NCBI GenBank assembly: GCA_902778935.1
Contig: CACYZT010000002.1
Coordinates: 186,001 to 250,000, forward strand
Reading direction: 5' to 3'
Source of the DNA: an uncultured Bacteroidales bacterium
GTDB taxonomy: Bacteria; Bacteroidota; Bacteroidia; Bacteroidales; Paludibacteraceae
DNA length: 64,000 bases
How positions within the stretch are numbered: the first letter of the stretch is position 1; each line of letters opens with the position of its first letter. This document shows positions 1 through 64,000 of this stretch, one piece after another. The translations under genes were made by a program, and so were the position numbers. The notes beneath the pieces were generated by a model that was given only the letters and a program-made list of their open reading frames with translations, ran no database searches and had not been told where the DNA came from.

Positions 1-2
1 CG

Positions 3-749
3 GAAGGCACACATGCCGTGGCTTTCGTCACCATCACCGGTGCGGCGGAGGACAAAGTGCTTCTGTCCTATCTGCGGGCTAATGACAGTCTCTGGGTAGT
101 AGAGACCGATGCAATGAATGTTGAAATTGACTATAGCAGTTATGAAGTGATAGTGCTGGGTAGCAAGCCCTCATCCTCTGCGCCGGGATTCGCGCCACTC
201 AAAGGCTATGACAAACCGATGGTGCTACTCAAGCCATGGCTGCTCAAATCCGGCGTATGGAGTTGGGGCACAGCGGTAAACACTTCTGACCTGAGCGTCA
301 CGGTCACGCAGCCCGAACACCCGCTCTTTAAGGGACTGACTATTACTGATGGTCAACTGCCGCTTTTCTCCCAATGCAACACCAACGCGGTTACCGGCAT
401 TTCTGGTTGGAACAACACGTCCGGCTTTAATGAGTTAGGCAACACAGGCAAAGACACAACTGTCATCGCGGAATTCCCTGCCGGCACCGATTGCGATGGG
501 ACTATTCTGCCGCAAAAGCTTATCATGATAGGTGTGAGCGAGTACTCGACCGCCTATCTGACGAACGAAGGCAAACGGCTCATAGAGAATGCCATCTGCT
601 ATCTTCTGGGTATTGAGAACACGCACCCGCAGAGCATCGACCAAATCGTCAATCGTCAATCGTTAAATCGTAAATATATCTATAATGGCCAACTCTATAT
701 TCAAGCAGGCGAGCACATGTATGATGGCATGGGCCGCCTTATTCATTAG
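3..749 (+). CDS. Secreted protein, C-terminal part (5' end outside window)
   Basis: The frame is open from the first bases, so the N-terminus lies outside the window; about 248 residues are visible. Alternating hydrophobic strands (EVIVLG, KPMVLLKPW, KLIMIGV) suggest a ThuA-like or amidotransferase-like alpha/beta domain as found in large Bacteroidales surface proteins, but I cannot name the family. The last 22 residues (YNGQLYI...MYDGMGRL) match the short C-terminal tail of secreted Bacteroidales proteins, also seen on the CotH protein at 8126. A family B repeat encodes the linker (IVNRQSLNRK) between domain and tail. The 3' end overlaps the next gene by 65 bases. Confidence 0.6.
   Translation, partial: EGTHAVAFVTITGAAEDKVLLSYLRANDSLWVVETDAMNVEIDYSSYEVIVLGSKPSSSAPGFAPLKGYDKPMVLLKPWLLKSGVWSWGTAVNTSDLSVTVTQPEHPLFKGLTITDGQLPLFSQCNTNAVTGISGWNNTSGFNELGNTGKDTTVIAEFPAGTDCDGTILPQKLIMIGVSEYSTAYLTNEGKRLIENAICYLLGIENTHPQSIDQIVNRQSLNRKYIYNGQLYIQAGEHMYDGMGRLIH
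643..678 (+). repeat. Family B repeat inside a coding region
   Basis: Four to five degenerate copies of AATCGTCA/AATCGTAA lie in frame and encode IVNRQSLNRK between the domain and the tail of the partial secreted protein. The same words recur near 13.7, 23.2, 24.0, 35.8, 49.8 and 61.1 kb. Confidence 0.75.
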
Positions 750-2478
750 TCTGTCCTGCGCTGCCGAAGAGGCATTTTATCAGGACCTTCGATATACGCT
801 GGACGAGAACCATCTGACGGCGGAAGTGGCACCCAACCAACGCATTTCGGGCGAACTGTTTATTCCGGCAGAGATTACCGTCGGGCAGCGCACCTATACG
901 GTCACTTCCATCAGCGACAAAGCATTCAAAGGCAGCAAGAACCTAACCACCATCGTTCTTCCCAAGACCATCGAGCGAGTCTATCGTTCTGCTTTCGATG
1001 GCACAGGTATCATGCTCAATAAAGAGAACTGGAAGGACGGTTGTCTATGGATAGACTCTATTCTTATCGCTACAGACAAGACTATCAAACCGCGTTTCTT
1101 CGTTCCTGAAGGAACACGCCTCATCGCTGCCGGTGCCTTCCAAGGCAATAAAGCTATCCAGCGTGTGGAACTGCCTTCCTGTATCACACGTATTGACCAC
1201 GAGACTTTTCGCGATTGCAAGAATCTGCAGAAAATTGTTATTCCCGTTTCCGTCAGCTCTATCGGCGAAGACGCGTTTACAGGGAGTGGTATATGGCTAA
1301 ATGAGAAGAAATGGAAAAAAGGCGCATTGATTATTGACGATTGTTTGATTGCCACCAATAATAACTTGCCTGCCAAATATATCTTCAAGAACAAGATACC
1401 TATCCGCTTGATAGCCGAACGCGCGTTTGCCAACAATCCTCTGTTGAAGACAGTAGTCATTCCAGCTACCGTCACAGCCATTCCTACCGCAGCTTTCTAT
1501 CAATGCGAGAACTTGACGGACGTCACTATTCCAACTTCCGTACGGGAGGTAGGAAACTTCGCTTTCTATAACTGCGCCAAGCTCCGTTCCGCCACGTTAC
1601 CGCAGGACCTGGAGCGACTTGGAATGGGTGCGTTCTACGGATGCATCAATTTGAAAGAACAGGTTCTAGGCGACCGTATTGAAGTATTGGAGCAAGGTGC
1701 GTTTTATATGTGCCGCTCCATCAAACATCTGTCCTTTCCTGCCCGTTTACGCCGCATTGACAATGGGGTGTTTGCCGGTTGTTCGGCTTTGGAGGAAATC
1801 AAGTTGCCTGAGAGTCTGGAGTATATGGGAGAGATGGCTTTTGCCGGTTGCGCTATCATTCGCGACATCACCATTCCATCGCGTGTTAACTCGCTACCCA
1901 AACAGGCTTTTCAAGCGTGTACACGCCTCTACCGCGTTATTTTGCCCGAAGGGCTGTATGCCGTAGGAGATGAAGCTTTTGACGGATGTCTGGCACTAGA
2001 GAAAATCAATATTCCCAAGACTACGTTCCGTATCGGAGCTCACGCTTTCCGTAACTGTCAGCAGTTGGAGTCCATCGTCCTTACGCCGGATATCCACCGC
2101 ATAGAGGAAGGTGCTTTTATGGATTGCAAAATGCTATTAGAGCTCGAACTGCCACAATCGCTTCTCATTCTCAGTAAGAATGCCTTCGCTCATTGTATCA
2201 GTTTGCGTAAGATTACCTTCAATCCATCTCTGAAAGAAATAGGAGAGAGTGCTTTCGCTCAATGCCGCAGTCTGAAGGAACTGACTTTCAGCGATTCGTT
2301 GCAGGTCATCGGCGACTATGCGTTTATGGAATGCAAGAATCTCAAGAAACTGTCTTTCCCTGCGACCATCAAAAAGATTGGCGCAGGAGCTTTCCAAGAT
2401 TGCGAAAGTCTGCGCCAACCGCTTTTCCCGCCGGAGATAGAGCTCGGCAAGAATGCCTTCAAAGGGACACGCAAATAA
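685..2478 (+). CDS. BspA-like leucine-rich repeat secreted protein
   Basis: The 597-residue protein has an N-terminal signal sequence (hydrophobic MMAWAALFISLSCAA) and then about 20 LRR_5/BspA-type units of roughly 23 residues, recognisable by 'AF..C..L..I.LP..L..IG..AF'. Such proteins are exported and often act in adhesion; no enzyme motif is seen. I chose the start at 685 because it gives a basic residue before the hydrophobic stretch. Starts at 721 or 724 would reduce the 65-base overlap with the upstream gene. Two repeat units carry longer inserts (around residues 115-130 and 205-230). The function is inferred from the repeat type only. Confidence 0.85.
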   Translation: MANSIFKQASTCMMAWAALFISLSCAAEEAFYQDLRYTLDENHLTAEVAPNQRISGELFIPAEITVGQRTYTVTSISDKAFKGSKNLTTIVLPKTIERVYRSAFDGTGIMLNKENWKDGCLWIDSILIATDKTIKPRFFVPEGTRLIAAGAFQGNKAIQRVELPSCITRIDHETFRDCKNLQKIVIPVSVSSIGEDAFTGSGIWLNEKKWKKGALIIDDCLIATNNNLPAKYIFKNKIPIRLIAERAFANNPLLKTVVIPATVTAIPTAAFYQCENLTDVTIPTSVREVGNFAFYNCAKLRSATLPQDLERLGMGAFYGCINLKEQVLGDRIEVLEQGAFYMCRSIKHLSFPARLRRIDNGVFAGCSALEEIKLPESLEYMGEMAFAGCAIIRDITIPSRVNSLPKQAFQACTRLYRVILPEGLYAVGDEAFDGCLALEKINIPKTTFRIGAHAFRNCQQLESIVLTPDIHRIEEGAFMDCKMLLELELPQSLLILSKNAFAHCISLRKITFNPSLKEIGESAFAQCRSLKELTFSDSLQVIGDYAFMECKNLKKLSFPATIKKIGAGAFQDCESLRQPLFPPEIELGKNAFKGTRK

Positions 2479-2480
2479 GT

Positions 2481-3362
2481 CTATTTCTTCGGGTATTCGA
2501 TAAACGTATAGTTAATATTTTTACCCATTTCGGCAATCATATAGGATTGTCCCTTTTCTTTGTCCTTGGTGGCATTGAGAACCAAGTAGAGCACGTTTTT
2601 GAACATTACTCGCTGCATAGCGTGCTGGTGTCCACACCAGACCACTTCCACTCCGTACTGTCCTAACAGAGAAGTCAGTTCGTAGGTCTCTTCCAATGCC
2701 ATATTGGAGGTATGTCCTTGCGACTCGTCCAGTTTCCAGATATGCGTGTGTGTAAAGACGACGATGCGACGATAGCCTTCCTTGGATTTCTTGGCAAGCA
2801 AGTCCTTCAACCAATTCATTTGGTCTATTCCCAATGTTCCTTCCGCACTATCCAGACAGATGAACAGGTCCAGTTTCTTTGCTCCGTTATTGGTGTCAAA
2901 CCAATAGGCTGAAGTCTTGAAATACTGCCGATATTCAGACCACTGTCTGAAGTAAATATCATGATTTCCGGGTGTAGCAAAGAGCGTGTCGTAAATCGTC
3001 TGTCCGTCAAAATGCAGGATACTATCGGCACACGGCAAGTTCTTCTGCGCGTCAATCAGATCGCCTAAATGAAGTGCCAGTTTGGGCATAGGAGCCAAGA
3101 TGTACTGGTCCATGAAATAATCCAAATTCCGGTGCGCTTTACGGGTAATATGGCTGTCAGTACACACATAAACCGCATAGTCATCCGCGAGCATATCCAA
3201 GTGTATCTCCCCTACGCTGTCGTTGTACGCCATCGATTGCGCAAAACGCGTACCTACCACTTCGCCATTGGGAGAGAACATACCGGCAATATCCAAGGTG
3301 CTATCTTCACTCGCACAAGACGCCATCAGGACGGTTAGTGCTATAACATATATCTTTTTCAT
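2481..3362 (-). CDS. Calcineurin-like metallophosphoesterase lipoprotein
   Basis: The 293-residue protein starts with a lipoprotein signal (MKKIYVIALTVLMASC, lipobox MASC), so it is probably anchored in the envelope. The metal-binding motifs of the calcineurin-like superfamily are all present in order: CTDSH, GDLID, GNHD, HTH and GHQH. The substrate is unknown. It ends two bases from the stop of the convergent LRR gene and lies just downstream of a barrel gene on the same strand (5-base gap), so the two are probably co-transcribed. Confidence 0.88.
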   Translation of the reverse strand: MKKIYVIALTVLMASCASEDSTLDIAGMFSPNGEVVGTRFAQSMAYNDSVGEIHLDMLADDYAVYVCTDSHITRKAHRNLDYFMDQYILAPMPKLALHLGDLIDAQKNLPCADSILHFDGQTIYDTLFATPGNHDIYFRQWSEYRQYFKTSAYWFDTNNGAKKLDLFICLDSAEGTLGIDQMNWLKDLLAKKSKEGYRRIVVFTHTHIWKLDESQGHTSNMALEETYELTSLLGQYGVEVVWCGHQHAMQRVMFKNVLYLVLNATKDKEKGQSYMIAEMGKNINYTFIEYPKK

Positions 3363-3367
3363 AGTCC

Positions 3368-4111
3368 TTAAAATCTATAACTAAATCCTGCTCTACACGT
3401 TGCGCCGTAGAACGTAGCGTCCAAATGAAACATGCCTGTCGGTTTGCATTGTGCCCAGAAATTGAGTCTCCAATGGTCTGTCACATCATACCAAGCGCCG
3501 GCAGAGAAAAGCGGTTGCCACATTCGCTCTATCTGGTAGTCATCCACATTGCTGAACATGAACGAGAGATTCCAGAAGTTATTCTGCGGACGGACGAACA
3601 CTTCTATGCGGTAAAGGAGGTTAAACGGCTCCACCACATAGTTGCCTTGCTGGTGCCAAGTCAAATCATAGTCATCTATGACACGCGTGAACGAGCCAAG
3701 CGTGATAGACACATAATCCATTCGATAGCCCACGCCGATAGCCGCATTGATGTCTCCTATTCGGTTGCGCGCCACCACGCGGTAACGAAGGTCGGTCTCA
3801 ATGAACATCTCACCTATGGGCAGTTGGAATTTCGGTCTCAACTGCACGGTACCCGAATAGACATTGGCTGTAGATAACTGCAGTTTCGCCTCCATCTCAA
3901 AGTGCTGATTGATAGGCATCAAAGCCTGGATGTCAAAATTGCCGTGGTGGCCCCATGTGGTGTTATAGCTATATTCAGCCGCTCCACCGATGGAATAGCG
4001 GCGATCGCCAAATCCGGGGCGGGAACCATCCGGCGCACTTTCGCGGGCGCCGGCGTAGAGCCACAAGCCGCACAGGCATAGCATCAAAATTATAAATAAT
4101 CGCTTCACCAT
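3368..4111 (-). CDS. Outer-membrane beta-barrel-like protein
   Basis: The 247-residue protein has a signal peptide (VKRLFIILMLCLCGLWLYAGA) followed by alternating amphipathic strands and a C-terminal aromatic residue (GFSYRF), as in outer-membrane barrels. It is not assigned to a named family. It lies 10 bases downstream of mutS2 and directly upstream of the phosphoesterase on the same strand, suggesting one transcript. A role in the outer membrane is inferred from topology only. Confidence 0.6.
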   Translation of the reverse strand: MVKRLFIILMLCLCGLWLYAGARESAPDGSRPGFGDRRYSIGGAAEYSYNTTWGHHGNFDIQALMPINQHFEMEAKLQLSTANVYSGTVQLRPKFQLPIGEMFIETDLRYRVVARNRIGDINAAIGVGYRMDYVSITLGSFTRVIDDYDLTWHQQGNYVVEPFNLLYRIEVFVRPQNNFWNLSFMFSNVDDYQIERMWQPLFSAGAWYDVTDHWRLNFWAQCKPTGMFHLDATFYGATCRAGFSYRF

Positions 4112-4121
4112 ATCTTGTTTG

Positions 4122-6491
4122 TTATAGTTTCACTATGGTCAGACCGGCTCCTCCATGATTGACATCTCCGTCTCCGAACTCGAGTGCGACGAGTCCACGT
4201 TTACGGCGCTGGCGGTTGAGGTCGTTTAGATAATCGCGTGTCAACTGTTTGAGTGCGCCTGTTCCGGTGCCATGCAGAATAGTCACTTCGCCGGCGCCTA
4301 CCATCTGCGCATCGTCGAGATATGCTATCAGTGCTTCCGTCGCTTCGTCCACACGCATTCCCCGAAGGTCGAGTGTCCGCTCAAATTGCACCGTTCTACG
4401 GTGCACGACCGTTGCACTGACAGACCGCTTCGCTGACAGACCGTTAGCACTGACAGACCGCTCACTCTCGTTCGCTGAAAGATTTTTGAGAACCCGCAAA
4501 TCGCGGAAGTCACGAATGACTTTGGGTATAGCCGGTGCAGAGGGAGTGCTTGGAGTGTTGGCGGTTTTCTTGTTTTTGGGACGCGCAGGAGTGGCTACTT
4601 TCTCTTTCATCTGCTCCACTTTCTGCCTTGCAGCTTTCGTTTTCTCTTTCTCAGCCTTGGCTTCTTTGATTTCGCGGATGGTTCGTTCGATGGTGGCATT
4701 GGCTTCATGCAGCAGGTCTTCGGCTTGTTGCCGCGCTTGCTCGAGTATCTCTTTCTTCTGCGCTTTCACGCCCGCCATTCGTTCGTCATAATCGGCGATA
4801 CGCGCTTCCAGTTCTTTCTCTTTCTGGCGAATCGATTGTCTTTTTTTCTCCCAATACCGCTTGTCGCGGGCTATGTCCTGGAGCTGACGGTCGTAATCGA
4901 TATGCTCCTCGCCTACCAGGTCCGTCGCATAAGCGATGATTGGTTCGCCCAGTCCTGTCTGTCGGGCTATCTCGATGGCAAACGAACTGCCGGCTTGTCC
5001 TATTGACAGCTGGAAGAGCGGTCGCATCGCACCTCGGTCGTAGAGCATCGCTCCGTTGACCACTCCTTTGGTCTCTTCAGCAAAGTGCTTGAGGTTGGTG
5101 TAATGGGTTGTGATGACGCCGAACACATGCCGTTCCACCAGTTCGCGCAGGATAGCCTCGGCTATCGCGCCGCCGATGAGCGGTTCGGTACCTGTGCCCA
5201 TCTCATCGATGAGGATGAGGGTATGGTCATCTGCGTCACGCAGGAAAGCACGCATGTTGCGCAGGTGTGACGAATAGGTCGAAAGCTCATCCTGTATCGA
5301 CTGCTCGTCGCCTATGTCTATCATCAGCCGCGTGAACAGACCTGCCCTACTCTGCTCCGCCACGGGCACTAACAACCCGCATTGGAGCATGTATTGGAGA
5401 AGCGCCACGGTCTTGAGACAAACGGATTTACCGCCGGCATTGGGACCGCTGATGACGAGCATCCGGTTCTCAGATGCCTGCAGGCGAATGGACAGCGGCA
5501 CGACGGTCTTGCCTTGCGGCGTATAGTGCAACCAAAGCACGGGATGACGCGCGTCACACCAGTCCAACAACGGTTCGTTCAGCAGTTCCAGACGAATAGC
5601 ATGAAGCGTCTCGGCAAGTGACACTTTAGCACTTAGAAAATCCACTTCCGCCAAGAGCGACTGACTGCTCATGATAAGTTCAGTCTGCGGACGTAACTGG
5701 TCTGTGATAGCTTGCAGGATTCGTATCCGTTCACGCCGCTCGGCTCCTTCCAGTTCGCGGATATGATTGTTAGCATCGACCACCTGTTGCGGTTCTATAT
5801 AAACGGTTTTGCCGGTGGCTGACTCGTCATGCACGATGCCGCCTATTTTGCGTTTGAAAGCCGGCGAAACGGGTATCACGAGTCGTCCTTCACGGATAGT
5901 AGGAGCTGCATCTGCGTCCACGAAACCGTCCGTTTTGGCTTGGCGCAAGATAGACGCCAATGTCCGTCCGACGCTTCCCTGCAGGTTGGCTATCTCACGA
6001 CGGATACGCGCCAACTCCGGCGAGGCATGGTCTGCGAGTTTGCCGTAACGGTCGAGAATGGCATCTATCGCTTTGACGATAGTTGCCAGACCGCTAACGC
6101 TGTTAGACCGCTGCGCTGACAGATTTTTTAAGAGCGCATAGCGCTGGTCGTCGAGTGCGGCGAAGAAAGTCTCAAGTTCCGCAGCAAAAGAGAGGGATTT
6201 GCGGAGGTCGTCCAGTTCGGCTTCGTCCAGGAACAGACCTTCTATCCGGATACGCGCCACAGCTTCGCGGACATCAAAGATGTCACCTCTTGGAAACGTA
6301 AGCATGGGGTCTGCTTGGGCTTGACGCATCTGGTCGGTAAGCAGCAAGAGATGTTGCACGGTCTCAAAATCCGTTTCCATCTGCATGGAGTCCACCCGTT
6401 CACGGCCCAACGGCGAGGTGCAACGACGATTCAATTCCTCGCGTATAACCGTGAAGTCAATCTTCTGCTCTATGTTATTCGGATAAAACAA
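4122..6491 (-). CDS. mutS2: DNA mismatch repair-type ATPase/Smr nuclease MutS2
   Basis: MutS2 acts on branched DNA and, in some bacteria, on collided ribosomes. Visible in order: a MutS-type core, Walker A (GPNAGGKS, about residue 350), Walker B (LILIDEMGTG), a long basic coiled coil (about 535-630) and a C-terminal Smr domain (LDLRGMRVDEA, LHGTGTG). I place the start at TTG 6491 because 'FYPNNIEQKIDF' matches the usual MutS2 N-terminus; the in-frame TTG at 6536 would translate family F repeats. Two family A repeats lie in frame, in the clamp region (6087-6127) and in the linker before Smr (4388-4481). They encode LSAQRSNSVSG and RSVSANGLSAKRSVSA, which I do not expect in homologs. Confidence 0.92.
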   Translation of the reverse strand: MFYPNNIEQKIDFTVIREELNRRCTSPLGRERVDSMQMETDFETVQHLLLLTDQMRQAQADPMLTFPRGDIFDVREAVARIRIEGLFLDEAELDDLRKSLSFAAELETFFAALDDQRYALLKNLSAQRSNSVSGLATIVKAIDAILDRYGKLADHASPELARIRREIANLQGSVGRTLASILRQAKTDGFVDADAAPTIREGRLVIPVSPAFKRKIGGIVHDESATGKTVYIEPQQVVDANNHIRELEGAERRERIRILQAITDQLRPQTELIMSSQSLLAEVDFLSAKVSLAETLHAIRLELLNEPLLDWCDARHPVLWLHYTPQGKTVVPLSIRLQASENRMLVISGPNAGGKSVCLKTVALLQYMLQCGLLVPVAEQSRAGLFTRLMIDIGDEQSIQDELSTYSSHLRNMRAFLRDADDHTLILIDEMGTGTEPLIGGAIAEAILRELVERHVFGVITTHYTNLKHFAEETKGVVNGAMLYDRGAMRPLFQLSIGQAGSSFAIEIARQTGLGEPIIAYATDLVGEEHIDYDRQLQDIARDKRYWEKKRQSIRQKEKELEARIADYDERMAGVKAQKKEILEQARQQAEDLLHEANATIERTIREIKEAKAEKEKTKAARQKVEQMKEKVATPARPKNKKTANTPSTPSAPAIPKVIRDFRDLRVLKNLSANESERSVSANGLSAKRSVSATVVHRRTVQFERTLDLRGMRVDEATEALIAYLDDAQMVGAGEVTILHGTGTGALKQLTRDYLNDLNRQRRKRGLVALEFGDGDVNHGGAGLTIVKL
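4388..4481 (-). repeat. Family A repeat block in mutS2 linker
   Basis: CTGACAGACCG (reverse: CGGTCTGTCAG) occurs three times here with spacers of 5-14 bases, read in frame as RSVS units. The block begins with a perfect hairpin with a three-base loop, GCACCGT-TCT-ACGGTGC (4388-4404). Confidence 0.8.
6087..6127 (-). repeat. Family A repeat in mutS2 core
   Basis: CAGACCGCT...TTAGACCGCT...CTGACAG words in the coding sequence, read as LSAQRSNSVSG. This is the second family A insertion in the same gene. Confidence 0.7.
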
Positions 6492-6494
6492 ATA

Positions 6495-6530
6495 TATTGA
6501 GGATTTGAGGATTTGAAGATTTGAAGATTT
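6495..6530. repeat. Family F tandem words before mutS2
   Basis: Repeated GATTTGAGG/GATTTGAAG words fill the gap between the DUF721 gene and mutS2. The same words occur at 10852-10880 upstream of a barrel gene, so they are spacer rather than mutS2 coding sequence. Confidence 0.7.
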
Positions 6531-6804
6531 AACCAAGGATGCGACAGTCTCTGATGACTTGTGCGCCGACGGCTTCGTTGAGTTTGCGGACCAGTTCGAA
6601 GCGGTTCTCGAAGAGTTGTGTCTTGAGCGCAGCGGAGCTCACTTTGACATAAAGCATACCGTTTTTGACTTCCACGCTACGCGTGAGTTTGGCAACGGTC
6701 TCGCCCATCACACTTGGCCAGATCTCCTCCATCTGCACTTCGAGCACCTGCTGTTCCAAGCCGGTCTCACGCAGAAAACCCACTATGGCTTCCGTCAAAT
6801 CCAC
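6529..6804 (-). CDS. DUF721 (DciA-like) protein
   Basis: A 91-residue protein with the DUF721 pattern: an N-terminal helix (AIVGFLRETGLEQQVLE), then 'WPSVMGETVAKLTRSVEVKNGMLYV' split by the usual 'SSAALKTQLF' helix. The family is related to DciA, which helps load the replicative helicase; whether this short form does so is unknown. It starts with GTG immediately after the stop codon of the upstream glucosaminidase gene, so the two are translationally coupled. Confidence 0.8.
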   Translation of the reverse strand: MDLTEAIVGFLRETGLEQQVLEVQMEEIWPSVMGETVAKLTRSVEVKNGMLYVKVSSAALKTQLFENRFELVRKLNEAVGAQVIRDCRILG

Positions 6805-7827
6805 TTATTTCTCTTCCTTGACCTTGTTCAGATAGATCTGCTGACGAGTACGAAACGTACGCAGGTCCACAGGGAAGCCGTTCAGTTTCTGCACTTGCGC
6901 TATTTGGATACCTTCGCGCTGGCAAATCTCCCAGAGCGACTCGCCGGGATGCACCCAGAGCACGGTTTTCTCGGCAGGCACTTTTTTCTTCTTGGCACTC
7001 ATGAAAACGCGGTCGCCAACCGCGAGGTCTCGCCCCAAGGCATCATTCCATTCGCGCAGTTGACGCTCACGCACATTGAGTCGAAAAGCGATATTGGCGT
7101 AGGTATCGCCCTCGCGTGCATCGACATATTTGATGCCGTTACAGCGCTTGACAGGGTGCGTGAGAAGAAAGGTTTTCTTCTCTTCCCTTGCCGAAATAGG
7201 AGCCACATAGGGCGGTTCGGGCTCCTGCGTAAAAACCTTGATCGGTTCCGTTTGATGCACCACTTCGGCTTTGAGCGGTTTCTGCGGTTCGGGTTCTTTC
7301 TTTCCGAACAACTCCGGCGTAGCCGCCAAGGTATCCAGGCGGTAATCTTCGATAATCTTAATCAGTTTGGATGCATATCCGGGGTCGGTGGCATAGCCGC
7401 AAGCTTTGAGGCGGTGCGCCCATCCTTCGTAGTCCTCAACCGCTATCTCGAAACAGGTGGCATAACGCGGGCGCTTCAGAAAAAGCGAATGGTCTTTGAA
7501 CGACTCATAGGCGTCGGCATACTGACGGAAGCACTCGCCTCGGCTGTCGTCATCGTAGTAATAGACGCCACCGAACCAGTCGCTCGTACATTTGATTCCG
7601 AAATGGTTGCGTGCGTTAAGCGCCAGCTCACTCTGCCCGGCTGAGGACTCCAACAGCGCTTGCGCCATCGTGATAGCCGCCGGCACACCATAGTCCGTTT
7701 GCTGCTGAACGGCTGTTTCTTTCCATTGCTCGATATAATCGAGATACGTCTGATTCTGCTTCTGCGCCATGAGCGGCAAAGCCATTACCGCCAAGGCTAT
7801 GATAACACTCTTTTTCATCGTTTTCAC
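6805..7827 (-). CDS. Secreted glucosaminidase with two LysM domains
   Basis: The 340-residue protein has a signal peptide (MKKSVIIALAVMALPLMA; a second start three codons in is equally good). A glucosaminidase-type domain follows at about residues 30-170: 'GVPAAITMAQALLESSAGQSELA', with its catalytic-type Glu, then NHFGIKC. Two LysM modules follow, at about 225-275 and 290-335. It probably cleaves or remodels peptidoglycan. A standard promoter lies just upstream (7838-7868), and DUF721 and mutS2 follow on the same strand. Confidence 0.88.
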   Translation of the reverse strand: MKTMKKSVIIALAVMALPLMAQKQNQTYLDYIEQWKETAVQQQTDYGVPAAITMAQALLESSAGQSELALNARNHFGIKCTSDWFGGVYYYDDDSRGECFRQYADAYESFKDHSLFLKRPRYATCFEIAVEDYEGWAHRLKACGYATDPGYASKLIKIIEDYRLDTLAATPELFGKKEPEPQKPLKAEVVHQTEPIKVFTQEPEPPYVAPISAREEKKTFLLTHPVKRCNGIKYVDAREGDTYANIAFRLNVRERQLREWNDALGRDLAVGDRVFMSAKKKKVPAEKTVLWVHPGESLWEICQREGIQIAQVQKLNGFPVDLRTFRTRQQIYLNKVKEEK

Positions 7828-7837
7828 AATTTGCCTA

Positions 7838-7868
7838 CAAAATTACTACAAATTTTGCATATATGCAA
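7838..7868 (-). promoter_or_regulatory. Bacteroidetes-type promoter for the glucosaminidase operon
   Basis: On the minus strand: TTG, 20 bases, TAATTTTG. The -33 box sits inside the palindrome TTGCATATATGCAA. Confidence 0.75.
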
Positions 7869-8125
7869 GTTTTTGAGAGATTATTTATCCGAAGGACAAA
7901 AAATCTTTGTTTTTGGCACGATTTTTGCATGTATATTGTATGAAGTTTCTTTGTTCTGCCATTTTGGCAGATTAAGCCATACATCTCAGTCTGAGATTGG
8001 CTAAATATCCCGAAAATAACCAGCGAATAACCCGTGAATCACCCGACAATCACCCGTGAATCACCCGTGTTTGGATGTATAAAACGTTGACACTATTACC
8101 GGAAGTGGATATTAATAATCGTATA
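7869..8125. repeat. Intergenic region with tandem words
   Basis: No gene is seen. At 8017-8072 the word AATCACCCGTG/AATCACCCGAC repeats five times with variation. At 8109-8142 ATTAATAATCGTAT is present twice in tandem, abutting the 3' end of the CotH gene. A TTTGCAT-containing stretch at about 7920 has no good partner box. Confidence 0.6.
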
Positions 8126-9505
8126 TTAATAATCGTATATTTTTGACTCGTGTCCTAAAAGGGTGTACGTTTTATTGCCGCGGAGGATTAGGATTTGGCC
8201 GTTGTGGAGGATTTTGAGGGCTTTGGTGTTGGCGTTGGGTTCGTCAATTCCCATTTCGGGTTGGACACCTTCGCCCCATTGGGAATAGAGCCAGTTGATA
8301 CGCCAGTCGTAACGGCGGAAGAAACGGTCGCGGACATCGGAATAATTACTATTATCGCGGTAATTGGATGTGTTGCGCCATTGGTCTGCGTCACGCTTGG
8401 CAGCTTGTTCTATACGGTCGGCATAGTCACGGAGATGCGCTCTGACGGAGTCTTTCCGGCCGTGGTAGAAGAGCCACCATTGTTCCTGAACGCGTTGCTG
8501 AAAAACAGGCCATGAAGCCAACTGTTCTATCCAATATTGCTGCCATGTAGGATTGACGTAAATCCAGTTCTCCTGGTGACGGTTATAGGCATTGCCGAAG
8601 TCCCATACCGGTCCGAATTTCCACTTGTCGGCTATGCCCAAACTATCGCGGTCCTTGTAGAGGAAACAGCTGCCGTGGTAACTCTCGCAATCCTCCATGA
8701 TTTCCTGGACGAGGTAGTACTTAGCTGCTTCGTTCATGTCCATCAGTTGCTCGATATGGTCCGAAGTCGATTCGTACAAAGCACTATTGAGCGTGAGCAT
8801 TTGTTCCTCTAGATAGCTGCGCTGCGGGTTTGTGAGCACTTCCGGCTCTTTGAGCGACACCATGACATACTGGCCGTTCCCTTCGTGAAAAGAGATATTA
8901 TTCTCCGTGTGATAGTTATCTATCTCCACGAGCCAACCGCCGGTTATCGAATCGGGCTGTGTCTCTCCCTCTACTTGCTCGTGTATATGCACCCGATGGG
9001 ACGCTATGCGCACATGTTCCGTTAGGAAATACAATCCCATGTACTGCCCGTTGAGCACCAGTTCGACCGGTTGGTGGCGGGGTGTCCAACGCAGTCCGAT
9101 GGCTTCGCTGAGCATGAATCCGGCGGGCATCTTGAGAAAACCAAGGTCATCGTCCGCACAAGCCATCAGACACCAATGGCGGTTGTTGGGCATCCCCAGC
9201 ACTTTATGCTTCACGTTGAATTTGAGCTTGTACGGTTTTTTGTCAAAACCGGACCAAGTCCAGTTGCCTCGCCCTTTGACAGTGGCATCTATCGGCTGCT
9301 GTGCCGAACCGAGCGAGCGGAACTGCGGGCTCAGGGAGTCGATATAAACGGTAGCGGGTATCTGCGTCTCGGTGTCGTTGATGCTCCGGCTGTTCTGCGT
9401 ATTCACATATACAACAGGCAGCGTTCCTGTCGGCGTTGCGGCGCTTATGGAGATGCTCGTCAACGACCAAAGCACACATCCTATCCATGCAATCATTCTT
9501 TTCAT
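8126..9505 (-). CDS. Secreted CotH-family kinase-like protein with C-terminal tail
   Basis: The 459-residue protein has a signal peptide (RMIAWIGCVLWSLTSISISA) and CotH features: VKGRGNWTW, KKPYKLKF, GLYFLTEHVR and a late PVWDFGNAYN motif. CotH of Bacillus is a protein kinase of spore coat proteins; Bacteroidales homologs are secreted and mostly uncharacterised. The end (NGQILILRGNKTYTLLG) is the short Bacteroidales secreted-protein tail, suggesting surface delivery. The gene is divergent from the small HTH-like gene at 9713 and has its own promoter at 9541-9572. Confidence 0.85.
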   Translation of the reverse strand: MKRMIAWIGCVLWSLTSISISAATPTGTLPVVYVNTQNSRSINDTETQIPATVYIDSLSPQFRSLGSAQQPIDATVKGRGNWTWSGFDKKPYKLKFNVKHKVLGMPNNRHWCLMACADDDLGFLKMPAGFMLSEAIGLRWTPRHQPVELVLNGQYMGLYFLTEHVRIASHRVHIHEQVEGETQPDSITGGWLVEIDNYHTENNISFHEGNGQYVMVSLKEPEVLTNPQRSYLEEQMLTLNSALYESTSDHIEQLMDMNEAAKYYLVQEIMEDCESYHGSCFLYKDRDSLGIADKWKFGPVWDFGNAYNRHQENWIYVNPTWQQYWIEQLASWPVFQQRVQEQWWLFYHGRKDSVRAHLRDYADRIEQAAKRDADQWRNTSNYRDNSNYSDVRDRFFRRYDWRINWLYSQWGEGVQPEMGIDEPNANTKALKILHNGQILILRGNKTYTLLGHESKIYDY

Positions 9506-9540
9506 GTCACAAAGATACTACAAATTTATGAACTGCGCTG

Positions 9541-9572
9541 CAAAGTTACGACTTTTTTCCGGAATATGCAAA
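9541..9572 (-). promoter_or_regulatory. Promoter of the CotH gene
   Basis: Minus strand: TTTG, 20 bases, TAACTTTG. It is the left half of a divergent pair and overlaps the 63 bp duplicated segment. Confidence 0.75.
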
Positions 9573-9622
9573 TAAAACGGCTGAAATATTTGCATATATT
9601 ATTTTTTTTTTGTAACTTTGCA
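9560..9622. repeat. 63 bp duplicated divergent promoter segment, copy 1
   Basis: Bases 9560-9622 are identical, base for base, to 15781-15843. The copy carries the plus-strand promoter and the -33 box of the minus-strand promoter. Confidence 0.9.
9589..9620 (+). promoter_or_regulatory. Promoter of the 9713 gene
   Basis: TTTG (9589-9592), 20 bases, TAACTTTG (9613-9620), the Bacteroidetes -33/-7 arrangement. It leaves a leader of about 85 bases. Confidence 0.8.
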
Positions 9623-9712
9623 GCGGATTTGGATAAATGGGTGAAAAAGAACCCTTAAAACCAGCCGTAAACCGATAATTAACATTAATAAACTATAAAA
9701 ACAGAAACAATT

Positions 9713-9955
9713 ATGGTGCGTACAACATTCAATCGCCTTCGTGCGGTAAAAGACAGTCTTCCTCATGGTAGCATGGATTCCATTGCAGAAGAGTTGCAAA
9801 TCTCGGGTGACGAGGTAAGAGCTTATTTTAACGGAGAGGGAAACGCGGATTATCATATTGAGCCGGGCCCCGACGGAGGTATTGTGGTATTCAGCAACAC
9901 GCGCATCTTGGAGGTTGCCCTGCGTAAGGCATGGGAGGTTCAGAATGCGTTGTAA
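9713..9955 (+). CDS. Small HTH-like conserved protein
   Basis: An 80-residue protein. Residues 15-45 (LPHGSMDSIAEELQISGDEVRAYFNGE) look like a helix-turn-helix, followed by a short strand-rich part and a C-terminal helix. This suggests a small DNA-binding protein, though I cannot place it in a named family. It has its own strong promoter and an 85-90 base leader, and may be transcribed with the barrel genes downstream (14-base gap). Confidence 0.65.
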   Translation: MVRTTFNRLRAVKDSLPHGSMDSIAEELQISGDEVRAYFNGEGNADYHIEPGPDGGIVVFSNTRILEVALRKAWEVQNAL

Positions 9956-9969
9956 CAAACGATTAAGAA

Positions 9970-10848
9970 TTGAAAATTAGCCAAATTCTGAAGCAGGTAG
10001 TAGCTCCGATGCTGTTCATCGGGGCATTACCTTTTTTATTTTCTGCGCGTGCGTACGCGAGTGACGGGAGTCAGGAGTCAGGAGCCAAGAGTCAGGCATC
10101 AAGATGGCTGGACGACTACAGCGCGCCGGTAGGGCTAACGTACAACGCGCAAGCGAGGCTGCAGACCTCCTATCTATGGCGCGGTATGTACTGCGGAGCA
10201 GCGAACATCCAAGCGTCAGCGAACGTAGGTTACGGCGGTTTGTATCTCGACATGTGGTGGAACATAGGCGTGGACGATTGGTCGTTCAAGACGTTCCAGC
10301 CGGAGTTGGACCTGAGTCTCGGTTTTGCCCGCTGGGGACTGGATGTGTATCTGCTGTATGTGCATAATTTCAACTGCGGTTTCTTTGATTTTCACAACTA
10401 TGCGGGTAAAGGTAACCGTCTGGAAGTGAACGTGAAGTACACGGTAAGCAGTAAGTTGCCGCTGGGTATCCACTGGGGTACGCGCGTGAGTGCGGCGGAC
10501 GGCTATGTGAACGCAGTTGGCGACACCGTGTTCGCATGGTCCAGTTACGCGGAGATTTTCTACACGCAGAAACTGCCGTACGACCTTAGCCTGTATGGCG
10601 AGATAGGTATCACGCCGTGGAAGAGCCGCTTCACTAACTATCAGGGCGATTTTGCGGTCAACAACATCACTATCCGTTTGCGCAAAGACTGGAGTGTGAG
10701 CAAACATTGCGGTCTGATGTTGATGGGACAGCTGACGATTAACCCCTATCTGGCTGCAACGGACAAGTCTTCGGTCGAGTGGCATTCGTTCAACCCGGGA
10801 CGGCAGTCGGTGAACGTCAATGTGGGGTTCGGAGCGTACCTCAAGTGA
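9970..10848 (+). CDS. Outer-membrane barrel-like protein (paralog of next gene)
   Basis: Up to 292 residues with a signal peptide ending ARAYA and a strand-rich body. 'YLWRGMYCG', 'GITPWKSRF' and a glycine-rich end align by eye with the 10896 gene ('YIWRGQYNG', 'GMSPWESPV'), so the two look like tandem paralogs. The start is uncertain: TTG 9970 gives a basic N-region, ATG 10009 a shorter signal. Right after the signal a family E repeat encodes SQESGAKSQAS. A role as an outer-membrane protein is inferred from topology. Confidence 0.65.
   Translation: MKISQILKQVVAPMLFIGALPFLFSARAYASDGSQESGAKSQASRWLDDYSAPVGLTYNAQARLQTSYLWRGMYCGAANIQASANVGYGGLYLDMWWNIGVDDWSFKTFQPELDLSLGFARWGLDVYLLYVHNFNCGFFDFHNYAGKGNRLEVNVKYTVSSKLPLGIHWGTRVSAADGYVNAVGDTVFAWSSYAEIFYTQKLPYDLSLYGEIGITPWKSRFTNYQGDFAVNNITIRLRKDWSVSKHCGLMLMGQLTINPYLAATDKSSVEWHSFNPGRQSVNVNVGFGAYLK
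10067..10098 (+). repeat. Family E words in a coding region
   Basis: GGGAGTCAGGAGTCAGGAGC words in frame (SQESGAKSQ) just after the signal peptide. A matching block lies in the aminopeptidase gene at 61406. Confidence 0.65.
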
Positions 10849-10851
10849 TTT

Positions 10852-10880
10852 GAAGATTTGAGGATTTGAAGATTTGAAAT
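10852..10880. repeat. Family F tandem words
   Basis: GATTTGAAGATTTGAGG-type words in the gap between the two barrel paralogs, the same words as at 6495-6530. Confidence 0.65.
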
Positions 10881-10895
10881 TAAAGAATATTTAAG

Positions 10896-11756
10896 ATGAA
10901 AAAGGTATTAGTTATGGTAGCCGCTATGATGGCGGTGGTTATGTCTGCTAAAGCAGAGGACATTGAGTTTGCTTACAACGCCGGTTTTGAGGCAGTAAGC
11001 TGTTACATCTGGCGTGGTCAGTACAACGGCGGTTTGTCGTTTCAACCGGATGTAGAGGTTGGTTTTGACGCGCTGGACGAAGCACTCTCTTTCCGTTTCG
11101 GCGCATGGGGAACGGTTGGCGCTTCCGATTGGAAATTCCGCAAGGGTTTTCCTAACTACATCGATGCAGAGGGCACCGAAATCAATCCAAACACCTATTT
11201 CGTGCCGGAGATTGATATTTTAGGAAGCTTCAGTTTCTATGGTGCAACGGTCGGTTTCACGCACTATTACTATTTCGGCGGCACTCCGTTCTTCTCCGGT
11301 CTGGAAGATGACGGCGGCAGCCAGACGGAGATTCAAGTGGGTTATAACTTCGACCATTTCTTCGGTCAAGGCGCGTATATCAACTGGTACACGATGGTAG
11401 CGGGAGCAGACGCCGTTTATGACGATGCAGACGTAGCCCATCGCGCCTGGAGTTCGTATATCGAGTTGGGTTATGACTACACCTTCGATAACATCGGCCT
11501 GACGCTTGGTGCGCAACTGGGTATGTCTCCGTGGGAGAGTCCGGTATATGGCAACAGCAAGTTCACTGTGACGAATATCTCGCTGAAAATCAACAAGGAA
11601 TGGGAGTTCGACCACGTGACGCTGGACCTTTTCGGTCAGGCTTCTCTTAATCCCGACGGCATCGACAAAGACAACGTGTTCGTCAATGCAGCGGGTGACG
11701 AGAAACTGTGCGTTCAACGTCTGAACGGAACCGTTGGTCTGGGCGTTTGGTTCTAA
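10896..11756 (+). CDS. Outer-membrane barrel-like protein
   Basis: The 286-residue protein has a clear signal peptide (MKKVLVMVAAMMAVVMSAKA) and alternating strands rich in Tyr, Trp and Gly, with a C-terminal aromatic residue (GLGVWF). It resembles the upstream gene in its WRG and PWES segments. No catalytic motif is seen; a structural or porin-like role is inferred. It is followed after 22 bases of family G words by apbE. Confidence 0.7.
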   Translation: MKKVLVMVAAMMAVVMSAKAEDIEFAYNAGFEAVSCYIWRGQYNGGLSFQPDVEVGFDALDEALSFRFGAWGTVGASDWKFRKGFPNYIDAEGTEINPNTYFVPEIDILGSFSFYGATVGFTHYYYFGGTPFFSGLEDDGGSQTEIQVGYNFDHFFGQGAYINWYTMVAGADAVYDDADVAHRAWSSYIELGYDYTFDNIGLTLGAQLGMSPWESPVYGNSKFTVTNISLKINKEWEFDHVTLDLFGQASLNPDGIDKDNVFVNAAGDEKLCVQRLNGTVGLGVWF

Positions 11757-11784
11757 AACGGTTCACGGTTAATGGTTAATGGCG
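11756..11784. repeat. Family G words before apbE
   Basis: ACGGTTCACGGTTAATGGTTAATGG fragments, with the apbE start codon at the end of the last word. GGTTCACGGTT recurs in the lipid kinase gene near 30050. Confidence 0.6.
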
Positions 11785-12801
11785 AAGGTTGAGCGGAAAC
11801 ATATGATAAGTGCGTTGCTGGGTGTAGGCCTGGCAGCGCTACTCATCTGGGGTATAGACGACAAGCCGAAAGCACAGTATTTCCACAACGAAGGCAAGGT
11901 TTTCGGGACGTACTATAACATCCGTTACGAATCGACCGCAGACATGGAGGATAGTATTCGCGCCTCTTTTACTGCGTTCGACAACAGCCTGAGCATGTTC
12001 AATCCCCACTCTATCCTCTCTGCCATCAACGACAACCGCGACACGACCACGAATGCGTTTTTCGAGACGATGTGGTCGGAGGCGGAACGCGTTTATGCCC
12101 TGTCCAACGGCGCCTTTGACATCACAGTAGCTCCGCTGGTCAAAGCGTTCGGTTTTGGCCGCAAGAGCGAACAGATGTCCGATATTAGTTCTCAGACGAT
12201 AGACAGTATCCGTCAGTTCGTGGGTTTCGACAAAGTACGGTTGGAGAACCATAAGGTCATCAAGTCCGACCCGCGAGTGATGATTGACGGTGGTGCCGTA
12301 GCCAAAGGGCAAGCCTGCGACATGATTGCCGAAATGCTACGCCGGCAAGGCTGCAACAACTATCTCGTCGATATAGGCGGAGAGGTCGTGGCGCATGGTG
12401 TGAACGCCAAAGGCGAACCATGGCATATAGGTATCACCAAACCTAATCTGAACAACGAAGGTGCGCAGGAGGAGTTGCAGCAGATTTTAGCCGTTACGGA
12501 CGTCTGCATGGCTACGAGCGGAAACTATCGTAATTATTATTACGACGGAGATGTGCGCCGCAGTCACACGATAGACCCGCGAACGGGTTATCCGGTTCAG
12601 CACTCCGTGCTTAGCGCAACCATCGTGGCTTCGACCTGTATGCGTGCAGACGCTTTGGCGACCGCCTGTATGGTTCTGGGTGCAGACGAAGCGCTGGATA
12701 TGATCGGGCGTACAACCGATGCCGCGTGCTATCTTTTAGTGGCGCAAAAGGACAGTTTGGTAGTCGTTTCTTCCGAAAATTGGGACAAAAGTATTCAATA
12801 A
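11779..12801 (+). CDS. apbE: FAD:protein FMN transferase
   Basis: ApbE attaches FMN to Thr residues of partner flavoproteins such as NqrC/RnfG, outside the inner membrane. The 340-residue protein has a single N-terminal membrane anchor (ISALLGVGLAALLIWG) and family motifs: YNIRY, NGAFDITVAPLV, MIDGGAVAKGQACD, LVDIGGEV, ATSGNYRNYY, HTIDPRTGYPV and ADALATA. The start at 11779 lies inside family G words. A bamD-like gene with its own promoter follows. Confidence 0.92.
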   Translation: MAKVERKHMISALLGVGLAALLIWGIDDKPKAQYFHNEGKVFGTYYNIRYESTADMEDSIRASFTAFDNSLSMFNPHSILSAINDNRDTTTNAFFETMWSEAERVYALSNGAFDITVAPLVKAFGFGRKSEQMSDISSQTIDSIRQFVGFDKVRLENHKVIKSDPRVMIDGGAVAKGQACDMIAEMLRRQGCNNYLVDIGGEVVAHGVNAKGEPWHIGITKPNLNNEGAQEELQQILAVTDVCMATSGNYRNYYYDGDVRRSHTIDPRTGYPVQHSVLSATIVASTCMRADALATACMVLGADEALDMIGRTTDAACYLLVAQKDSLVVVSSENWDKSIQ

Positions 12802-12833
12802 ATATTGAAATTTTTATTTTTTGAGATAATTTC

Positions 12834-12864
12834 TTGCATATTTGAATAATTTGTTGTACCTTTG
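12834..12864 (+). promoter_or_regulatory. Promoter of the bamD-like gene
   Basis: TTG (12834-12836), 20 bases, TACCTTTG (12857-12864). Its position rules out the in-frame TTG at 12862 as the start codon. Confidence 0.8.
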
Positions 12865-12882
12865 CAGGCTTTTTTGATTACA

Positions 12883-13698
12883 ATGCGTAGAAACGGGCTT
12901 TTCATATTGCTTATTATGGTAGCGCTTACGAGCGTGCTTACGGGTTGCGGCGAGTACCAGAAACTGCTCAAATCGCGTGACCCCGAGGAGAAATACCAGG
13001 CAGCGCTCAACTATTTCAACCAAAAGCAATATGTAAAATCCCAGACTCTGCTCGACGACGTAGCCAATTACTACAAAGGCACGGAGCGCTCGGAGGACGT
13101 GTTAGCCTATCTTGCCCGCAGTTATATGGGCCAGAAAGCGTACGAGTCGGCAACCAATTACTACGAAGCCTACGTGCGCAATTACCCAAAGGGTAAGTAT
13201 GCCGCAGAGGCGTATTTTCAGATTGGTCATTGCCAGTATCTGGATTCGCCGGACGCACGGCTTGACCAAGCGATTACACGCAAGGCGATAGACGCATTCA
13301 CCCATTTCGTGGAGCTCTATCCGGAGAGTCCTTACGCCGAGCAAGCCTATCGCGAGATGAGCGAGCTATACGACAAGCTGGCGCTGAAGGAACTGAAGAG
13401 TGCACAGTTGTACTACAACCTCGGAACGTATCTGGGTAACAATTATCTGAGTTGCGAGATAACCTGCAAGAACGCCCTCAAAAACTATCCGAGCAACAAG
13501 TATCAGGAGGATTTCAACTGGCTTATCCTGCAATCGAAATACCAGCAGATGGTCAATTCGTTTGAGGAACTGAAGCTGGAACGTGCCCGCGACGCACAAG
13601 ACGAGTACTACAATTTCGTGACAGAGTACCCCGAGTCCAAACATCGCAAAGAAGCCGAGCGAATGCTCGTACAAATAAAGAAAACAACCAAAGAATAA
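12883..13698 (+). CDS. bamD: Outer membrane assembly lipoprotein BamD
   Basis: BamD is a lipoprotein of the BAM complex that folds outer-membrane barrels. From ATG 12883 the protein has a lipoprotein signal with lipobox LTGC (residues 15-25) and then tetratricopeptide-like repeats: 'YQAALNYFNQKQYVKSQTLL', 'AYLARSYMGQKAYESATNYY', 'YPESPYAEQAYREM'. Length (271 residues) fits the family. The start is set by the promoter, whose -7 box covers the upstream TTG. rpoZ and coaBC follow on the same strand. Confidence 0.88.
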   Translation: MRRNGLFILLIMVALTSVLTGCGEYQKLLKSRDPEEKYQAALNYFNQKQYVKSQTLLDDVANYYKGTERSEDVLAYLARSYMGQKAYESATNYYEAYVRNYPKGKYAAEAYFQIGHCQYLDSPDARLDQAITRKAIDAFTHFVELYPESPYAEQAYREMSELYDKLALKELKSAQLYYNLGTYLGNNYLSCEITCKNALKNYPSNKYQEDFNWLILQSKYQQMVNSFEELKLERARDAQDEYYNFVTEYPESKHRKEAERMLVQIKKTTKE

Positions 13699-13735
13699 AT
13701 GGTAAATAGTAAATGATTAAATCGTAAATAATTTT
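13699..13735. repeat. Family B words between bamD and rpoZ
   Basis: GGTAAATAGTAAATGATTAAATCGTAAAT-type words fill the gap, an intergenic counterpart of the in-gene family B blocks. Confidence 0.6.
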
Positions 13736-14068
13736 ATGGATTACAAGAATTCTAAAGCACCCAAGAACACCGTTACCCGCGACATCAACCAGTTGACCGA
13801 GCCGGTAGGTAACGTGTATGAAACAGTAGCCATCATCGCCAAACGCGCCAATCAGATTAGCGTAGGTATCAAGCGTGAGTTAGACGCCAAACTGCAGGAT
13901 TTCTCTATTCCTCAGGACAACCTCGAAGAGACCTTCGAGAACCGCGAGCAGATTGAGATCAGCCGCCAGTACGAGCGTCTGCCGAAACCGACTCTGATGG
14001 CTACCCAGGAATTCATCGACGGCGAACTCGTTTACCGCTCCGGTAACCGCGACGAAGCGCTTAAATAG
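13736..14068 (+). CDS. rpoZ: RNA polymerase omega subunit, Bacteroidetes type
   Basis: The 110-residue protein matches the Bacteroidetes omega subunit: MDYKNSKAPKNTVTRD, 'GNVYETVAIIAKRANQIS', 'FENREQIEISRQYERLPKPT'. Omega helps assemble and stabilise the polymerase. It sits upstream of coaBC, a common Bacteroidetes neighbour, but here 120 bases of repeat-rich sequence separate the two. Confidence 0.88.
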   Translation: MDYKNSKAPKNTVTRDINQLTEPVGNVYETVAIIAKRANQISVGIKRELDAKLQDFSIPQDNLEETFENREQIEISRQYERLPKPTLMATQEFIDGELVYRSGNRDEALK

Positions 14069-14190
14069 ATCGCTTCGCTAAAAGAATAAAGACTAAATAC
14101 CATCGGTAGAACATAGCTCAACTACTTAACAATACATTTTAGTCTTTAGTCCTTACTCCTTCAGTGAGTGAAACGAACGATCCTTACTCC
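14066..14190. repeat. Intergenic family A/composite repeat between rpoZ and coaBC
   Basis: Starts at the rpoZ stop with GATCGCTTCGCTAAAAG, continues AAAGACTAAAT and returns as ATTTTAGTCTTTAGTCCTT (inverted), then carries CCTTACTCC twice. It resembles the repeat that encodes the lipoprotein signal peptides at 33980 and 40448. Confidence 0.65.
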
Positions 14191-14191
14191 A

Positions 14192-15397
14192 ATGAGTTTA
14201 TATGGTAAACACATATTGGTAGGCATCAGCGGCGGTATTGCGGCATACAAGATACCCGAACTCATCCGTTCGCTCGTCAAAGAGGGCGCAGAGGTTCGTG
14301 TAACGACGACGCCTCATGCCTTGCAGTTTGTTACCGAGCTAACCCTGCAGACCCTCTCGGGCAGCAGGGTTTATTCGGATGTGTTTGCCGCCATCAACGA
14401 GCACTCGACAGAGCATATCTCGTTACCCGAATGGTGCGATGCGATGATTGTTGCGCCGGCAACGGCGAACGTGCTTGCCAAGATGGCTAACGGCATCGCC
14501 GATGATGCGCTGACCACCACGATTGCTTCGTGCGTAGCCCGCAAACCGATGGTCGTTGCGCCAGCGATGAATGACAAGATGTGGGAGAACCCTGCTACGC
14601 AGCAAGCCATCAAAACCATCCGTTCCTGGGAACATGTGATGGTGCTCGAACCCGCCGAAGGACTGTTAGCCTGCGGGACGAGCGGCAAAGGCCGGATGCC
14701 GGAAGTGGATGAATTGCAGGAAGCGCTCGAGTATGCGTTGACGCCGAAGACGATGAGCGGCAAACGAGTGCTCATCACCGCCGGCGGTACGCAAGAACAG
14801 ATTGATCCCGTTCGCTTCATTAGCAATTACTCCACCGGTAAGATGGGCTTTGCTTTAGCCCAATCCTGTGCGCGTCACGGCGCGCTCGTGACTCTGGTAT
14901 GCGGGTCTGTGTCTGCCCGACTTCACAATCCACTTGGCGCTATCCGACGCATCGACGCGCTCAGCGCACAAACGATGTACGAAGCATGCATAAAGGAATG
15001 GCCGAAACACGATATCGCCATTCTCTGCGCGGCGGTTGCAGACTTTGCGCCTACCGCCGAGCCGGAGAAAATCAAAAAGGGAGAGAAATCCACCCTCAAC
15101 CTCCTGCTTCATACCACGCCGGACATAGCGGCTTCGCTGGGTGAGAGCAAACGCGAGGACCAGCAGCTGATTGGTTTTGCGCTTGAGACACAGCACGAGA
15201 AAGAAAATGCGCTCCATAAACTGGAACGCAAACACATGAACGCGATTGTTCTCAATTCGCTTCGCGATAAGGGTGCAGGTTTCGCCACGGATACCAACGT
15301 CGTTACTATCCTGCAATCCGACGGCACCGAGACCGCCCTACCCCTCCAAAGTAAAACGGCTATTTCCGAAGAAATCCTAAAAGTCCTTTTTTCTTAG
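14192..15397 (+). CDS. coaBC: Bifunctional phosphopantothenoylcysteine decarboxylase/synthase
   Basis: CoaBC makes 4'-phosphopantetheine from phosphopantothenate and cysteine in CoA synthesis. The CoaC half shows GISGGIAAYK, the active-site His region (EHISLPEW), PAMNDKMW and the flexible-lid Cys motif (LACGTSGKGRMPE). The CoaB half shows ITAGGTQEQIDPVR, ISNYSTGKMG and AAVADF. I prefer ATG 14192; the GTG at 14168 would translate repeat sequence. The last 38 bases overlap the convergent DUF3276 gene. Confidence 0.92.
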   Translation: MSLYGKHILVGISGGIAAYKIPELIRSLVKEGAEVRVTTTPHALQFVTELTLQTLSGSRVYSDVFAAINEHSTEHISLPEWCDAMIVAPATANVLAKMANGIADDALTTTIASCVARKPMVVAPAMNDKMWENPATQQAIKTIRSWEHVMVLEPAEGLLACGTSGKGRMPEVDELQEALEYALTPKTMSGKRVLITAGGTQEQIDPVRFISNYSTGKMGFALAQSCARHGALVTLVCGSVSARLHNPLGAIRRIDALSAQTMYEACIKEWPKHDIAILCAAVADFAPTAEPEKIKKGEKSTLNLLLHTTPDIAASLGESKREDQQLIGFALETQHEKENALHKLERKHMNAIVLNSLRDKGAGFATDTNVVTILQSDGTETALPLQSKTAISEEILKVLFS

Positions 15398-15731
15398 GCT
15401 CCTCTGCCTCCGCTTGCGGCTCTTCGCTCTCCGGCACGAAATCCTGACGAGTTTCTATCTCGCCGAGCTGGCTCTGCACAAAAGCGATAACATCCTGCAA
15501 TCCTTCGGTAAAGTGAGCGAAGTCTTCTTTGTATAAAAACACCTTGTGCTTTTCGAATAACGGGGCTGCACCTTCTGCTTCGCTCTGCAAACGTTTACTC
15601 TCCGTAATACAAAGATACAAATCGTTGTTGCGCGCTTTGCGAACATCTAAGTAGTAGATACGTTTTCCTGCTTTGACCGAACGGCTATATACAATCTCCT
15701 GATCGCGTCTTTCTTCTTTCTGTTTTTCCAT
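15360..15731 (-). CDS. DUF3276 PUR-family single-strand nucleic acid binding protein
   Basis: A 123-residue protein of the PUR-alpha-like family (DUF3276), with 'VYSRSVKAGKRIYYLDVRKAR', 'YLCITESKR' and a fold-completing 'KHKVFLYKEDFAHF' segment, then an acidic tail ending in KKKGLLGFLRK. Family members bind single-stranded DNA or RNA. ATG 15731 is preferred because the upstream TTG at 15764 lies in the -7 promoter box. The 3' end overlaps the convergent coaBC by 38 bases. Confidence 0.85.
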   Translation of the reverse strand: MEKQKEERRDQEIVYSRSVKAGKRIYYLDVRKARNNDLYLCITESKRLQSEAEGAAPLFEKHKVFLYKEDFAHFTEGLQDVIAFVQSQLGEIETRQDFVPESEEPQAEAEEPKKKGLLGFLRK

Positions 15732-15761
15732 CTTTTTGTGAGTTATATTTATTTTTCGGTG

Positions 15762-15793
15762 CAAAGGTACTGCTTTTTTTCGGAATATGCAAA
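15762..15793 (-). promoter_or_regulatory. Promoter of the DUF3276 gene
   Basis: Minus strand: TTTG, 20 bases, TACCTTTG, divergent from the nusB promoter. Confidence 0.8.
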
Positions 15794-15843
15794 TAAAACG
15801 GCTGAAATATTTGCATATATTATTTTTTTTTTGTAACTTTGCA
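15781..15843. repeat. 63 bp duplicated divergent promoter segment, copy 2
   Basis: Identical to 9560-9622. Here it serves the DUF3276/nusB divergent pair. Confidence 0.9.
15810..15841 (+). promoter_or_regulatory. Promoter of the nusB operon
   Basis: TTTG (15810-15813), 20 bases, TAACTTTG (15834-15841). Confidence 0.8.
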
Positions 15844-15861
15844 CGCTAATTTGTAAAAAAC

Positions 15862-16815
15862 ATGATTAATAGGACTATGGTACGAACACACGTTCTTCAA
15901 ACGTTGTTCGCATATTACGAGAATGAGGGCAAGACGCTTGTCAGTGCGCGCAAAGAGTTGCTCAAGAGTTTTGCTGACACCTACGACCTATATTTTATGC
16001 TGTTGAATTTTGCCAACGAGCTGACGGCTTATGCGCAGCGCGATTTGGAGCAACAGGTAGCACGCGCCCGTGCTACCCACTCCGGTTGGCAGCCTAACCG
16101 CCGGTTTGTTCAGAACCGCTTGGCGCAACAGTTGTTTGATAATCGTGCGTTGCGTTCGCGCGTTGAGGAGCAGCACTTGGCATGGGACAGTGGTATGCCT
16201 GCCGTTGCAGATGTATATAAACAGCTGGTACGAAGCGATTTCTATCGCGAATACATGGAGGCTGACAAATGCACCTACGAGGATGACAAACGTATCTGGC
16301 GGCAGATTTACCAACATCTGCTGGCCGGCAACGCTGTTCTTGAGGACTCGCTGGACGAGATGGAAGTGGTACTGGACAAGACCAATTGGAGCACCGAAGC
16401 AGATGTGATCCTCAGCTATGTGATAAAGACCATCAAGCGCTTTAAGGCAGACAGCACGCCGGAGACACCGCTGCTCGAGATGTTCGACAGCGAAGATGAG
16501 TTGCGGTTTGCTACCGAACTACTGGAGAAAGCGATTGAGGGACACGACGAATACGAGACATGGATTAACGCCCATCTCAAGGGCTGGGATGCAGACCGTA
16601 TCGCGTACATGGACCGCATCATCATCATCACCGCGCTGGCGGAGATTATCGGCTTCGACGATATCGCCATGACCGTTTCGCTCAACGAGTATATCGAGCT
16701 CGCCAAAGCCTATTCGGGCGACAAGAGTTATATGTTCATCAACGGTATTTTGACTGAGATACTACGCGACCTGAAGAACGAAGGAAAATTCTTCAAGGGA
16801 TTTGCGATTAAGTAG
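15862..16815 (+). CDS. nusB: Transcription antitermination protein NusB
   Basis: NusB with NusE binds boxA RNA and supports antitermination of rRNA operons. The 317-residue length is usual for Bacteroidetes, which carry an insertion after the first helices. The N-terminus (VRTHVLQTLFAYYENE) and C-terminal domain ('WDADRIAYMDRIIIITALAEI', 'SLNEYIELAKAYSGDKSYMFINGIL') are characteristic. ATG 15877 is an alternative start. It heads a run of nusB, yajC, YbbR and further genes. Confidence 0.9.
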   Translation: MINRTMVRTHVLQTLFAYYENEGKTLVSARKELLKSFADTYDLYFMLLNFANELTAYAQRDLEQQVARARATHSGWQPNRRFVQNRLAQQLFDNRALRSRVEEQHLAWDSGMPAVADVYKQLVRSDFYREYMEADKCTYEDDKRIWRQIYQHLLAGNAVLEDSLDEMEVVLDKTNWSTEADVILSYVIKTIKRFKADSTPETPLLEMFDSEDELRFATELLEKAIEGHDEYETWINAHLKGWDADRIAYMDRIIIITALAEIIGFDDIAMTVSLNEYIELAKAYSGDKSYMFINGILTEILRDLKNEGKFFKGFAIK

Positions 16816-16846
16816 TCCGCTGCGCTCAAAGTAGAAAGACATTTTA
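16813..16846. repeat. Family A fragment after nusB
   Basis: TAGTCCGCTGCGCTCAAAG at the nusB stop codon matches the fragment at 32770 after the DUF4292 gene (GACCGCTGCGCTCAAAG). Confidence 0.55.
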
Positions 16847-16870
16847 TAAATCCAAATAATTATTAGTATT

Positions 16871-17206
16871 ATGTTAAATTTGATTTTATTGCAGGCAGAA
16901 GGCGCTGCACCACAAGGAAGTCAATGGTCGTTCTGGATCATGATGATCCTTATCTTCGTAGTATTCTACTTCTTCATGATTCGTCCCCAGACCAAGAAAC
17001 AGAAAGAGTTGCAGAAACAACGCGAGGAGATGAAGAAAGGTGACAAAGTCGTTACCGCAGGTGGTATCTACGGCGAAATCAAGGAGGTTCAAGAGACCAC
17101 CTTCATCATCACCATCGCCAAAGATGTAACCATCAAAGTGAGCAAAGAGAGCGTATTCGCTGACGTTGCTGACGCTCAACAAGCCGCCAAGGAAGAGAAG
17201 AAATAA
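16871..17206 (+). CDS. yajC: Preprotein translocase subunit YajC
   Basis: YajC associates with the SecDF part of the Sec translocase. The 111-residue protein has one membrane segment (FWIMMILIFVVFYFFMI), the family motif RPQTKKQKE, and the small cytoplasmic domain (GDKVVTAGGIYGEI). It ends two bases before the YbbR gene, as is common in Bacteroidetes. Confidence 0.92.
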   Translation: MLNLILLQAEGAAPQGSQWSFWIMMILIFVVFYFFMIRPQTKKQKELQKQREEMKKGDKVVTAGGIYGEIKEVQETTFIITIAKDVTIKVSKESVFADVADAQQAAKEEKK

Positions 17207-17208
17207 TC

Positions 17209-18156
17209 GTGGCAAAAAAGAAGGACATACGTGGAGCTATACGTCTGGCGGATATCCTGACGTATCTGCTCTTTGTATTGCTGGCTGCCGCTATCTGGTA
17301 TGGTCATGCCATGCACTCGGTGCGCAACACACGCGTGCCTGTCCTTATTCAATACACCGGTAAACCGGGTAATATCGGTTTGGGCGGAAACGGTCTGCCG
17401 GACACGGTGATGATTGAGGTTCGCGATGCAGGCGCACGCTTGGATACTTATCATCGTGAGCCGCTACACCTGACCATCGACCTGCGGCAGTACATACACG
17501 GAGAGAAAGGTACGATACAAGTGCCTTCCGATGCATTGCGCCGCAGTATAAGCGACCTGCTGCAAGGTACAAGCAGTCTTATCGAGACGCGTCCGGAAGA
17601 GATCTCCTGTCCGTATTTTACCGAAAAAGAAAAGACGGTGATGCTTGCTCTGGACGCCGAACTCGGTTTGGCGGACGAGTACCAGCTCATCGGTACACCG
17701 ACGCTCAATCGCACCAAAATCAAGATTTACGGCGAGGATAAAGTGCTCGGTTCCACCGATACGCTATACACGGAGCATCAGGATTTCAAAGGCCTGAGCG
17801 ACACGGTCAATATACGCGTAGCGCTGGCTGTGCCCGCAAACATGCGTGCCGAAACAGACAGCGTTACCGTACATATCGTCACCGAGCGGTTTACCGAAAA
17901 GAAATTCGTACTGCCAATTCAAGTGATTGGCGTTCCCGAAGGTTATCACATCCGTTTGTTCCCTCAAAATGCCGAGGTGAGCGTGCGCGTGGGCATCAGT
18001 AATTTCGCGCAAGTGCAGGCGAGTGATATCCGCGCCGTGTGTACCTATTCGCCGGCGAGAAGCGATAAACTGGATGTGGAGTTACGTTACTCCAACCCGT
18101 ATATAACCGCCGCTTGGACCTATCCGGGCGTTGTAGAATACCTATTGGAACAATGA
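17209..18156 (+). CDS. YbbR-like domain protein
   Basis: The 315-residue protein has one N-terminal membrane anchor (ILTYLLFVLLAAAIWYG) and a strand-rich extracytoplasmic part resembling YbbR repeats ('LPDTVMIEVRDAGA', 'PEGYHIRLFPQNAEVSVRV'). In Bacteroidetes this gene regularly follows nusB-yajC; its role is not firmly known. It starts with GTG and ends with an ATGA overlap into the aminotransferase gene. The usual coaE neighbour is absent. Confidence 0.78.
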   Translation: MAKKKDIRGAIRLADILTYLLFVLLAAAIWYGHAMHSVRNTRVPVLIQYTGKPGNIGLGGNGLPDTVMIEVRDAGARLDTYHREPLHLTIDLRQYIHGEKGTIQVPSDALRRSISDLLQGTSSLIETRPEEISCPYFTEKEKTVMLALDAELGLADEYQLIGTPTLNRTKIKIYGEDKVLGSTDTLYTEHQDFKGLSDTVNIRVALAVPANMRAETDSVTVHIVTERFTEKKFVLPIQVIGVPEGYHIRLFPQNAEVSVRVGISNFAQVQASDIRAVCTYSPARSDKLDVELRYSNPYITAAWTYPGVVEYLLEQ

Positions 18157-19286
18157 GACCGATTCGAATGGTTGACCTGCAGGCGCAATACCAACGTATC
18201 AAACAGGATATTGATGCCGGTATCCAGGATGTGATTGACTCTACCGCCTTCATCAAAGGACAGAAAGTAGCTGATTTTCAAGCACATCTGGAGGCCTATA
18301 CCGGTTCCGGACATATTATCCCTGTCGGGAACGGAACGGACGCTCTGCAGATAGCGCTGATGGCTCTGGGTTTGCAGCCAGGCGACGAAGTGATCACGCC
18401 TACTTTTACCTTCATTGCGACCGCCGAAGTGGTGGCACTCTTAGGCTTGACACCCGTTCTGGTGGACGTAGATTGGCAGACTATGAACATGGATACAGAG
18501 TCCGTGCGACGCGCCATCACGCCAAAGACCAAAGCGATTGTACCCGTACATCTTTTCGGCCAATGTGCGGACATGGAGGCGCTGACGGAGCTTGCCCGAC
18601 TGCATCATCTGTACGTCATCGAAGATGCATGTCAGGCGATTGGAGCGCAATACACGTTCGCCAACGGACAGACCCGTCAGGCGGGCACAATGGGCACTAT
18701 CGGTTGTACATCGTTCTTTCCGTCCAAGAACTTGGGCTGCTACGGGGACGGCGGTGCTGTTTTTACTGATGACGATGATCTGGCTGAACGGATACGCGCG
18801 ATTGCCAATCATGGCAGCCGTATTCGCTATCACCACGACATAGTCGGCGTCAACAGCCGTCTGGATAGTATTCAAGCAGCCGTGCTGGATGCCAAACTGC
18901 CCCATCTGGATGAATATATCGCGGCGCGGCAGAAAGCGGCGGACTATTACGACCGTGCGTTTGCAGGCTGCGACCGACTGCTTATCCCGGGACGCGAAGC
19001 ACACTCCACCCATGTGTTCCATCAATATACGCTGCGCATCGTGGGCACTGACCGTGACGCGCTGCGCGAAGCATTGGCGCAACGAGGCATCCCTTCGATG
19101 GTCTATTACCCCGTTCCGCTTCATCAGCAGAAAGCGTACCTCGACCCGCGCTATCAAGACGGCGATTTTCCTGTCGCAGAGAGACTCGCGCAATGTGTGC
19201 TCTCGCTGCCTATGCATACCGAACTGGACGAAGAACAACTGGCGTACATTACAAGTAATGTACTCGATTTGACATTGGACAATTGA
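18153..19286 (+). CDS. DegT/DnrJ/EryC1/StrS-type sugar aminotransferase
   Basis: PLP enzyme of the family that aminates keto-sugar nucleotides for surface polysaccharides. The 377-residue protein shows VGNGTDALQIAL, 'PTFTFIATAEVVAL', IEDACQAIGA and the lysine motif SFFPSKNLGCYGDGGA, with VNSRLDSIQAAVL. The start is the ATG in the ATGA overlap with the YbbR gene. No other sugar-nucleotide genes are nearby, so the pathway is unknown. The last codons and the gap to rpoN contain ATTGGACAATTG words. Confidence 0.9.
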   Translation: MRPIRMVDLQAQYQRIKQDIDAGIQDVIDSTAFIKGQKVADFQAHLEAYTGSGHIIPVGNGTDALQIALMALGLQPGDEVITPTFTFIATAEVVALLGLTPVLVDVDWQTMNMDTESVRRAITPKTKAIVPVHLFGQCADMEALTELARLHHLYVIEDACQAIGAQYTFANGQTRQAGTMGTIGCTSFFPSKNLGCYGDGGAVFTDDDDLAERIRAIANHGSRIRYHHDIVGVNSRLDSIQAAVLDAKLPHLDEYIAARQKAADYYDRAFAGCDRLLIPGREAHSTHVFHQYTLRIVGTDRDALREALAQRGIPSMVYYPVPLHQQKAYLDPRYQDGDFPVAERLAQCVLSLPMHTELDEEQLAYITSNVLDLTLDN

Positions 19287-19298
19287 GATTGGATAGTT

Positions 19299-20795
19299 AT
19301 GCAAACAATAGGTCTTAATCAAACACTGACGGCAACCACCAAGTTAACGCCGGCGCAGATACAAGTGATTCGTCTGCTCGAATTGCCGTCTATCGAACTC
19401 AACCAACGCATCAACGAGGAGTTGCAAGAGAACCCCGCGTTGGAGGAGGGACGCGATGAAGTGGCGGCTGAGGAGGAGAAATTCAATGAGTTCGATGACA
19501 GTTATATGCCCGAAGACGGCTACGATGACGGTCGTCAACGTGACCCGCTGCAGAACGAAGATTTTAACTACGAGCAATATATCTCGGACGATGAGACGCC
19601 CGGTTACATGCTTCGTCAGGAGTACAGCCCTGCGGACAATGACCGCCGCGAAGTACCTATCATCGGCGGAAACAGCCTGATTGAGGAACTGAAATCACAG
19701 GTCTATCTAACCCACATGACCAAGCCACAAAGGCACATAGCCAAATGGGTGCTGGGTAATATTGACGACGACGGCTATCTACGCCGGACGACCGAACAGC
19801 TGGTGGACGATCTCATGTTTCAAGAGCAGATATCCGTTACCGATGAAGAGATGGAAGATATCGTGCGACAAATCAAAGAGTTCGATCCTCCCGGCATTGC
19901 AAGTGCAAACCTGCAGGAGTGTTTGCTCAAGCAGCTCGATTGCAAGGAACCGAAGACGGAGGCTATCCACCTGGCAATGAATATCTTAAGCAATCATTTC
20001 GAGGCCTTCTCCAAACATCATTTCGAGAAAATTATTCAGCGTCTGGATTGCACGGAAGAGGAGTTCCAGGCTGCCGTACAAGAGATTGTGCGGCTCAATC
20101 AGAAACCTGCGAACGCTTTCTCCGGTTCTATGTACGAGACGCAGAAGGAAACGATTATCCCTGATTTCACCATCGAGGAGCGCGACGAGGAGCTGTTCGT
20201 CGTTCTCAATACCGGCGACATACCCGAGTTGCACGTCAGCCGTGACTACTCCGAGATGCTGGAGAACTACAAGAAAATGCCCAAAAACGAAGAGACACGT
20301 CAGGCTACTCAGTTCATCCGTCAGAAATTGGATGCCGCCAGATGGTTTATAGACGCCATCAAGCAGCGCAACGAGACGCTGATGAAAACCATGACCGCTA
20401 TTCTCCAGTGTCAATATGATTTCTTCCTTGACGGCGAAGAGAGCAGTCTCAAGCCCATGAAGATGCAGGATATAGCAGACAAGACGGGGTACGACATATC
20501 GACTATCTCTCGTGTGAGCAACAGCAAGTATGTCGAGACGCGGTTCGGCATCTATCCGCTTAAGTATTTCTTCTCCGAGTCGATGATAAACGCCGAAGGC
20601 GATGAGATCTCCACCCGTGAGATAAAAAAACTGCTGCAAGAGGTGGTGGACGCGGAGGACAAACAGAACCCGCTGACGGACGAGCAGTTGGTTGCCGTTT
20701 TGGCGGAACACGGTTATCCTATCGCCCGCCGAACAATCGCCAAGTATCGGGAACAATTGGATATTCCGGTAGCCCGGCTGCGTAAAGCATTGTAG
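19299..20795 (+). CDS. rpoN: RNA polymerase sigma-54 factor
   Basis: Sigma-54 recognises -24/-12 promoters and needs an AAA+ activator. The 498-residue protein has region I (LTPAQIQVIRLLELPSIEL), an acidic region II, the core-binding domain, the HTH (MQDIADKTGYDISTISRVSN) and the RpoN box (ARRTIAKYRE) near the C-terminus. A good match to a sigma-54 promoter lies in this window in front of clpB (26881). The DUF4105 gene starts at the base after its stop. Confidence 0.95.
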   Translation: MQTIGLNQTLTATTKLTPAQIQVIRLLELPSIELNQRINEELQENPALEEGRDEVAAEEEKFNEFDDSYMPEDGYDDGRQRDPLQNEDFNYEQYISDDETPGYMLRQEYSPADNDRREVPIIGGNSLIEELKSQVYLTHMTKPQRHIAKWVLGNIDDDGYLRRTTEQLVDDLMFQEQISVTDEEMEDIVRQIKEFDPPGIASANLQECLLKQLDCKEPKTEAIHLAMNILSNHFEAFSKHHFEKIIQRLDCTEEEFQAAVQEIVRLNQKPANAFSGSMYETQKETIIPDFTIEERDEELFVVLNTGDIPELHVSRDYSEMLENYKKMPKNEETRQATQFIRQKLDAARWFIDAIKQRNETLMKTMTAILQCQYDFFLDGEESSLKPMKMQDIADKTGYDISTISRVSNSKYVETRFGIYPLKYFFSESMINAEGDEISTREIKKLLQEVVDAEDKQNPLTDEQLVAVLAEHGYPIARRTIAKYREQLDIPVARLRKAL

Positions 20796-21788
20796 ATGGG
20801 ACGTCGATTATTCATATTTCTCTTCAGTCTGTGCGTGACGCTGAGCGCATTCGCACAGGCACAGCCGTTGAGCGAACAAGCACAGATCTCGCTCATCACC
20901 TGTACGCCCGGCGAAGAACTCTACGCGCGTTACGGTCACACCGCTTTGCGGGTGTGCGACACCGTCAACGACATTGACATCGTCTTCAACTACGGCATCT
21001 TCGATTTCAATACCGACCATTTCTACTGGAAGTTCGTACGCGGCGAGACGTGGTATGAACTGGGTGCTTCACCCTATTGGTGGTTCTTGCGCGAGTATGA
21101 AGAGGATAAGCGGCCCGTCTATGAGCAAGTGCTCAATCTCACACCTGAGCAATGCGAAGCCGTCTGGCAAGCACTGGCGGTTAACTACCGTCCACAGAAC
21201 CGCAAATACCTTTATAACTTCGTCTTTGACAACTGTGCCACACGTCCTTATTGGCTGATTGCCAAGGTCTTAGGCGATACGATTATCTCCGACTACACGG
21301 GTAATACCGGCGTGTCGTACCGTTCGTTCATCCGTCACTACACGGGTTCCCGCACATGGTCCAACGCAGGCATCAATCTGCTTTTCGGCAGACGGGCTGA
21401 CAAAGGGATGAACTCCGACCAGAGACTGTTCTTGCCGGAAGAACTCATGCTCTTCATGCAGTCCGCTCACCTGAGCGACGGAACACCGCTGGTTCGCGAG
21501 AGTTCGATAGGCTCTTTCCCTATTGTTCGCACGCCTTGGTACGCATCGTGGGAGGTGGGCTTGGTTTTGTATTTCCTGCTCGTCTTAGCGATTAGTTACC
21601 GTGACCGCAAACGGCATAAACGCTCGCGATGGATAGACTTGATTTTCGGGATTGTCTATGTCATGTTACTGCTGCTGGTCGGCTTTTTAACATTCTTCTC
21701 CTGCCATCCTCTTGTCGGGTTCGGATGGAGATTACTCATTCTCCCTTTGACACATCTATGCGCAAGATTTATCTATATACTACGCTGA
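20796..21788 (+). CDS. DUF4105 membrane-anchored protein
   Basis: The 330-residue protein has a signal peptide (RLFIFLFSLCVTLSAFAQA), the DUF4105/Lnb N-terminal domain (CTPGEELYARYGHTALRV, FNYGIFDF, 'YNFVFDNCATRPYWLIA') with conserved His and Cys, and three or four membrane segments after about residue 250. Related proteins carry an NlpC/P60-like fold; the substrate is unknown. It starts directly after the rpoN stop and overlaps the next gene by 31 bases. Confidence 0.82.
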   Translation: MGRRLFIFLFSLCVTLSAFAQAQPLSEQAQISLITCTPGEELYARYGHTALRVCDTVNDIDIVFNYGIFDFNTDHFYWKFVRGETWYELGASPYWWFLREYEEDKRPVYEQVLNLTPEQCEAVWQALAVNYRPQNRKYLYNFVFDNCATRPYWLIAKVLGDTIISDYTGNTGVSYRSFIRHYTGSRTWSNAGINLLFGRRADKGMNSDQRLFLPEELMLFMQSAHLSDGTPLVRESSIGSFPIVRTPWYASWEVGLVLYFLLVLAISYRDRKRHKRSRWIDLIFGIVYVMLLLLVGFLTFFSCHPLVGFGWRLLILPLTHLCARFIYILR

Positions 21789-23221
21789 TAATCAGTTTTT
21801 TGACAACCGCCCTTTTCGCAGCTCCGCGACTGACGGTTGTCGCCGTAGTGGACGGTTTGACCACCGAGAACCTCACCCTCTTACGTCCTTTCTGGCAACA
21901 GGGAGGACTGCGAACGCTGAGCGAAGAGGCATTCCAGACCGGAGTGGCTTACCCTCATCTGGTTTATGGCGGTAATGAGACGACGGCCACGCTTGTCACG
22001 GGTGTCACGCCGGACCGACATGGTTATACGATGGACAATTGGTTCTCCCGTCGTGACCGCCGCTCCCATGCGATGCTCGAAGACGAGTCCGTGCGTGGTA
22101 TAGGTACCTCGCTGCAGCTATCCGCCAAAGCGCTGCTCTCGCAAACCATGACGGATAAGATGCGTCTTCAATATCCCAATGCGAAGATTTACGCCATCGG
22201 TATTCATCCGGAGACGACGGTTCTGCTGGCGGGTCATGCGGCGAACGCCTGTTGCTGGATAGATCCGCAGACCCGTGAATGGGTGGCAACGGCCGCTTAT
22301 AGTGAAGGACTCCCCACTGCCGCGTTTGAGCAGAACAAGAACGGTCGTATCGCTGCGTTGGCGGAGCACCAATGGACACCGCGCATGGATATACCTACCT
22401 ATACCTCTCCTACTGAGAAAGAACGCAAGAAAGGGTTCGCGTACAGTGTAGCGGAGGTGCTCACAGAGGCACCGGAAGCGAACACGCTCGTCATCGAACT
22501 GGCGCTCGCTATCCAGCAAGCCGAGAAACTCGGTTTGGATGCCACGCCGGATATACTCATGCTCCAACTCAACACCCTCAGCCCCGCTGCCACATCGGAT
22601 TATATCGCATCGGCAGAGCACGAGGACATGTATCTGCGGCTCAACCAGGACTTGGGTTTTCTCATGGAGCAGTTGGACCGGCGTATCGGTCGCACGAACT
22701 ACCAGATACTCGTGGTCGGTCGTCCGATCGTGGGCATCGATGCACAGCGGTTAAGCGACATACAGATGCCCGTTCAGACCTTTAATATCGACAGGGCAGC
22801 CGCTCTCACGGGCACCTATCTGATGGCTCTCTACGGTCATGAGCGATGGGTGGACGGAGCGTACGGGCAGTCGATATACCTCAACCGCACGCTTATCGAG
22901 CAGAAACGCCTGAGTCTGGAGACTATCCAGCGGCAGGTAGCCAATTTCCTGATGGATTTCGAGGGTATCCAGACGGCAATGCCCGCCTACGAAGCCTCGC
23001 GTTACCCTATCCTCGGAGCCTCGCTGTGCAAACGGCATACGGGCGATGTGGTCTTCCTGCTCCAACCCGGTTGGCAACTGATGCAAGACGAGCAGCACAC
23101 CATCGACCGCGTCATCGAAGACAACCCCGTTTCGCCGGTGTTACTATGGAGCGGCACAATCCGTCCGATGCCGCAAGGAACATTGGATGCCACCGACATT
23201 GCGAACCTCATCTTTCCATAA
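21758..23221 (+). CDS. Alkaline-phosphatase-superfamily protein, probably a pseudoenzyme
   Basis: From ATG 21758 the 487-residue protein has a signal peptide (RKIYLYTTLIISFLTTALFA) and resembles the PafA-type phosphatase family: VVDGLT, 'GVTPDRHGYTMDNWF', 'AIGIHPETTVLLAGHAAN', 'EDMYLRLNQDLGFLMEQLD'. The later metal-ligand motifs of active members are not visible: the D-x3-H segment reads NTLSPAATSDY, the DHG motif reads VGRPIVGID, and no late His-Gly follows QPGW. This suggests lost phosphatase activity. It overlaps the DUF4105 gene by 31 bases. Confidence 0.72.
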   Translation: MRKIYLYTTLIISFLTTALFAAPRLTVVAVVDGLTTENLTLLRPFWQQGGLRTLSEEAFQTGVAYPHLVYGGNETTATLVTGVTPDRHGYTMDNWFSRRDRRSHAMLEDESVRGIGTSLQLSAKALLSQTMTDKMRLQYPNAKIYAIGIHPETTVLLAGHAANACCWIDPQTREWVATAAYSEGLPTAAFEQNKNGRIAALAEHQWTPRMDIPTYTSPTEKERKKGFAYSVAEVLTEAPEANTLVIELALAIQQAEKLGLDATPDILMLQLNTLSPAATSDYIASAEHEDMYLRLNQDLGFLMEQLDRRIGRTNYQILVVGRPIVGIDAQRLSDIQMPVQTFNIDRAAALTGTYLMALYGHERWVDGAYGQSIYLNRTLIEQKRLSLETIQRQVANFLMDFEGIQTAMPAYEASRYPILGASLCKRHTGDVVFLLQPGWQLMQDEQHTIDRVIEDNPVSPVLLWSGTIRPMPQGTLDATDIANLIFP

Positions 23222-23248
23222 ATCGTAAATTGTAAATTGTAAATAATA
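23219..23248. repeat. Family B words before the DUF4494 gene
   Basis: AAATCGTAAATTGTAAATTGTAAAT words run from the stop of one gene to the start of the next. Confidence 0.6.
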
Positions 23249-23664
23249 TGATATTTCACGAAATCAAAGTACATTACGACCGCCAGACGGGCGAAGACAA
23301 CCCGGGTAAGGTCAAAGAGATTTATTTAGTAGAAGGCGCCGTTAATTTTGCGGACGCAGAAAACTGTCTGATGGACGAAATCAAGCCCTTCATCTTCGGT
23401 GACTGCGAGGTACAGAGCTGCAAACGCAGCCAGTTCTTCGAGGTCTTCCCGAACGAAGGTGGTGCTTTCTGGTACAAAGCGCGTGTGGAGATGATTACCA
23501 TCGACGGCGACAAAGAGACGCGCAAGAATGTGTCTGTCCTGGTACAGGCGAACATGCTGGACGATGCGGTCTTTGCGCTTCGTCAGGCACTTAAATCGTA
23601 TGACTGCGAACTGATCTCGATAGCCAAGACATCCATCATGGATATCCTGCACGCCGTTCAATGA
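23248..23664 (+). CDS. DUF4494 protein
   Basis: A 138-residue cytosolic protein matching the Bacteroidetes DUF4494 pattern: 'FHEIKVHYDRQTGEDNPGKV', 'YLVEGAVNFADAE', and a late ALRQALKSYDCELISIAKTSIMD split by strands. The function is unknown. Its stop overlaps the start of the acyltransferase gene (ATGA), so translation of the two is coupled. Confidence 0.82.
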   Translation: MIFHEIKVHYDRQTGEDNPGKVKEIYLVEGAVNFADAENCLMDEIKPFIFGDCEVQSCKRSQFFEVFPNEGGAFWYKARVEMITIDGDKETRKNVSVLVQANMLDDAVFALRQALKSYDCELISIAKTSIMDILHAVQ

Positions 23665-24515
23665 CTCCTTTGCAGTTCGATATACCGGCCGTCATTCGCC
23701 AGAAGGCACCCAAAGCCCATGTGCCGGCGTTCATCATACGCTATCTGGAGCGCATCACGCACGTGAAGCAGATGAACTCTTTTCTGCGCAAGTATCCGAG
23801 CTTGCACGGCTACGAGTTCATCGAGCGCGCGATAAGCGAGGAGTTAGGATGCTCGGCGTCTATCGACGGCACGGAGCATATCCCGACGGACGGCAAGCCT
23901 GTTATCTTCGTCTCCAATCATCCGCTGGGAGGATTGGATGGCATGATCATCGCCCAAATGATTCACGAAACGCGACAATCGTCCAATCGACAATCGTCCA
24001 ATCGTCCATTAAAAGTGATTGTCAACGACCTGCTGATGTACATGGAGCCGATTAACGAGTTATGGGCACCTGTGAATAAATCCGGCAAACTGAGTAAAGA
24101 GCAAGCTATTGAGCAGCAGAAGATGTGGGAATCCGGGACAGATGTGCTCACGTTCCCTGCCGGTAGTTGCAGCCGCCTGCAGCGGATTGACGGCAAATGG
24201 CGGATACAGGACCTCGAATGGCAGAAGAACTTTGTGCAACGCGCCAGAGAGTACCAACGCGACATTGTGCCCATTTATTTCGAAGGGCGCAACAGCAATT
24301 TCTTCTATGCCTTGGCATACCTGCGCAAATTGCTGCACATCAAACTCAATATCGAGAGGCTCTACCTGGTTGATGAGATGTACGGCGCATATGGCAAGCA
24401 CTTCAAAGTGCACGTGATGCCGCCTATTCCATATACGATGTTTGACAGCAGCCGTACGCCCAAACAATGGGCACAATATGTAAAAGAACTAATATACAGT
24501 TACCCGAATAAATGA
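23661..24515 (+). CDS. glsA: PlsC-like O-acyltransferase, probable GlsA
   Basis: The 284-residue protein is a lysophospholipid-acyltransferase-like enzyme with an unusual first motif (SNHPLGGLDG, H-x5-D) and TFPAGSCSRL as the later acid motif. Next to a GNAT-type partner it fits the glsB/glsA pair that makes N-acyl-O-acyl glycine lipids in Bacteroides; GlsA adds the O-acyl chain. The assignment is by family and context. A family B repeat (23974-24010) inserts RQSSNRQSSNR in frame before LKVIVND. It overlaps both neighbours by four bases. Confidence 0.75.
   Translation: MTPLQFDIPAVIRQKAPKAHVPAFIIRYLERITHVKQMNSFLRKYPSLHGYEFIERAISEELGCSASIDGTEHIPTDGKPVIFVSNHPLGGLDGMIIAQMIHETRQSSNRQSSNRPLKVIVNDLLMYMEPINELWAPVNKSGKLSKEQAIEQQKMWESGTDVLTFPAGSCSRLQRIDGKWRIQDLEWQKNFVQRAREYQRDIVPIYFEGRNSNFFYALAYLRKLLHIKLNIERLYLVDEMYGAYGKHFKVHVMPPIPYTMFDSSRTPKQWAQYVKELIYSYPNK
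23974..24010 (+). repeat. Family B repeat inside the acyltransferase gene
   Basis: GACAATCGTCCAATCG appears twice in tandem, then ATCGTCCATT, read in frame as RQSSNRQSSNRP. Confidence 0.8.
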
Positions 24516-25456
24516 AAGAAATTATTCCCCCTGTTGAAACTGCCCTGTTGATGAAGGAGTTAGAAGGGCATTTACTGCGTCCGTCCAATAAGGCGGACAA
24601 TCTCATCTATGACATCACCGCCCATGAGTGCCCGAATGTCATGCGAGAGATAGCGCGTTTGCGTGAAATCAGTTATCGTGACGCAGGCGGGGCGACAGGA
24701 CAAGAGATGGATATGGATGATATGGACCTGATGGCTAAACCGTACCACCAACTTATTGTCTGGGACCCGACGAACCAGCAGATTATCGGAGGCTACCGAT
24801 ATCTCTTGGGACGGGATATAGAGATACGGAACGGGCAGCCATATATCACTTCCTCATTCCTATTCCACTATTCTGAACGGTATATCCGGGATTATCTTCC
24901 AAATACCATTGAATTCGGACGCGCATTCGTGCAGCCCATGTATCAGAAACGCGAGATGGGCGTGAAGGCGCTCTTCGCATTGGATAATATATGGGATGGT
25001 ATCGGAGCAGTTATGCACAACAATCCTGCCATCAGGTGGATGATCGGCAAAGTAACCATCTATCCCGATTACAACGAGACTGCGCGAGAGTTGATTTACA
25101 CTTATCTCCATCGTTACCATAAAGGCGAAGAAGGGCTTATAGCGCCGTACAAACCTATTGAGATTCGTCCGCTGGAGGTGGACCCGTTCAACGGCACAAA
25201 CTCGCAGGAAAACTACCATATCCTGCAGCACGCCGTGCGAGAGCAAGGAACGGTCATTCCGCCTATGTTCTCTGCGTATCTGAACATCACAAACGACTTG
25301 CAGTATTTCGGTACAACTATAGAAGAAACATTCTCCAATGTGTATGACTCAGGAATCATGGTAGATTTGGAAACTGTCTATCAGGAGAAAAAAGAACGTT
25401 ATATCACCCCTTATATCCAATGGCTCGAAGCCAACGCCAATGCCAATAGCAAATAA
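24512..25456 (+). CDS. glsB: GNAT-type N-acyltransferase, probable GlsB
   Basis: The 314-residue protein belongs to the hemolysin/OlsB-like GNAT group: 'IARLREISYRDAGGATGQEMD', KPYHQLIVWDP, GGYRYLLG, 'NTIEFGRAFVQPMYQ'. In Bacteroides GlsB attaches a 3-hydroxy fatty acyl chain to glycine and GlsA completes the lipid. Placement directly after the PlsC-like gene with an ATGA overlap supports this role. The C-terminus (EANANANSK) is encoded by GCCAATG/GCCAACG words and overlaps the next gene by 17 bases. Confidence 0.78.
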   Translation: MKEIIPPVETALLMKELEGHLLRPSNKADNLIYDITAHECPNVMREIARLREISYRDAGGATGQEMDMDDMDLMAKPYHQLIVWDPTNQQIIGGYRYLLGRDIEIRNGQPYITSSFLFHYSERYIRDYLPNTIEFGRAFVQPMYQKREMGVKALFALDNIWDGIGAVMHNNPAIRWMIGKVTIYPDYNETARELIYTYLHRYHKGEEGLIAPYKPIEIRPLEVDPFNGTNSQENYHILQHAVREQGTVIPPMFSAYLNITNDLQYFGTTIEETFSNVYDSGIMVDLETVYQEKKERYITPYIQWLEANANANSK

Positions 25457-26819
25457 TATAAAAGAAGTACGCGCGCATATCCCCGCGGGTGTGACGCTCG
25501 TATGCGTAAGCAAATATCATCCTGTCGAAGCCATACGCGAAGCATACGAAGCCGGCGAACGCCATTTCGGCGAGAGCCGTGTGCAGGAACTCAAAACCAA
25601 AGTGAACCAACTGCCGACGGACATCCATTGGCACTTCATCGGACATCTGCAGACCAACAAAGTGCGCGACTTGCTCAAACTGCGGCCGTACCTCATCCAG
25701 TCCGTGGACTCCGAGCATCTGCTGCAAACCATTAATGACGAAGCCGCCAAGTTGGGCATTGTTCAAGATATCCTGCTCGAGGTGCATGTGGCTCGCGAGG
25801 AGTCCAAGATAGGTTTCTCGCCGGACGAGTTAGCTGCTCTCCGTACGCAGCTATCCAATAACCCATACCCGCACGTCCGCATCATGGGTTTGATGGCCAT
25901 GGCAACCAATACCGATGATGAGACAGAGATTCGTCGCTGTTTTACGGAGGCAGCCAACAGCCAAAAGCTAATAGCCAACAGCCTTCCGTCAAAGACGGTC
26001 CTTTCCATGGGCATGAGCGATGACTACCGACTCGCCATCGAGTGCGGTTCCACCATGGTCCGCATCGGCTCCTATATCTTCGGTGAGAGATCTGTCAGTC
26101 CGAAGGACGGTCTGTCAGCAACGCGGCCTGTCAGCAAAACGGTCTGTCAGGCCGAAGACCGGTCCATCAAAGCGGTCTTCTTCGACCAGGACGGTGTGCT
26201 CTATAACTCGATGCCTTACCATGCCGAGTCCTGGGCATGGGCGATGACCAAACACGGACTACCCTACACCGCAATGGAGTGTTATCGCAACGAAGGACGG
26301 ACCAGCACAGGCGTCATCCAGGAGTACCATCAGCGTATATTCGGCACGCCGGCTTCGGAAGAGCTGATTGAAGACATCTATAAGGACAAGACCGCACATT
26401 TCAACGAGATGACGGGTGGTTTCCCGGGTATCATCCCCGATGTGGACAAAGTGCTGCAATTCCTTCGTTCTCAGGGTATTGAGTGCTGGGTGGTGACGGG
26501 TTCCGGTCAGCATAACCTGATAGACGCGCTCAATGACATCTTCAACCATGCCTTCACGGGTATCATCTCTTCGTTCGATGTGACGCACGGCAAGCCGGAT
26601 CCCGAACCTTATCTCAAAGCGTGGGAGCGCTCGGGGTTCAAGAAAGAAGAGTGCATGGTGGTGGAGAACGCACCCTTGGGTGTACGTGCCGCCAAGGCTG
26701 CTGGGCTGTACTGCTGCGCCGTCAACACGGGTATCCTACCCGACTCCGAACTATGGGACGAACATGCCGACCAGGTCTTCCATTCCATGGCCGAACTGCT
26801 CCATTGGTTGAAGAACTAA
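25440..26819 (+). CDS. YggS-type PLP protein fused to a HAD phosphatase
   Basis: Residues 1-215 are a YggS/PROSC PLP-homeostasis protein: VCVSKYHPVEAI with the PLP lysine, FGESRVQELKTK, HFIGHLQTNKV, LSMGMSDDYRLAIECGSTMVRIG. Residues 240-459 are a HAD subfamily I phosphatase like beta-phosphoglucomutase: VFFDQDGVLYNS, a Thr-Gly-Ser motif, HGKPDPEPY and VENAPLGVRAAKAAG. The junction is a family A repeat (ERSVSPKDGLSATRPVSK...), and a family D repeat lies inside the YggS half. I know of no standard fusion of these families, so repeat-mediated fusion is likely. One protein or two activities are both possible. Confidence 0.85.
   Translation: MPIANNIKEVRAHIPAGVTLVCVSKYHPVEAIREAYEAGERHFGESRVQELKTKVNQLPTDIHWHFIGHLQTNKVRDLLKLRPYLIQSVDSEHLLQTINDEAAKLGIVQDILLEVHVAREESKIGFSPDELAALRTQLSNNPYPHVRIMGLMAMATNTDDETEIRRCFTEAANSQKLIANSLPSKTVLSMGMSDDYRLAIECGSTMVRIGSYIFGERSVSPKDGLSATRPVSKTVCQAEDRSIKAVFFDQDGVLYNSMPYHAESWAWAMTKHGLPYTAMECYRNEGRTSTGVIQEYHQRIFGTPASEELIEDIYKDKTAHFNEMTGGFPGIIPDVDKVLQFLRSQGIECWVVTGSGQHNLIDALNDIFNHAFTGIISSFDVTHGKPDPEPYLKAWERSGFKKEECMVVENAPLGVRAAKAAGLYCCAVNTGILPDSELWDEHADQVFHSMAELLHWLKN
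25952..25983 (+). repeat. Family D words inside the YggS domain
   Basis: AGCCAACAGCCAAAAGCTAATAGCCAACAGCC-type words (given in part) encode ANSQKLIANS. The 18-mer AGCTAATAGCCAACAGCC also occurs, inverted, after nadC (38772-38802). Confidence 0.75.
26089..26165 (+). repeat. Family A repeat at the YggS-HAD junction
   Basis: Four GGTCTGTCAG-like words with spacers, including a perfect hairpin GTCC-GAA-GGAC (26098-26108). The whole block is open and forms the linker of the fusion protein. Confidence 0.85.
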
Positions 26820-26852
26820 AGGCGAACGGACGAAAATACAAGAACGAATGGA

Positions 26853-26897
26853 GACTGACAAAATGGCAGTCCTCTTTTGTTTGGCGCGGAGTTTGTA
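26853..26897 (+). promoter_or_regulatory. Probable sigma-54 promoter with upstream palindrome (clpB)
   Basis: TTGGCGCGGAGTTTGTA (26881-26897) matches YTGGCACGRNNNTTGCW except at two places, with 12 bases between the GG and the G of the -12 box. Ten bases upstream is the near-perfect palindrome GACTGACAAAATGGCAGTC (26853-26871), a likely activator site. No -33/-7 promoter is seen here. Confidence 0.6.
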
Positions 26898-26955
26898 CTA
26901 TACGTTGTGACCGGATTTCCGGGAAACAAGAATATTAACCAAACGACATACAACT

Positions 26956-29022
26956 ATGAATCAGAACAATCAAAACAACCAAAACGAGAACTTAAAGAAG
27001 TTCGCTATCAACCTCTGCGAGCGGGCTCGCGAAGGTAAGTTGGACCCTGTAATAGGCAGGGACGATGAGATAAGGCGGGTACTGCAAATCCTTTCCCGTC
27101 GTACGAAAAACAACCCTATCCTAATCGGCGAACCGGGTGTCGGTAAGACAGCCATCGCAGAAGGTCTTGCCCATCGTATCGTGCGCGGAGACGTACCCGA
27201 GAACCTTAAAAAGAAACAAATCTATTCGCTCGATATGGGTGCGCTCATCGCCGGCGCCAAATATCAGGGTGAGTTCGAGGAACGTCTCAAAGGCGTAGTG
27301 AACGAAGTGGTAGCTGCCGCGGGAGAAATCATCCTATTCATCGATGAGATACACACGCTCGTAGGTGCCGGTAAGTCCAGCGGAGCGATGGATGCAGCCA
27401 ATATCCTCAAACCGGCCTTGGCGCGTGGTGACCTGAGAGCCATCGGAGCCACGACGCTCGACGAATATCAGAAGTATTTTGAGACCGACAAAGCACTCGA
27501 ACGGCGATTCCAGAAAGTGATGGTTGACGAACCGGACGAGGCAGCGACCATCTCTATCCTGCGAGGTCTGAAAGAGCGGTACGAGACGCACCACAAAGTG
27601 CGTATCAAAGATGACGCTATCATCGCCGCAGTCACCCTCTCTGCACGATACATCACCGACCGTTTCCTGCCTGACAAAGCCATCGACCTGGTGGATGAAG
27701 CGGCTGCCAAACTGCGTCTGGAAGTGGATTCCAAACCGGAAGAGATAGATACGCTCGACCGTCAAATCAAGCAGCTGGAGATTGAGCGCGAGGCTATCAA
27801 ACGCGACCGGGATGAAGCAAAACTGAAAGCGATTGAGGCGCAGCTCAAAGACCTCAAGAAACAATCGGACGAGCTCAATGCGCGCTGGAACAAAGAGAAA
27901 GGCTACGTAGCCACTATCCAGAATGAGAAAGCGCGTATCGAAGGACTGAAACACCAAGCCGAAGTGGCAGAACGCGAAGGCGATTACGGTAAGGTAGCAG
28001 AAATCCGTTACAGCCAGATTCCTGCCGCAGAGGCCAATATCAAGAATGCCCAGGACGCGCTTCACGCCATCAGCGACGAGACGCTCATCAAAGAGGAAGT
28101 GGATGAAGACGATATAGCCGAAGTAGTAGCCCGTTGGACGGGTATCCCGGTAGCGAAGATGATGCAATCGGAGCGCGACAAACTGCTGCACCTGGAAGAA
28201 GAGCTCCACAAACGCGTCATCGGTCAGGATGCCGCTATCAAGGCCGTCAGCGATGCTATCCGGCGTAGCCGAGCCGGTCTGCAAGACCCGAAACGTCCTA
28301 TCGGTTCGTTCATCTTCCTCGGTACGACAGGTGTCGGCAAGACGGAGTTGGCGAAAGCTCTGGCGGACTACCTGTTCGACGACGAGAATATGATGACGCG
28401 TATCGATATGAGTGAATATCAGGAGAAATTCAGCGCGACACGACTCATAGGAGCACCTCCCGGATATGTCGGCTACGATGAAGGCGGTCAGTTGACTGAA
28501 GCTATCCGACGCAAACCGTACTCCGTGGTTCTGTTCGATGAAATCGAAAAAGCCCATCCGGATGTATTCAACGTCCTGCTGCAAGTACTGGACGACGGTC
28601 GTCTGACGGATAACAAAGGTCGGTTGGTCAACTTCAAGAACACGCTAATCATCATGACCTCCAACCTGACCGAAGAACAGCTTCGTGCGTCCGTACGGCC
28701 GGAGTTCATCAATCGTATCGATGAAATCATCCACTTCAGCGAGCTGAGCGAAGCCGACATCAAAGCTGTGGTAGGTCTGCAGATAAGCCGCATCCATAAG
28801 ATGCTTGAGGGACAAGGTATCGACCTGCGTGTGACGGACGATGCGATAGACTACATCGCCAAAGAAGGTTACGACCCGCAATTCGGTGCACGGCCTGTCA
28901 AACGAGCACTGCAACGACTGGTTCTCAACGAGTTGAGCAAGTCTATCATTGCCGGCAAAGTCGATTCGAGCAAACCTGTCATCGTCGAACTGCGGGACGG
29001 CGAGCTGAAGTTCAGGAATTAA
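26956..29022 (+). CDS. clpB: ClpB-type disaggregase lacking the N domain
   Basis: ClpB with DnaK rescues aggregated proteins. The 688-residue protein begins, after an Asn-rich start, at '[24 protein letters not shown]', the point where the first AAA+ domain begins; the usual 150-residue N domain is missing. Present: Walker A GEPGVGKT (about residue 57), the coiled-coil middle domain that separates ClpB from ClpA/C (about 255-375), Walker A GTTGVGKT (about 455) and FGARPVKR. In the second domain, about 20 residues usually seen between MTSNL and VRPEF are reduced to a few. Preceded by a probable sigma-54 promoter. Confidence 0.9.
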
Positions 29023-29030
29023 GATTTGGG

Positions 29031-29053
29031 AAAGGCGTCTTCGGACGCTTTTT
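29031..29053 (+). terminator. Terminator after clpB
   Basis: GCGTC-TTCG-GACGC stem with a tetraloop followed by TTTTT, directly after the clpB stop. Confidence 0.8.
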
Positions 29054-29074
29054 CTATTAAAAATAGTTGATAAA

Positions 29075-29106
29075 TTTGCATATATCAAAAAAAAGTATTA
29101 TCTTTG
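29075..29106 (+). promoter_or_regulatory. Promoter of VNTR element copy 1
   Basis: TTTG, 20 bases, TATCTTTG. It is nearly identical to the promoter of copy 2 at 56774-56805 (minus strand). Confidence 0.8.
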
Positions 29107-29432
29107 CAGAAAATTTAGGAAAGAGGATTGTGCCGTGAAGGTGTTTGCGGCGGAAGAATAGGTTATGAGAAGGGTGACAAAGGGAGAAGCAACCTTTGAG
29201 CACCCTTTCATCATCCTTTGAGCACCCTTTGGGACCTGCTGGAGAGAAGGTGGAAAAGAGGCAGAGAGTACGCAGACAAGAGGCGGAGAGTACGCAGACA
29301 AGAGGCGGAGAGTACGCAGACAAGAGGCGGAGAGAACGCGGAAAAGAGGCGGAGAGTACGGAGACAAGAGGCGGAGAGTACGGGGACAAGAGGCGGAGAG
29401 AAGGTGGAAAAGAGGCGGAGAGTACGGGGACG
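29107..29432 (+). ncRNA. VNTR element copy 1: promoter-driven transcript with 22 bp tandem repeats
   Basis: Downstream of its own promoter lies a leader with AGCACCCTTT words (CCTTTGAGCACCCTTT twice, 29191-29232), then eight 22 bp tandem units at 29257-29432 (consensus AGAGGCGGAGAGTACGCAGACA) preceded by most of one more. Unit length is not a multiple of three and all frames stay open, so reading frames here are weak evidence. A TTG-started frame (MSTLSSSFEHPLGPAGE..., 29196-29438) is shared with copy 2, so a small protein cannot be excluded. I favour a structured RNA or mobile spacer. Confidence 0.6.
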
Positions 29433-29700
29433 CATTGAGCCTGAAGCGGGCGGGGCGGCACGTTTGGGTATGCCGGAATTGAATTCCGGCGCAATAGACA
29501 AAGTGACGGACGCTAAGGCGATGTAATCGTTCGAGCGAAGCGAGATAAGAATACGCCCGGTAGTAGAGAACGGGCAGCGATGCGAGGTGTTTGGAGAGGG
29601 CGGCGCCGGCGATGCGCGATAAGTGATCACCGCCTACACCGCGAGCCAGAAGGAAGGAAAAACTACCATCTTTGGACCGAAAACTACAAATTATACAAGC
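29433..29700. other. Structured GC-rich intergenic stretch, no gene recognised
   Basis: Contains a perfect hairpin GCCGGAAT-TGA-ATTCCGGC (29472-29490), further imperfect hairpins, and a stretch whose reverse strand (TTCTTATCTCGCTTCG...) is nearly repeated at 59418-59447. One minus-strand frame is open across the whole stretch (DGSFSFLLARGVGGDHLS...) but has no start codon. It does not match rnpB, tmRNA or SRP RNA features that I know. Confidence 0.45.
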
Positions 29701-29726
29701 ATATTTGCTTTTTTTCGGTCAAATTC

Positions 29727-29757
29727 TTGCAAATTTGAAAAATTTGTAGTAAATTTG
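29727..29757 (+). promoter_or_regulatory. Promoter of the lipid kinase gene
   Basis: TTG (29727-29729), 20 bases, TAAATTTG (29750-29757). Confidence 0.78.
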
Positions 29758-29788
29758 CAGCCGAATTAAATTGCGTAAATATGTACAT

Positions 29789-30733
29789 ATGAAAAATATA
29801 GCATTTATCATCAATCCCATCTCCGGAAGTAAGGAGACCCAGAGCGCGAAACGCAAGTTGCCGAAACTGATCATGCAGACGCTGGATGCGGAACAATGGT
29901 TGCCCAATATCGTGTTCACGGAGCGTGCCGGTCATGCGACCGAGTTGGCATACCAGTTTGCCCGCATGGGTTTCGATGCCGTAGTGGCTGTAGGCGGTGA
30001 CGGAACGGTCAATGAAGTGGCGCGGGGTTTGGTAAGTGCTTCACAGTTCATGGTTCACGGTTCTATGTCCACAGGGGGCGCGATGGCTTCACAGACGGCA
30101 CTCGGTATCATCCCGATGGGAAGCGGTAACGGTTTTGCGCGTCATCTGAATATCCCCATCCGTCCGCAGAAAGCACTGGAGATGATTAACCACTCGGAGC
30201 CTATCAGCGTGGACTACGGTTTGGCGAACGGAAAACTATTCGTCAGCACGTGCGGTACGGGTTTTGATGCAGTCATAGCTGACCATTTCGCGGGCAGCAA
30301 CAAGCGCGGTTTTGCCACCTATTTTCAGAATATACTGAAGGATGTGTTCTCCTACACGCCGCAGACCTATCATCTGGTAGGTGACGGTCTGGACGTGACG
30401 CACAAGGCGTTTCTCATTACGTTTGCGAACGCTAACCAATGGGGTTACGAAGCGCTTATTGCTCCAAAAGCGAGTGTACAGGACGGAAAGATGGATATCA
30501 TGCTTATGTCCAGTCACGCTATCTTAGGCAGCGCCAGTCTGGCTTTACGTCTGTTCGCAGGCAGCATCGATGACAGCCATTTCATGGACACTATCCGTGC
30601 GAAAGAAGTGACGCTTGAGCGCGAAGAGGCAGCACCATTCCATATCGACGGAGACCCCGTACACATGGAGAAAGATATTCATATCCAGATTGTAGCGGAC
30701 GGCCTGAGAGTGCTGGTGGAGAAGAGGTTTTAG
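29789..30733 (+). CDS. Diacylglycerol kinase family lipid kinase
   Basis: The DagK/LCB5/YegS-like fold is shown by [50 protein letters not shown] and the late HIDGDP motif. Such enzymes phosphorylate lipids, but the substrate here is unknown. ATG 29789 is preferred over the TTG at 29771. Between ARGL and TALGIIP the protein carries about 20 extra residues ([19 protein letters not shown]), partly encoded by family G words, which I take as an in-frame insertion. Confidence 0.88.
30044..30066 (+). repeat. Family G words inside the lipid kinase gene
   Basis: GTTCATGGTTCACGGTTC in frame within the extra loop; GGTTCACGGTT is also found before apbE. Confidence 0.55.
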
Positions 30734-30770
30734 GGTTGAAGAGTTTAAGGGTTTAAGATTAATAGAAATT

Positions 30771-31205
30771 ATGGTTTTGAAGATTATCAACAAGAGCAAC
30801 AACGCGCTGCCGAAATACGAGAGCGCACAGGCGGCGGGCATGGATATCCGTTGTAACATCGCCGAACCGATTACGCTTCAACCGATGGAGCGCAGACTTA
30901 TCCCTACGGGCTTGTTCATCGAATTGCCTGCGGGTTACGAGGCACAGATACGTCCTCGCAGCGGTCTGGCGCTCAAGCGCGGTCTGACCGTTCTCAACAC
31001 CCCGGGTACGATTGACGCGGACTACCGCGGCGAAGTGGGTGTTATCCTGATCAACCTAAGCGGCGAGGCGCAGACGATTGAGCCCGGTGAGCGTATATGC
31101 CAAATGGTCATCGCGCGTCACGAGACACCGGAAGTGGTGGAAGTACAGGAACTGAGCGATACGGAGCGTGGTGCAGGAGGTTTTGGGCACAGTGGTCGAA
31201 AATGA
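30771..31205 (+). CDS. dut: dUTP diphosphatase
   Basis: Hydrolyses dUTP to dUMP, keeping uracil out of DNA and feeding dTMP synthesis. All five motifs of the trimeric dUTPase are present in 144 residues: [34 protein letters not shown] and the C-terminal [10 protein letters not shown]. It heads the dut-TPR-DUF4292-EnvC order that is common in Bacteroidetes. The last codons form the left arm of a family C hairpin. Confidence 0.95.
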
Positions 31206-31285
31206 ATTTTCGACGTTAAAGCGTTAAAATGGTGACTATGTCACGTTAAGTTGTTAAGATGGTTTTTCTGCGAAAAACGTTATAT
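31195..31285 (+). repeat. Family C module with three hairpins
   Basis: Three palindromes in a row, each followed by GTTAA words: GTCGAAAATGAATTTTCGAC (31195-31214, overlapping the dut stop), GTGAC-TAT-GTCAC (31232-31244) and GTTTTTC-TGC-GAAAAAC (31262-31278). The last begins right after the ATG of the TPR gene. Confidence 0.85.
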
Positions 31286-32173
31286 ATAGTGATTGCGTTG
31301 ATGCTGGTTTTGCCGGTGAGTGCAAAGAAGAAGGCTCAACCTATTCCTGTGATGTTGACCACGGAGCAGGAGCAGCAGTTCACGTACTACTGGTACGCGG
31401 CACGGCAGGCGATTGAGGAACATCAGTTTGCAGACGCTTACACGCTGCTGGAGTTCTGCCACGCATTGAACCCCAACGACCCGCAGACATTGGCGTATCT
31501 GGGTATCATCTACCGCGGTATCGGGAAAGAAGCCCAGGCGATGGACATGTTCAAACAAGCGTACGAGGCAGACCCGAACAATCAATGGCAGAACTATCTG
31601 GAACCGCTCAAGCAGCGCTATGTCGATACACAGGAATGGAAGAAAGCGCTTGCCGTGCAGGACGAGATAGACCAACGCAAAGGAGAGATGGACGCCTTCA
31701 GCGCCTTGACACGTTACCGCATCTACGCTATGTGGGGCAAACCGAAGAAAGCTATCCACGCCATCGACCGATACCTGGAGATAGAACCGACAGATGTACG
31801 TTTTCTACTGTTCCGGTTGGACCTCATGGAGCGTACGGGTGCGAAGAAGAAAGACCTGTTCGCGATGTATGAACGCGTTTTGGAACTCGACCCGCTCAAC
31901 ACCTTGGTTCTCAATAACTACGCCTACTATCTCGCTATCAACGGCGGAGACCTGAACAAGGCGGAACGAATGAGCGCTATCACGATTCGCGAAGAACCCA
32001 ACAACCCGACGTGTCTGGACACCTACGGCTGGATTATGCACCTGCAGGGACAAGATGAGTTGGCGCGTTTCTACCTCAACAAAGCGCTGCAGAACGCAAG
32101 CACAGACGAGAATAAAAACGAAATAATCAAACATATAGAGGCACTGCGTGCCGATAAACCGTTAAACCGTTAA
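31259..32173 (+). CDS. Secreted TPR-repeat protein
   Basis: The 304-residue protein has a signal peptide (LRKTLYIVIALMLVLPVSA) and at least four TPR units, for example 'ADAYTLLEFCHALNPNDPQTLAYLGII' (split motif) and 'DELARFYLNKALQNASTDEN'. It probably mediates protein contacts in the envelope. The start codon and first codons (MVFLRKTLY) lie in a family C hairpin, as in the next gene. The last codons (KPLNR, stop TAA) are GTTAAA words. Confidence 0.82.
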   Translation: MVFLRKTLYIVIALMLVLPVSAKKKAQPIPVMLTTEQEQQFTYYWYAARQAIEEHQFADAYTLLEFCHALNPNDPQTLAYLGIIYRGIGKEAQAMDMFKQAYEADPNNQWQNYLEPLKQRYVDTQEWKKALAVQDEIDQRKGEMDAFSALTRYRIYAMWGKPKKAIHAIDRYLEIEPTDVRFLLFRLDLMERTGAKKKDLFAMYERVLELDPLNTLVLNNYAYYLAINGGDLNKAERMSAITIREEPNNPTCLDTYGWIMHLQGQDELARFYLNKALQNASTDENKNEIIKHIEALRADKPLNR

Positions 32174-32225
32174 AACGTTAAATTGTTAAATTGTTAATAT
32201 GGTTTTACTACGTAAAACGTTATAT
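32160..32225 (+). repeat. Family C module between TPR and DUF4292 genes
   Basis: Five GTTAAA-type words, ATG, hairpin GTTTTAC-TAC-GTAAAAC (32202-32218), then GTTATAT. The module supplies both the stop of one gene and the start of the next. Confidence 0.85.
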
Positions 32226-32771
32226 TTCTTGTTGGCGCTACTTGTTTTGGCAAGTTGCGGAGCAAAGAAGAAAGCGGCTCAGGCGAGTTCTGAACCGGAA
32301 GTGATTGAAGCACCGGCTGTGCCGGCATGGCATACCTGCGTGATACAAAACGCCCGTGTGACGGTGAACAAAGACGGCTCGAAGTTCTCTTCGTCGGTTA
32401 CGATGCAAGTGGTACGCGACTCGATGCTCGTCATTAGCGTCACTCCGCTGCTCGGTATTGAGTTATACCGCCTTGAGGCAACGCCGTTTGAGATTATCGG
32501 CTTTGACAAGATGCAAGGCCAGTACGCCAAGACCACCTACCACGAGATAAACCGCAAGCTGACACCTAACCTCAACTGGGACACGCTGCAGGAACTTTGT
32601 TCTGCGGAACTGCCGTTAGGCTCCGAACGCGCACGGTTGATGTACACCTTCGGTGACGACGTGGTGGAGCTGACAGTAGAGTACCCCATGCGACGCCTGG
32701 ACACGCCGGTTAGGATTGTCTCCCAGCCGCTGAACCGTTACACCCAAGTGGATATCAGTAAATGGCTGTAG
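32199..32771 (+). CDS. DUF4292 lipoprotein
   Basis: The 190-residue lipoprotein (signal LRKTLYFLLALLVLASC) has the DUF4292 pattern of strands ('KFSSSVTMQVVRDSMLVISVTPLLGIELYR' in outline, then 'MQGQYAKTTYHEINRKL'), which suggests a LolA/LolB-like fold. In Bacteroidetes it regularly lies between a TPR gene and envC, as here. The function is unknown; a role in the outer envelope is inferred. Confidence 0.82.
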   Translation: MVLLRKTLYFLLALLVLASCGAKKKAAQASSEPEVIEAPAVPAWHTCVIQNARVTVNKDGSKFSSSVTMQVVRDSMLVISVTPLLGIELYRLEATPFEIIGFDKMQGQYAKTTYHEINRKLTPNLNWDTLQELCSAELPLGSERARLMYTFGDDVVELTVEYPMRRLDTPVRIVSQPLNRYTQVDISKWL

Positions 32772-32804
32772 ATTAGACCGCTGCGCTCAAAGAGAAAAGA
32801 GTTT
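32770..32804. repeat. Family A fragment after the DUF4292 gene
   Basis: TTAGACCGCTGCGCTCAAAG near the stop codon, the same words as after nusB (16813). Confidence 0.55.
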
Positions 32805-32805
32805 A

Positions 32806-33981
32806 ATGATTCGAAGAATAGGAATATATCTATTGTCCATTGTTCTGCTGCCATTATCCCTTTACGGGGCGGACAATGTGAAGGACCTGCAGAAGAAGCA
32901 GAAGAAGCTGCAACAGGAGATTGAGCAGACGAACAAGATGCTCAAGCAGACCAAGCGTGACGAGAGCGCCACGCTGAACAAGTTACAGCTCATCGGTCAG
33001 AATATCAAGAACCAGAAAAAGCTGATTAACACGCTGGATAACGAGATCACGGCTCTTAACCGCGAGATGAACCATTTGACGAAGACACGTGACTCGCTGC
33101 AAAACGTGCTTGAAGCCCACAAAACGGACTACGCTCGGTTGGTTCGTCAGAGCCACTACGCGCGTATGCAACAATCGCCCTTGCTGTTCCTACTGAGCAG
33201 CGACAGTTTTCAGCAGTTGGCCCGTCGTGCTCGTTATCTGCAGGAGTTCGCTCATTTCCGTCAAGAACAAGTGCGGCGCATCGAGAACACGCAACGCGAG
33301 ATAGACACGCAGAACGAGTTGCTGCAAACCAACAAGCAGAACAAACAGACCGTCCTCAGTTCCAAGAAACGCGAACAGGAGAACCTCAAACGCGACGAAC
33401 GCAAACAGCAGACGATGCTGACCAAGCTCAAGAGCAAAGAGAAAGACCTGAACAAACAGCTCAAACAGCAACAGAAGAAAGTGAATGAGCTGAACAAGAA
33501 AATCGACAACCTCGTCAAGAAACAGGCTTCATCGACCACTACGCTGACCAAGGAGCAGAAACTGATAGCCGGCGGATTCGAAGCCAACAAAGGACGCTTA
33601 CCCTGGCCGGTAGAGAAAGGAATCATCAGTGGACATTTCGGCAAGCAGCAACACCCTGTTTACAGCCAGGTGACGATAGACAACAAGGGTATCTACCTCC
33701 AGACGACGGCAGGCAGCAAAGCAAGAGCGGTTTATAAAGGCGAAGTGACGAGTTGCTTCATGATAGCCAACACCTACGCGGTCATTATTCAGCACGGTAA
33801 CTACCGCACTGTTTATTCGAACCTCAGCAAACTCAATGTCAAGCAAGGCGACAAAGTAGATACCAAGCAGACCATCGGAACCATCTTCACCGATGCCGAG
33901 CAAGACCAGAAAACGGAATTATACTTCCAGATATACAAAGATAGAGACATATTAAACCCTGAGTTATGGATAGCACAATAA
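32806..33981 (+). CDS. envC: Murein hydrolase activator EnvC (M23/LytM, degenerate)
   Basis: The 391-residue protein has a signal peptide, a long coiled coil (about residues 20-250, Lys/Gln-rich) and a C-terminal LytM domain (GIYLQTTAGSKARAVYKGEV, IQHGNYRTVYSNLSKL). The metal ligands of active M23 peptidases are not apparent, as expected for EnvC, which activates amidases at the division site. It overlaps the FKBP gene by 16 bases. Confidence 0.88.
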   Translation: MIRRIGIYLLSIVLLPLSLYGADNVKDLQKKQKKLQQEIEQTNKMLKQTKRDESATLNKLQLIGQNIKNQKKLINTLDNEITALNREMNHLTKTRDSLQNVLEAHKTDYARLVRQSHYARMQQSPLLFLLSSDSFQQLARRARYLQEFAHFRQEQVRRIENTQREIDTQNELLQTNKQNKQTVLSSKKREQENLKRDERKQQTMLTKLKSKEKDLNKQLKQQQKKVNELNKKIDNLVKKQASSTTTLTKEQKLIAGGFEANKGRLPWPVEKGIISGHFGKQQHPVYSQVTIDNKGIYLQTTAGSKARAVYKGEVTSCFMIANTYAVIIQHGNYRTVYSNLSKLNVKQGDKVDTKQTIGTIFTDAEQDQKTELYFQIYKDRDILNPELWIAQ

Positions 33982-34562
33982 AGACCGCTACGCTAAAAGA
34001 GCAAAGACCGCTCACTACGTTCGCTAAAAGAACAGAGACTAAATGGATTCGACCGATAGTATTTGGTCTTTTGTCCTTATTCCTTATTCCTTTGTCCTCT
34101 TGTAAGCAAAACAAATGGGCGGAGTGGAAAATCCAAAATGAACTTTGGTTGGAGAACAACAAGAGTCGGGAAGGCGTGAAGATATCGAGCAGCGGTTTGC
34201 AGTATAAGATTATTGCCGACCCCTTAGCCGATTACGGCGAGGCAAGACCAAACTTAACGGGCACCATCGTTTGCGACTACACCGCCAAACTGATTAACGG
34301 TTACCAGGTGGATGCCGGTAATGACGTTACGTTGTCACTGGCGAGCACGATTGCCGGCTTTGCGGAAGGATGTCATAAGATTCACAGTCAGGGAGATATC
34401 GAACTGTACGTCCCCGCTTATTTGGGTTACGACAAGACGAAGTACGATTCGAATGATTATTCCACCGCCGAAGGTGCGGGTACCGAAGGAACTCAATCGT
34501 ATATTCCACCCTACTCAACCCTCATTTACAACATTCATATATGCGCCATCGTATCCAACTAA
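33966..34562 (+). CDS. FKBP-type peptidyl-prolyl isomerase lipoprotein
   Basis: The 198-residue protein ends in an FKBP-like domain: SSGLQYKIIADP, 'GTIVCDYTAKLINGYQVDAG', 'IPPYSTLIYNIHICAI'. Some active-site residues appear changed. The N-terminus is unusual: 47 residues, of which MDSTIKTATLKEQRPLTTF and the hydrophobic 'IRPIVFGLLSLFLIPLSSC' are encoded by a family A/composite repeat (33980-34095). The repeat therefore supplies the lipoprotein signal. It overlaps both neighbours. Confidence 0.75.
   Translation: MDSTIKTATLKEQRPLTTFAKRTETKWIRPIVFGLLSLFLIPLSSCKQNKWAEWKIQNELWLENNKSREGVKISSSGLQYKIIADPLADYGEARPNLTGTIVCDYTAKLINGYQVDAGNDVTLSLASTIAGFAEGCHKIHSQGDIELYVPAYLGYDKTKYDSNDYSTAEGAGTEGTQSYIPPYSTLIYNIHICAIVSN
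33980..34095 (+). repeat. Family A/composite repeat encoding a lipoprotein signal
   Basis: AAGACCGCTACGCTAAAAGAG words, then GACTAAATGGATTCGAC and GGTCTTTTGTCCTTATTCC. The same order occurs at 40448 (coding) and at 14066 (non-coding). Confidence 0.8.
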
Positions 34563-35059
34563 ATATGCGCTTGGCTTTGAGCGTAGCGGTCGTTCTTCTT
34601 TTGGCCGCAAGCGGGCTTACTTCCTGTGAAGGTACGAATTGGAAAAGCAGCGTGCCTCGCTACGGCGTGAACATGATTGTGGACACGAATAGCGGCATGT
34701 TCGTGCATTTCGTGCCTACTGCGCTTGGTCAGTACGTCATCTTGGACAAAGAAGGCTATCACTATAACGGCAACACCCTGCCGCGAACGGTCATGGATAT
34801 GTACGGTTACGGAGGAGTGATTATCTATGTGAACATGCTGGGCAGTTACGATGCGTATGACCTTGCCTGCCCTAACTGCGCTGCGCACGGTCTGTGTTCG
34901 CCATGCGAAGTGGACGGTATGTTTGCTGTCTGTCCGCTATGCGGCGAACGTTATGATTTGGGTTCGGGTACCGCTGCTCCGCAGGAAGGCATCGCCCATG
35001 AGTTCTTACTTAGGTTGCCCATTATCAATTCCGGCGGCCGATTAACCGTCAAACAATGA
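34541..35059 (+). CDS. Lipoprotein with Rieske-like fold and two CxxC pairs
   Basis: The 172-residue protein has a lipoprotein signal (LALSVAVVLLLAASGLTSC); ATG 34565 is an alternative start. The C-terminal half (YDLACPNCAAHG...CPLCGERYDLGSGTA) follows a Rieske-type layout, but the Cys-x-His pairs are replaced by Cys-x2-Cys pairs. A zinc or rubredoxin-like site is more likely than a 2Fe-2S Rieske cluster. It overlaps the FKBP gene by 22 bases and rimM by 4. Confidence 0.65.
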   Translation: MRHRIQLNMRLALSVAVVLLLAASGLTSCEGTNWKSSVPRYGVNMIVDTNSGMFVHFVPTALGQYVILDKEGYHYNGNTLPRTVMDMYGYGGVIIYVNMLGSYDAYDLACPNCAAHGLCSPCEVDGMFAVCPLCGERYDLGSGTAAPQEGIAHEFLLRLPIINSGGRLTVKQ

Positions 35060-35445
35060 TTAGCGAACAAGACCTCATATCCATCGGTGTCATCCGCCGC
35101 ACGCACTACAAGGACTTACCTGAGTTCGTATTCGTTCGTCGTGACGGTTTGTTTGTGCCCTTCCGTTCTTCGGCTATCTCAGAACTGATTGGCGAAGAAG
35201 GGTTTGTGCTCCGCAGCGATGTACAGGACGAAGAGGACGGTCTGCTTACCTGGCAGGACCTGACGGGTTATACGATTTCAGATGAAGGAAAAGCGATAGG
35301 CGTCATCGAGTGTGTCGATGAATCAACCATCAACACACTTGCCATCCTAACCGACGGACGGATGGTACCGCTACACGAAGATTTTATCACCGAAATAGAC
35401 GAAGAAGAACGTGTGCTGCATGTTCGTCTTCCTTTTGCCCTATGA
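35056..35445 (+). CDS. rimM: Shortened RimM-like ribosome maturation factor
   Basis: The 129-residue protein resembles Bacteroidetes RimM: ISIGVIRRTH at the start, FVPFRSSAISELI, 'LTWQDLTGYTISDEGKAIG' and 'VDESTINTLAILTDGRMVPLHEDFI' (in outline), 'LHVRLPFAL' at the end. RimM assists maturation of the 30S head. The usual length is about 170 residues; roughly 40 are missing from the N-terminal barrel after the RTH motif. It is coupled to trmH by an ATGA overlap. Confidence 0.65.
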   Translation: MISEQDLISIGVIRRTHYKDLPEFVFVRRDGLFVPFRSSAISELIGEEGFVLRSDVQDEEDGLLTWQDLTGYTISDEGKAIGVIECVDESTINTLAILTDGRMVPLHEDFITEIDEEERVLHVRLPFAL

Positions 35446-36011
35446 GTAAGAAACTGACGACCGCTGAGATGGGACGCATGAGTGTGGACCAATACCGCGA
35501 AGCGGACAAACTGCCGCTGGTCGTGGTGCTGGATAATGTGCGCAGTCAGCATAACGTAGGTGCAGTCTTCCGTACGGCTGACGCCATGCGTATCGAGCGC
35601 GTGGTGCTCTGCGGTATCTGTTGCTGTCCGCCTAACCAGGAGATTCACAAGACCGCTCTTGGTGCCGAAGAGAGCGTTGAATGGGCGTATTACAAAGAGA
35701 CCACCGATGCTGTGCGGACATTACAGGAAGAGGGTTACACGGTCTATGCCGTAGAACAGGCGCACGACTCCCTCACCCTCGAAGAGATAGCGGAACAAAT
35801 CGTAAATCGCAAATCGTCAAATCGTAAACTGGCTGTTGTATTGGGCCATGAGGTGTTCGGCGTACAACAAGAAGTAATCGACATCTGTCAAGGATGCATA
35901 GAAATACCTCAATACGGAACGAAGCACTCAATGAACGTGTCTGTCACGGCAGGCATTGTGATGTACCGGATTTCTCAAACACTGCGTGCCGTTAAAACGT
36001 TAAAGTGTTAA
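35442..36011 (+). CDS. TrmH/SpoU-family RNA methyltransferase
   Basis: The 189-residue SPOUT methyltransferase shows motif 1 (LDNVRSQHNVGAVFRTADA), motif 2 (VLGHEVFGVQQEV) and motif 3 (IPQYGTKHSMNVSVTAGI). The target RNA cannot be told. A family B repeat (35797-35829) encodes QIVNRKSSNRK just before motif 2. The last residues (AVKTLKC) and the stop come from family C GTTAAA words. Confidence 0.88.
   Translation: MSKKLTTAEMGRMSVDQYREADKLPLVVVLDNVRSQHNVGAVFRTADAMRIERVVLCGICCCPPNQEIHKTALGAEESVEWAYYKETTDAVRTLQEEGYTVYAVEQAHDSLTLEEIAEQIVNRKSSNRKLAVVLGHEVFGVQQEVIDICQGCIEIPQYGTKHSMNVSVTAGIVMYRISQTLRAVKTLKC
35797..35829 (+). repeat. Family B repeat inside the methyltransferase gene
   Basis: AAATCGTAAATCGCAAATCG words in frame, encoding IVNRKSSNRK. 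The same peptide is found in the aminopeptidase at 61091. Confidence 0.8.
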
Positions 36012-36043
36012 AATGGTTTTCTTTGCAAGAAAACGTTAAAATT
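35990..36043 (+). repeat. Family C module between trmH-like and U32 genes
   Basis: GTTAAAACGTTAAAGTGTTAAAATG followed in part by the hairpin GTTTTCTT-TGC-AAGAAAAC (36016-36034) and GTTAAAATT. The module's own ATG would give an eight-codon frame (MVFFARKR). Confidence 0.85.
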
Positions 36044-37537
36044 ATGCTCTCATTACTAAGTCCTGCGAAAGATAAAGAAGTAGCCAAGGCGGCTATACAA
36101 GCCGGCGCAGATGCCGTGTATATCGGTGCGCCAGCGTACGGTGCTCGCCAAGCGGCAGGAAACAGTATGGAGGACATAGCGGAAGTAGTGCGCTATGCAC
36201 ATGTGTACGGCGTGAAAGTGCTGGTAACGGTTAACACCTTGCTGCATGACAACGAGTATGCCGACGCTGTGGATATGATACACAAGCTCTATGAGATAGG
36301 CGTGGACGCGCTTATTATTCAAGATCTGCATTTATTGGATTTTGACTTACCGCCTATCGCGCTGCATGCTTCCACGCAATGCGACAATCGCACGCCGGAA
36401 CATGTAACTAAACTGCGTGATATGGGTTTTCGACGCGTTGTGCTGGCTCGCGAACTGAGTATTGACGAGATACGCGCTATCCACAAAGCCGTACCGGATA
36501 TTGAGCTCGAAGCGTTCGTACACGGAGCGTTGTGCGTCAGCTATTCGGGGCGGTGCTACATCAGCGAAGTGCTCTCCGGACGAAGTGCCAACCGCGGAGC
36601 GTGTGCGCAGTACTGCCGCATGGCGTATGACCTGCTGGATGCGAACATGAACGAGGTGGTCGATGAGCGAGGAGTGCCTATTCATCAGCGCCATCTGCTG
36701 TCGCTTCAGGATATGGACCGGAGTGCGTATCTGCAGGAACTGATTGATGCGGGCGTAACGACTTTTAAGATAGAAGGACGCCTCAAAGACGCAGACTACG
36801 TAACGAATATCACGGCATATTACAGAGAGAAATTAGACCGCTGCGCTGAAAGACGAAAGACCGCTTTGCTCAAAGATGAAAGACCGATTTACGACCGCAG
36901 TTTTATCCCTAATCCGGAGAAGACATTCCACCGCGGTGCGACAGATTATTTCCTGCACGGCCGCACCCGTCCGATGGCTAACTGGGACACCCCAAAATCA
37001 ACGGGCGAGTATATCGGTGAAGTGCTGGAAGCACGCGGTAACACGCTTCGCGTGCGACTCAAAGAGGGTGTGGTGCTGCATAATGGTGACGGACTGACTA
37101 TCGGTGCAGAAGGATGTAACGTCAACGGAGTAGAGAGTAATCTTGTGAAGATTAACAAAGAGCTTTCGGTTTCCCGATATACCGATATACCGTTATACCG
37201 TAATTTCGATGTCGAGTTCGTCAAATCGCTGCATAGCGAGCGGCGCATACCGGTGGATATTGTTTTTCGCGAGACCGAAGAGGGGTTTGAACTAATCTAT
37301 CAACCAGCCAACGGCCAATGCCAACGCCAATGTCGTTTTGACTATGTCAAAGAGCCGGCAAAAAACGAAGCCAAAGCCATGGAGACTATCCGTACGCAGT
37401 TAACTAAATTAGGTGATACGCCGTTTATAGCACGGGAAGTAACGATAGAGAGCAAGCCGTATTTTATACCAATTAGCATTTTGAACGAATGGAGACGAAG
37501 TGTTTTGAACACAGAGCACAGACCGGACGGCCTTTAA
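36044..37537 (+). CDS. U32-family peptidase-like protein (RlhA-type), main part
   Basis: From ATG 36044 the 497-residue protein shows LLSPAKDKEVAKAAIQAGAD, the U32 signature 'EAFVHGALCVSYSGRCYISE' and SANRGACAQYCR, with cysteines likely to bind an iron-sulfur cluster. Relatives such as RlhA hydroxylate rRNA. A family A repeat inserts LDRCAERRKTALLKDERP (36834-36895). The usual Cys-rich C-terminal segment is missing from this frame and found in the next one, starting at the stop codon (TAATG). Confidence 0.85.
   Translation: MLSLLSPAKDKEVAKAAIQAGADAVYIGAPAYGARQAAGNSMEDIAEVVRYAHVYGVKVLVTVNTLLHDNEYADAVDMIHKLYEIGVDALIIQDLHLLDFDLPPIALHASTQCDNRTPEHVTKLRDMGFRRVVLARELSIDEIRAIHKAVPDIELEAFVHGALCVSYSGRCYISEVLSGRSANRGACAQYCRMAYDLLDANMNEVVDERGVPIHQRHLLSLQDMDRSAYLQELIDAGVTTFKIEGRLKDADYVTNITAYYREKLDRCAERRKTALLKDERPIYDRSFIPNPEKTFHRGATDYFLHGRTRPMANWDTPKSTGEYIGEVLEARGNTLRVRLKEGVVLHNGDGLTIGAEGCNVNGVESNLVKINKELSVSRYTDIPLYRNFDVEFVKSLHSERRIPVDIVFRETEEGFELIYQPANGQCQRQCRFDYVKEPAKNEAKAMETIRTQLTKLGDTPFIAREVTIESKPYFIPISILNEWRRSVLNTEHRPDGL
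36834..36895 (+). repeat. Family A words inside the U32 gene
   Basis: TTAGACCGCTGCGCTGAAAG and AAAGACCGCTTTGCTCAAAG in frame, encoding a basic loop. Confidence 0.7.
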
Positions 37538-37695
37538 TGGAGTGCAAATACTGCCTGCTGTTTGAGTTGGGGCACTGCCGCAAGACGAATCCTTATCCTA
37601 AGGACAAGGAACCGCGCTATCTGCGTCTGCGTACAGGCAAAGTGCTCAGCCTGACTTTCGATTGCAAGAACTGCGAAATGTTGGTTAATGAATAA
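37537..37695 (+). CDS. Detached Cys-rich C-terminal segment of the U32 protein
   Basis: Fifty-two residues: MECKYCLLFELGHCRK..., then 'EPRYLRL', and CKNCEM near the end. This matches the C-terminal Cys-rich piece that ends longer Bacteroidetes U32 proteins. It is in another frame; its ATG shares a base with the stop of the main gene (TAATG), so re-initiation could make both pieces from one mRNA. An upstream in-frame ATG at 37489 is a less likely start. Confidence 0.65.
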   Translation: MECKYCLLFELGHCRKTNPYPKDKEPRYLRLRTGKVLSLTFDCKNCEMLVNE

Positions 37696-37708
37696 AGAGT
37701 ATTGAACA

Positions 37709-38773
37709 ATGAATATCTGTTTGGGAGTACTATTATCGTTGGTTCTGCATGTTCATGCAGGCGAGTCCATTAACGCTGCGCTGGATAGCGCACGAGTGGT
37801 GTATGCGCAACGTGGCGAGCGGACGACTATTCTGCTTGAACCTGGCGTTTATCAGGAACAGTTGACCATCGACATTCCCGGTCTGTCGCTCAAATGCGCG
37901 CAATACAAACGCGACGCTATCATCACCTGGTACTACGGACATGGTTATCAGTACAAGAGCATGGGCGGCGAAATCAATTATGGCGGCAGTCGAAGCCGCA
38001 GATGGAATGCGTCGGTTCTTGTTACGGCACCGGATTTCTATGCGCAGAACATCATTTTCGAGAATAGTTTTAATCTCTACGTGAGCGAGAAAGAAGCCGA
38101 GGACAGCCTTTTTATCCTGCCTGAATACACCGCTCGACCGATGCCTGAACGGCCAAAACAAGTCGGCAGCACGGAAGTTCAATGGAAACAATACCGCGAA
38201 CGGGCAGCGGCTATCTCGTTCACCGAAACGGCGAAGAACGCCCATCTCAAGAACTGCACCGCTGTAGGACGGCAAGACGTGGTCTATGGTGACCAGGGAG
38301 CTACGATATACTGGGAGCGGGGCGTATTAGCCGGCGGTGTGGATTTTATCTTCGGAGCTATGACGATGGTAGTGGACCATGCCATCATCATCGCGAATAT
38401 CACCGACGAGGAAGGCGAGAAATGCTATATCTCTGCCGGCAGGTCGGAGCAAGGAAACCGAGGTCTGCTCTTTTACCATTGTTACATCCGTTCGCCCAAG
38501 CCCGAAAGCGTCTGGCTGGCTCGCCCGTGGCGATGGTGGGGCGAGACCGTTTGGGCTTATACGCGTTGGGACAAAGGAGTGCTTAATCCCGAAGGATGGC
38601 ATACCGGTTTGGTACGCAAAAAAGAAGGATACAATCCCGAGAACCCATGCCCGTTCAGCTACGAGTATAAATCGCAAGACGGTTCTATAGGCAGACCAAA
38701 ATGGGTTACCGTTTTGCGGAAACCCATTTTACCGGACGGCACGAGACTTAAGCCAAAGAACTGGCTTAAGTAG
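37709..38773 (+). CDS. Secreted pectinesterase (CE8-like)
   Basis: The 354-residue protein has a short signal peptide (NICLGVLLSLVLHVHA) and pectinesterase motifs: GRQDVVYGDQGA and GGVDFIFGAM supply the two catalytic Asp residues, and LARPWRWWGE supplies the Arg. It removes methyl groups from pectin, fitting a plant-fibre habitat. No polysaccharide lyase or SusC/D pair is next to it. It lies 13 bases after the U32 fragment. Confidence 0.88.
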   Translation: MNICLGVLLSLVLHVHAGESINAALDSARVVYAQRGERTTILLEPGVYQEQLTIDIPGLSLKCAQYKRDAIITWYYGHGYQYKSMGGEINYGGSRSRRWNASVLVTAPDFYAQNIIFENSFNLYVSEKEAEDSLFILPEYTARPMPERPKQVGSTEVQWKQYRERAAAISFTETAKNAHLKNCTAVGRQDVVYGDQGATIYWERGVLAGGVDFIFGAMTMVVDHAIIIANITDEEGEKCYISAGRSEQGNRGLLFYHCYIRSPKPESVWLARPWRWWGETVWAYTRWDKGVLNPEGWHTGLVRKKEGYNPENPCPFSYEYKSQDGSIGRPKWVTVLRKPILPDGTRLKPKNWLK

Positions 38774-38802
38774 CTATTGGCTGTTGGCTATTAGCTGTTA
38801 GC
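38772..38802. repeat. Family D words after pectinesterase and nadC
   Basis: CTATTGGCTGTTGGCTATTAGC words between two convergent genes; they run into the nadC stop. Reverse complement shares 18 bases with the block inside the YggS domain. Confidence 0.75.
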
Positions 38803-39667
38803 CTTTGACCGCCTTAAAACTCATGTCGAGACTCTTGTAGCTATGCGTGAGTGCACCAACGGAGACGAAGTCCACGCCGGTTAGTGCATAGTCGCGGATA
38901 GTATCGAATGTGATGCCACCAGAGGACTCTATCTCCATGTGGCGACCTGCTTTCTTCTCCCAAGCACGAATAACATCGACCGCTTCTTTAGTCTTTGCGG
39001 GAGTGAAGTTATCGAGCATGATACGGTCGGGTATATTGGTTGCAAGGGCTTCGTTGATCTCGTCGAAATTACGGCACTCGATCTCTATCTTCAGGTCCTT
39101 GCCCTTCTCCTTACAATAATCGCGTGCCCGCGTGAGCGCGTTAGTAATACCTCCGGCAAAATCCACATGGTTGTCCTTGAGCAGGATCATGTCGAATAAG
39201 CCTATACGATGGTTCATACCGCCGCCTAATGCCACCGCCTCTTTCTCCAGATAACGGAGTCCGGGCGTGGTCTTACGGGTGTCGAGCACATGGCATCCGG
39301 TGTCCTCAATGAGAGACTGATAGCGATGAGCCGTAGTAGCCACGCCCGACATACGCTGCATGATATTGAGCATCGTGCGCTCGATCTGCAAGAGACTCAG
39401 CTCCTTGCCATAGACCTTGAATGCGATATCACCCGGCTTCACATGGTCGCCGTCATGCAGAAACTGCTCCACGCGGCATTCGGGGTCGAAATAGTGGATA
39501 ATCTCTTTCGCCACTTCCACGCCGGCAAGCACGCCGGTATCTTTGATGATTAACTGCTGGCAACCCATTTGGGTAGGAGGAATACAACTAAGCGAAGTGT
39601 GGTCACCATCGCGAATGTCCTCTTCAAACCAGATAGCAATAAGCTTACGAAGTTCCTGTTTATCCAT
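38798..39667 (-). CDS. nadC: Nicotinate-nucleotide pyrophosphorylase (carboxylating)
   Basis: NadC makes nicotinate mononucleotide from quinolinate and PRPP in NAD synthesis. The 289-residue protein shows EDIRDGDHTS, LNIMQRMSGVATTAH, LDTRKTTPGLRYLEK, GGGMNHRIGLFDMILLKDNH and ESSGGI. It has its own promoter (39688-39718), divergent from the barrel gene at 39781. nadA and nadB are not nearby. Confidence 0.95.
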   Translation of the reverse strand: MDKQELRKLIAIWFEEDIRDGDHTSLSCIPPTQMGCQQLIIKDTGVLAGVEVAKEIIHYFDPECRVEQFLHDGDHVKPGDIAFKVYGKELSLLQIERTMLNIMQRMSGVATTAHRYQSLIEDTGCHVLDTRKTTPGLRYLEKEAVALGGGMNHRIGLFDMILLKDNHVDFAGGITNALTRARDYCKEKGKDLKIEIECRNFDEINEALATNIPDRIMLDNFTPAKTKEAVDVIRAWEKKAGRHMEIESSGGITFDTIRDYALTGVDFVSVGALTHSYKSLDMSFKAVKG

Positions 39668-39687
39668 GATTTTAACGATTTACGATG

Positions 39688-39718
39688 CAAAGGTACTGCT
39701 TTTTTTGCATATATGCAA
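39688..39718 (-). promoter_or_regulatory. Promoter of nadC
   Basis: Minus strand: TTG, 20 bases, TACCTTTG, with the -33 box in TTGCATATATGCAA. Confidence 0.8.
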
Positions 39719-39745
39719 GAAAAAGTGCGTTTTTTGCCAAAATGC

Positions 39746-39776
39746 TTGCAAATTTGGAAAATTTGTTGTACCTTTG
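39746..39776 (+). promoter_or_regulatory. Promoter of the barrel/hydrolase operon
   Basis: TTG (39746-39748), 20 bases, TACCTTTG (39769-39776). Transcription would start within a few bases of the GTG start codon at 39781. Confidence 0.8.
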
Positions 39777-39780
39777 CAGC

Positions 39781-40437
39781 GTGAAAAAGAAACTATCTAT
39801 ACTATTGTTGTTTTTCTGCATCGCCGGAACGGTGGGTGCGGAAACTAAATGGGACCACCTCGAGCGTCGCAACGAGATTCGTATCGGCTGGGGTGATCAG
39901 TTGTTCGAGAGCCTGATGTGGCATAACCCGACGAGTATCGCGATGACAATGCCCGAGACGTGGCAGGCCACTTACAAAGAGGGCTACAAGCACTATCAGC
40001 ACCTTTGGCTGGAGTACCAATGGCGTTTCACACATTGGTTTTCGCTCGGCGCGATGGTTGATGGTAGCGGCGTATCATGGATAAATGTGACGCGTAACGG
40101 CAAAGGCACGGAGCTAAGCCGTAGTGGACAGCAGTATTTCTACAACATCGTATTTATGCCCACCATACGGTTCACCTATTTCCACCATCCGAACGTTAAC
40201 CTCTATTCGGGTATCGGCATTGGGATGGATATCAACGGCGGTACCGAGACCAACGGCTACGGTAAGCACACCGAGGTAGGCATTGCCATCAACGGTACCG
40301 TGTTCGGCGTGAGTGCCAACTACGACCGCTGGTTCATGACGGTGGACCTCGGCGGACTGACTGCTCTCAAGGACGCGAATAATATCTATATGGCCTTCTC
40401 ACGAATGATTAATGTGAGTATAGGAGCGAGATTTTAA
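39781..40437 (+). CDS. Outer-membrane barrel-like protein, GTG start, probably leaderless
   Basis: From GTG 39781 the 218-residue protein has a signal peptide (KKKLSILLLFFCIAGTVGA) and strands typical of small Bacteroidetes outer-membrane proteins ('YSGIGIGMDINGG', 'INVSIGARF' end). Upstream starts would lie in the promoter. The mRNA would begin at or next to the start codon. The lipoprotein hydrolase follows after two bases. Confidence 0.7.
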   Translation: MKKKLSILLLFFCIAGTVGAETKWDHLERRNEIRIGWGDQLFESLMWHNPTSIAMTMPETWQATYKEGYKHYQHLWLEYQWRFTHWFSLGAMVDGSGVSWINVTRNGKGTELSRSGQQYFYNIVFMPTIRFTYFHHPNVNLYSGIGIGMDINGGTETNGYGKHTEVGIAINGTVFGVSANYDRWFMTVDLGGLTALKDANNIYMAFSRMINVSIGARF

Positions 40438-40439
40438 TT

Positions 40440-41852
40440 ATGGACCACTTCGTTAAAAGACAAAAGACCGCTATGCTAAAAGTAGAAAGACCTATATGGA
40501 TTCGACTAATCATTTTAGTCATTCTACCATTGACCTTATTCCTTTGTCCTTCCTGTCAGTTCCATGACGATAAGTTTGTCGATTTCACGGATATAGAGGC
40601 AGCTAAGGGTTTGAAATTCAAGGTCATCGGCCAGCACGAGACCGACCTAAACAATGGTTTCCCGTCTAACTGCTATCTGCCTGACGGCACGCCGGTGAAC
40701 GAATATGTAGATGAGCCGGTTGGATACGATGCGCAGGGAGACGAAGCAGGAAGCGGTCCGCTGCGAACAACCAGCGTAACGGGTGCATCTATCCTGCAGG
40801 AACTCATCAAATACAAGAACCAGACCCGCGTGACAGAAATAGTAGGTACCTACCCCAGCATCAATGGAAACCGAGATACCATACAACTGTCCGGCAAGGT
40901 CATCTTGCCTACGGGCCGCAAACCCAAAAGGATGATTTTGGTCAGCCACTACACAGTTGGCTCCAACCGCGAGGCTCCGAGTAACTGCTTCTCACTCGAA
41001 GGAGTGTTGGCGGAACTGGGTTACGGACTTATTCTGCCGGATTATATCGGTTACGGCGTGACGGTAAACGAGGTTCACCCTTATCTGGTAATGGACTTGA
41101 CGGCTCATAACGTGGTGGATATGTACCTTGCCGTTCGTCCATGGCTCAAGGCTATCGATATGGAACCCGAGCAACCGGGAATTATCCTAATGGGTTATAG
41201 CCAAGGCGGGGCTAACACGATGGCCGTTCAGCACCTCATCGAGACCGAGTATGACTACTACGGCAACCCCGAGCGTATCTTTCTCCATCGTGTGTTTGCC
41301 GGCGGCGGTCCATACGACGTCAAGGCCACGTACGAACGCTTCGTAACGACCGACACAGCCGGTTATCCCGTTGCCGTACCACTCGTTCTGCAAGGAATGA
41401 TCAAAGGCAACAACCTCAATATGCAGATGTCCGATATGATGCAGCAATGGTTGTGCGACAAGATGGACGACTGGATTAACAGCAAACTATACTGCACGAA
41501 CCAACTCAACAAATTCATCGGCACGAAAGTGACGCACGAACTGCTGACTCAGGAAGCCATGGACCAGACATCCGATAAAGTAGCGGAGCTGTACAAGGCG
41601 ATGAATGCCAACTCCATCATCTCCTATAACTGGATGCCGTCCGCCCCCGTCTATCTGATGCACTCGATGGACGACGAGACGGTACCGTACGCCAACGCTG
41701 CCAACGCGAAAAACAAATGGCAATATGCCAATATCAGGTATAACTTCGGGCACTACGGCGGTCATGTGCTGACCTGTCTGCGCTTTATCGCCGCCGTTCG
41801 AGAATTACTTCTCCAGGAGGAGAAAGAAAAGGAGGAATATGAAGCTCAATAA
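40440..41852 (+). CDS. Alpha/beta-hydrolase lipoprotein
   Basis: The 470-residue protein has the lipase-type nucleophile elbow GYSQGG (about residue 258), a likely acid in MDDETVP and a likely His in GHYGGHV. Substrate unknown; a secreted esterase or peptidase is plausible. The signal (IRLIILVILPLTLFLCPSC) and the preceding basic stretch are encoded by the same composite repeat as in the FKBP gene. It overlaps the next gene by 14 bases. Confidence 0.82.
   Translation: MDHFVKRQKTAMLKVERPIWIRLIILVILPLTLFLCPSCQFHDDKFVDFTDIEAAKGLKFKVIGQHETDLNNGFPSNCYLPDGTPVNEYVDEPVGYDAQGDEAGSGPLRTTSVTGASILQELIKYKNQTRVTEIVGTYPSINGNRDTIQLSGKVILPTGRKPKRMILVSHYTVGSNREAPSNCFSLEGVLAELGYGLILPDYIGYGVTVNEVHPYLVMDLTAHNVVDMYLAVRPWLKAIDMEPEQPGIILMGYSQGGANTMAVQHLIETEYDYYGNPERIFLHRVFAGGGPYDVKATYERFVTTDTAGYPVAVPLVLQGMIKGNNLNMQMSDMMQQWLCDKMDDWINSKLYCTNQLNKFIGTKVTHELLTQEAMDQTSDKVAELYKAMNANSIISYNWMPSAPVYLMHSMDDETVPYANAANAKNKWQYANIRYNFGHYGGHVLTCLRFIAAVRELLLQEEKEKEEYEAQ
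40448..40553 (+). repeat. Family A/composite repeat encoding a second lipoprotein signal
   Basis: AAAGACCGCTATGCTAAAAG, then GACCTATATGGATTCGACTA and ACCTTATTCCTTTGTCC, matching 33980-34095 in order and strand. Confidence 0.8.
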
Positions 41853-42738
41853 GTATTTTTCGGCATTGGCCATAGTATTGGCATTGGTTCTTAGTCCGTC
41901 CTGCAGCCCTGACGCCAAATGGGAGACGGACGATGTGACCATTACCATGAATGTGAAGGCGGTGTCTGCCGGCTTCATCGAGTGCGAGTTCTCCACCAGT
42001 AAAGATGCGTATTACCTCATCGACTGCAAGCCTGTTGACCCCGAAGTAGCGCCTACCCTGCAGCCCAAACAATTCATGACGCTGGCTGTCGATTCAGCAT
42101 ATATCGACTACCTTCAATGGCGATGGTGGTTGCTCGAAGACGGAGAATTCAATATCGCTCCCTTCTCCAGCCATTCGCTGTACTACGGCAATGTGAACAA
42201 GCTGTTTACCAACCTCACACCCGGCGCGCAATACTGGGTTTATGCGTTCGTGGTCAATCCCGAGACGCTCAAACCGACCGGCAAACTCTATCTGCAGACT
42301 ATTCAAACATCGGATACCAGCATATACAATGTACATTTCGATTACCGCGTACGCGGATGGTACGACTATATCTATCCGATTAACGAAGAGGACGGTACTA
42401 TCAACTATTTCTTCCCCTATCTGGCAGGTACGCGCGACAGTGCCTCCCTCGCCGACGAGGACAAGAAGACACCGGAGGATTATTTCACCGAACTATTCCT
42501 GGCTTATTCGGCCATGGACTATAAGGAGGTCATTCGCAAAGGCGTCAATGTAGTCAAGAATGACGGTATCGACTCGGACGAAGAATTCCAAGTAGGTCAC
42601 ACCTATTACACCGCCATCGTCAGCTATGATGGCTTCATGGGCAACAACGTCATCTATAAATTCACATGGACAGGCGAAGATTGCGATCTCTTTTTCACCG
42701 ATGAAGATAACATTGCTGTTATTAGGGAAGACGAGTGA
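41839..42738 (+). CDS. Lipoprotein, fibronectin-III-like
   Basis: The 299-residue lipoprotein (lipobox SPSC, about residue 22) is strand-rich; 'VTITMNVKAVSAGFIECEFS' and 'LTPGAQYWVYAFVVNPETL' resemble the strands of fibronectin type III-like domains in Bacteroidetes surface proteins. No enzyme motif is seen. It lies in a tight operon between the hydrolase and rlmH, overlapping both. Confidence 0.65.
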   Translation: MKLNKYFSALAIVLALVLSPSCSPDAKWETDDVTITMNVKAVSAGFIECEFSTSKDAYYLIDCKPVDPEVAPTLQPKQFMTLAVDSAYIDYLQWRWWLLEDGEFNIAPFSSHSLYYGNVNKLFTNLTPGAQYWVYAFVVNPETLKPTGKLYLQTIQTSDTSIYNVHFDYRVRGWYDYIYPINEEDGTINYFFPYLAGTRDSASLADEDKKTPEDYFTELFLAYSAMDYKEVIRKGVNVVKNDGIDSDEEFQVGHTYYTAIVSYDGFMGNNVIYKFTWTGEDCDLFFTDEDNIAVIREDE

Positions 42739-43171
42739 CGCACGGCTGCAATCGCTCATTGAGGACTATCGTCAGCGGCTCACGCACTATGTGCCGTTTG
42801 AGTTGGTCGTCATACCGGATGTGAAGAATGCCAAGTCGCTGACGCAGGAACAGCTGAAGGCCGCCGAAGGCGAAGCTATCCTATCGCGTCTCACGCCAGC
42901 AATGGATGTTATTCTGCTCGATGAGCACGGGCGCGAGTTCCGCTCTATCGAATATGCCGAGTGGCTGCAAAAGAAAATGGGCGCAGGCAAAGATCTGGTG
43001 CTCATCATCGGCGGCGCGTACGGGTTCAGTCCTGCCGTCTATGCCCGCGCTAACGGCAAGCTGTCGCTCAGCCAAATGACGTTCTCCCACCAGATGATAC
43101 GAATAATGGCCATCGAGCAGCTATACCGCGCGATGACCATTCTCCGAAACGAGCCTTACCATCACGAATAA
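42701..43171 (+). CDS. rlmH: 23S rRNA pseudouridine-1915 N3-methyltransferase
   Basis: RlmH methylates pseudouridine 1915 in helix 69 of 23S rRNA. From ATG 42701 the 156-residue protein has the expected length and motifs: KITLLLLGKT, LLDEHGREFRSIEYAEWL, 'LIIGGAYGFSPAV', 'LSLSQMTFSHQMIRIMAIEQLYRA' (in outline). It overlaps the upstream lipoprotein gene by 38 bases. Confidence 0.93.
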   Translation: MKITLLLLGKTSDARLQSLIEDYRQRLTHYVPFELVVIPDVKNAKSLTQEQLKAAEGEAILSRLTPAMDVILLDEHGREFRSIEYAEWLQKKMGAGKDLVLIIGGAYGFSPAVYARANGKLSLSQMTFSHQMIRIMAIEQLYRAMTILRNEPYHHE

Positions 43172-43191
43172 ACAATCGTCTATTCGTCAAT

Positions 43192-44229
43192 CTATCTAAC
43201 TCTAATCTTCATTCCTATCTGCAGGATTTTGGTTTCCTTGATATTGTTGAGCTGGCAGAGCCGCTTGACGGTAGTGCCGTATTTCTTGGCAATGCCGCTG
43301 AGCGTATCGCCTGAGCGCACCTTGTGGTACTTCATCGCCGCCTGCTCGGCACGCGCCTGTTTCATCGCTTTGATGCCGATGACATACTCGTCCGCATTCT
43401 TCAACTGACCTGTTGAGAAGTCCACGAAACTTGCCGGGTTCATCGCCTCACCGAGGTAACGAATCTCCCAATGTAAATGGCTGCCTGTTGAACGGCCTGT
43501 GTTACCGCCAAGACCTATCACAAAGCCCGCAGGCACTTTCTCGTACTCATCCACGAGCGGACGGCTCAAGTGGCCGTAAATCGTCTCCAGACCATTGTCA
43601 TGACGAATGACGACATAGTAACCGTAACCTCTCGGGTCCCAGCCTACGATACGAACCTGTCCGCTCCATGCAGCACGGATAGAATCGCCTATCTGCACCT
43701 TGATATCTGTTCCCTTGTGCATTCGATACCGACGCCAGCCGTAGGCGCTGGTCACATATCCGGGAGCAGGCAATACAAAGCCCGCCATCGGGATATGCAC
43801 ATCTTCCTTTAGGCTGTCGAACATCGTACCGTACGGGTTCACGCGCTCGTCCGTCCATATAAAATGATACAGGGAGTCCGCCGGGTGATGCGTAAGCAAG
43901 GTCGAGTCGCCGAACATGAACTGCGGCGCAATCTTATACACCACATCGCCCTCTTTGGTGCGAACGACTATCTTCTGCGGCAGCAAATCTAACTCACAGC
44001 CGAGGATTAAGGTGTCATGGGAGAACAAACCGGCGAGGCACTCCGGCAACTCCGAAGCGCGCACGTCGATATCGTCCATCGTTCCCAGCTCATCTCCTTC
44101 GCTGTCCACCGTCGCGGTATCCATCGGTTGGTCAATCCCCAACTCTTCGGTGAACACATTGTCTGCGTGAGCGGCACTACCCGCCAACAGCCATAAGCCT
44201 ATCGTTAAAACTAATCTATGCTTTCTCAT
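43192..44229 (-). CDS. M23 peptidase with C-terminal LysM
   Basis: The 345-residue protein has a signal peptide ([18 protein letters not shown]) and an M23 domain with the metal ligands of active endopeptidases: HKGTD, YGHL and GSHLHWE. A LysM module follows at the C-terminus ([20 protein letters not shown]). It probably cuts peptidoglycan cross-links. It lies six bases downstream of the EF-hand membrane protein on the same strand. Confidence 0.9.
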
Positions 44230-44234
44230 CCTTT

Positions 44235-45965
44235 TTATTCATTTGCTGCAGACTCCTCTGCGGGTGTTTCCTGCGCTTCTTCCGCAGCCTCTACAGCCGG
44301 TGCCTCGGCCTCGATCACTTTCTCTATCTCCGCTTCGGATACTTGCTCATGTGTCATGTATTTATACACGCCCCAACCGCCAAGACAGAGAATAGCCAGC
44401 AGGCTGATATATACGCAAGCCGCAGCCCAAGGAGTGAGGTGATGTTTCTTCTTCAGCGGGTCCGGTATAATCGGGAATGCCACCTGCTCGGTAAGCGTAC
44501 GGCCGAAGATGACAGATACGATAGCATCGGCGTTGACAGCCCATCCGTTGGCGTTCAGCACGGGAGCGAGGTTACGACGGCGCAATTTGAGCCATGCCAT
44601 AATCATACTCGGACCGCTGATAACCAAGAGGATGCAGACGAAGACGATTAACAACTGCCACCAAGTGAAGTTACTCATACCTTTCGCAGCAGCCGCTAAC
44701 GCTGTACCTATCATGCCTAACGCCATACCGATGGCAGCAAAGATACCGGCGAACTTGGCGATATCGAAAGCAGGTTTTTTCTCTGCATTCGGATCGGCAG
44801 CCGCGTCAGCTTTGGCAGTCATATCGTCGAATGCCTTGGCGTCTTTCTCTGCGGCAGACTTGTTGATTTTCTCTTCAATCCAGTTGGCGAACTTACGATA
44901 CGGAGTCCAGAACGCCTGGCGAATCGAAATCGGGTTATCGATAATCTTCGTTACCGTAGCATCGTAGTCCAGACCGTCGTTATCATAGAAGATGGCGTTC
45001 TTGCCCACACTCAGGTTCTTTATCTCGCCTTGTGTCATCGCCGCTACTATTTGCAGCGACTTGCCCGTTTTCTGGTTTATGCAGTTGCAATACAGCAGGT
45101 ACATACCGCTCAGCGGAGCTTGTGCATCGTGTTTGGCGGGGTCGTTAACGCGGATACAGAGATGGCACGCACGCTGGTCGATAATCAGCGTACCGGCCTG
45201 GAACGAAGCAATGGTCTCAGGATTGTTGTCATAGAAATCCTCCAGCGTCACGAAGTTACGCAACAGACGATAGAAATCACGGTGAACGAGCAGCAACTTA
45301 CGCAGTGGCATATATACCGATTTGGCAGCGGCCAAAGCATCTGCGTTTGCGGTCTCGGCAGCCGTTTTGGCTGCTTCCCATTCGGCTATCTGCGCACCCA
45401 TCTCGACGAATTTCTTCTCCGTCATACCGGGTTTAACGGTCTCTTCGGGAATAACGGCCAGACCGAGTTTCTGCAGTTTCTCCATCTCGAAGTAAGCCGC
45501 ATATTCAGCACTCTTCTCCTTGTACGCAGCTATCACATCTGCCTCGAGCGGAGCAGCAGGAATAGCTTGCTCTTCTATCGTCACAGCGTCTATCGCTGCC
45601 TGCACAGCCGCAAGGCTTACTTTACCATCCGCCTGCAGTTTCTCTGCGATAGCCTTGATTGCTTCGTCGGCGATGTTATCCACCGCTATACTGTCGCTCT
45701 GCTCAAACAATGTCTCTGCATTCTTGAGTGACGCGCACAGCCAGTTAGCCGTAGTAACCACCTCATCTACACGCAGCTTGTTATCGCCGTCAAGGTCCAT
45801 TAGACTTAACGAATCGGAACTAATCTCCAAGCCGTTAACAGGACAGGACAGGACCGTCCACATTTTCTTATCCAACTCACCAAGATGACGGATGTCCTCC
45901 GCTGATTGAATGCGTACGCGCGTCACACCGCCCACGTTCGCAAAACTCCATTTGTAATTAGCCAT
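44235..45965 (-). CDS. EF-hand membrane protein of unknown function
   Basis: The 576-residue protein has no signal peptide. An EF-hand-like loop ([12 protein letters not shown], about residue 57) is followed by a long Ala/Glu-rich helical part, an unassigned domain at about 250-380, and two or three membrane segments at about 430-530 ([18 protein letters not shown], '[16 protein letters not shown]', '[17 protein letters not shown]'). It ends in an acidic Ala/Glu tail. I do not recognise the family. Its own promoter is divergent from the EamA gene. Confidence 0.7.
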
Positions 45966-45980
45966 ATATTTACACTTTTA

Positions 45981-46026
45981 CGATTTAACAGTTTAACGAT
46001 TTAACGTTTTAACGTCGATTTCCGAC
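45981..46026 (-). repeat. Family C module in a 5' leader
   Basis: Minus strand: hairpin GTCGG-AAA-TCGAC (46014-46026, one G-T pair) then four GTTAAA-type words, between the promoter and the start of the EF-hand gene. Confidence 0.75.
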
Positions 46027-46037
46027 TAAAATTCGTG

Positions 46038-46069
46038 CAAAGGTACGATTTTTTTTGCATATATCCAAA
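46038..46069 (-). promoter_or_regulatory. Promoter of the EF-hand gene
   Basis: Minus strand: TTTG, 20 bases, TACCTTTG. Its -33 box overlaps that of the opposite promoter in TTTGCATATATCCAAA. Confidence 0.78.
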
Positions 46070-46085
46070 CATTTTTGTAATTTTG
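46054..46085 (+). promoter_or_regulatory. Promoter of the EamA transporter gene
   Basis: TTTG (46054-46057), 20 bases, TAATTTTG (46078-46085). Confidence 0.78.
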
Positions 46086-46101
46086 TCGCCGTTTTTGCAC
46101 T

Positions 46102-47031
46102 ATGTGGATAGTTTTAGCGTTCATATCGGCGATTTGTCTGGGGTTTTATGATGTCTCCAAGAAGATAGCGTTGCGCGATAACAAGGTGGTAGATGTGCTG
46201 ATGTTGAGTACCTGTATCTCATCGCTCATTCTCGCTGTTCCGTTGGTCCTGTCGCGCATACATCCGGAGTGGATGCTGGGTACGCCATTCTATGTACCGC
46301 GTCTCGACCTGACCGCACATCTGTACACGCTTCTCAAATCGGTTATCGTCCTCAGCAGTTGGGTGTTCGCTTATATATCGCTCAAGCATCTTCCTATCTC
46401 GGTGGTCAGTCCCGTTCAGGCCACACGACCGATGTGGACACTCATCGGAGCGATGCTCATCTTCGGCGAACGGCTTAACACATGGCAGTGGATAGGTGTA
46501 GTGCTGGCTATCGGCACGATCTTTGTCTTCTCTTTCGGCGCTACGAAAAAAGTACGCCATACCACGCTTTTTCACGAACATAAGTACTACTATATCTGCT
46601 TGGCACTCGCTATACTCATCGGTGCCGCTTCGGGACTATACGACAAATACCTCATGCGCCGGTACGACCACAACGCCGTGCAGGTCTATTACACGTTCTA
46701 TCAAGCGATTATGATGCTCATTGTTTGGGGGATAGACAGGATACATAATCGGTCTGTCAGCGAAGCGGTCTGTGCTCTGTTAGCGAAGCGGTCTGTATTC
46801 CCGATACTAATGATAAGCCTATTTCTCATTGTATCGGATAACGTCTATATGCTCGCCTTGCAAGACCCCGATTCGATGATTGCCGTGGTTAGTACCATCC
46901 GTCGCGGCGGCACGGTAATAGGCTTTGCCTACGGCTTACTGTACCTCAAGGAACACGACCCTTGGCGCAAAATCATCTGCATGATAGGTATTCTCGCCGG
47001 CCTTATCTGCCTCGCTTTCGGCTCAATCTGA
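46102..47031 (+). CDS. EamA/DMT-family transporter
   Basis: The 309-residue inner-membrane protein has about ten hydrophobic helices in two EamA halves, with PVQATRPMWTLIGAMLIFGE and 'TIRRGGTVIGFAYGLLYLKE' as conserved ends. The substrate is unknown. A family A repeat (46749-46797) encodes NRSVSEAVCALLAKRSV in the loop before helix 8, a hydrophilic stretch that need not disturb the fold. Confidence 0.85.
   Translation: MWIVLAFISAICLGFYDVSKKIALRDNKVVDVLMLSTCISSLILAVPLVLSRIHPEWMLGTPFYVPRLDLTAHLYTLLKSVIVLSSWVFAYISLKHLPISVVSPVQATRPMWTLIGAMLIFGERLNTWQWIGVVLAIGTIFVFSFGATKKVRHTTLFHEHKYYYICLALAILIGAASGLYDKYLMRRYDHNAVQVYYTFYQAIMMLIVWGIDRIHNRSVSEAVCALLAKRSVFPILMISLFLIVSDNVYMLALQDPDSMIAVVSTIRRGGTVIGFAYGLLYLKEHDPWRKIICMIGILAGLICLAFGSI
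46749..46797 (+). repeat. Family A repeat inside the EamA gene
   Basis: CGGTCTGTCAGCGAAGCGGT, then CTGTTAGCGAAGCGGTCTG; read in frame as RSVS...AKRSV. Confidence 0.8.
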
Positions 47032-47073
47032 CACAAAAAAATGCGCCTTTACACAAAATAATTACACAAAAAC

Positions 47074-47104
47074 TTGTGTATATCAAAAAAAAGCAGTACC
47101 TTTG
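47074..47104 (+). promoter_or_regulatory. Promoter of rpsA
   Basis: TTG (47074-47076), 20 bases, TACCTTTG (47097-47104), leaving a leader of about 125 bases. Confidence 0.8.
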
Positions 47105-47163
47105 CATGCTTTTTCTGCGCGAACTATAAAAGAGTTTCGGCTAAAAGAGCGAAAATGTTTAAC

Positions 47164-47232
47164 TTTTAACGTGCGTAGCACCGTTTTAACGTTTTAACAA
47201 TTTAACGTTCTAACGTGTGTAGCACACACCAT
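47164..47232 (-). repeat. Family C module in the rpsA leader
   Basis: Two perfect hairpins, GTGC-GTA-GCAC (47171-47181) and GTGTGT-AGC-ACACAC (47215-47229), joined by TTAACG words. The module lies in reverse orientation relative to rpsA and just before its start. Confidence 0.85.
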
Positions 47233-47238
47233 TTTTAA

Positions 47239-49050
47239 ATGGCAGAAAATCTTTCTCTCCAGAACTTCGACTGGGATGCCTATGAAGCACAAAAGCAAGG
47301 CAAACAAAACGAAGAAGAAATTCAAAAGTACAACGAGACCCTGAATGCTATCAAGGACAACGAGGTAGTTGAGGGTACCGTTATTTCCATTAACAAACGC
47401 GAGGTAGTCGTTAACGTAGGTTACAAGTCGGACGGTATCGTTCCGGCAGCTGAGTTCCGTTACAACCCCGAGCTCAAGGTAGGCGACAAAGTAGAAGTCT
47501 ATATCAAGAGCCAGGAGGATAAGAAGGGCCAACTCGTGCTCTCGCACAACGAGGCACGCACCGCTCGCGCTTGGGATCGTGTTAACGAAGCTTACAACGC
47601 AGGCGAAATCGTTACCGGTTACATCAAATGGCGTTCGAAAGGCGGCATGATCGTGGACGTTCTCGGTATGGAAGCATTCCTCCCGGGTAGCCAGATTGAC
47701 GTGAAGCCGGTTCGCGACTACGATGTACTCGTTGGTAAGACGATGGAGTTCAAGATTGTGAAACTCAATCCGGAGTTCCGCAATGTCGTTGTTTCCCACA
47801 AAGCGCTCATCGAGGCTGAACTCGAGGCTCAAAAGGCTGAGATCGTCGGCAAGCTCGAGAAGGGTCAGGTACTCGAGGGTACGGTTAAGAATATCACCAA
47901 CTACGGTGTATTCATCGACCTCGGCGGCGTGGATGGTCTCATCCATATCACCGACCTCAGCTGGGGACGCGTTAACGACCCGCACGAGTTGCTCCAACTC
48001 GACCAGAAGATCAACGTGGTTATCCTCGACTTTGACGAGGAGAAGAAGCGTATCGCTCTCGGTCTCAAGCAACTCACTCCGCATCCGTGGGATGCTCTCG
48101 ACCCGAACCTGAAGGTTGGCGACAAAGTTCACGGTAAGGTAGTTGTTATGGCTGACTACGGCGCATTCGTTGAGATTGCTGAAGGCGTAGAAGGTCTCGT
48201 TCACGTATCCGAGATGAGCTGGAGCCAGCACCTCCGTTCCGCTAACGACTTCTTGAAAGTTGGCGACGAAGTAGATGCTGTTATCCTGACGCTCGACCGC
48301 GCTGAGCGCAAGATGAGCCTTGGTATCAAGCAGCTCAAGGACGATCCTTGGGCTAACGTAGAGACCAAGTACGCTGTCGGCACTCGCCACTGGGCTAAGG
48401 TTCGCAACTTCACCAACTTCGGTGTATTCGTTGAGATCGAGGAAGGCGTGGACGGTCTGATTCACATCAGCGACCTCAGCTGGACCAAGAAAATCAAACA
48501 CCCGAATGAGTTCACTCAGATCGGTGCACAGATTGAGGTTGTTGTACTTGACATCGATGTAGCTAACCGTCGTCTGAGCCTTGGTCACAAGCAACTCGAG
48601 GAGAATCCTTGGGAGGAACTTGAGGCTAAGTTCGGCGTGGACACCATCGTAGAAGGCAAGGTTGTTGAGATCAACGACAAGGGTGCTGTTATCTCTCTTG
48701 AGGACGGCGTAGAGGCATTCTGCACGACCCGTCACCTCCAGAAAGAGGACAAGAGCCCGGTTGCTGTAGGCGACACCCTTAACTTCAAGGTAATCGAGTT
48801 CAACCGCGACGCTAAGCGTATCCTCGTTTCGCACCTCCGTACTTGGGAGGAGCGCAAAGAGGCTCCGGCTAAGGCTGCCAAGGCTACCAAAGCTAAAGCT
48901 GAGGAACCGCAACTCGACATGCCGAAGGTTGAGAAGACCACTCTCGGTGACCTTTCCGCACTGGCAGAGCTGAAAGCTTCCATGGAAGCAGAGGCAGAGA
49001 AGCCGGCTAAGAAAGCTACCAAGAAAGCAACCAAAAAGGATGCTGAGTAA
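47239..49050 (+). CDS. rpsA: 30S ribosomal protein S1
   Basis: S1 brings mRNA to the 30S subunit. The 603-residue protein has six S1 domains, the clearest being 'GTVKNITNYGVFIDLGGVDGLIH', 'GKVVVMADYGAFVEIAEGVEGLVH' and 'AKVRNFTNFGVFVEIEEGVDGLIH' (each given in outline), and a Lys/Ala-rich C-terminus (KKATKKATKKDAE). Codon choice is more uniform than in neighbouring genes, as expected of a highly expressed gene. The long leader carries two family C hairpins. Confidence 0.96.
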   Translation: MAENLSLQNFDWDAYEAQKQGKQNEEEIQKYNETLNAIKDNEVVEGTVISINKREVVVNVGYKSDGIVPAAEFRYNPELKVGDKVEVYIKSQEDKKGQLVLSHNEARTARAWDRVNEAYNAGEIVTGYIKWRSKGGMIVDVLGMEAFLPGSQIDVKPVRDYDVLVGKTMEFKIVKLNPEFRNVVVSHKALIEAELEAQKAEIVGKLEKGQVLEGTVKNITNYGVFIDLGGVDGLIHITDLSWGRVNDPHELLQLDQKINVVILDFDEEKKRIALGLKQLTPHPWDALDPNLKVGDKVHGKVVVMADYGAFVEIAEGVEGLVHVSEMSWSQHLRSANDFLKVGDEVDAVILTLDRAERKMSLGIKQLKDDPWANVETKYAVGTRHWAKVRNFTNFGVFVEIEEGVDGLIHISDLSWTKKIKHPNEFTQIGAQIEVVVLDIDVANRRLSLGHKQLEENPWEELEAKFGVDTIVEGKVVEINDKGAVISLEDGVEAFCTTRHLQKEDKSPVAVGDTLNFKVIEFNRDAKRILVSHLRTWEERKEAPAKAAKATKAKAEEPQLDMPKVEKTTLGDLSALAELKASMEAEAEKPAKKATKKATKKDAE

Positions 49051-49089
49051 CCGGAGAGTCTCCGGACACACTTAGCCATTCGGATGGCT
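49051..49089 (+). terminator. Two hairpins after rpsA
   Basis: CCGGAG-AGT-CTCCGG (49051-49065) directly after the stop, then AGCCAT-TCGG-ATGGCT (49074-49089). No U-run follows, so they may protect the 3' end rather than terminate. Confidence 0.6.
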
Positions 49090-49099
49090 CATTCAAAAA

Positions 49100-49145
49100 A
49101 AGTCCTGCATACCCTTGTGTATGTGGGATTTTTTTTGTACCTTTG
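49100..49145 (+). promoter_or_regulatory. Nested rpsA terminator and RluA-gene promoter
   Basis: TCCTGCATAC...GTATGTGGGA followed by eight T (49100-49137) looks like an intrinsic terminator. The -33 TTG (49115-49117) sits in its loop and TACCTTTG (49138-49145) follows its T-run, with 20 bases between the boxes. Confidence 0.7.
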
Positions 49146-49154
49146 CGGCGGATT

Positions 49155-50468
49155 ATGATATCGCCGTTTATATTACCGCCAAGTCCGGAGGCGCAGGAAG
49201 CAGCCTTGGATATAATAAGAAAGGTACACGCGTACATGCGTGCGCATCCCGAATCGGAACTTCACCGGTGCGGAAAGATGTTCGGTGTGCTGGTATGCGA
49301 CGGCGAAGGAGCGATGACTAACGGCAAACGGTATTTAGCGGCATTCTCGGCACAGCTGGACGGTTCGTATCACCATGAAGGCTTTGTGCCGCCGGTTTAT
49401 GAGATGCAGCAAGCTCCGGTAGGCGCCAACAAAGCCGAGTCACAACGGCTGCAACGCTTGCTCTTCTCTAACTATCGTTTGACAAACGGGCAAGGCGAGA
49501 CGAAGAACCTATTGGATATCTTCGCCGCAGAGAGCCCCATCATTCCGCCGGAAGAGTGGTTCGCGAGTCGCCATCAACCGAAAGAACGGAGTCAGACACA
49601 CCCTCTTCCTCCTTCGGGTGCAGGCGAGTGCTGCGCGCCCAAACTGCTGCAATATGCCTTCACACACGGTCTGAAACCGATAGCGATGGCTGAGTTCTGG
49701 GTGGGCGCGCCGTCCAAGACGGAGATTCGGCATGAAGGGGTGTTCTACGCTCCGTGCTCAGGCAAATGTGTACCCATCTTACGACATATGCTCAAGGGAT
49801 TGGACGATTGGACGATTGACGATTGGACGATTAGAGAATTTCCGAAACCGGAAACGCTCTACGAGGACGAATGGCTGATAGTCATCAACAAGCCTTCGGG
49901 TCTTCTGTCCGTACCCGGAAAAGGCGGTGAACCTTCGGCGGAAAGTCTATTGCGAGCCAAAGCCGCTCACCGTCTTGACCAAGACACAAGCGGCTTACTC
50001 GTTCTCGCCAAGACGCCGGATGTCTATACGGCACTCCAGGCCTATTTTCAGCGGCGAGACATCCTCAAATGCTATGAAGCATTGGTAAAGCCGAATGATG
50101 CGAATGATGCAAATGATGCGAATGATGGAATGATAGAGCTCCCGCTGTTGCCAAATCCGTACGACCGTCCGCGACAGATGGTGAATACCGAACACGGCAA
50201 AGTCGCCATAACGCGGTACTCTATTCGCGAGAGGTACGCAGACGGTTCGTGGTTCGTGGATTTGTTTCCGCTCACGGGGCGAACCCATCAGTTACGCGTG
50301 CATGCGGCTCACCCGGACGGGCTGAACGCACCTATCATCGGAGACCGGCTCTATGGCGGCGAACAGGCGGAACGGCTGATGCTCCATGCAGCTGAGATTA
50401 GTTTCGTTCACCCCGTAACGAACGAACCGATGCATTTCTCCGAGCCATCCGATTTCCGGCTAAAGTAA
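49155..50468 (+). CDS. RluA-family pseudouridine synthase with extended N-terminus
   Basis: The C-terminal half is an RluA-type catalytic domain: LYEDEWLIVINKPSGLLSVPG, the catalytic Asp in HRLDQDTSGLLVLAK, LTGRTHQLRVH and GDRLYGG. The N-terminal 220 residues (MFGVLVCDGEG, LAAFSAQLDG, FVPPVYEMQ) occur in a subset of RluA-like proteins, with unclear function. The linker (LDDWTIDDWTIREF) is a family B repeat in reverse, and a loop after ALVKP is a run of NDA units (family H). ATG 49155 is set by the promoter, which covers the TTG at 49143. Confidence 0.88.
   Translation: MISPFILPPSPEAQEAALDIIRKVHAYMRAHPESELHRCGKMFGVLVCDGEGAMTNGKRYLAAFSAQLDGSYHHEGFVPPVYEMQQAPVGANKAESQRLQRLLFSNYRLTNGQGETKNLLDIFAAESPIIPPEEWFASRHQPKERSQTHPLPPSGAGECCAPKLLQYAFTHGLKPIAMAEFWVGAPSKTEIRHEGVFYAPCSGKCVPILRHMLKGLDDWTIDDWTIREFPKPETLYEDEWLIVINKPSGLLSVPGKGGEPSAESLLRAKAAHRLDQDTSGLLVLAKTPDVYTALQAYFQRRDILKCYEALVKPNDANDANDANDGMIELPLLPNPYDRPRQMVNTEHGKVAITRYSIRERYADGSWFVDLFPLTGRTHQLRVHAAHPDGLNAPIIGDRLYGGEQAERLMLHAAEISFVHPVTNEPMHFSEPSDFRLK
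49797..49842 (+). repeat. Family B words (reverse orientation) in the RluA gene
   Basis: GATTGGACGATTGGACGATT and GACGATTGGACGATTAG words encode DDWTIDDWTI in the interdomain linker. Confidence 0.75.
50093..50132 (+). repeat. Family H words in the RluA gene
   Basis: AATGATGCG/AATGATGCA nine-base words, four copies, encode NDANDANDAND in a surface loop. Confidence 0.75.
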
Positions 50469-50528
50469 CAAAAAATTCACTTTAACGCTCGCGTTTTGGC
50501 AGTTTTTACGTGAATTTACATTTTTTTC

Positions 50529-50559
50529 TTGCATATATGTATTTTTTTTTGTACCTTTG
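50529..50559 (+). promoter_or_regulatory. Promoter of the small lipoprotein genes
   Basis: TTG (50529-50531), 20 bases, TACCTTTG (50552-50559). Confidence 0.8.
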
Positions 50560-50584
50560 CAGGCAATTTATAAATATATAAGAT

Positions 50585-51007
50585 ATGAAAAAGATTCAAT
50601 TTTTCTTGGCGGCTATAGTAGCCGTAGTGATGACCTCTTGTGTTAATTTCAAGACAGAAGCCACCGTTGATGTAAAGGTGCTTGATCCGGATGGTAAAGA
50701 AGTAGGCGCTGGTACCGTGGTTTACAAATTCACGGACAATGGTCTTGGAGAGGGTACCACTCTCTACAAAGACAATGCCTCGGGCAGCGCAAAGACCAAT
50801 ACCGCCAGCACGGCTCATTTCGATCTCAAGTCCCCGGATGATTTCACGCCAAGCGACATCGCCGGATTGGATGTACGCGAGGAAAACACCTTCTTCTTCT
50901 GCACCTATGATGCCGAAGGAACCCGTAACGGTTTCATTGCTTTGACCGTTAAGACCGGAGACAAAAAGACGGTTACCCTCAAAATGGAGAAACCCCAACA
51001 AGACTAA
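50585..51007 (+). CDS. Small lipoprotein
   Basis: The 140-residue lipoprotein has signal KKIQFFLAAIVAVVMTSC. The mature part is strand-rich ('TVDVKVLDPDGKEVGAGTVVY' in outline), resembling a single Ig- or carboxypeptidase-regulatory-like domain. No known family is recognised. It is probably transcribed with the next lipoprotein gene (29-base gap), which ends in a strong hairpin. Confidence 0.7.
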   Translation: MKKIQFFLAAIVAVVMTSCVNFKTEATVDVKVLDPDGKEVGAGTVVYKFTDNGLGEGTTLYKDNASGSAKTNTASTAHFDLKSPDDFTPSDIAGLDVREENTFFFCTYDAEGTRNGFIALTVKTGDKKTVTLKMEKPQQD

Positions 51008-51036
51008 TAATAACACTTTTTAATACAATTTGACTT

Positions 51037-51429
51037 ATGAAGAAAGTATTTGCATTGGTAGCAGTATGCTGCCTCGCGGTAACAGCCGCATTGTTTACTT
51101 CGTGTAATTCGGATCAGAAGAGCAGCTACCAGTACATCGTTGCTCTGGACGATACAGTAGAGCAAGATCCGGCTATGAGCATGCAGTTCGAGTTGAACGC
51201 GCTGCCTATCATCACCGGCGAGATGCAGAAGACCTCCGACCAAGCCGGTTCTATTATCTACAAGGACACCAAGGCTAACGCAGACAAGCGTGCGAAAGAT
51301 GCCTTCGCATCGGGTATCGCCAAACTGCGTGAGGGTGGTATCGGTTCCTATGCCGGACTCATCGTGGTTCTCAAAGGAATGGACAACGACACCAACAAAT
51401 GGAATGTGATTGACAAAGTAACCCTTTAA
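51037..51429 (+). CDS. Small lipoprotein
   Basis: The 130-residue lipoprotein has signal KKVFALVAVCCLAVTAALFTSC. The mature part mixes strands and a helix ('NADKRAKDAFASGIAKLREG') and ends with a strand. No family is recognised. Codon use is regular, suggesting high expression. A ten-base-pair hairpin follows the stop. Confidence 0.7.
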   Translation: MKKVFALVAVCCLAVTAALFTSCNSDQKSSYQYIVALDDTVEQDPAMSMQFELNALPIITGEMQKTSDQAGSIIYKDTKANADKRAKDAFASGIAKLREGGIGSYAGLIVVLKGMDNDTNKWNVIDKVTL

Positions 51430-51437
51430 TCTCACTT

Positions 51438-51466
51438 GGGCATGCGAGGTTGGTTCCTCGCATGCT
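51438..51466 (+). terminator. Strong hairpin after the lipoprotein gene
   Basis: GCATGCGAGG-TTGGTT-CCTCGCATGC, a perfect ten-pair stem (51440-51465). The following bases are TTGCTATATA, so any U-run is weak. Confidence 0.7.
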
Positions 51467-51487
51467 TGCTATATATAAAATACTAAG

Positions 51488-51964
51488 ATGATGAAACATT
51501 GGCAAAGTTTATGCACATTGCTGCTGGCGGCAATCGTATTGTGCAGTTGTGAGCGCGGAACCAAAGATACGCGCGAGGCGTTTATCGGAGAATACAGTTT
51601 TACCTCTACCGGTTTAGTATCGCTCTATCTGCCGGATTCGACAGAGGCGTTCTCGATACCGGTGGACGAGGGCGGAACATTGTCCATTATTGCGGGCTCG
51701 AAAGAGAACGAAGTTATGATTATTGCCGACAAAGACACCACTTATGCCCTGATATCGGGTTACGACATGTTTATGCAGCCGGATACGACGATAGAGACCG
51801 TGGGCGGCGTGGAGATGAAGATGTACTCCTGGTATAGCAAAGCTACGCTGGAGAATAACCAGATGAGCTGGACGTCCTATGCGGATATATCGGCTACGTT
51901 CATGTCTCATAGTCTGTTTGGCAATGGGGAAGTGGAGATAGTTGCCACTAAGCTGCTGAAGTAA
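51488..51964 (+). CDS. Lipoprotein of unknown function
   Basis: The 158-residue lipoprotein (MKHWQSLCTLLLAAIVLCSC) has a strand-rich mature part resembling small lipocalin-like Bacteroidetes lipoproteins ('GEYSFTSTGLVSLYLPDS', 'LENNQMSWTSYADISATF'). The function is unknown. The AI-2E transporter gene follows after nine bases, so they may share a transcript. Confidence 0.7.
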   Translation: MMKHWQSLCTLLLAAIVLCSCERGTKDTREAFIGEYSFTSTGLVSLYLPDSTEAFSIPVDEGGTLSIIAGSKENEVMIIADKDTTYALISGYDMFMQPDTTIETVGGVEMKMYSWYSKATLENNQMSWTSYADISATFMSHSLFGNGEVEIVATKLLK

Positions 51965-51973
51965 ACAGTTCCA

Positions 51974-52987
51974 ATGTTCGGCCGTTTGTACGGGGTTTTA
52001 TTACCCTTCTTCGCAAGTTTTCTTCTGGCGTGGTTGCTTGACCCGCTGGTTACATTTGTGCAGCAGAAATGCAAGGTTAAATTCCGTACGCTGTCTGTGG
52101 CGATTACCCTGGTTGTGTTCGTTGGATTGCTCGTCTTAGGCTTCTATCTGTTGGTGCCTGCTATAGGCCGCGAGGTGAAATCGGCAGCTGTGGCGGTGGA
52201 GCGGTATTTTGAGAATTTCGACCCGGACCGCTATTTCTCCGCCGAGACGCAACAGAAGATACAAGAGGCGATGAACGGACTCAATTTGGAGTCCCTACTC
52301 TCCTATCCCGAGGTGCGCGACGGTATCAAGAATTTTCTGCCGCAATTAGGCACCTGGATTACCGGCGGTCTGAGTTGGTTGAGCGAGTTACTCGTTATTT
52401 TCATCGGATTGCTATACCTTATCTTCCTGCTCATTGCCTTTCCCTCCATTCGCGCCAACTGGCGAAACTACGTACCGAAGAAACATCTGCGGCAGGTCTC
52501 AACGATTGTGCATGAACTGAACGTGAACATGAATGCCTATTTCCGCGGACAAGCCTTGGTGGCGCTCTGCGTGGGTATTCTCTTCGCTATCGGATTTGCA
52601 ATAATAGGTATGCCGATGGGTTTTGTGATGGGACTGATTGTCGGCGTTCTCAATCTGGTGCCCTATATGCAGGCATTGGGTATTCCGCCGTGTATCATCC
52701 TTTGTCTCGTGCAATCAGCACAGACAGGTCAACCGGTATGGCTGACCTTGCTGCTGATGACGATTGTATTCATCGTCGTACAGACGTTTCAGGATATGTT
52801 CCTTACGCCGAAGATTATGGGTAAGGTGACCGGTCTCGGTCCTGCGGCTATTCTGCTCAGCCTCAGCATCTGGGGTGCGCTGATGGGCGTAATCGGTATG
52901 ATTATTGCTTTGCCGCTGACTTCGCTTGGCATATCGTGCTACAAGCACTACGTGCTGCACGAACCATTCCCTTCCGAAAACCGGTAA
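51974..52987 (+). CDS. AI-2E/PerM-family membrane protein, short N-terminus
   Basis: The 337-residue inner-membrane protein has the PerM-type end: 'GLIVGVLNLVPYMQALGIPP', 'QTFQDMFLTPKIMGKVTGLGP', 'WGALMGVIGMIIALPLTS' (in outline). The family includes exporters of AI-2 and Na+/H+ antiporter-like proteins; the substrate is unknown. It starts at GVLLPFFASFLLAW, the second helix of many homologs, so the first helix seems to be missing or the true start is not ATG. Confidence 0.83.
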   Translation: MFGRLYGVLLPFFASFLLAWLLDPLVTFVQQKCKVKFRTLSVAITLVVFVGLLVLGFYLLVPAIGREVKSAAVAVERYFENFDPDRYFSAETQQKIQEAMNGLNLESLLSYPEVRDGIKNFLPQLGTWITGGLSWLSELLVIFIGLLYLIFLLIAFPSIRANWRNYVPKKHLRQVSTIVHELNVNMNAYFRGQALVALCVGILFAIGFAIIGMPMGFVMGLIVGVLNLVPYMQALGIPPCIILCLVQSAQTGQPVWLTLLLMTIVFIVVQTFQDMFLTPKIMGKVTGLGPAAILLSLSIWGALMGVIGMIIALPLTSLGISCYKHYVLHEPFPSENR

Positions 52988-52994
52988 GGTTTCC

Positions 52995-54794
52995 CTACAT
53001 CCGCTCAGGCATCTCAATCCCGAGAAGGGACATCGCCGAGCAAAGCACTTTCGCTACGTTAGCCGACAAGAGCAGACGTAGCGATTTCTTTTGTTCATCG
53101 GGTTCGTTAAGGATGCTCAAATCGTGATAGAACGAGTTGAAATCGCACGCCAGGGCGTAAGCGTAGTTACAGATGACGGCGGGCGAGAAATCCTCGCCGG
53201 CTGTGCGTACTACGGACGGATACTCGCACAGACGCTGAATGAGCGCGAGCTCTTTGGCATCTAAGACCGCTACGCTGTCAGACCGCTGTGCGCTTAGACC
53301 GTCCTTCAGACTGTTCGCTTTTCTCAGCACAGACTGGATACGCGCATAGGTGTATTGGATGAACGGACCGGTGTTGCCGTTGAAATCAATAGACTCAGCG
53401 GGGTTGAAGAGCATATTCTTGCGCGGGTCCACCTTCAGCATGAAATACTTCAGGGCTCCCAGACCGACCTTACGGGCAATCTCGTCCGCCTCGGCGGGAG
53501 TAATACCCTGGAGAGTATTGACTTTGTCCTTGCTGATTTCGCGGGCATCGTCCACCATCTTATCCATCAGGTCGTCGGCATCGACAACTGTTCCTTCGCG
53601 ACTCTTCATCTTACCGTTCGGCAACTCCACCATGCCATAACTGAAATGCACGAGTTCCTTGCCAAACGGGAAACCGAGGCGATCCAGGAGGATAGACAGC
53701 ACTTTGAAGTGGTACTCCTGCTCATTGCCGACCACATAGACCATCTTGTCAATCGGATAGTCCTGGAAGCGAAGTTTCGCGGTACCGATATCCTGCGTCA
53801 TATAGACCGATGTTCCGTCCGAACGAAGCAGCAGTTTCTCGTCCAGTCCGTCTTTGGTAAGGTCCGCCCACACTGAACCGTCCTCACGGCGGTAGAACTG
53901 ACCGGACGCCAGACCTTTCTCTACTTCCGATTTGCCCTCGAGATAGGTATTCGATTCGTAGTAAATCTTATCGAACGACACGCCCAGACGCTTGTATGTC
54001 TCGTCAAAGCCGGCATACACCCATTCGTTCATCTTCGCCCAGAGCGAACGAACCTCAGGGTCGTTAGCTTCCCATTTGCGGAGCATCTCTTGCGCTTCAA
54101 GCATCAACGGAGCCTCACGTTTGGCGGTCTCTTCGTCCTTGCCTGCCGCCATCAGTTCGGCTATCTGCTTCTTGTATTCTTTGTCAAAACGGACATAGTA
54201 ATCACCGATGAGATGGTCGCCTTTCTTACCGCTCGACTCGGGTGTCTCGCCGTTACCGAACTTGAGCCAAGCCAACATCGACTTGCAGATATGGATACCG
54301 CGGTCGTTGACAATATTGGTCTTCACCACTTTCCATCCGTTCGCCTCCTGAATCTGCGCAATCGAGTAACCTAAAAGGTTATTGCGGACATGTCCGAGAT
54401 GTAGCGGTTTGTTGGTGTTTGGGGACGAATACTCGACCATCATCAGTTGGTTCCTGTCGGGCTGGCGGCCGTAGTTGGCGTCAGCGTCGATGGCAACAAG
54501 CTGTTTCACCCAGAAAGCATCGTTGATGACGAGGTTCAGGAATCCCTGTACGGCATTGTATTTGGCTATCAGTTCCTGACCGTTGGCTGTCAGCCATTCG
54601 CCTATCTCTGCCGCCACCTGTGCGGGCGCTTTGCGGGCTGCCTTCACAAAAGGAAAGACCACAAGCGTGATATTTCCTTCGAACTCAGGACGCGTCTTTT
54701 GTAACTGAATCTGCGAATCCTCTGCTTCTAAGTCATAAAGCGCCTTGACGGCGGACTTAGCCAGAAGAGATATTTGTTGTTCTAACGAATTCAT
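52995..54794 (-). CDS. argS: Arginyl-tRNA synthetase
   Basis: The 599-residue class I synthetase shows the N-terminal add-1 domain, SSPNTNKPLHLGHVRNNLLG with the HIGH-type motif, and GKMKSREG as the KMSKS equivalent, then an anticodon-binding domain ending in LLGIEMPERM. A family A repeat (53262-53317) encodes NSLKDGLSAQRSDSVAV in the loop after ARIQSVLRKA. The gene starts with the A of the upstream stop (TAATG), so it is coupled to the Dpm1-like gene. Confidence 0.96.
   Translation of the reverse strand: MNSLEQQISLLAKSAVKALYDLEAEDSQIQLQKTRPEFEGNITLVVFPFVKAARKAPAQVAAEIGEWLTANGQELIAKYNAVQGFLNLVINDAFWVKQLVAIDADANYGRQPDRNQLMMVEYSSPNTNKPLHLGHVRNNLLGYSIAQIQEANGWKVVKTNIVNDRGIHICKSMLAWLKFGNGETPESSGKKGDHLIGDYYVRFDKEYKKQIAELMAAGKDEETAKREAPLMLEAQEMLRKWEANDPEVRSLWAKMNEWVYAGFDETYKRLGVSFDKIYYESNTYLEGKSEVEKGLASGQFYRREDGSVWADLTKDGLDEKLLLRSDGTSVYMTQDIGTAKLRFQDYPIDKMVYVVGNEQEYHFKVLSILLDRLGFPFGKELVHFSYGMVELPNGKMKSREGTVVDADDLMDKMVDDAREISKDKVNTLQGITPAEADEIARKVGLGALKYFMLKVDPRKNMLFNPAESIDFNGNTGPFIQYTYARIQSVLRKANSLKDGLSAQRSDSVAVLDAKELALIQRLCEYPSVVRTAGEDFSPAVICNYAYALACDFNSFYHDLSILNEPDEQKKSLRLLLSANVAKVLCSAMSLLGIEMPERM
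53262..53317 (-). repeat. Family A repeat inside argS
   Basis: AGACCGCTACGCTGTC and AGACCGCTGTGCGCTT units, then AGACCGTCCTTC, on the plus strand; read on the minus strand as LKDGLSAQRSDSV. Confidence 0.8.
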
Positions 54795-55528
54795 TATAAT
54801 TGCGGGTATTTTCTGAACCAGGACGATAATTTAAGACGAACGACGCCGAGCAGAGCTTCGGAGAAGATACCTCCGGACATCTTCGATGTACCGAGTACGC
54901 GGTTGACAAACACTATCGGCACTTCGATGATTTTTGCGCCGCATTTATGGGCGGTGAATTTCATCTCTATCTGGAAAGCATAGCCCTTGAAGCGAATCTT
55001 GTCCAGTTCGATGGTCTCGAGCAAATGGCGCGTGTAGCAAACGAATCCGGCGGTGGTGTCGTGGATATTAACGCCCAGCACGAAACGCACATATTTGCTG
55101 GCGAAATAGCTCATCAGCACGCGTCCCATAGGCCAGTTGACAACATTTACGCCCGTCACATAACGGCTGCCGATGGCGAGGTCTGCGCCTTGGTTGGCAC
55201 ACGCGTCATAGAGCTTGAGCAGGTCGTTCGGGTTATGACTGAAGTCCGCGTCCATCTCGAAGATGTAATCGGCTTTGTGCTCAATCGCCCATTTGAAGCC
55301 GGCGATATAGGCGGTACCGAGACCTTGCTTGCCCGAACGCTCGACGAGGTGTACTCTACCCTTGTAGCGGTCTGCCATCAGTCCTTTGACGATAGTAGCA
55401 GTCCCGTCAGGCGAACCATCGTCGATGACGAGGACATTGAACTCCAGCGGCAATTCCATAACCGCGGTAATGATTGCTTCGATATTTTCCTTTTCGTTGT
55501 AAGTCGGGATAATTACAAGTCTTTCCAT
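54794..55528 (-). CDS. Polyprenol-phosphate mannosyltransferase-like (Dpm1-type) GT2
   Basis: GT2 enzyme that transfers a sugar to polyprenyl phosphate at the membrane: LVIIPTYNEKENIEAII, VIDDGSPDGTATIV, FEMDADFSHNPNDL with the DAD motif, and 'SRYVTGVNVVNWPMGRVLMS'. The 244-residue length lacks the membrane extension of GtrB-like forms. The product may feed glycosylation of secreted proteins. The stop overlaps the argS start. Confidence 0.9.
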   Translation of the reverse strand: MERLVIIPTYNEKENIEAIITAVMELPLEFNVLVIDDGSPDGTATIVKGLMADRYKGRVHLVERSGKQGLGTAYIAGFKWAIEHKADYIFEMDADFSHNPNDLLKLYDACANQGADLAIGSRYVTGVNVVNWPMGRVLMSYFASKYVRFVLGVNIHDTTAGFVCYTRHLLETIELDKIRFKGYAFQIEMKFTAHKCGAKIIEVPIVFVNRVLGTSKMSGGIFSEALLGVVRLKLSSWFRKYPQL

Positions 55529-55531
55529 ATC

Positions 55532-55590
55532 TAACTATTTAACGTTTTTTCAAAGAAAAAACCATTTTAACTATTTAACCGTTTAACGTC
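55532..55590 (-). repeat. Family C module between WalJ-like and Dpm1-like genes
   Basis: Minus strand: GTTAAA words, ATG, perfect hairpin GTTTTTTC-TTT-GAAAAAAC (55544-55562), GTTAAATAG. It supplies the last codons (TLNG) and the stop of the upstream gene. Confidence 0.85.
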
Positions 55591-56420
55591 TCGACAATCA
55601 TGTAATCGTTGAGCTCATATATCGGGCTGGGCGTCGTGCGGTCGAGCGCCTTGAGGAAGATGTCCTGCCCGGGGATGATTTCTATCTCTTCGAGATAAGA
55701 AGCCACGGTGTTGAAGGCTATGTCAGGGTCGTTGTTCTCCAGCGAGAGGTGGCAAAGCCACACATTACGCAAGTCCGGATGCCAGTTGCGCTCCAGCAAC
55801 TCTCCGCACACATCGTTGCTCTGGTGGCCGCGGGGCGAGAGGATACGCTCCTTCAGATACGTCGGATACGGACCGTTGAGCAACATGTGCTCGTCGTGGT
55901 TCGCCTCGATAACCAGATGGTTCGCCGTACGGATATAAGCCTCCATATCCTCGTTGACCGAACCGCAGTCGGTCATCAGCACAAAGCGCTGGCCGAGGTA
56001 ATCGATACAGTATCCCAAACAATCGGTCGAGTCGTGCTCGATGCCAAAAGTATTGATACGCATACCGAACAACTCCCACTCTTCGCCTTTGTTGAAATAG
56101 CGACGGCTGCTACCCCGCAGTTTCTCGCGCACGCCGTAGTTGCGGTCGATACCCTCGTGTATCTCCTGCGTGGTATAAATAGGCAGTTTGACGCGTTCGC
56201 CCAAGGTGCCTACGGCACGAATATGGTCGGCGTGGTCATGAGTAACCAGCACGCCCATGATATTCTGGAAATCCAGCCCCATCTCGCGCAGATATTTCTG
56301 AATGGAGCGCGCAGAGATACCCGCGTCAATGAGTATCCCTTGACGACGTGTGCCCAAGTAGTAGCAGTTTCCGCTACTTCCGCTGGCAAAACACCTGAAT
56401 ATGAGCCCGTTTTCCTCCAT
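55575..56420 (-). CDS. MBL-fold hydrolase, WalJ/YycJ-like
   Basis: The 281-residue metallo-beta-lactamase-fold protein shows FASGSSGNCYYLG, the metal motif THDHADH, and later His/Asp ligands (FGIEHDSTDCLGY, LMTDCG, LCHLS). WalJ/YycJ relatives are 5'-3' exonuclease-like enzymes linked to DNA repair or the cell wall. It has its own promoter. The last three codons before the stop belong to a family C module. Confidence 0.88.
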   Translation of the reverse strand: MEENGLIFRCFASGSSGNCYYLGTRRQGILIDAGISARSIQKYLREMGLDFQNIMGVLVTHDHADHIRAVGTLGERVKLPIYTTQEIHEGIDRNYGVREKLRGSSRRYFNKGEEWELFGMRINTFGIEHDSTDCLGYCIDYLGQRFVLMTDCGSVNEDMEAYIRTANHLVIEANHDEHMLLNGPYPTYLKERILSPRGHQSNDVCGELLERNWHPDLRNVWLCHLSLENNDPDIAFNTVASYLEEIEIIPGQDIFLKALDRTTPSPIYELNDYMIVETLNG

Positions 56421-56436
56421 TTTACAAAATCGGCTA

Positions 56437-56468
56437 CAAAGGTACTACAAAAGTTTGACATATGCAAA
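56437..56468 (-). promoter_or_regulatory. Promoter of the WalJ-like gene
   Basis: Minus strand: TTTG, 20 bases, TACCTTTG. Confidence 0.8.
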
Positions 56469-56486
56469 CATTCGGTTATTTTTTTC

Positions 56487-56512
56487 GCAAAAAATAGAAT
56501 TTATTCTATTAT
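56487..56512 (-). terminator. Terminator of VNTR element copy 2
   Basis: Minus strand: AATAGAAT-AA-ATTCTATT followed by a run of T. It would end the element transcript before the WalJ-like promoter. Confidence 0.65.
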
Positions 56513-56773
56513 TTTATGTACGAGGATGGCTTTGGATGCTTGCATACGAAAGGCATCTTCGGGCGTAAAATGAAGGTTTATCCTTTTGCGAAAAAAATAC
56601 CCTTTTACTTGCATATGTCCCGCACAATGCGACCGTACCTTCGAAGGTACTCTCCGCCTCTTTTCCGCGTTCTCTCCAGCAGGGCCCAAAGGGTGCTCAA
56701 AGGATGATGAAAGGGTGCTCAAAGGTTGCTTATGCCTTTGTCACCGGCACAATCCTCTTTCATAAATTTTCTG
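56513..56773 (-). ncRNA. VNTR element copy 2: short-array version
   Basis: Read on the minus strand, the sequence after the promoter matches copy 1: GAAAATTTA-GAAAGAGGATTG, then the CCTTTGAGCACCCTTT pair and the start of the 22 bp unit. Here the array has little more than one unit and breaks off at the palindrome GTACCTTCGAAGGTAC (56635-56650). A segment of about 40 bases near the start of copy 1 is absent. Some changes in the shared MSTLSSSFEHPLGPAGE frame are silent, but too few to judge coding. Confidence 0.6.
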
Positions 56774-56805
56774 CAAAGATACTACTTTTTTTTGATATAT
56801 GCAAA
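56774..56805 (-). promoter_or_regulatory. Promoter of VNTR element copy 2
   Basis: Minus strand: TTTG, 20 bases, TATCTTTG; one base differs in the spacer from copy 1. Confidence 0.8.
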
Positions 56806-57029
56806 TATTGTACTACTGTTTTGTCAACATTTTATATTTTTTACTTGTTTTTTCGAACCCTTCGTCCATTAGCCCGAAATATTATTTCGGTAAAATAACA
56901 AGCGGCAGCATTCCTGCCACCGCTCTATGTTCATTCTACGGGATGTTATCCCGTTCTCCGTTCATTTCGTCTGCATTTAATGCAGACTTGCGTTTCTTCG
57001 GCTTTATCCTGCAACTTTATGCAGATTCC
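56806..57029. other. Intergenic region with three perfect hairpins
   Basis: No gene is seen. CCGAAAT-ATT-ATTTCGG (56874-56890), ACGGGAT-GTT-ATCCCGT (56938-56954) and GTCTGCAT-TTA-ATGCAGAC (56969-56987) all have three-base loops. They would lie in the 3' region of the lost surface-protein gene. Confidence 0.6.
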
Positions 57030-57104
57030 TTACATCACTTCTTGCCCTTGCAAGGTATAAACCTTCTCCCCGCGGAGGATGTAGATTTGGTTGTTGCGGA
57101 TAAT
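57030..57104 (-). pseudogene. Orphan C-terminal tail of a lost secreted protein
   Basis: Read on the minus strand directly after the ion-channel stop, and in the same frame: IIRNNQIYILRGEKVYTLQG, then QEVM and a stop. This is the short C-terminal tail of Bacteroidales secreted proteins, like those ending at 749 and 8126, but the protein body is gone and replaced by the channel gene. It marks the left edge of the accessory island. Confidence 0.8.
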
Positions 57105-57890
57105 TTATTTTTTTGATAGTTGCTGCTTTAAATCACTCAGTTCTTGCTGAATATTATTTAATTGGTCCTTAACATCATCGTTGTTATCGGCAGCCATGGC
57201 ATCTACAAATATAGAATTAAGGAAGGACATGCCTATAATGCCACCCATAATAAGCAAAAGCGTGAAATATAGACGAACTAAATGAGGAATAATAGGCGAA
57301 TTCCCATAATAATCCGCTATAGCGTTTGGTATCTCATACCATCCTTCAACTGTACATATCTGAAAAACAGAGTATATTGAGCGTAATGGAGATGAAAAAT
57401 GCTCTGGGTCTGCCTCCTGAAACATACTACAATTGAGTAACCCGAAAATTACTACAATCACCAAAAAACTAAGCAAGACGCCATATGATTCGCGCATTGC
57501 TACCTTGAATCCTTGTACTATTTTAGGGAAATTCGGAAAGAAATGCATAACCCTGAAAAAGCGAAGCACACGAAGCACTCGTAGAATCAGCAGTACCGAC
57601 AAGTTACTTGCAATTGTTGGTACAAACACATTTATTAGCGAAGGAAGAGATAGGATAACTAAAATGCCATCTAGCCGATTCCATCCGTCCTTCCAATACC
57701 CACGCAGACCATACTCGCTGTGCTTAACTAACATCTCAACGATGAAAATGATAGTGCACGCGATATCTAGAATGTCCAACACTAAATGCTCATACCCGCA
57801 AACTTGCAGATAGATAACAATCGCGTTAAGGAGAATAATAGCTAATATAGCCTTTTCATTAAGAAAAAGCCTTTTAAGCCTATCTGTCAT
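57105..57890 (-). CDS. Voltage-gated-type ion channel (six-helix)
   Basis: The 261-residue protein has six hydrophobic helices. The fourth carries regularly spaced arginines (LILRVLRVLRFFRVMHFF), a voltage-sensor signature. A pore loop with CTVEGWYEIPNAI resembles bacterial Na+/Ca2+-type filters, and a coiled coil (DQLNNIQQELSDLKQQL) could tetramerise it. ATG 57890 lies four bases after the nuclease stop; a start at 57920 would overlap that gene. The DNA is visibly AT-rich compared with both flanks. The tight pairing with a nuclease-like gene suggests a joint function. Confidence 0.85.
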   Translation of the reverse strand: MTDRLKRLFLNEKAILAIILLNAIVIYLQVCGYEHLVLDILDIACTIIFIVEMLVKHSEYGLRGYWKDGWNRLDGILVILSLPSLINVFVPTIASNLSVLLILRVLRVLRFFRVMHFFPNFPKIVQGFKVAMRESYGVLLSFLVIVVIFGLLNCSMFQEADPEHFSSPLRSIYSVFQICTVEGWYEIPNAIADYYGNSPIIPHLVRLYFTLLLIMGGIIGMSFLNSIFVDAMAADNNDDVKDQLNNIQQELSDLKQQLSKK

Positions 57891-57894
57891 AATA

Positions 57895-58962
57895 TCAAAT
57901 GTAGCGTTTAGCCGCCTCAATCAGTTGATCTGCGTAATTGAAAATCTCATCTAAAGACTCAATTTTATATCTCTCTCCTTTACCGTCAGGTCCTATAGGT
58001 TCTAAACGCAGATTATTCTCGTTATTAAAGTGCAAACGGCAAACAGGTTTGCGATTATTGTCGTCAATAAAGATAGAGCAATAAGAAATGGCATCGCGCA
58101 TGGTTACTCGGCTTCCAGGGATGACTTCACGAAGAATACTCTTAATGATGTAGTACGCTTCCATCTCTGTTTGTGTAGTTACAACTTCGCTTTCCTTTTT
58201 GGAGCCTGGTATCTCTACTGGAGTTTCATCAACCTTCTGCTGTTCTTCTTCATTCGTTTTTACAACGATGTTCAGACGCTCAGAGATTTTGTCGTTTACA
58301 TAACTTGCGCTGGCTTTCTTGACTAACTCGGTAAACTGGTCAAGCACATTACCTGTGATTTTACCGGAGTATACCTGTTTTGCTAATGATTTTACGAAAT
58401 CGGGATTCGGGTTCTCAATGAGCTCTTTGATGATTTTCTTCAACTCGCTCATAAACTTGAGCTCATTAGCGGAGTTCATGATTGAATCGACATCAAAGTT
58501 CTCTTTCGTAAATTTCTCCAAAGCTTTCAGTTGTACTTCTTTTAATTGTTCGATATCAAAAGAAAGGAATGGAACCTCATCCATAAGATTTGTTTGAGCC
58601 AAATCCGTATAAAAACGATATTCAATTCCGTTAGTCAGCAAACCGAATTTTGCCTTTGAAGCGACGAAATATCGAGCCAATTGTGATTTGTGAATATCCA
58701 AATTTTGTTGCCAGTGCTTGCACTCGATAATAAGGATTGTCTCGCCATCTTTTATAATAGCATAGTCAATCTTTTCTCCTTTTTTCTTCACTAAGTCGCA
58801 ATCCATTTCGGGTACGACTTCCATCGGATTAAAGACATCATAACCCAAGGCTTGAATAAAGGGCATAATGAGCGCATTTTTTGTGGCCTCTTCTGTTTGA
58901 AGATTGTTTTTCAGTTCACCGGCTCTTTTGGCTAGCTGTTTGATTGAATCTTTGAAATCCAT
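57895..58962 (-). CDS. Stand-alone HsdR N-terminal-like nuclease domain protein
   Basis: The 355-residue protein begins like the N-terminal domain of type I restriction subunit R: 'NALIMPFIQALGYDVFNPMEVVPE', then the PD-(D/E)xK site IDYAIIKDGETILIIECKHW. There is no helicase part and no HsdM or HsdS nearby. The C-terminal third (RDAISYCSIFIDDNN, KPVCRLHFNN) is a separate small domain seen in similar stand-alone proteins. No standard promoter is visible upstream. A defence role is inferred. Confidence 0.8.
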   Translation of the reverse strand: MDFKDSIKQLAKRAGELKNNLQTEEATKNALIMPFIQALGYDVFNPMEVVPEMDCDLVKKKGEKIDYAIIKDGETILIIECKHWQQNLDIHKSQLARYFVASKAKFGLLTNGIEYRFYTDLAQTNLMDEVPFLSFDIEQLKEVQLKALEKFTKENFDVDSIMNSANELKFMSELKKIIKELIENPNPDFVKSLAKQVYSGKITGNVLDQFTELVKKASASYVNDKISERLNIVVKTNEEEQQKVDETPVEIPGSKKESEVVTTQTEMEAYYIIKSILREVIPGSRVTMRDAISYCSIFIDDNNRKPVCRLHFNNENNLRLEPIGPDGKGERYKIESLDEIFNYADQLIEAAKRYI

Positions 58963-59443
58963 AGTATTTTTACTTTTACGCCTACTCTTTCTCGGATTTT
59001 CGGCTTTCTCCGTATATAATTTTAGTTTGTTTCTATATATAACTTACCCTAATCAGACTGGCGAGACACTAACGAGAGAGAATCGGGTCGGTACTATATC
59101 GAGATAATCTCGGAGGCTCACGCACACAAAAAGCGTGCGTTTTCGTTCGCTTCATTTGATACTTTGAGGTCCTAGACTTACCTTTATTCTTCAAATAAAT
59201 GCACGTAAAACTCACGCTGGTACGTGAGCGTGCATAAACCGCGACTTGAAGAATAAATGATCTTTGTAAACTTGTCTAGGGTTTCAAAGTATCAAGCTTT
59301 TTCGGCTTATTACGCTTTTCTTTGGCGCTCCCTTGCGCCATGTATTATGTCCTTCTGTTTAACGTCAGTAAGTGACGGTATTACTATAATTATTATTTAG
59401 CAGCAAGTGCACGATTAATTCTTATCTCGCTTTGCCCGAACGA
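58963..59443. other. Non-coding, hairpin-rich interval in the accessory island
   Basis: No gene is seen. It contains CGAGA-TAA-TCTCG (59100-59112), a terminator-like CACGC...GCGTG with T-run (about 59119-59144), a 140 bp inverted-repeat element (59156-59295), GGCGC...GCGCC (about 59333-59348) and CGTCA...TGACG near 59365. Near 59418 a 30-base stretch nearly repeats part of 29.5 kb. Confidence 0.6.
59156..59295. repeat. 140 bp inverted-repeat element with promoter-like boxes
   Basis: Ends in a perfect 12-base inverted repeat (TTGATACTTTGA / TCAAAGTATCAA), extended inward by CCTAGAC/GTCTAGG, TTTATTCTTCAA and ATGCACG with mismatches. Inside the left arm TTTG, 20 bases, TACCTTTA (59155-59186) is one base from a promoter. 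It could be a MITE-like insertion or an invertible switch. Confidence 0.55.
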
Positions 59444-60100
59444 TTACTTCTTTCTGGAAGCGATTACTTGCATGAAATAATCAGCCATCTCTTCTGCCGA
59501 GATGTTATATTTCGGTTGCATAATGTCAAAATCTTGCGGCTTTGGATACAAAGTAGGAGTTACTAAAGCCGATAAAATCGCCTTCGAATGAACCTGATGG
59601 CGCGTGAACTTCAACGCATAATCCAAGCCTTCCTCAAATGTTAAACCGGCTTGCAGTAGCGAATAGATGTCATAATAATCGCGATACAGACTCCTGACGG
59701 TAATCGTGAAAAGTTTCATACCCAACGCATCCTGCTCGTTTACCGTCTTGAGGTTGTTATATGTAAAACCGGGATGCAAGGCAGGAACTCGGTTTTTGGG
59801 CTCAAAAAAAGATAACTTCACGTGGTCTCCCACATAGTACTGAATATGTTGCGGACCTAATATCTCACGCTGACATTCCGGAAAAACAGAGACTATTTCA
59901 TTGTTGATTTGAGAAACATCCAAATGTTTGATGTCTCCTCTATAGTTCAGCATCTCAAAATCCAAGTCCTCACTCTGGCGATGTTGCAAAAGCAACGAAA
60001 TACCTGTTCCTCCACAGAGATACAAGTCCTTGATGCAGCTCAAACGAGATACCTGTTCGAACACATCCAACGTATTATCACGAAGTCCGTTACGCCACAT
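59444..60100 (-). CDS. AbiEii/AbiGii-type nucleotidyltransferase
   Basis: The 218-residue protein has the nucleotidyltransferase signature CGGTGISLLLQHRQSEDLDFEM (G-G, then S-x-D-x-D) typical of AbiEii toxins and their relatives, followed by 'YNNLKTVNEQDALGMKLFTI' and RDYYDIYSLL. AbiEii transfers nucleotides to tRNA and causes abortive infection or growth arrest. The upstream gene overlaps its start by 11 bases but is not a typical AbiEi, so the toxin role is inferred from family. Confidence 0.82.
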   Translation of the reverse strand: MWRNGLRDNTLDVFEQVSRLSCIKDLYLCGGTGISLLLQHRQSEDLDFEMLNYRGDIKHLDVSQINNEIVSVFPECQREILGPQHIQYYVGDHVKLSFFEPKNRVPALHPGFTYNNLKTVNEQDALGMKLFTITVRSLYRDYYDIYSLLQAGLTFEEGLDYALKFTRHQVHSKAILSALVTPTLYPKPQDFDIMQPKYNISAEEMADYFMQVIASRKK

Positions 60101-60413
60101 ACTTAGAGGTATATTTCTTAGGTGATTTAATATGGAAGAAGAGTGCCGCTAAAAGCAAATTGAGAGTTCCGTAGTACTCCGGGTAAGGCAACATGCGTCG
60201 CTGCCATACGGACTTGATTTGCCGATACGGGAAAGCCGCAAAAAGCATAGGCATGTCTTCAAACTCAAGATGCGCCAAGCCGTTCAAAATCAACTCTTCG
60301 TCCGGAAGTACAGCTTTGTCCCCTGCAGCCTTATATGACCACAAGTAACCGCCATTGTACAATTGCTTCGTGAGCGACTGTTTTCTATCCAACTTATTCT
60401 TCTGAACGGACAT
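60090..60413 (-). CDS. Partner of the AbiEii-like gene (DUF6922-like)
   Basis: From ATG 60413 the 107-residue protein reads SVQKNKLDRKQSLTKQLYNG, then 'WQRRMLPYPEYYGTLNLLLA'. It recalls the DUF6922 proteins that sit next to AbiEii genes in Bacteroidetes; I am not certain. It overlaps the AbiEii-like gene by 11 bases and has a standard promoter. It may act as antitoxin or as a regulator. Confidence 0.55.
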   Translation of the reverse strand: MSVQKNKLDRKQSLTKQLYNGGYLWSYKAAGDKAVLPDEELILNGLAHLEFEDMPMLFAAFPYRQIKSVWQRRMLPYPEYYGTLNLLLAALFFHIKSPKKYTSKYVA

Positions 60414-60430
60414 GTCCTCAATTTTGCCCG

Positions 60431-60462
60431 CAAAATTACACAAAAAAAATGACATACGCAAA
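60431..60462 (-). promoter_or_regulatory. Promoter of the AbiEii-like pair
   Basis: Minus strand: TTTG, 20 bases, TAATTTTG, divergent from the aminopeptidase promoter. Confidence 0.75.
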
Positions 60463-60509
60463 TAAATGAGATGAAAAAAGAAAAAAAAACGGTAAAAATG
60501 CACGCGCAC

Positions 60510-60540
60510 TTGCACATGTCAGATTTTTTTTGTATCTTTG
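60510..60540 (+). promoter_or_regulatory. Promoter of the aminopeptidase gene
   Basis: TTG (60510-60512), 20 bases, TATCTTTG (60533-60540). Confidence 0.8.
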
Positions 60541-60558
60541 CACACAAATTTTGGAAAT

Positions 60559-62394
60559 ATGAAAGTACGTGAGAAAATAGAGAGTTTACGGGCGGCAATG
60601 CGTGTTAACGGATTGTCGGCATACGTAGTGCCGGGTAACGACCCGCACGCGAGCGAATATATGGCGTCCCACTGGTGTGAGATGCAGTGGTTATCGGGCT
60701 TCAACGGCGAGTCAGGTACTGTAGTAGTGACGTTTGACAAAGCGCTGCTATGGACCGACAGCCGCTATTATCTGCAGGCCGGCATCGAGTTGGAGGACTC
60801 GGGTATCGAGTTGATGCGCGAGAGCGACGTTGATTGTCCGAGCATCGTGGAATGGTTAACGGTTAACGGTTCTGGGTTAACGGTTGGACTGAATCCGGAG
60901 ATGTTCTCGGTGAACGACTTTCAGGCATGGAAAGGGCAGCTGGCTGATGCAGGTATCGAGATTATGTCGATAGACCTGATTAAACCGCTGTGGACAGACG
61001 GTCGTCCGGCTATTCCGCAGGACAAACTCTATCCCTATTCTGCTGATTTTGCCGGAGAGACGGTGGAAAGCAAACTTTCCCGCATGCGCGAAATCGTAAA
61101 TCGTAAATCGTCCAATCGTAAATGGGCACTCATCATAAGTGCCCTTGATGAGATAGCTTGGCTGCTCAATATCCGCGGAAACGATGTGGAGTACAACCCT
61201 GTCGTTATTTCCTATGTGGTTCTGGAGGCGGACAAATGCACGCTTTTCGTGGATGCAAACAAGATTGACTCGGCGGCGCAGAACTATCTGGATTTCAACA
61301 ACATAGACATCCAACCGTACGAGGCTGTGTTTGATTATATCAAGAGCCTAAGCGGAACTGTGTTCTACGACGGCGCACGTGTGAACGAGGCGCTCCACGA
61401 AGCTATCAGGAGTCAGGAGTCAGGAGTCAAAGCCAAAGACATCAAATCACCGATACTCATCGACAAAGCGAAGAAGAACGCTGTGGAGCTGGAAGGCGAG
61501 CGTATCGCTATGCGTCAGGACGGCGCGGCACTCACGCGGTTCTTCAAGTGGCTCGAAGAAGAAGCCTTCGCGGACCGGAGTGTCTCCGGAGCACAGACCG
61601 CTTCGCTGACTGAATGGGACCTGATGGAGAAATTGCATGAGTTCCGTGCGATGGGAGAGAACTTCGTGGAGGAGTCGTTCGGCACGATAGCCGGTTATCA
61701 AGGTAACGGCGCGATCGTCCACTACGCGGCGACGAAAGACAACTGTGCAGAGGTCAAACCCGAAGGTATGCTGCTGCTCGACTCAGGCGGTCAGTACCTG
61801 GACGGCACAACCGACATCACCCGTACTGTGTGGCTCGGCGGACGCAAACCTGAGCAGGCCAAACGGGACTACACCTACGTGCTCAAAGGTCATATCGCTT
61901 TGGCTCGTGCCCGTTTCCCGCGAGGCACACGCGGTAACCAACTCGATGCCCTGGCAAAGCAGTACATGTGGGAAGCCGGCATCACTTTCGGTCACGGCAC
62001 AGGTCACGGCGTAGGCCATTTCCTCGGCTGTCACGAAGGCCCGCAGAACGTTCGTACGGACAATAACCCGACGCCGCTGGAGGTAGGACATATCATCTCC
62101 GACGAACCGGGCATCTACCGCACCGACAAATGGGGTATCCGCACGGAGAACCTGATAACCGTCATTCCTGCCAAGCAGACGAACGAAACGACCACCGAAG
62201 ACGAGTGGCTGGCATTCGAGACGCTGACGCTCTGTTTCTATGACACTTCGCTCATCGAGATGAGTCTGATGACGGACGACGAGATTGACTGGATTAACGC
62301 GTATCACGTGCGCGTCTATAAGGATATATCGCCGCTGCTCAACGACGAGGAGAAATCCTATCTGGCATACAAATGTGCTTCGATTGAGAGATAA
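60559..62394 (+). CDS. Aminopeptidase P family protein (Xaa-Pro aminopeptidase)
   Basis: M24 metallopeptidase that removes residues preceding proline. From ATG 60559 the 611-residue protein has two creatinase-like N-terminal domains (VPGNDPHASEYMA, LISALDEIAWLLNIRG-like segment) and the catalytic domain with LLDSGGQYLDGTTDITRT, HGTGHGVGHFLGCHEGPQ and DEPGIYR supplying the metal ligands. It carries four in-frame repeat insertions (families G, B, E and A). The TTG at 60538 lies in the promoter and is not the start. Confidence 0.93.
   Translation: MKVREKIESLRAAMRVNGLSAYVVPGNDPHASEYMASHWCEMQWLSGFNGESGTVVVTFDKALLWTDSRYYLQAGIELEDSGIELMRESDVDCPSIVEWLTVNGSGLTVGLNPEMFSVNDFQAWKGQLADAGIEIMSIDLIKPLWTDGRPAIPQDKLYPYSADFAGETVESKLSRMREIVNRKSSNRKWALIISALDEIAWLLNIRGNDVEYNPVVISYVVLEADKCTLFVDANKIDSAAQNYLDFNNIDIQPYEAVFDYIKSLSGTVFYDGARVNEALHEAIRSQESGVKAKDIKSPILIDKAKKNAVELEGERIAMRQDGAALTRFFKWLEEEAFADRSVSGAQTASLTEWDLMEKLHEFRAMGENFVEESFGTIAGYQGNGAIVHYAATKDNCAEVKPEGMLLLDSGGQYLDGTTDITRTVWLGGRKPEQAKRDYTYVLKGHIALARARFPRGTRGNQLDALAKQYMWEAGITFGHGTGHGVGHFLGCHEGPQNVRTDNNPTPLEVGHIISDEPGIYRTDKWGIRTENLITVIPAKQTNETTTEDEWLAFETLTLCFYDTSLIEMSLMTDDEIDWINAYHVRVYKDISPLLNDEEKSYLAYKCASIER
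60853..60887 (+). repeat. Family G words in the aminopeptidase gene
   Basis: GGTTAACGGTTAACGGTTC and GGGTTAACGGTT in frame, encoding LTVNGSGLTVG. Confidence 0.65.
61091..61123 (+). repeat. Family B repeat in the aminopeptidase gene
   Basis: AAATCGTAAATCGTAAATCG and TCCAATCGTAAAT words encode IVNRKSSNRK, the same peptide as in the methyltransferase at 35797. Confidence 0.8.
61406..61430 (+). repeat. Family E words in the aminopeptidase gene
   Basis: CAGGAGTCAGGAGTCAGGAG words encode RSQESGV, matching SQESG in the barrel gene at 10067. Confidence 0.7.
61572..61612 (+). repeat. Family A repeat in the aminopeptidase gene
   Basis: Hairpin CCGGAG-TGT-CTCCGG (61575-61589) followed by CAGACCGCTTCGCTGACTG, encoding RSVSGAQTASLTE. 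Confidence 0.75.
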
Positions 62395-62419
62395 TTCAAA
62401 ATTCAAAGATTCAAATATT

Positions 62420-63046
62420 ATGCATCATAACAATATGAAAGAAATCAACAACCCCACAGACCGTCTCTTCAATCCGTATATCATCGAAGAGCGGCAATTG
62501 AACATTACCCAATTGGACGTTTTCAGCCGATTGATGATGGACCGTATCCTCTTCCTCAGCGGAGAGGTAGTAGGCGACACGATGGACACGCTGGTAGCCC
62601 AGTTGCTGTTCCTCGACTCGCTCAACCATGACCCGATTAACCTCTACATCAATTCCGGCGGTGGCGAGTGCTACTCAGGCCTCGAGCTGATTTCGGTTAT
62701 GAAATTTATCAAGTCGCCGGTTTATACCACCGTTCTTGGTTTGGCAGCCTCCATGGGTGCCGTCATCGCGTCCAGCGGAGAGAAAGGTCATCGTACCGCT
62801 CTGCCCTACTCGCGTTTCATGATTCATCAGCCCAGTTCCGGTATCGGTTACTCGACCTTCAAAGACCAGGCCATCCATCTCAAAGAGATGGAGAACCTCA
62901 AGCAGGACTTGTACAAAGTGCTGGCGGAGAACAGCGGTAAATCGATTGAGGAGATCGAAGAGCTATGCGACCGCGACAAATGGATGAAAGCGGACGAAGC
63001 TATCCAAATGGGCTTCCTCGACAGCATCGTCGAGCGAAAGGAATAA
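62420..63046 (+). CDS. clpP: ATP-dependent Clp protease proteolytic subunit
   Basis: The 208-residue serine protease subunit forms the double-ring chamber used with ClpX or ClpA/C. Visible: YINSGGGECYSGLELIS, the catalytic Ser in LAASMGAVIASSG, the catalytic His in RFMIHQPSSG, and EIEELCDRDKWMKADEA. ATG 62435 is an alternative start. The gap upstream holds TTCAAAATTCAAAGATTCAAA words. clpX is not next to it; instead a terminator and the convergent htpG follow. Confidence 0.95.
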   Translation: MHHNNMKEINNPTDRLFNPYIIEERQLNITQLDVFSRLMMDRILFLSGEVVGDTMDTLVAQLLFLDSLNHDPINLYINSGGGECYSGLELISVMKFIKSPVYTTVLGLAASMGAVIASSGEKGHRTALPYSRFMIHQPSSGIGYSTFKDQAIHLKEMENLKQDLYKVLAENSGKSIEEIEELCDRDKWMKADEAIQMGFLDSIVERKE

Positions 63047-63050
63047 ACGA

Positions 63051-63079
63051 AAATGGCTGCCGGGTGGCAGCCATTTTTT
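63051..63079. terminator. Bidirectional terminator between clpP and htpG
   Basis: AAATGGCTGCC-GGGT-GGCAGCCATTTTTT, a perfect stem with a T-run on one side and an A-run on the other, between convergent genes. Confidence 0.88.
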
Positions 63080-63113
63080 GTATTGGCCTCGGCGTTGGCC
63101 TTGGCTTTTTTTG

Positions 63114-64000
63114 TTAGAGCAGTTCAACGGAGCGGTTGACGAACTTGGCAAGCGCTTCGCCTTTCAGTTGACCGGAAGCGAGGAGTGCGATGTCAATGAG
63201 CTGTTTCATTCGCTCGTCTTCGTTCGCCAAGGTGTAAACCGTCTTGGTTACCGTCTCTTTCTTGCCGTCTTTCTCCACTTCTTCCTGCACCTCTTCGCTG
63301 GTCTCTTTGCCTACCAGTTCCTGGATAAGCGGGTGTGCGGTATTGACCACAAGGTTGTAACTGTCCGGCATCTGACCGTAGAACGACATGCCTTGCTGGT
63401 GTGCGGACATCTCTTTCATTCGGCGCATGAACTCATTCTGCGTCAGGAAGACAGGCAGTGCGTCAGCAGCCGCAGCTTCGCAAGTGACATAATATTTCAG
63501 TTTGTCTGCATCGTTCGGCAGCAGGTTCTCAAAGGCCTTGCGCAGACCTTCTTTCTGCTCGTCCGAATAGGTATCTTTAGCGGTATCTTCTTTCTTAATC
63601 AGGTTCTCAATCGTGTCGCTATCGATACGAACGAAGCGCAGTTTCTCGCTCTTCTGCTCGGCTTGCGACATAGCGTGTACATCGAGTTCACCGTCCATGA
63701 GCAGCACATCGTATCCTTTCGCCTTCGCGCGCTCTATATAGGTGTAGTGCGCATCCGGGTCGTTGGTGTAGAGCAGCACGAGGTTACCGTCCTTATCGAC
63801 TTGCTTGTCGCGCACCTGGTCCTTGTATTCCTCAAGCGTCGCGTACTTGCCGTCGAGGTTCTTGTAGAGCGCAAAACCTACGGCTTTCTCATAGAATTTC
63901 TCATCGGTGAGCATACCAAACTGGATGAACATCTTGATATCGTCCCATTTCTTGGCAAACTCATCCTTGTCAGCCTTGTACAGTTCCGCCAATTTGTCAG
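63114..64000 (-). CDS. htpG: Chaperone protein HtpG (Hsp90), C-terminal part
   Basis: The frame is open to the window end, so the N-terminal ATPase domain lies outside. The visible 295 residues are the middle and C-terminal domains: FIQFGMLTDEKFYEKA, 'SHAIQ'-equivalent 'DGELDVHAMSQAEQKSEKLRF' (in outline), and the dimerisation end 'DIALLASGQLKGEALAKFVNR'. Charged inserts (EDTAKDTYSDEQKE, ETSEEVQEEVEKDGKKE) are usual for Bacteroidetes HtpG. Together with clpB and clpP it gives a proteostasis theme. Confidence 0.93.
   Translation of the reverse strand, partial: DKLAELYKADKDEFAKKWDDIKMFIQFGMLTDEKFYEKAVGFALYKNLDGKYATLEEYKDQVRDKQVDKDGNLVLLYTNDPDAHYTYIERAKAKGYDVLLMDGELDVHAMSQAEQKSEKLRFVRIDSDTIENLIKKEDTAKDTYSDEQKEGLRKAFENLLPNDADKLKYYVTCEAAAADALPVFLTQNEFMRRMKEMSAHQQGMSFYGQMPDSYNLVVNTAHPLIQELVGKETSEEVQEEVEKDGKKETVTKTVYTLANEDERMKQLIDIALLASGQLKGEALAKFVNRSVELL

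Follow-up and report, generated by a model that had tools for sequence, protein, structure and literature searches.

The variable spacers between the family-A words of this uncultured Bacteroidales genome are covarying mini-hairpins. Each family-A unit has the form TCTNNCA-[hairpin]-GGTC and is repeated head to tail, and its hairpin has a stem of at least 2 bp, mostly with a GNA or GNNA loop. The stems stay paired while their letters change, and the arrays occupy intergenic DNA as well as genes; within genes they use both strands and every frame, provided that no stop codon arises. The first-pass annotation had described a conserved word alternating with variable spacers; the lengths do vary, but that the spacers are covarying hairpins was missed.

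The source genome comprises 2.18 Mb in 41 contigs and is 90% complete. The DNA read consisted of the window, which is the whole analysed stretch of 64,000 nucleotides, and 40 further stretches, together 723,676 bp, and it covers all 85 exact copies of the family-A word GGTCTGTCAG. Genes were called by our own codon-based procedure without an annotation program, and the placement of arrays rests on these calls. Most of the named relatives are MAGs of uncultured Bacteroidales or Paludibacteraceae, and many of their titles point to the rumen or gut of ruminants.

Unit anatomy and copy number

Spacers of 7, 8, 9 and 11 nt were captured by the flanking linker alone, with no structure required and other lengths excluded. 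After removal of context duplicates the set comprised 238 copies (67 distinct) from the stretches of the source genome and from loci of other genomes in the genus. The full expected stem of 2-4 bp was found in 225 of the 238 spacers, and the loop starts with G and ends with A in 193. The stem variants include GC/GC, GT/AC and AC/GT with 2 bp, GGC/GCC, GCC/GGC, GTC/GAC and GCT/AGC with 3 bp, and GTCC/GGAC, GCCC/GGGC, GGCC/GGCC and GCTC/GAGC with 4 bp. Distinct full stems were compared with 2000 re-dealings of the 3' halves. Full stems were found in 18 of 23 distinct 7-nt spacers (re-dealt mean 8.3, maximum 16), in 8 of 9 with 9 nt (mean 2.1, maximum 7) and in 13 of 18 with 11 nt (mean 5.3, maximum 11), while the 8-nt spacers, with 15 of 17, were no better than re-dealing (mean 11.9, maximum 16).

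The hairpins are mostly 7-11 nt long, GCGAAGC being the commonest of the 7-nt hairpins (30/109), and the longest classes measure 15-16 nt, with facing GA steps in 7 of 15 such spacers. Many stems have only 2 bp, and the GT/AC and AC/GT stems contain a single G-C pair. Triloops are of the GNA type in 183 of 205 cases in the source genome, where a C-G pair closes 181 of the 205, and in 141 of 177 cases in other genomes, a count that includes certain loci twice. The GNNA type makes up 25 of 33 tetraloops in the source genome and 16 of 26 in the others. None of these loop counts are independent because the copies share descent. A purine occupies the third loop place in only 5 of the 41 GNNA tetraloops, which are thus mostly not of the GNRA type. 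The linker is equally regular: among 142 neighbouring units less than 40 nt apart, 133 have linkers of 9 or 16 nt, and the distance from the end of a hairpin to the next foot is 2 nt (99 cases) or 9 nt (34 cases).

Allowing one mismatch, the word GGTCTGTCAG is found 11 times in the window where 2.9 are expected, and 0 of 100 shuffles attain 11. Genome-wide, the exact word occurs 85 times and its mirror image 3 times; the 85 copies group into 58 arrays. Of the 10-mers found 20 times or more in the 724 kb read, GGTCTGTCAG has the highest log-likelihood excess (85 against a third-order expectation of 1.1). A looser grammar of the unit finds 248 units in 108 arrays in the 723,676 bp. The same grammar finds 7 units in the mirror sequence, 6 in one first-order shuffle and a mean of 7.5 (maximum 11) in 20 second-order resamples. 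Six stretches (105 kb) picked without the exact word held 4 units.

A second hairpin family, ATATAC-(GNA or ANA)-GTATAT, has 10 copies, all intergenic and several within a longer shared repeat (L164:1099, L165:7725, L167:4247, L171:1977, L177:4286, L184:14210, L187:12374, L189:6554, L195:111 and L198:3412).

Placement in and between genes

The array at 26089-26165 of the window (plus strand) lies in the linker of an ORF (25440-26819, plus strand) that joins what we take to be YggS and HAD domains. As the first-pass annotation had described, the word alternates with spacers here: four copies, two exact and two with one mismatch, are separated by spacers of 6-10 nt and followed by a final hairpin-like spacer. 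The hairpins are GTCCGAAGGAC and GCAACGC, after which the units are degenerate. The names YggS, HAD, FKBP, U32 and hydrolase for ORFs in the window are presumed, partly after that annotation, while MutS2, EamA and ArgS are backed by Pfam.

The in-frame RSVS words reported earlier are in sense orientation in five places. In addition to the YggS-HAD linker, these are MutS2 (ORF 4122-6491, minus strand), with four hairpin units at 4407-4482 between the MutS_V and Smr domains and two units at 6089-6123 (both minus strand); the EamA-family transporter, with two units at 46751-46793 (plus strand); and ArgS (ORF 52995-54794, minus strand), with a single unit at 53265-53284 (minus strand) in a linker of variable length. 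Aminopeptidase P does not belong in this list: its RSVSG residues are encoded by a different hairpin, CCGGAGTGTCTCCGG (61576-61590, plus strand), which is not family A, while the single family-A unit there (61596-61613, minus strand) is antisense to the gene. The inner 15-mer of CCGGAGTGTCTCCGG recurs once, in another gene (L171:8692). The related words noted in the presumed U32, FKBP and hydrolase ORFs are real copies but all antisense. Two units with TCTTTNA feet lie at 36836-36876 in the U32 ORF, two units at 33983-34031 in the FKBP ORF and one unit at 40443-40460 in the hydrolase ORF (all minus strand), the latter two ORFs carrying them right at the 5' end, where the choice of start codon is uncertain. 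Single units on the minus strand are also found in an intergenic position (32776-32793) and overlapping the end of an ORF (14068-14085; ORF 13736-14068, plus strand).

The window also contains other arrays of 7-8 nt direct repeats, of the AAATCGT, CAATCGTC and GATTGGAC types, at 643-675, 23966-24009, 35797-35833, 49798-49832 and 61091-61127, several of them in ORFs, and a 22-nt tandem array of about eight copies at 29241-29431, near a long intergenic stretch.

The 108 arrays comprise 47 intergenic, 36 sense in genes, 15 antisense in genes and 10 over gene ends. Units in sense begin in frame 0 in 32 cases, in frame 1 in 14 and in frame 2 in 32; the corresponding antisense counts are 0, 8 and 22, and the unused antisense frame 0 would read TGA. 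In the 47 intergenic arrays there are 92 open sense frames against 56 open antisense frames, and the ratio of 36 to 15 in genes fits these counts (p = 0.25), so the sense excess is explained by stop codons that exclude antisense frames. Strand selection at the RNA level was rejected as its cause for the same reason. The use of every frame together with a sense excess that fits stop avoidance argues that the element is DNA and not peptide. The earlier description of a gene-invading, frame-keeping element is therefore not supported, since 47 of the 108 arrays are intergenic and three frames as well as the antisense strand are used.

Arrays are frequently close to gene ends. Among the 43 intergenic arrays with both neighbours, 17 are on the strand of co-directional genes and 20 on the opposite strand, 4 lie between convergent and 2 between divergent genes. 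The locally C-rich strand carries 73 of the 108 arrays (p = 0.0003) and 28 of the 47 intergenic ones (p = 0.24). In this test gene strand may influence the local skew, and arrays from the same stretch are not independent. Five inverted array pairs within 150 nt, all intergenic, surround a core of 29-66 nt. These pairs with their shared core (L193:4118-4330, 5535-5700 and 8220-8400; L189:14313-14428; L178:8349-8502) are possibly the full-length form of the element.

An internal array was found in 40 genes, 28 of which were scanned against Pfam and 25 matched. In antisense, arrays number four in UvrA, where they occupy two regions, and two each in Mfd and a DAHP synthase/chorismate mutase; MutS2, a SpoU methylase and a dihydrouridine synthase have two each. 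Further hosts include DXP synthase, a radical SAM/TRAM protein, glutamate racemase (MurI), dihydrodipicolinate synthase (DapA), an RNB ribonuclease, ArgS and an NRPS. Two array regions each are present in uvrA and mfd (L164:7135-9903 and L165:4224-7628) and in mutS2 (window 4122-6491). These repair-gene hosts recall a report, in the available text of PMC3733652, that REPs in genes are often in repair genes.

Sister species and candidate mechanisms

The YggS-HAD insert is absent from all 16 sister loci that aligned through the linker (15 in one piece and one in two), one of which has stop codons in the linker. Among 59 named sisters the linker is 6 to 75 nt long and carries a family-A word in three (L083, L084 and L086); some of these sisters have the reading frame interrupted between YggS and HAD. 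The linker is filled by different unrelated short repeats across species (L053-L111), such as CCAACGCCAAAG, CCAATCTC, CACCGAT, AATCAAA and AAATGGTAAATGAT. At the other sites the insert is likewise absent from the aligned sisters: 0 of 4 at both MutS2 sites, 0 of 6 for ArgS, 0 of 3 for aminopeptidase P, and 0 of 1 each for U32 and EamA. Homologues with the same residues at the same place, by which the first-pass annotation would have recognised ordinary conserved loops, were thus not seen among the aligned sisters, the distant homologues compared being solved structures only.

That annotation had also placed the insertions in loops or linkers, and length-variable sites are indeed used. However, the gain in length against sisters is only 2 residues at the second MutS2 site and 3-6 residues in ArgS, so in these two cases the repeat has replaced or filled a variable loop and is not a clean insertion. 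Compared with solved structures, MurI counts 29 residues at a place where Aquifex MurI (1b73) has 3, and UvrA 63 against 29 in structure 9gxk; DapA aligned through the array with no clean gap, and at the ArgS array site the loop of yeast ArgRS is of comparable length.

Orthologous stretches include empty and filled sites, for instance 37 nt in the source genome at L167 against about 10 nt in G114 and G128, and some arrays are kept between species. They show whole arrays present or absent between species, with units gained, lost or exchanged. The word pair occurs in 30 of 121 genomes of the genus and in one of 393 genomes drawn across the order, which is the source genome itself, and family A is so far confined to one genus. 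In the 79 named sister loci (1.48 Mb) the loose grammar detects 59 units, which are partly due to chance.

In the available text of PMC4686876, DNA mini-hairpins whose GNA or GNNA loop sits on two or more G-C pairs are described as extraordinarily stable and nuclease-resistant, and GCGAAGC is given as melting at 78 °C and resisting nucleases. The majority of family-A hairpins have such a loop on at least two G-C pairs. This likeness points to a role as single-stranded DNA and suggests that family A may act in that form. Five arrays were folded with nearest-neighbour energies, both as DNA (each strand) and as RNA, and the values were mostly equal to those of shuffles (z -2.9 to +2.2). The 26089 array alone was clearly below its shuffles (z -2.6 and -2.9 for the DNA strands, -1.9 for RNA), and its predicted fold is not a row of mini-hairpins. 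Since the particular stability of GNA loops may be missing from the folding parameters, this result gives no support yet does not decide the matter. A search of Rfam with five array-bearing stretches (83,951 bp) found only two tRNAs at gathering score, and two sub-threshold matches were located in window 4000-6600.

A mover was sought among HUH transposases. PF01797 has no match in the source genome (90% complete) but has matches in 42 of the 121 genus genomes, 34 of them above cut-off. A profile of the larger HUH proteins matches in 86 of 121 among the matches listed, and in the source genome it identifies a 401-aa frame on contig C4 and a divergent 354-aa frame on C15. A family-A array was found in 0 of 50 distinct HUH genes among the matches listed; one HUH gene locus (L242) contains TCTGTCAG twice as a bare word, with neither hairpin nor GGTC. 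The larger HUH gene is present in 27 of 30 word-bearing and 59 of 91 other genomes (p = 0.0098, kinship ignored, among the matches listed), and this co-occurrence is not taken as proof because shared ancestry is uncorrected. In 23 of the 50 distinct HUH genes an exact 13-mer is common to the gene interior and the flank, mostly belonging to a hairpin of their own. These TnpA_REP-like genes of 350-420 aa thus carry their own hairpin repeat in frame inside and beside the gene, with a gene-specific stem; loci of this kind include L214, L217, L218, L236, L238, L249, L261, L262, L263, L269, L272 and L273. Comparison of the flanks of family-A copies revealed no target-site duplication or fixed junction, and in a MITE-type comparison no more than a few intergenic copies shared a core, while inspection by eye showed no termini common to the copies. 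A phage vehicle was rejected: the word pair occurs in three IMG/VR contigs with spacers that are not hairpins of the family-A type, and these were taken as chance.

We infer that family A is mobile. By a judgement slightly better than even, it is a REP-like dispersed single-stranded-DNA element, spread by an HUH-type enzyme in trans and remodelled by slippage. The hairpins would give a compact, nuclease-resistant fold of single-stranded DNA. An enzyme acting on single strands would recognise them and paste the element into new sites, probably at the replication fork; the likeliest candidate is a Y1/HUH transposase that works in trans, as it does for REPs. Identical linkers would permit slipped pairing, by which arrays would grow or shrink, and copies in proteins would survive only where a loop or linker tolerates them, the peptide presumably having no function of its own.

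The most serious competing explanation, which we consider rather unlikely, does without transposition: the arrays would result from slippage, hairpin-guided template switching and occasional gene conversion, with stems that pair because mutation pairs them. Hairpin-guided template switching turns imperfect palindromes perfect. Identical linkers agree with this explanation, as do the gain, loss and exchange of units at orthologous arrays, the several unrelated short repeats that fill the YggS-HAD linker in other species, and the failure to find a mover by PF01797 or in the 50 HUH genes among the matches listed. Slippage alone, however, does not disperse the unit over 58 word-bearing arrays in unrelated places; the loops keep GNA or GNNA, and stems of 2 bp would seem short for template switching. 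The covarying stems and fixed linker might instead mark a selected landmark in the DNA, a site that a chromosomal protein of repair, segregation or uptake binds or processes. The arrays in uvrA, mfd and mutS2 and the slight preference for the locally C-rich strand, which carries 73 of 108 arrays, speak for such a site, but with the word pair in only 30 of 121 genus genomes and no significant strand bias in the intergenic arrays alone it is improbable.

Covariation and the frequent position near gene ends could also be expected of an RNA element whose hairpins are regulatory or processing sites in transcripts. This is very improbable given the balanced strand use of arrays between co-directional genes (17 on the strand of the genes, 20 on the other), the rarity of GNRA loops, RNA folding no better than shuffles in four of five arrays (z -1.9 in the fifth) and the lack of any array match in Rfam at gathering score in the five stretches. 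Scarcely any credence is due to a peptide motif selected in proteins: similar peptides (RSVS, GLSA, VCQ) do recur in unrelated proteins, but one DNA is read in three frames and antisense, on which ground the motif was rejected, and aligned sisters lack these residues.

Within the preferred reading of a mobile single-stranded-DNA element, we advance only tentatively, as a doubtful possibility, that family A represents a class in which stable mini-hairpins are exchangeable beads on a fixed linker, genus-wide, in frame in essential proteins and with no transposase in cis. If true, GNA/GNNA DNA mini-hairpins, known as laboratory and aptamer motifs, would also build an abundant natural repeat and would offer a chromosomal example in which selection on folds of single-stranded DNA can be tested. 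The repeats would also rewrite linkers of housekeeping proteins (UvrA, Mfd, MutS2, MurI, DapA and ArgS), and more than 100 sister genomes serve as natural replicates.

Relation to known systems

Family A looks like a REP- or RPE-like dispersed element with a design that seems new among palindromic repeats. It appears to work like a REP. Rickettsia palindromic elements (RPEs) are larger single palindromes with a sequence other than that of family A, which is built of exchangeable mini-hairpins with a fixed linker. As palindromic repeats in frame in genes of unrelated function (PMC3733652, available text), RPEs agree with family A, which is likewise found in frame in such genes. REPs and BIMEs are also short dispersed hairpins, single or grouped, mostly intergenic and sometimes in frame, and their host genes include uvrA and tRNA synthetase genes (PMC3733652, available text). 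As a short palindromic DNA repeat with many copies genome-wide (248 units in 108 arrays), family A corresponds to them.

Family A is nevertheless not filed as a REP because it lacks the REP tag, size and BIME arrangement. The REP tag GTAG or CGTC at the end of the palindrome is replaced by TCTNNCA and GGTC flanks, the REP palindrome has 20-40 bp against 7-11 nt in most family-A hairpins and 15-16 nt in the longest classes, and the alternating orientation of BIMEs contrasts with head-to-tail units on a quantised linker and five inverted array pairs. In the REP/RAYT system the repeat has a cognate gene, whereas none was found for family A among the 50 HUH genes in the matches listed; CGTC REPs also occur without a dedicated transposase, according to the available text of PMC3733652.

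In subclass 2.4 of TnpA_REP the repeat is found inside the gene as well as beside it (PMC6006769, available text). The genus is rich in HUH genes with their own internal and flanking hairpin, a likeness by description to subclasses 2.4 and 2.6, which have Bacteroidetes among their hosts, but the repeats of these genes differ from family A. Heptamers of the TAACTGA type are dispersed direct repeats, intergenic and in some ORFs, in Beggiatoaceae, cyanobacteria and five Bacteroidetes (PMC4679880, available text). They are plain heptamers without secondary structure, whereas family-A spacers form covarying stems, and the AAATCGT-type arrays of the window are closer to them than family A is.

A literature search gave no paper on the family-A repeat, and no report of GNA/GNNA mini-hairpins as a dispersed genomic repeat, among the matches listed. 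In loop rule and stem rule family A agrees with the d(GCGAAGC)-type mini-hairpins; these are known as laboratory oligonucleotides and as an aptamer tool (PMC4686876, available text), whereas family A is a genomic repeat.
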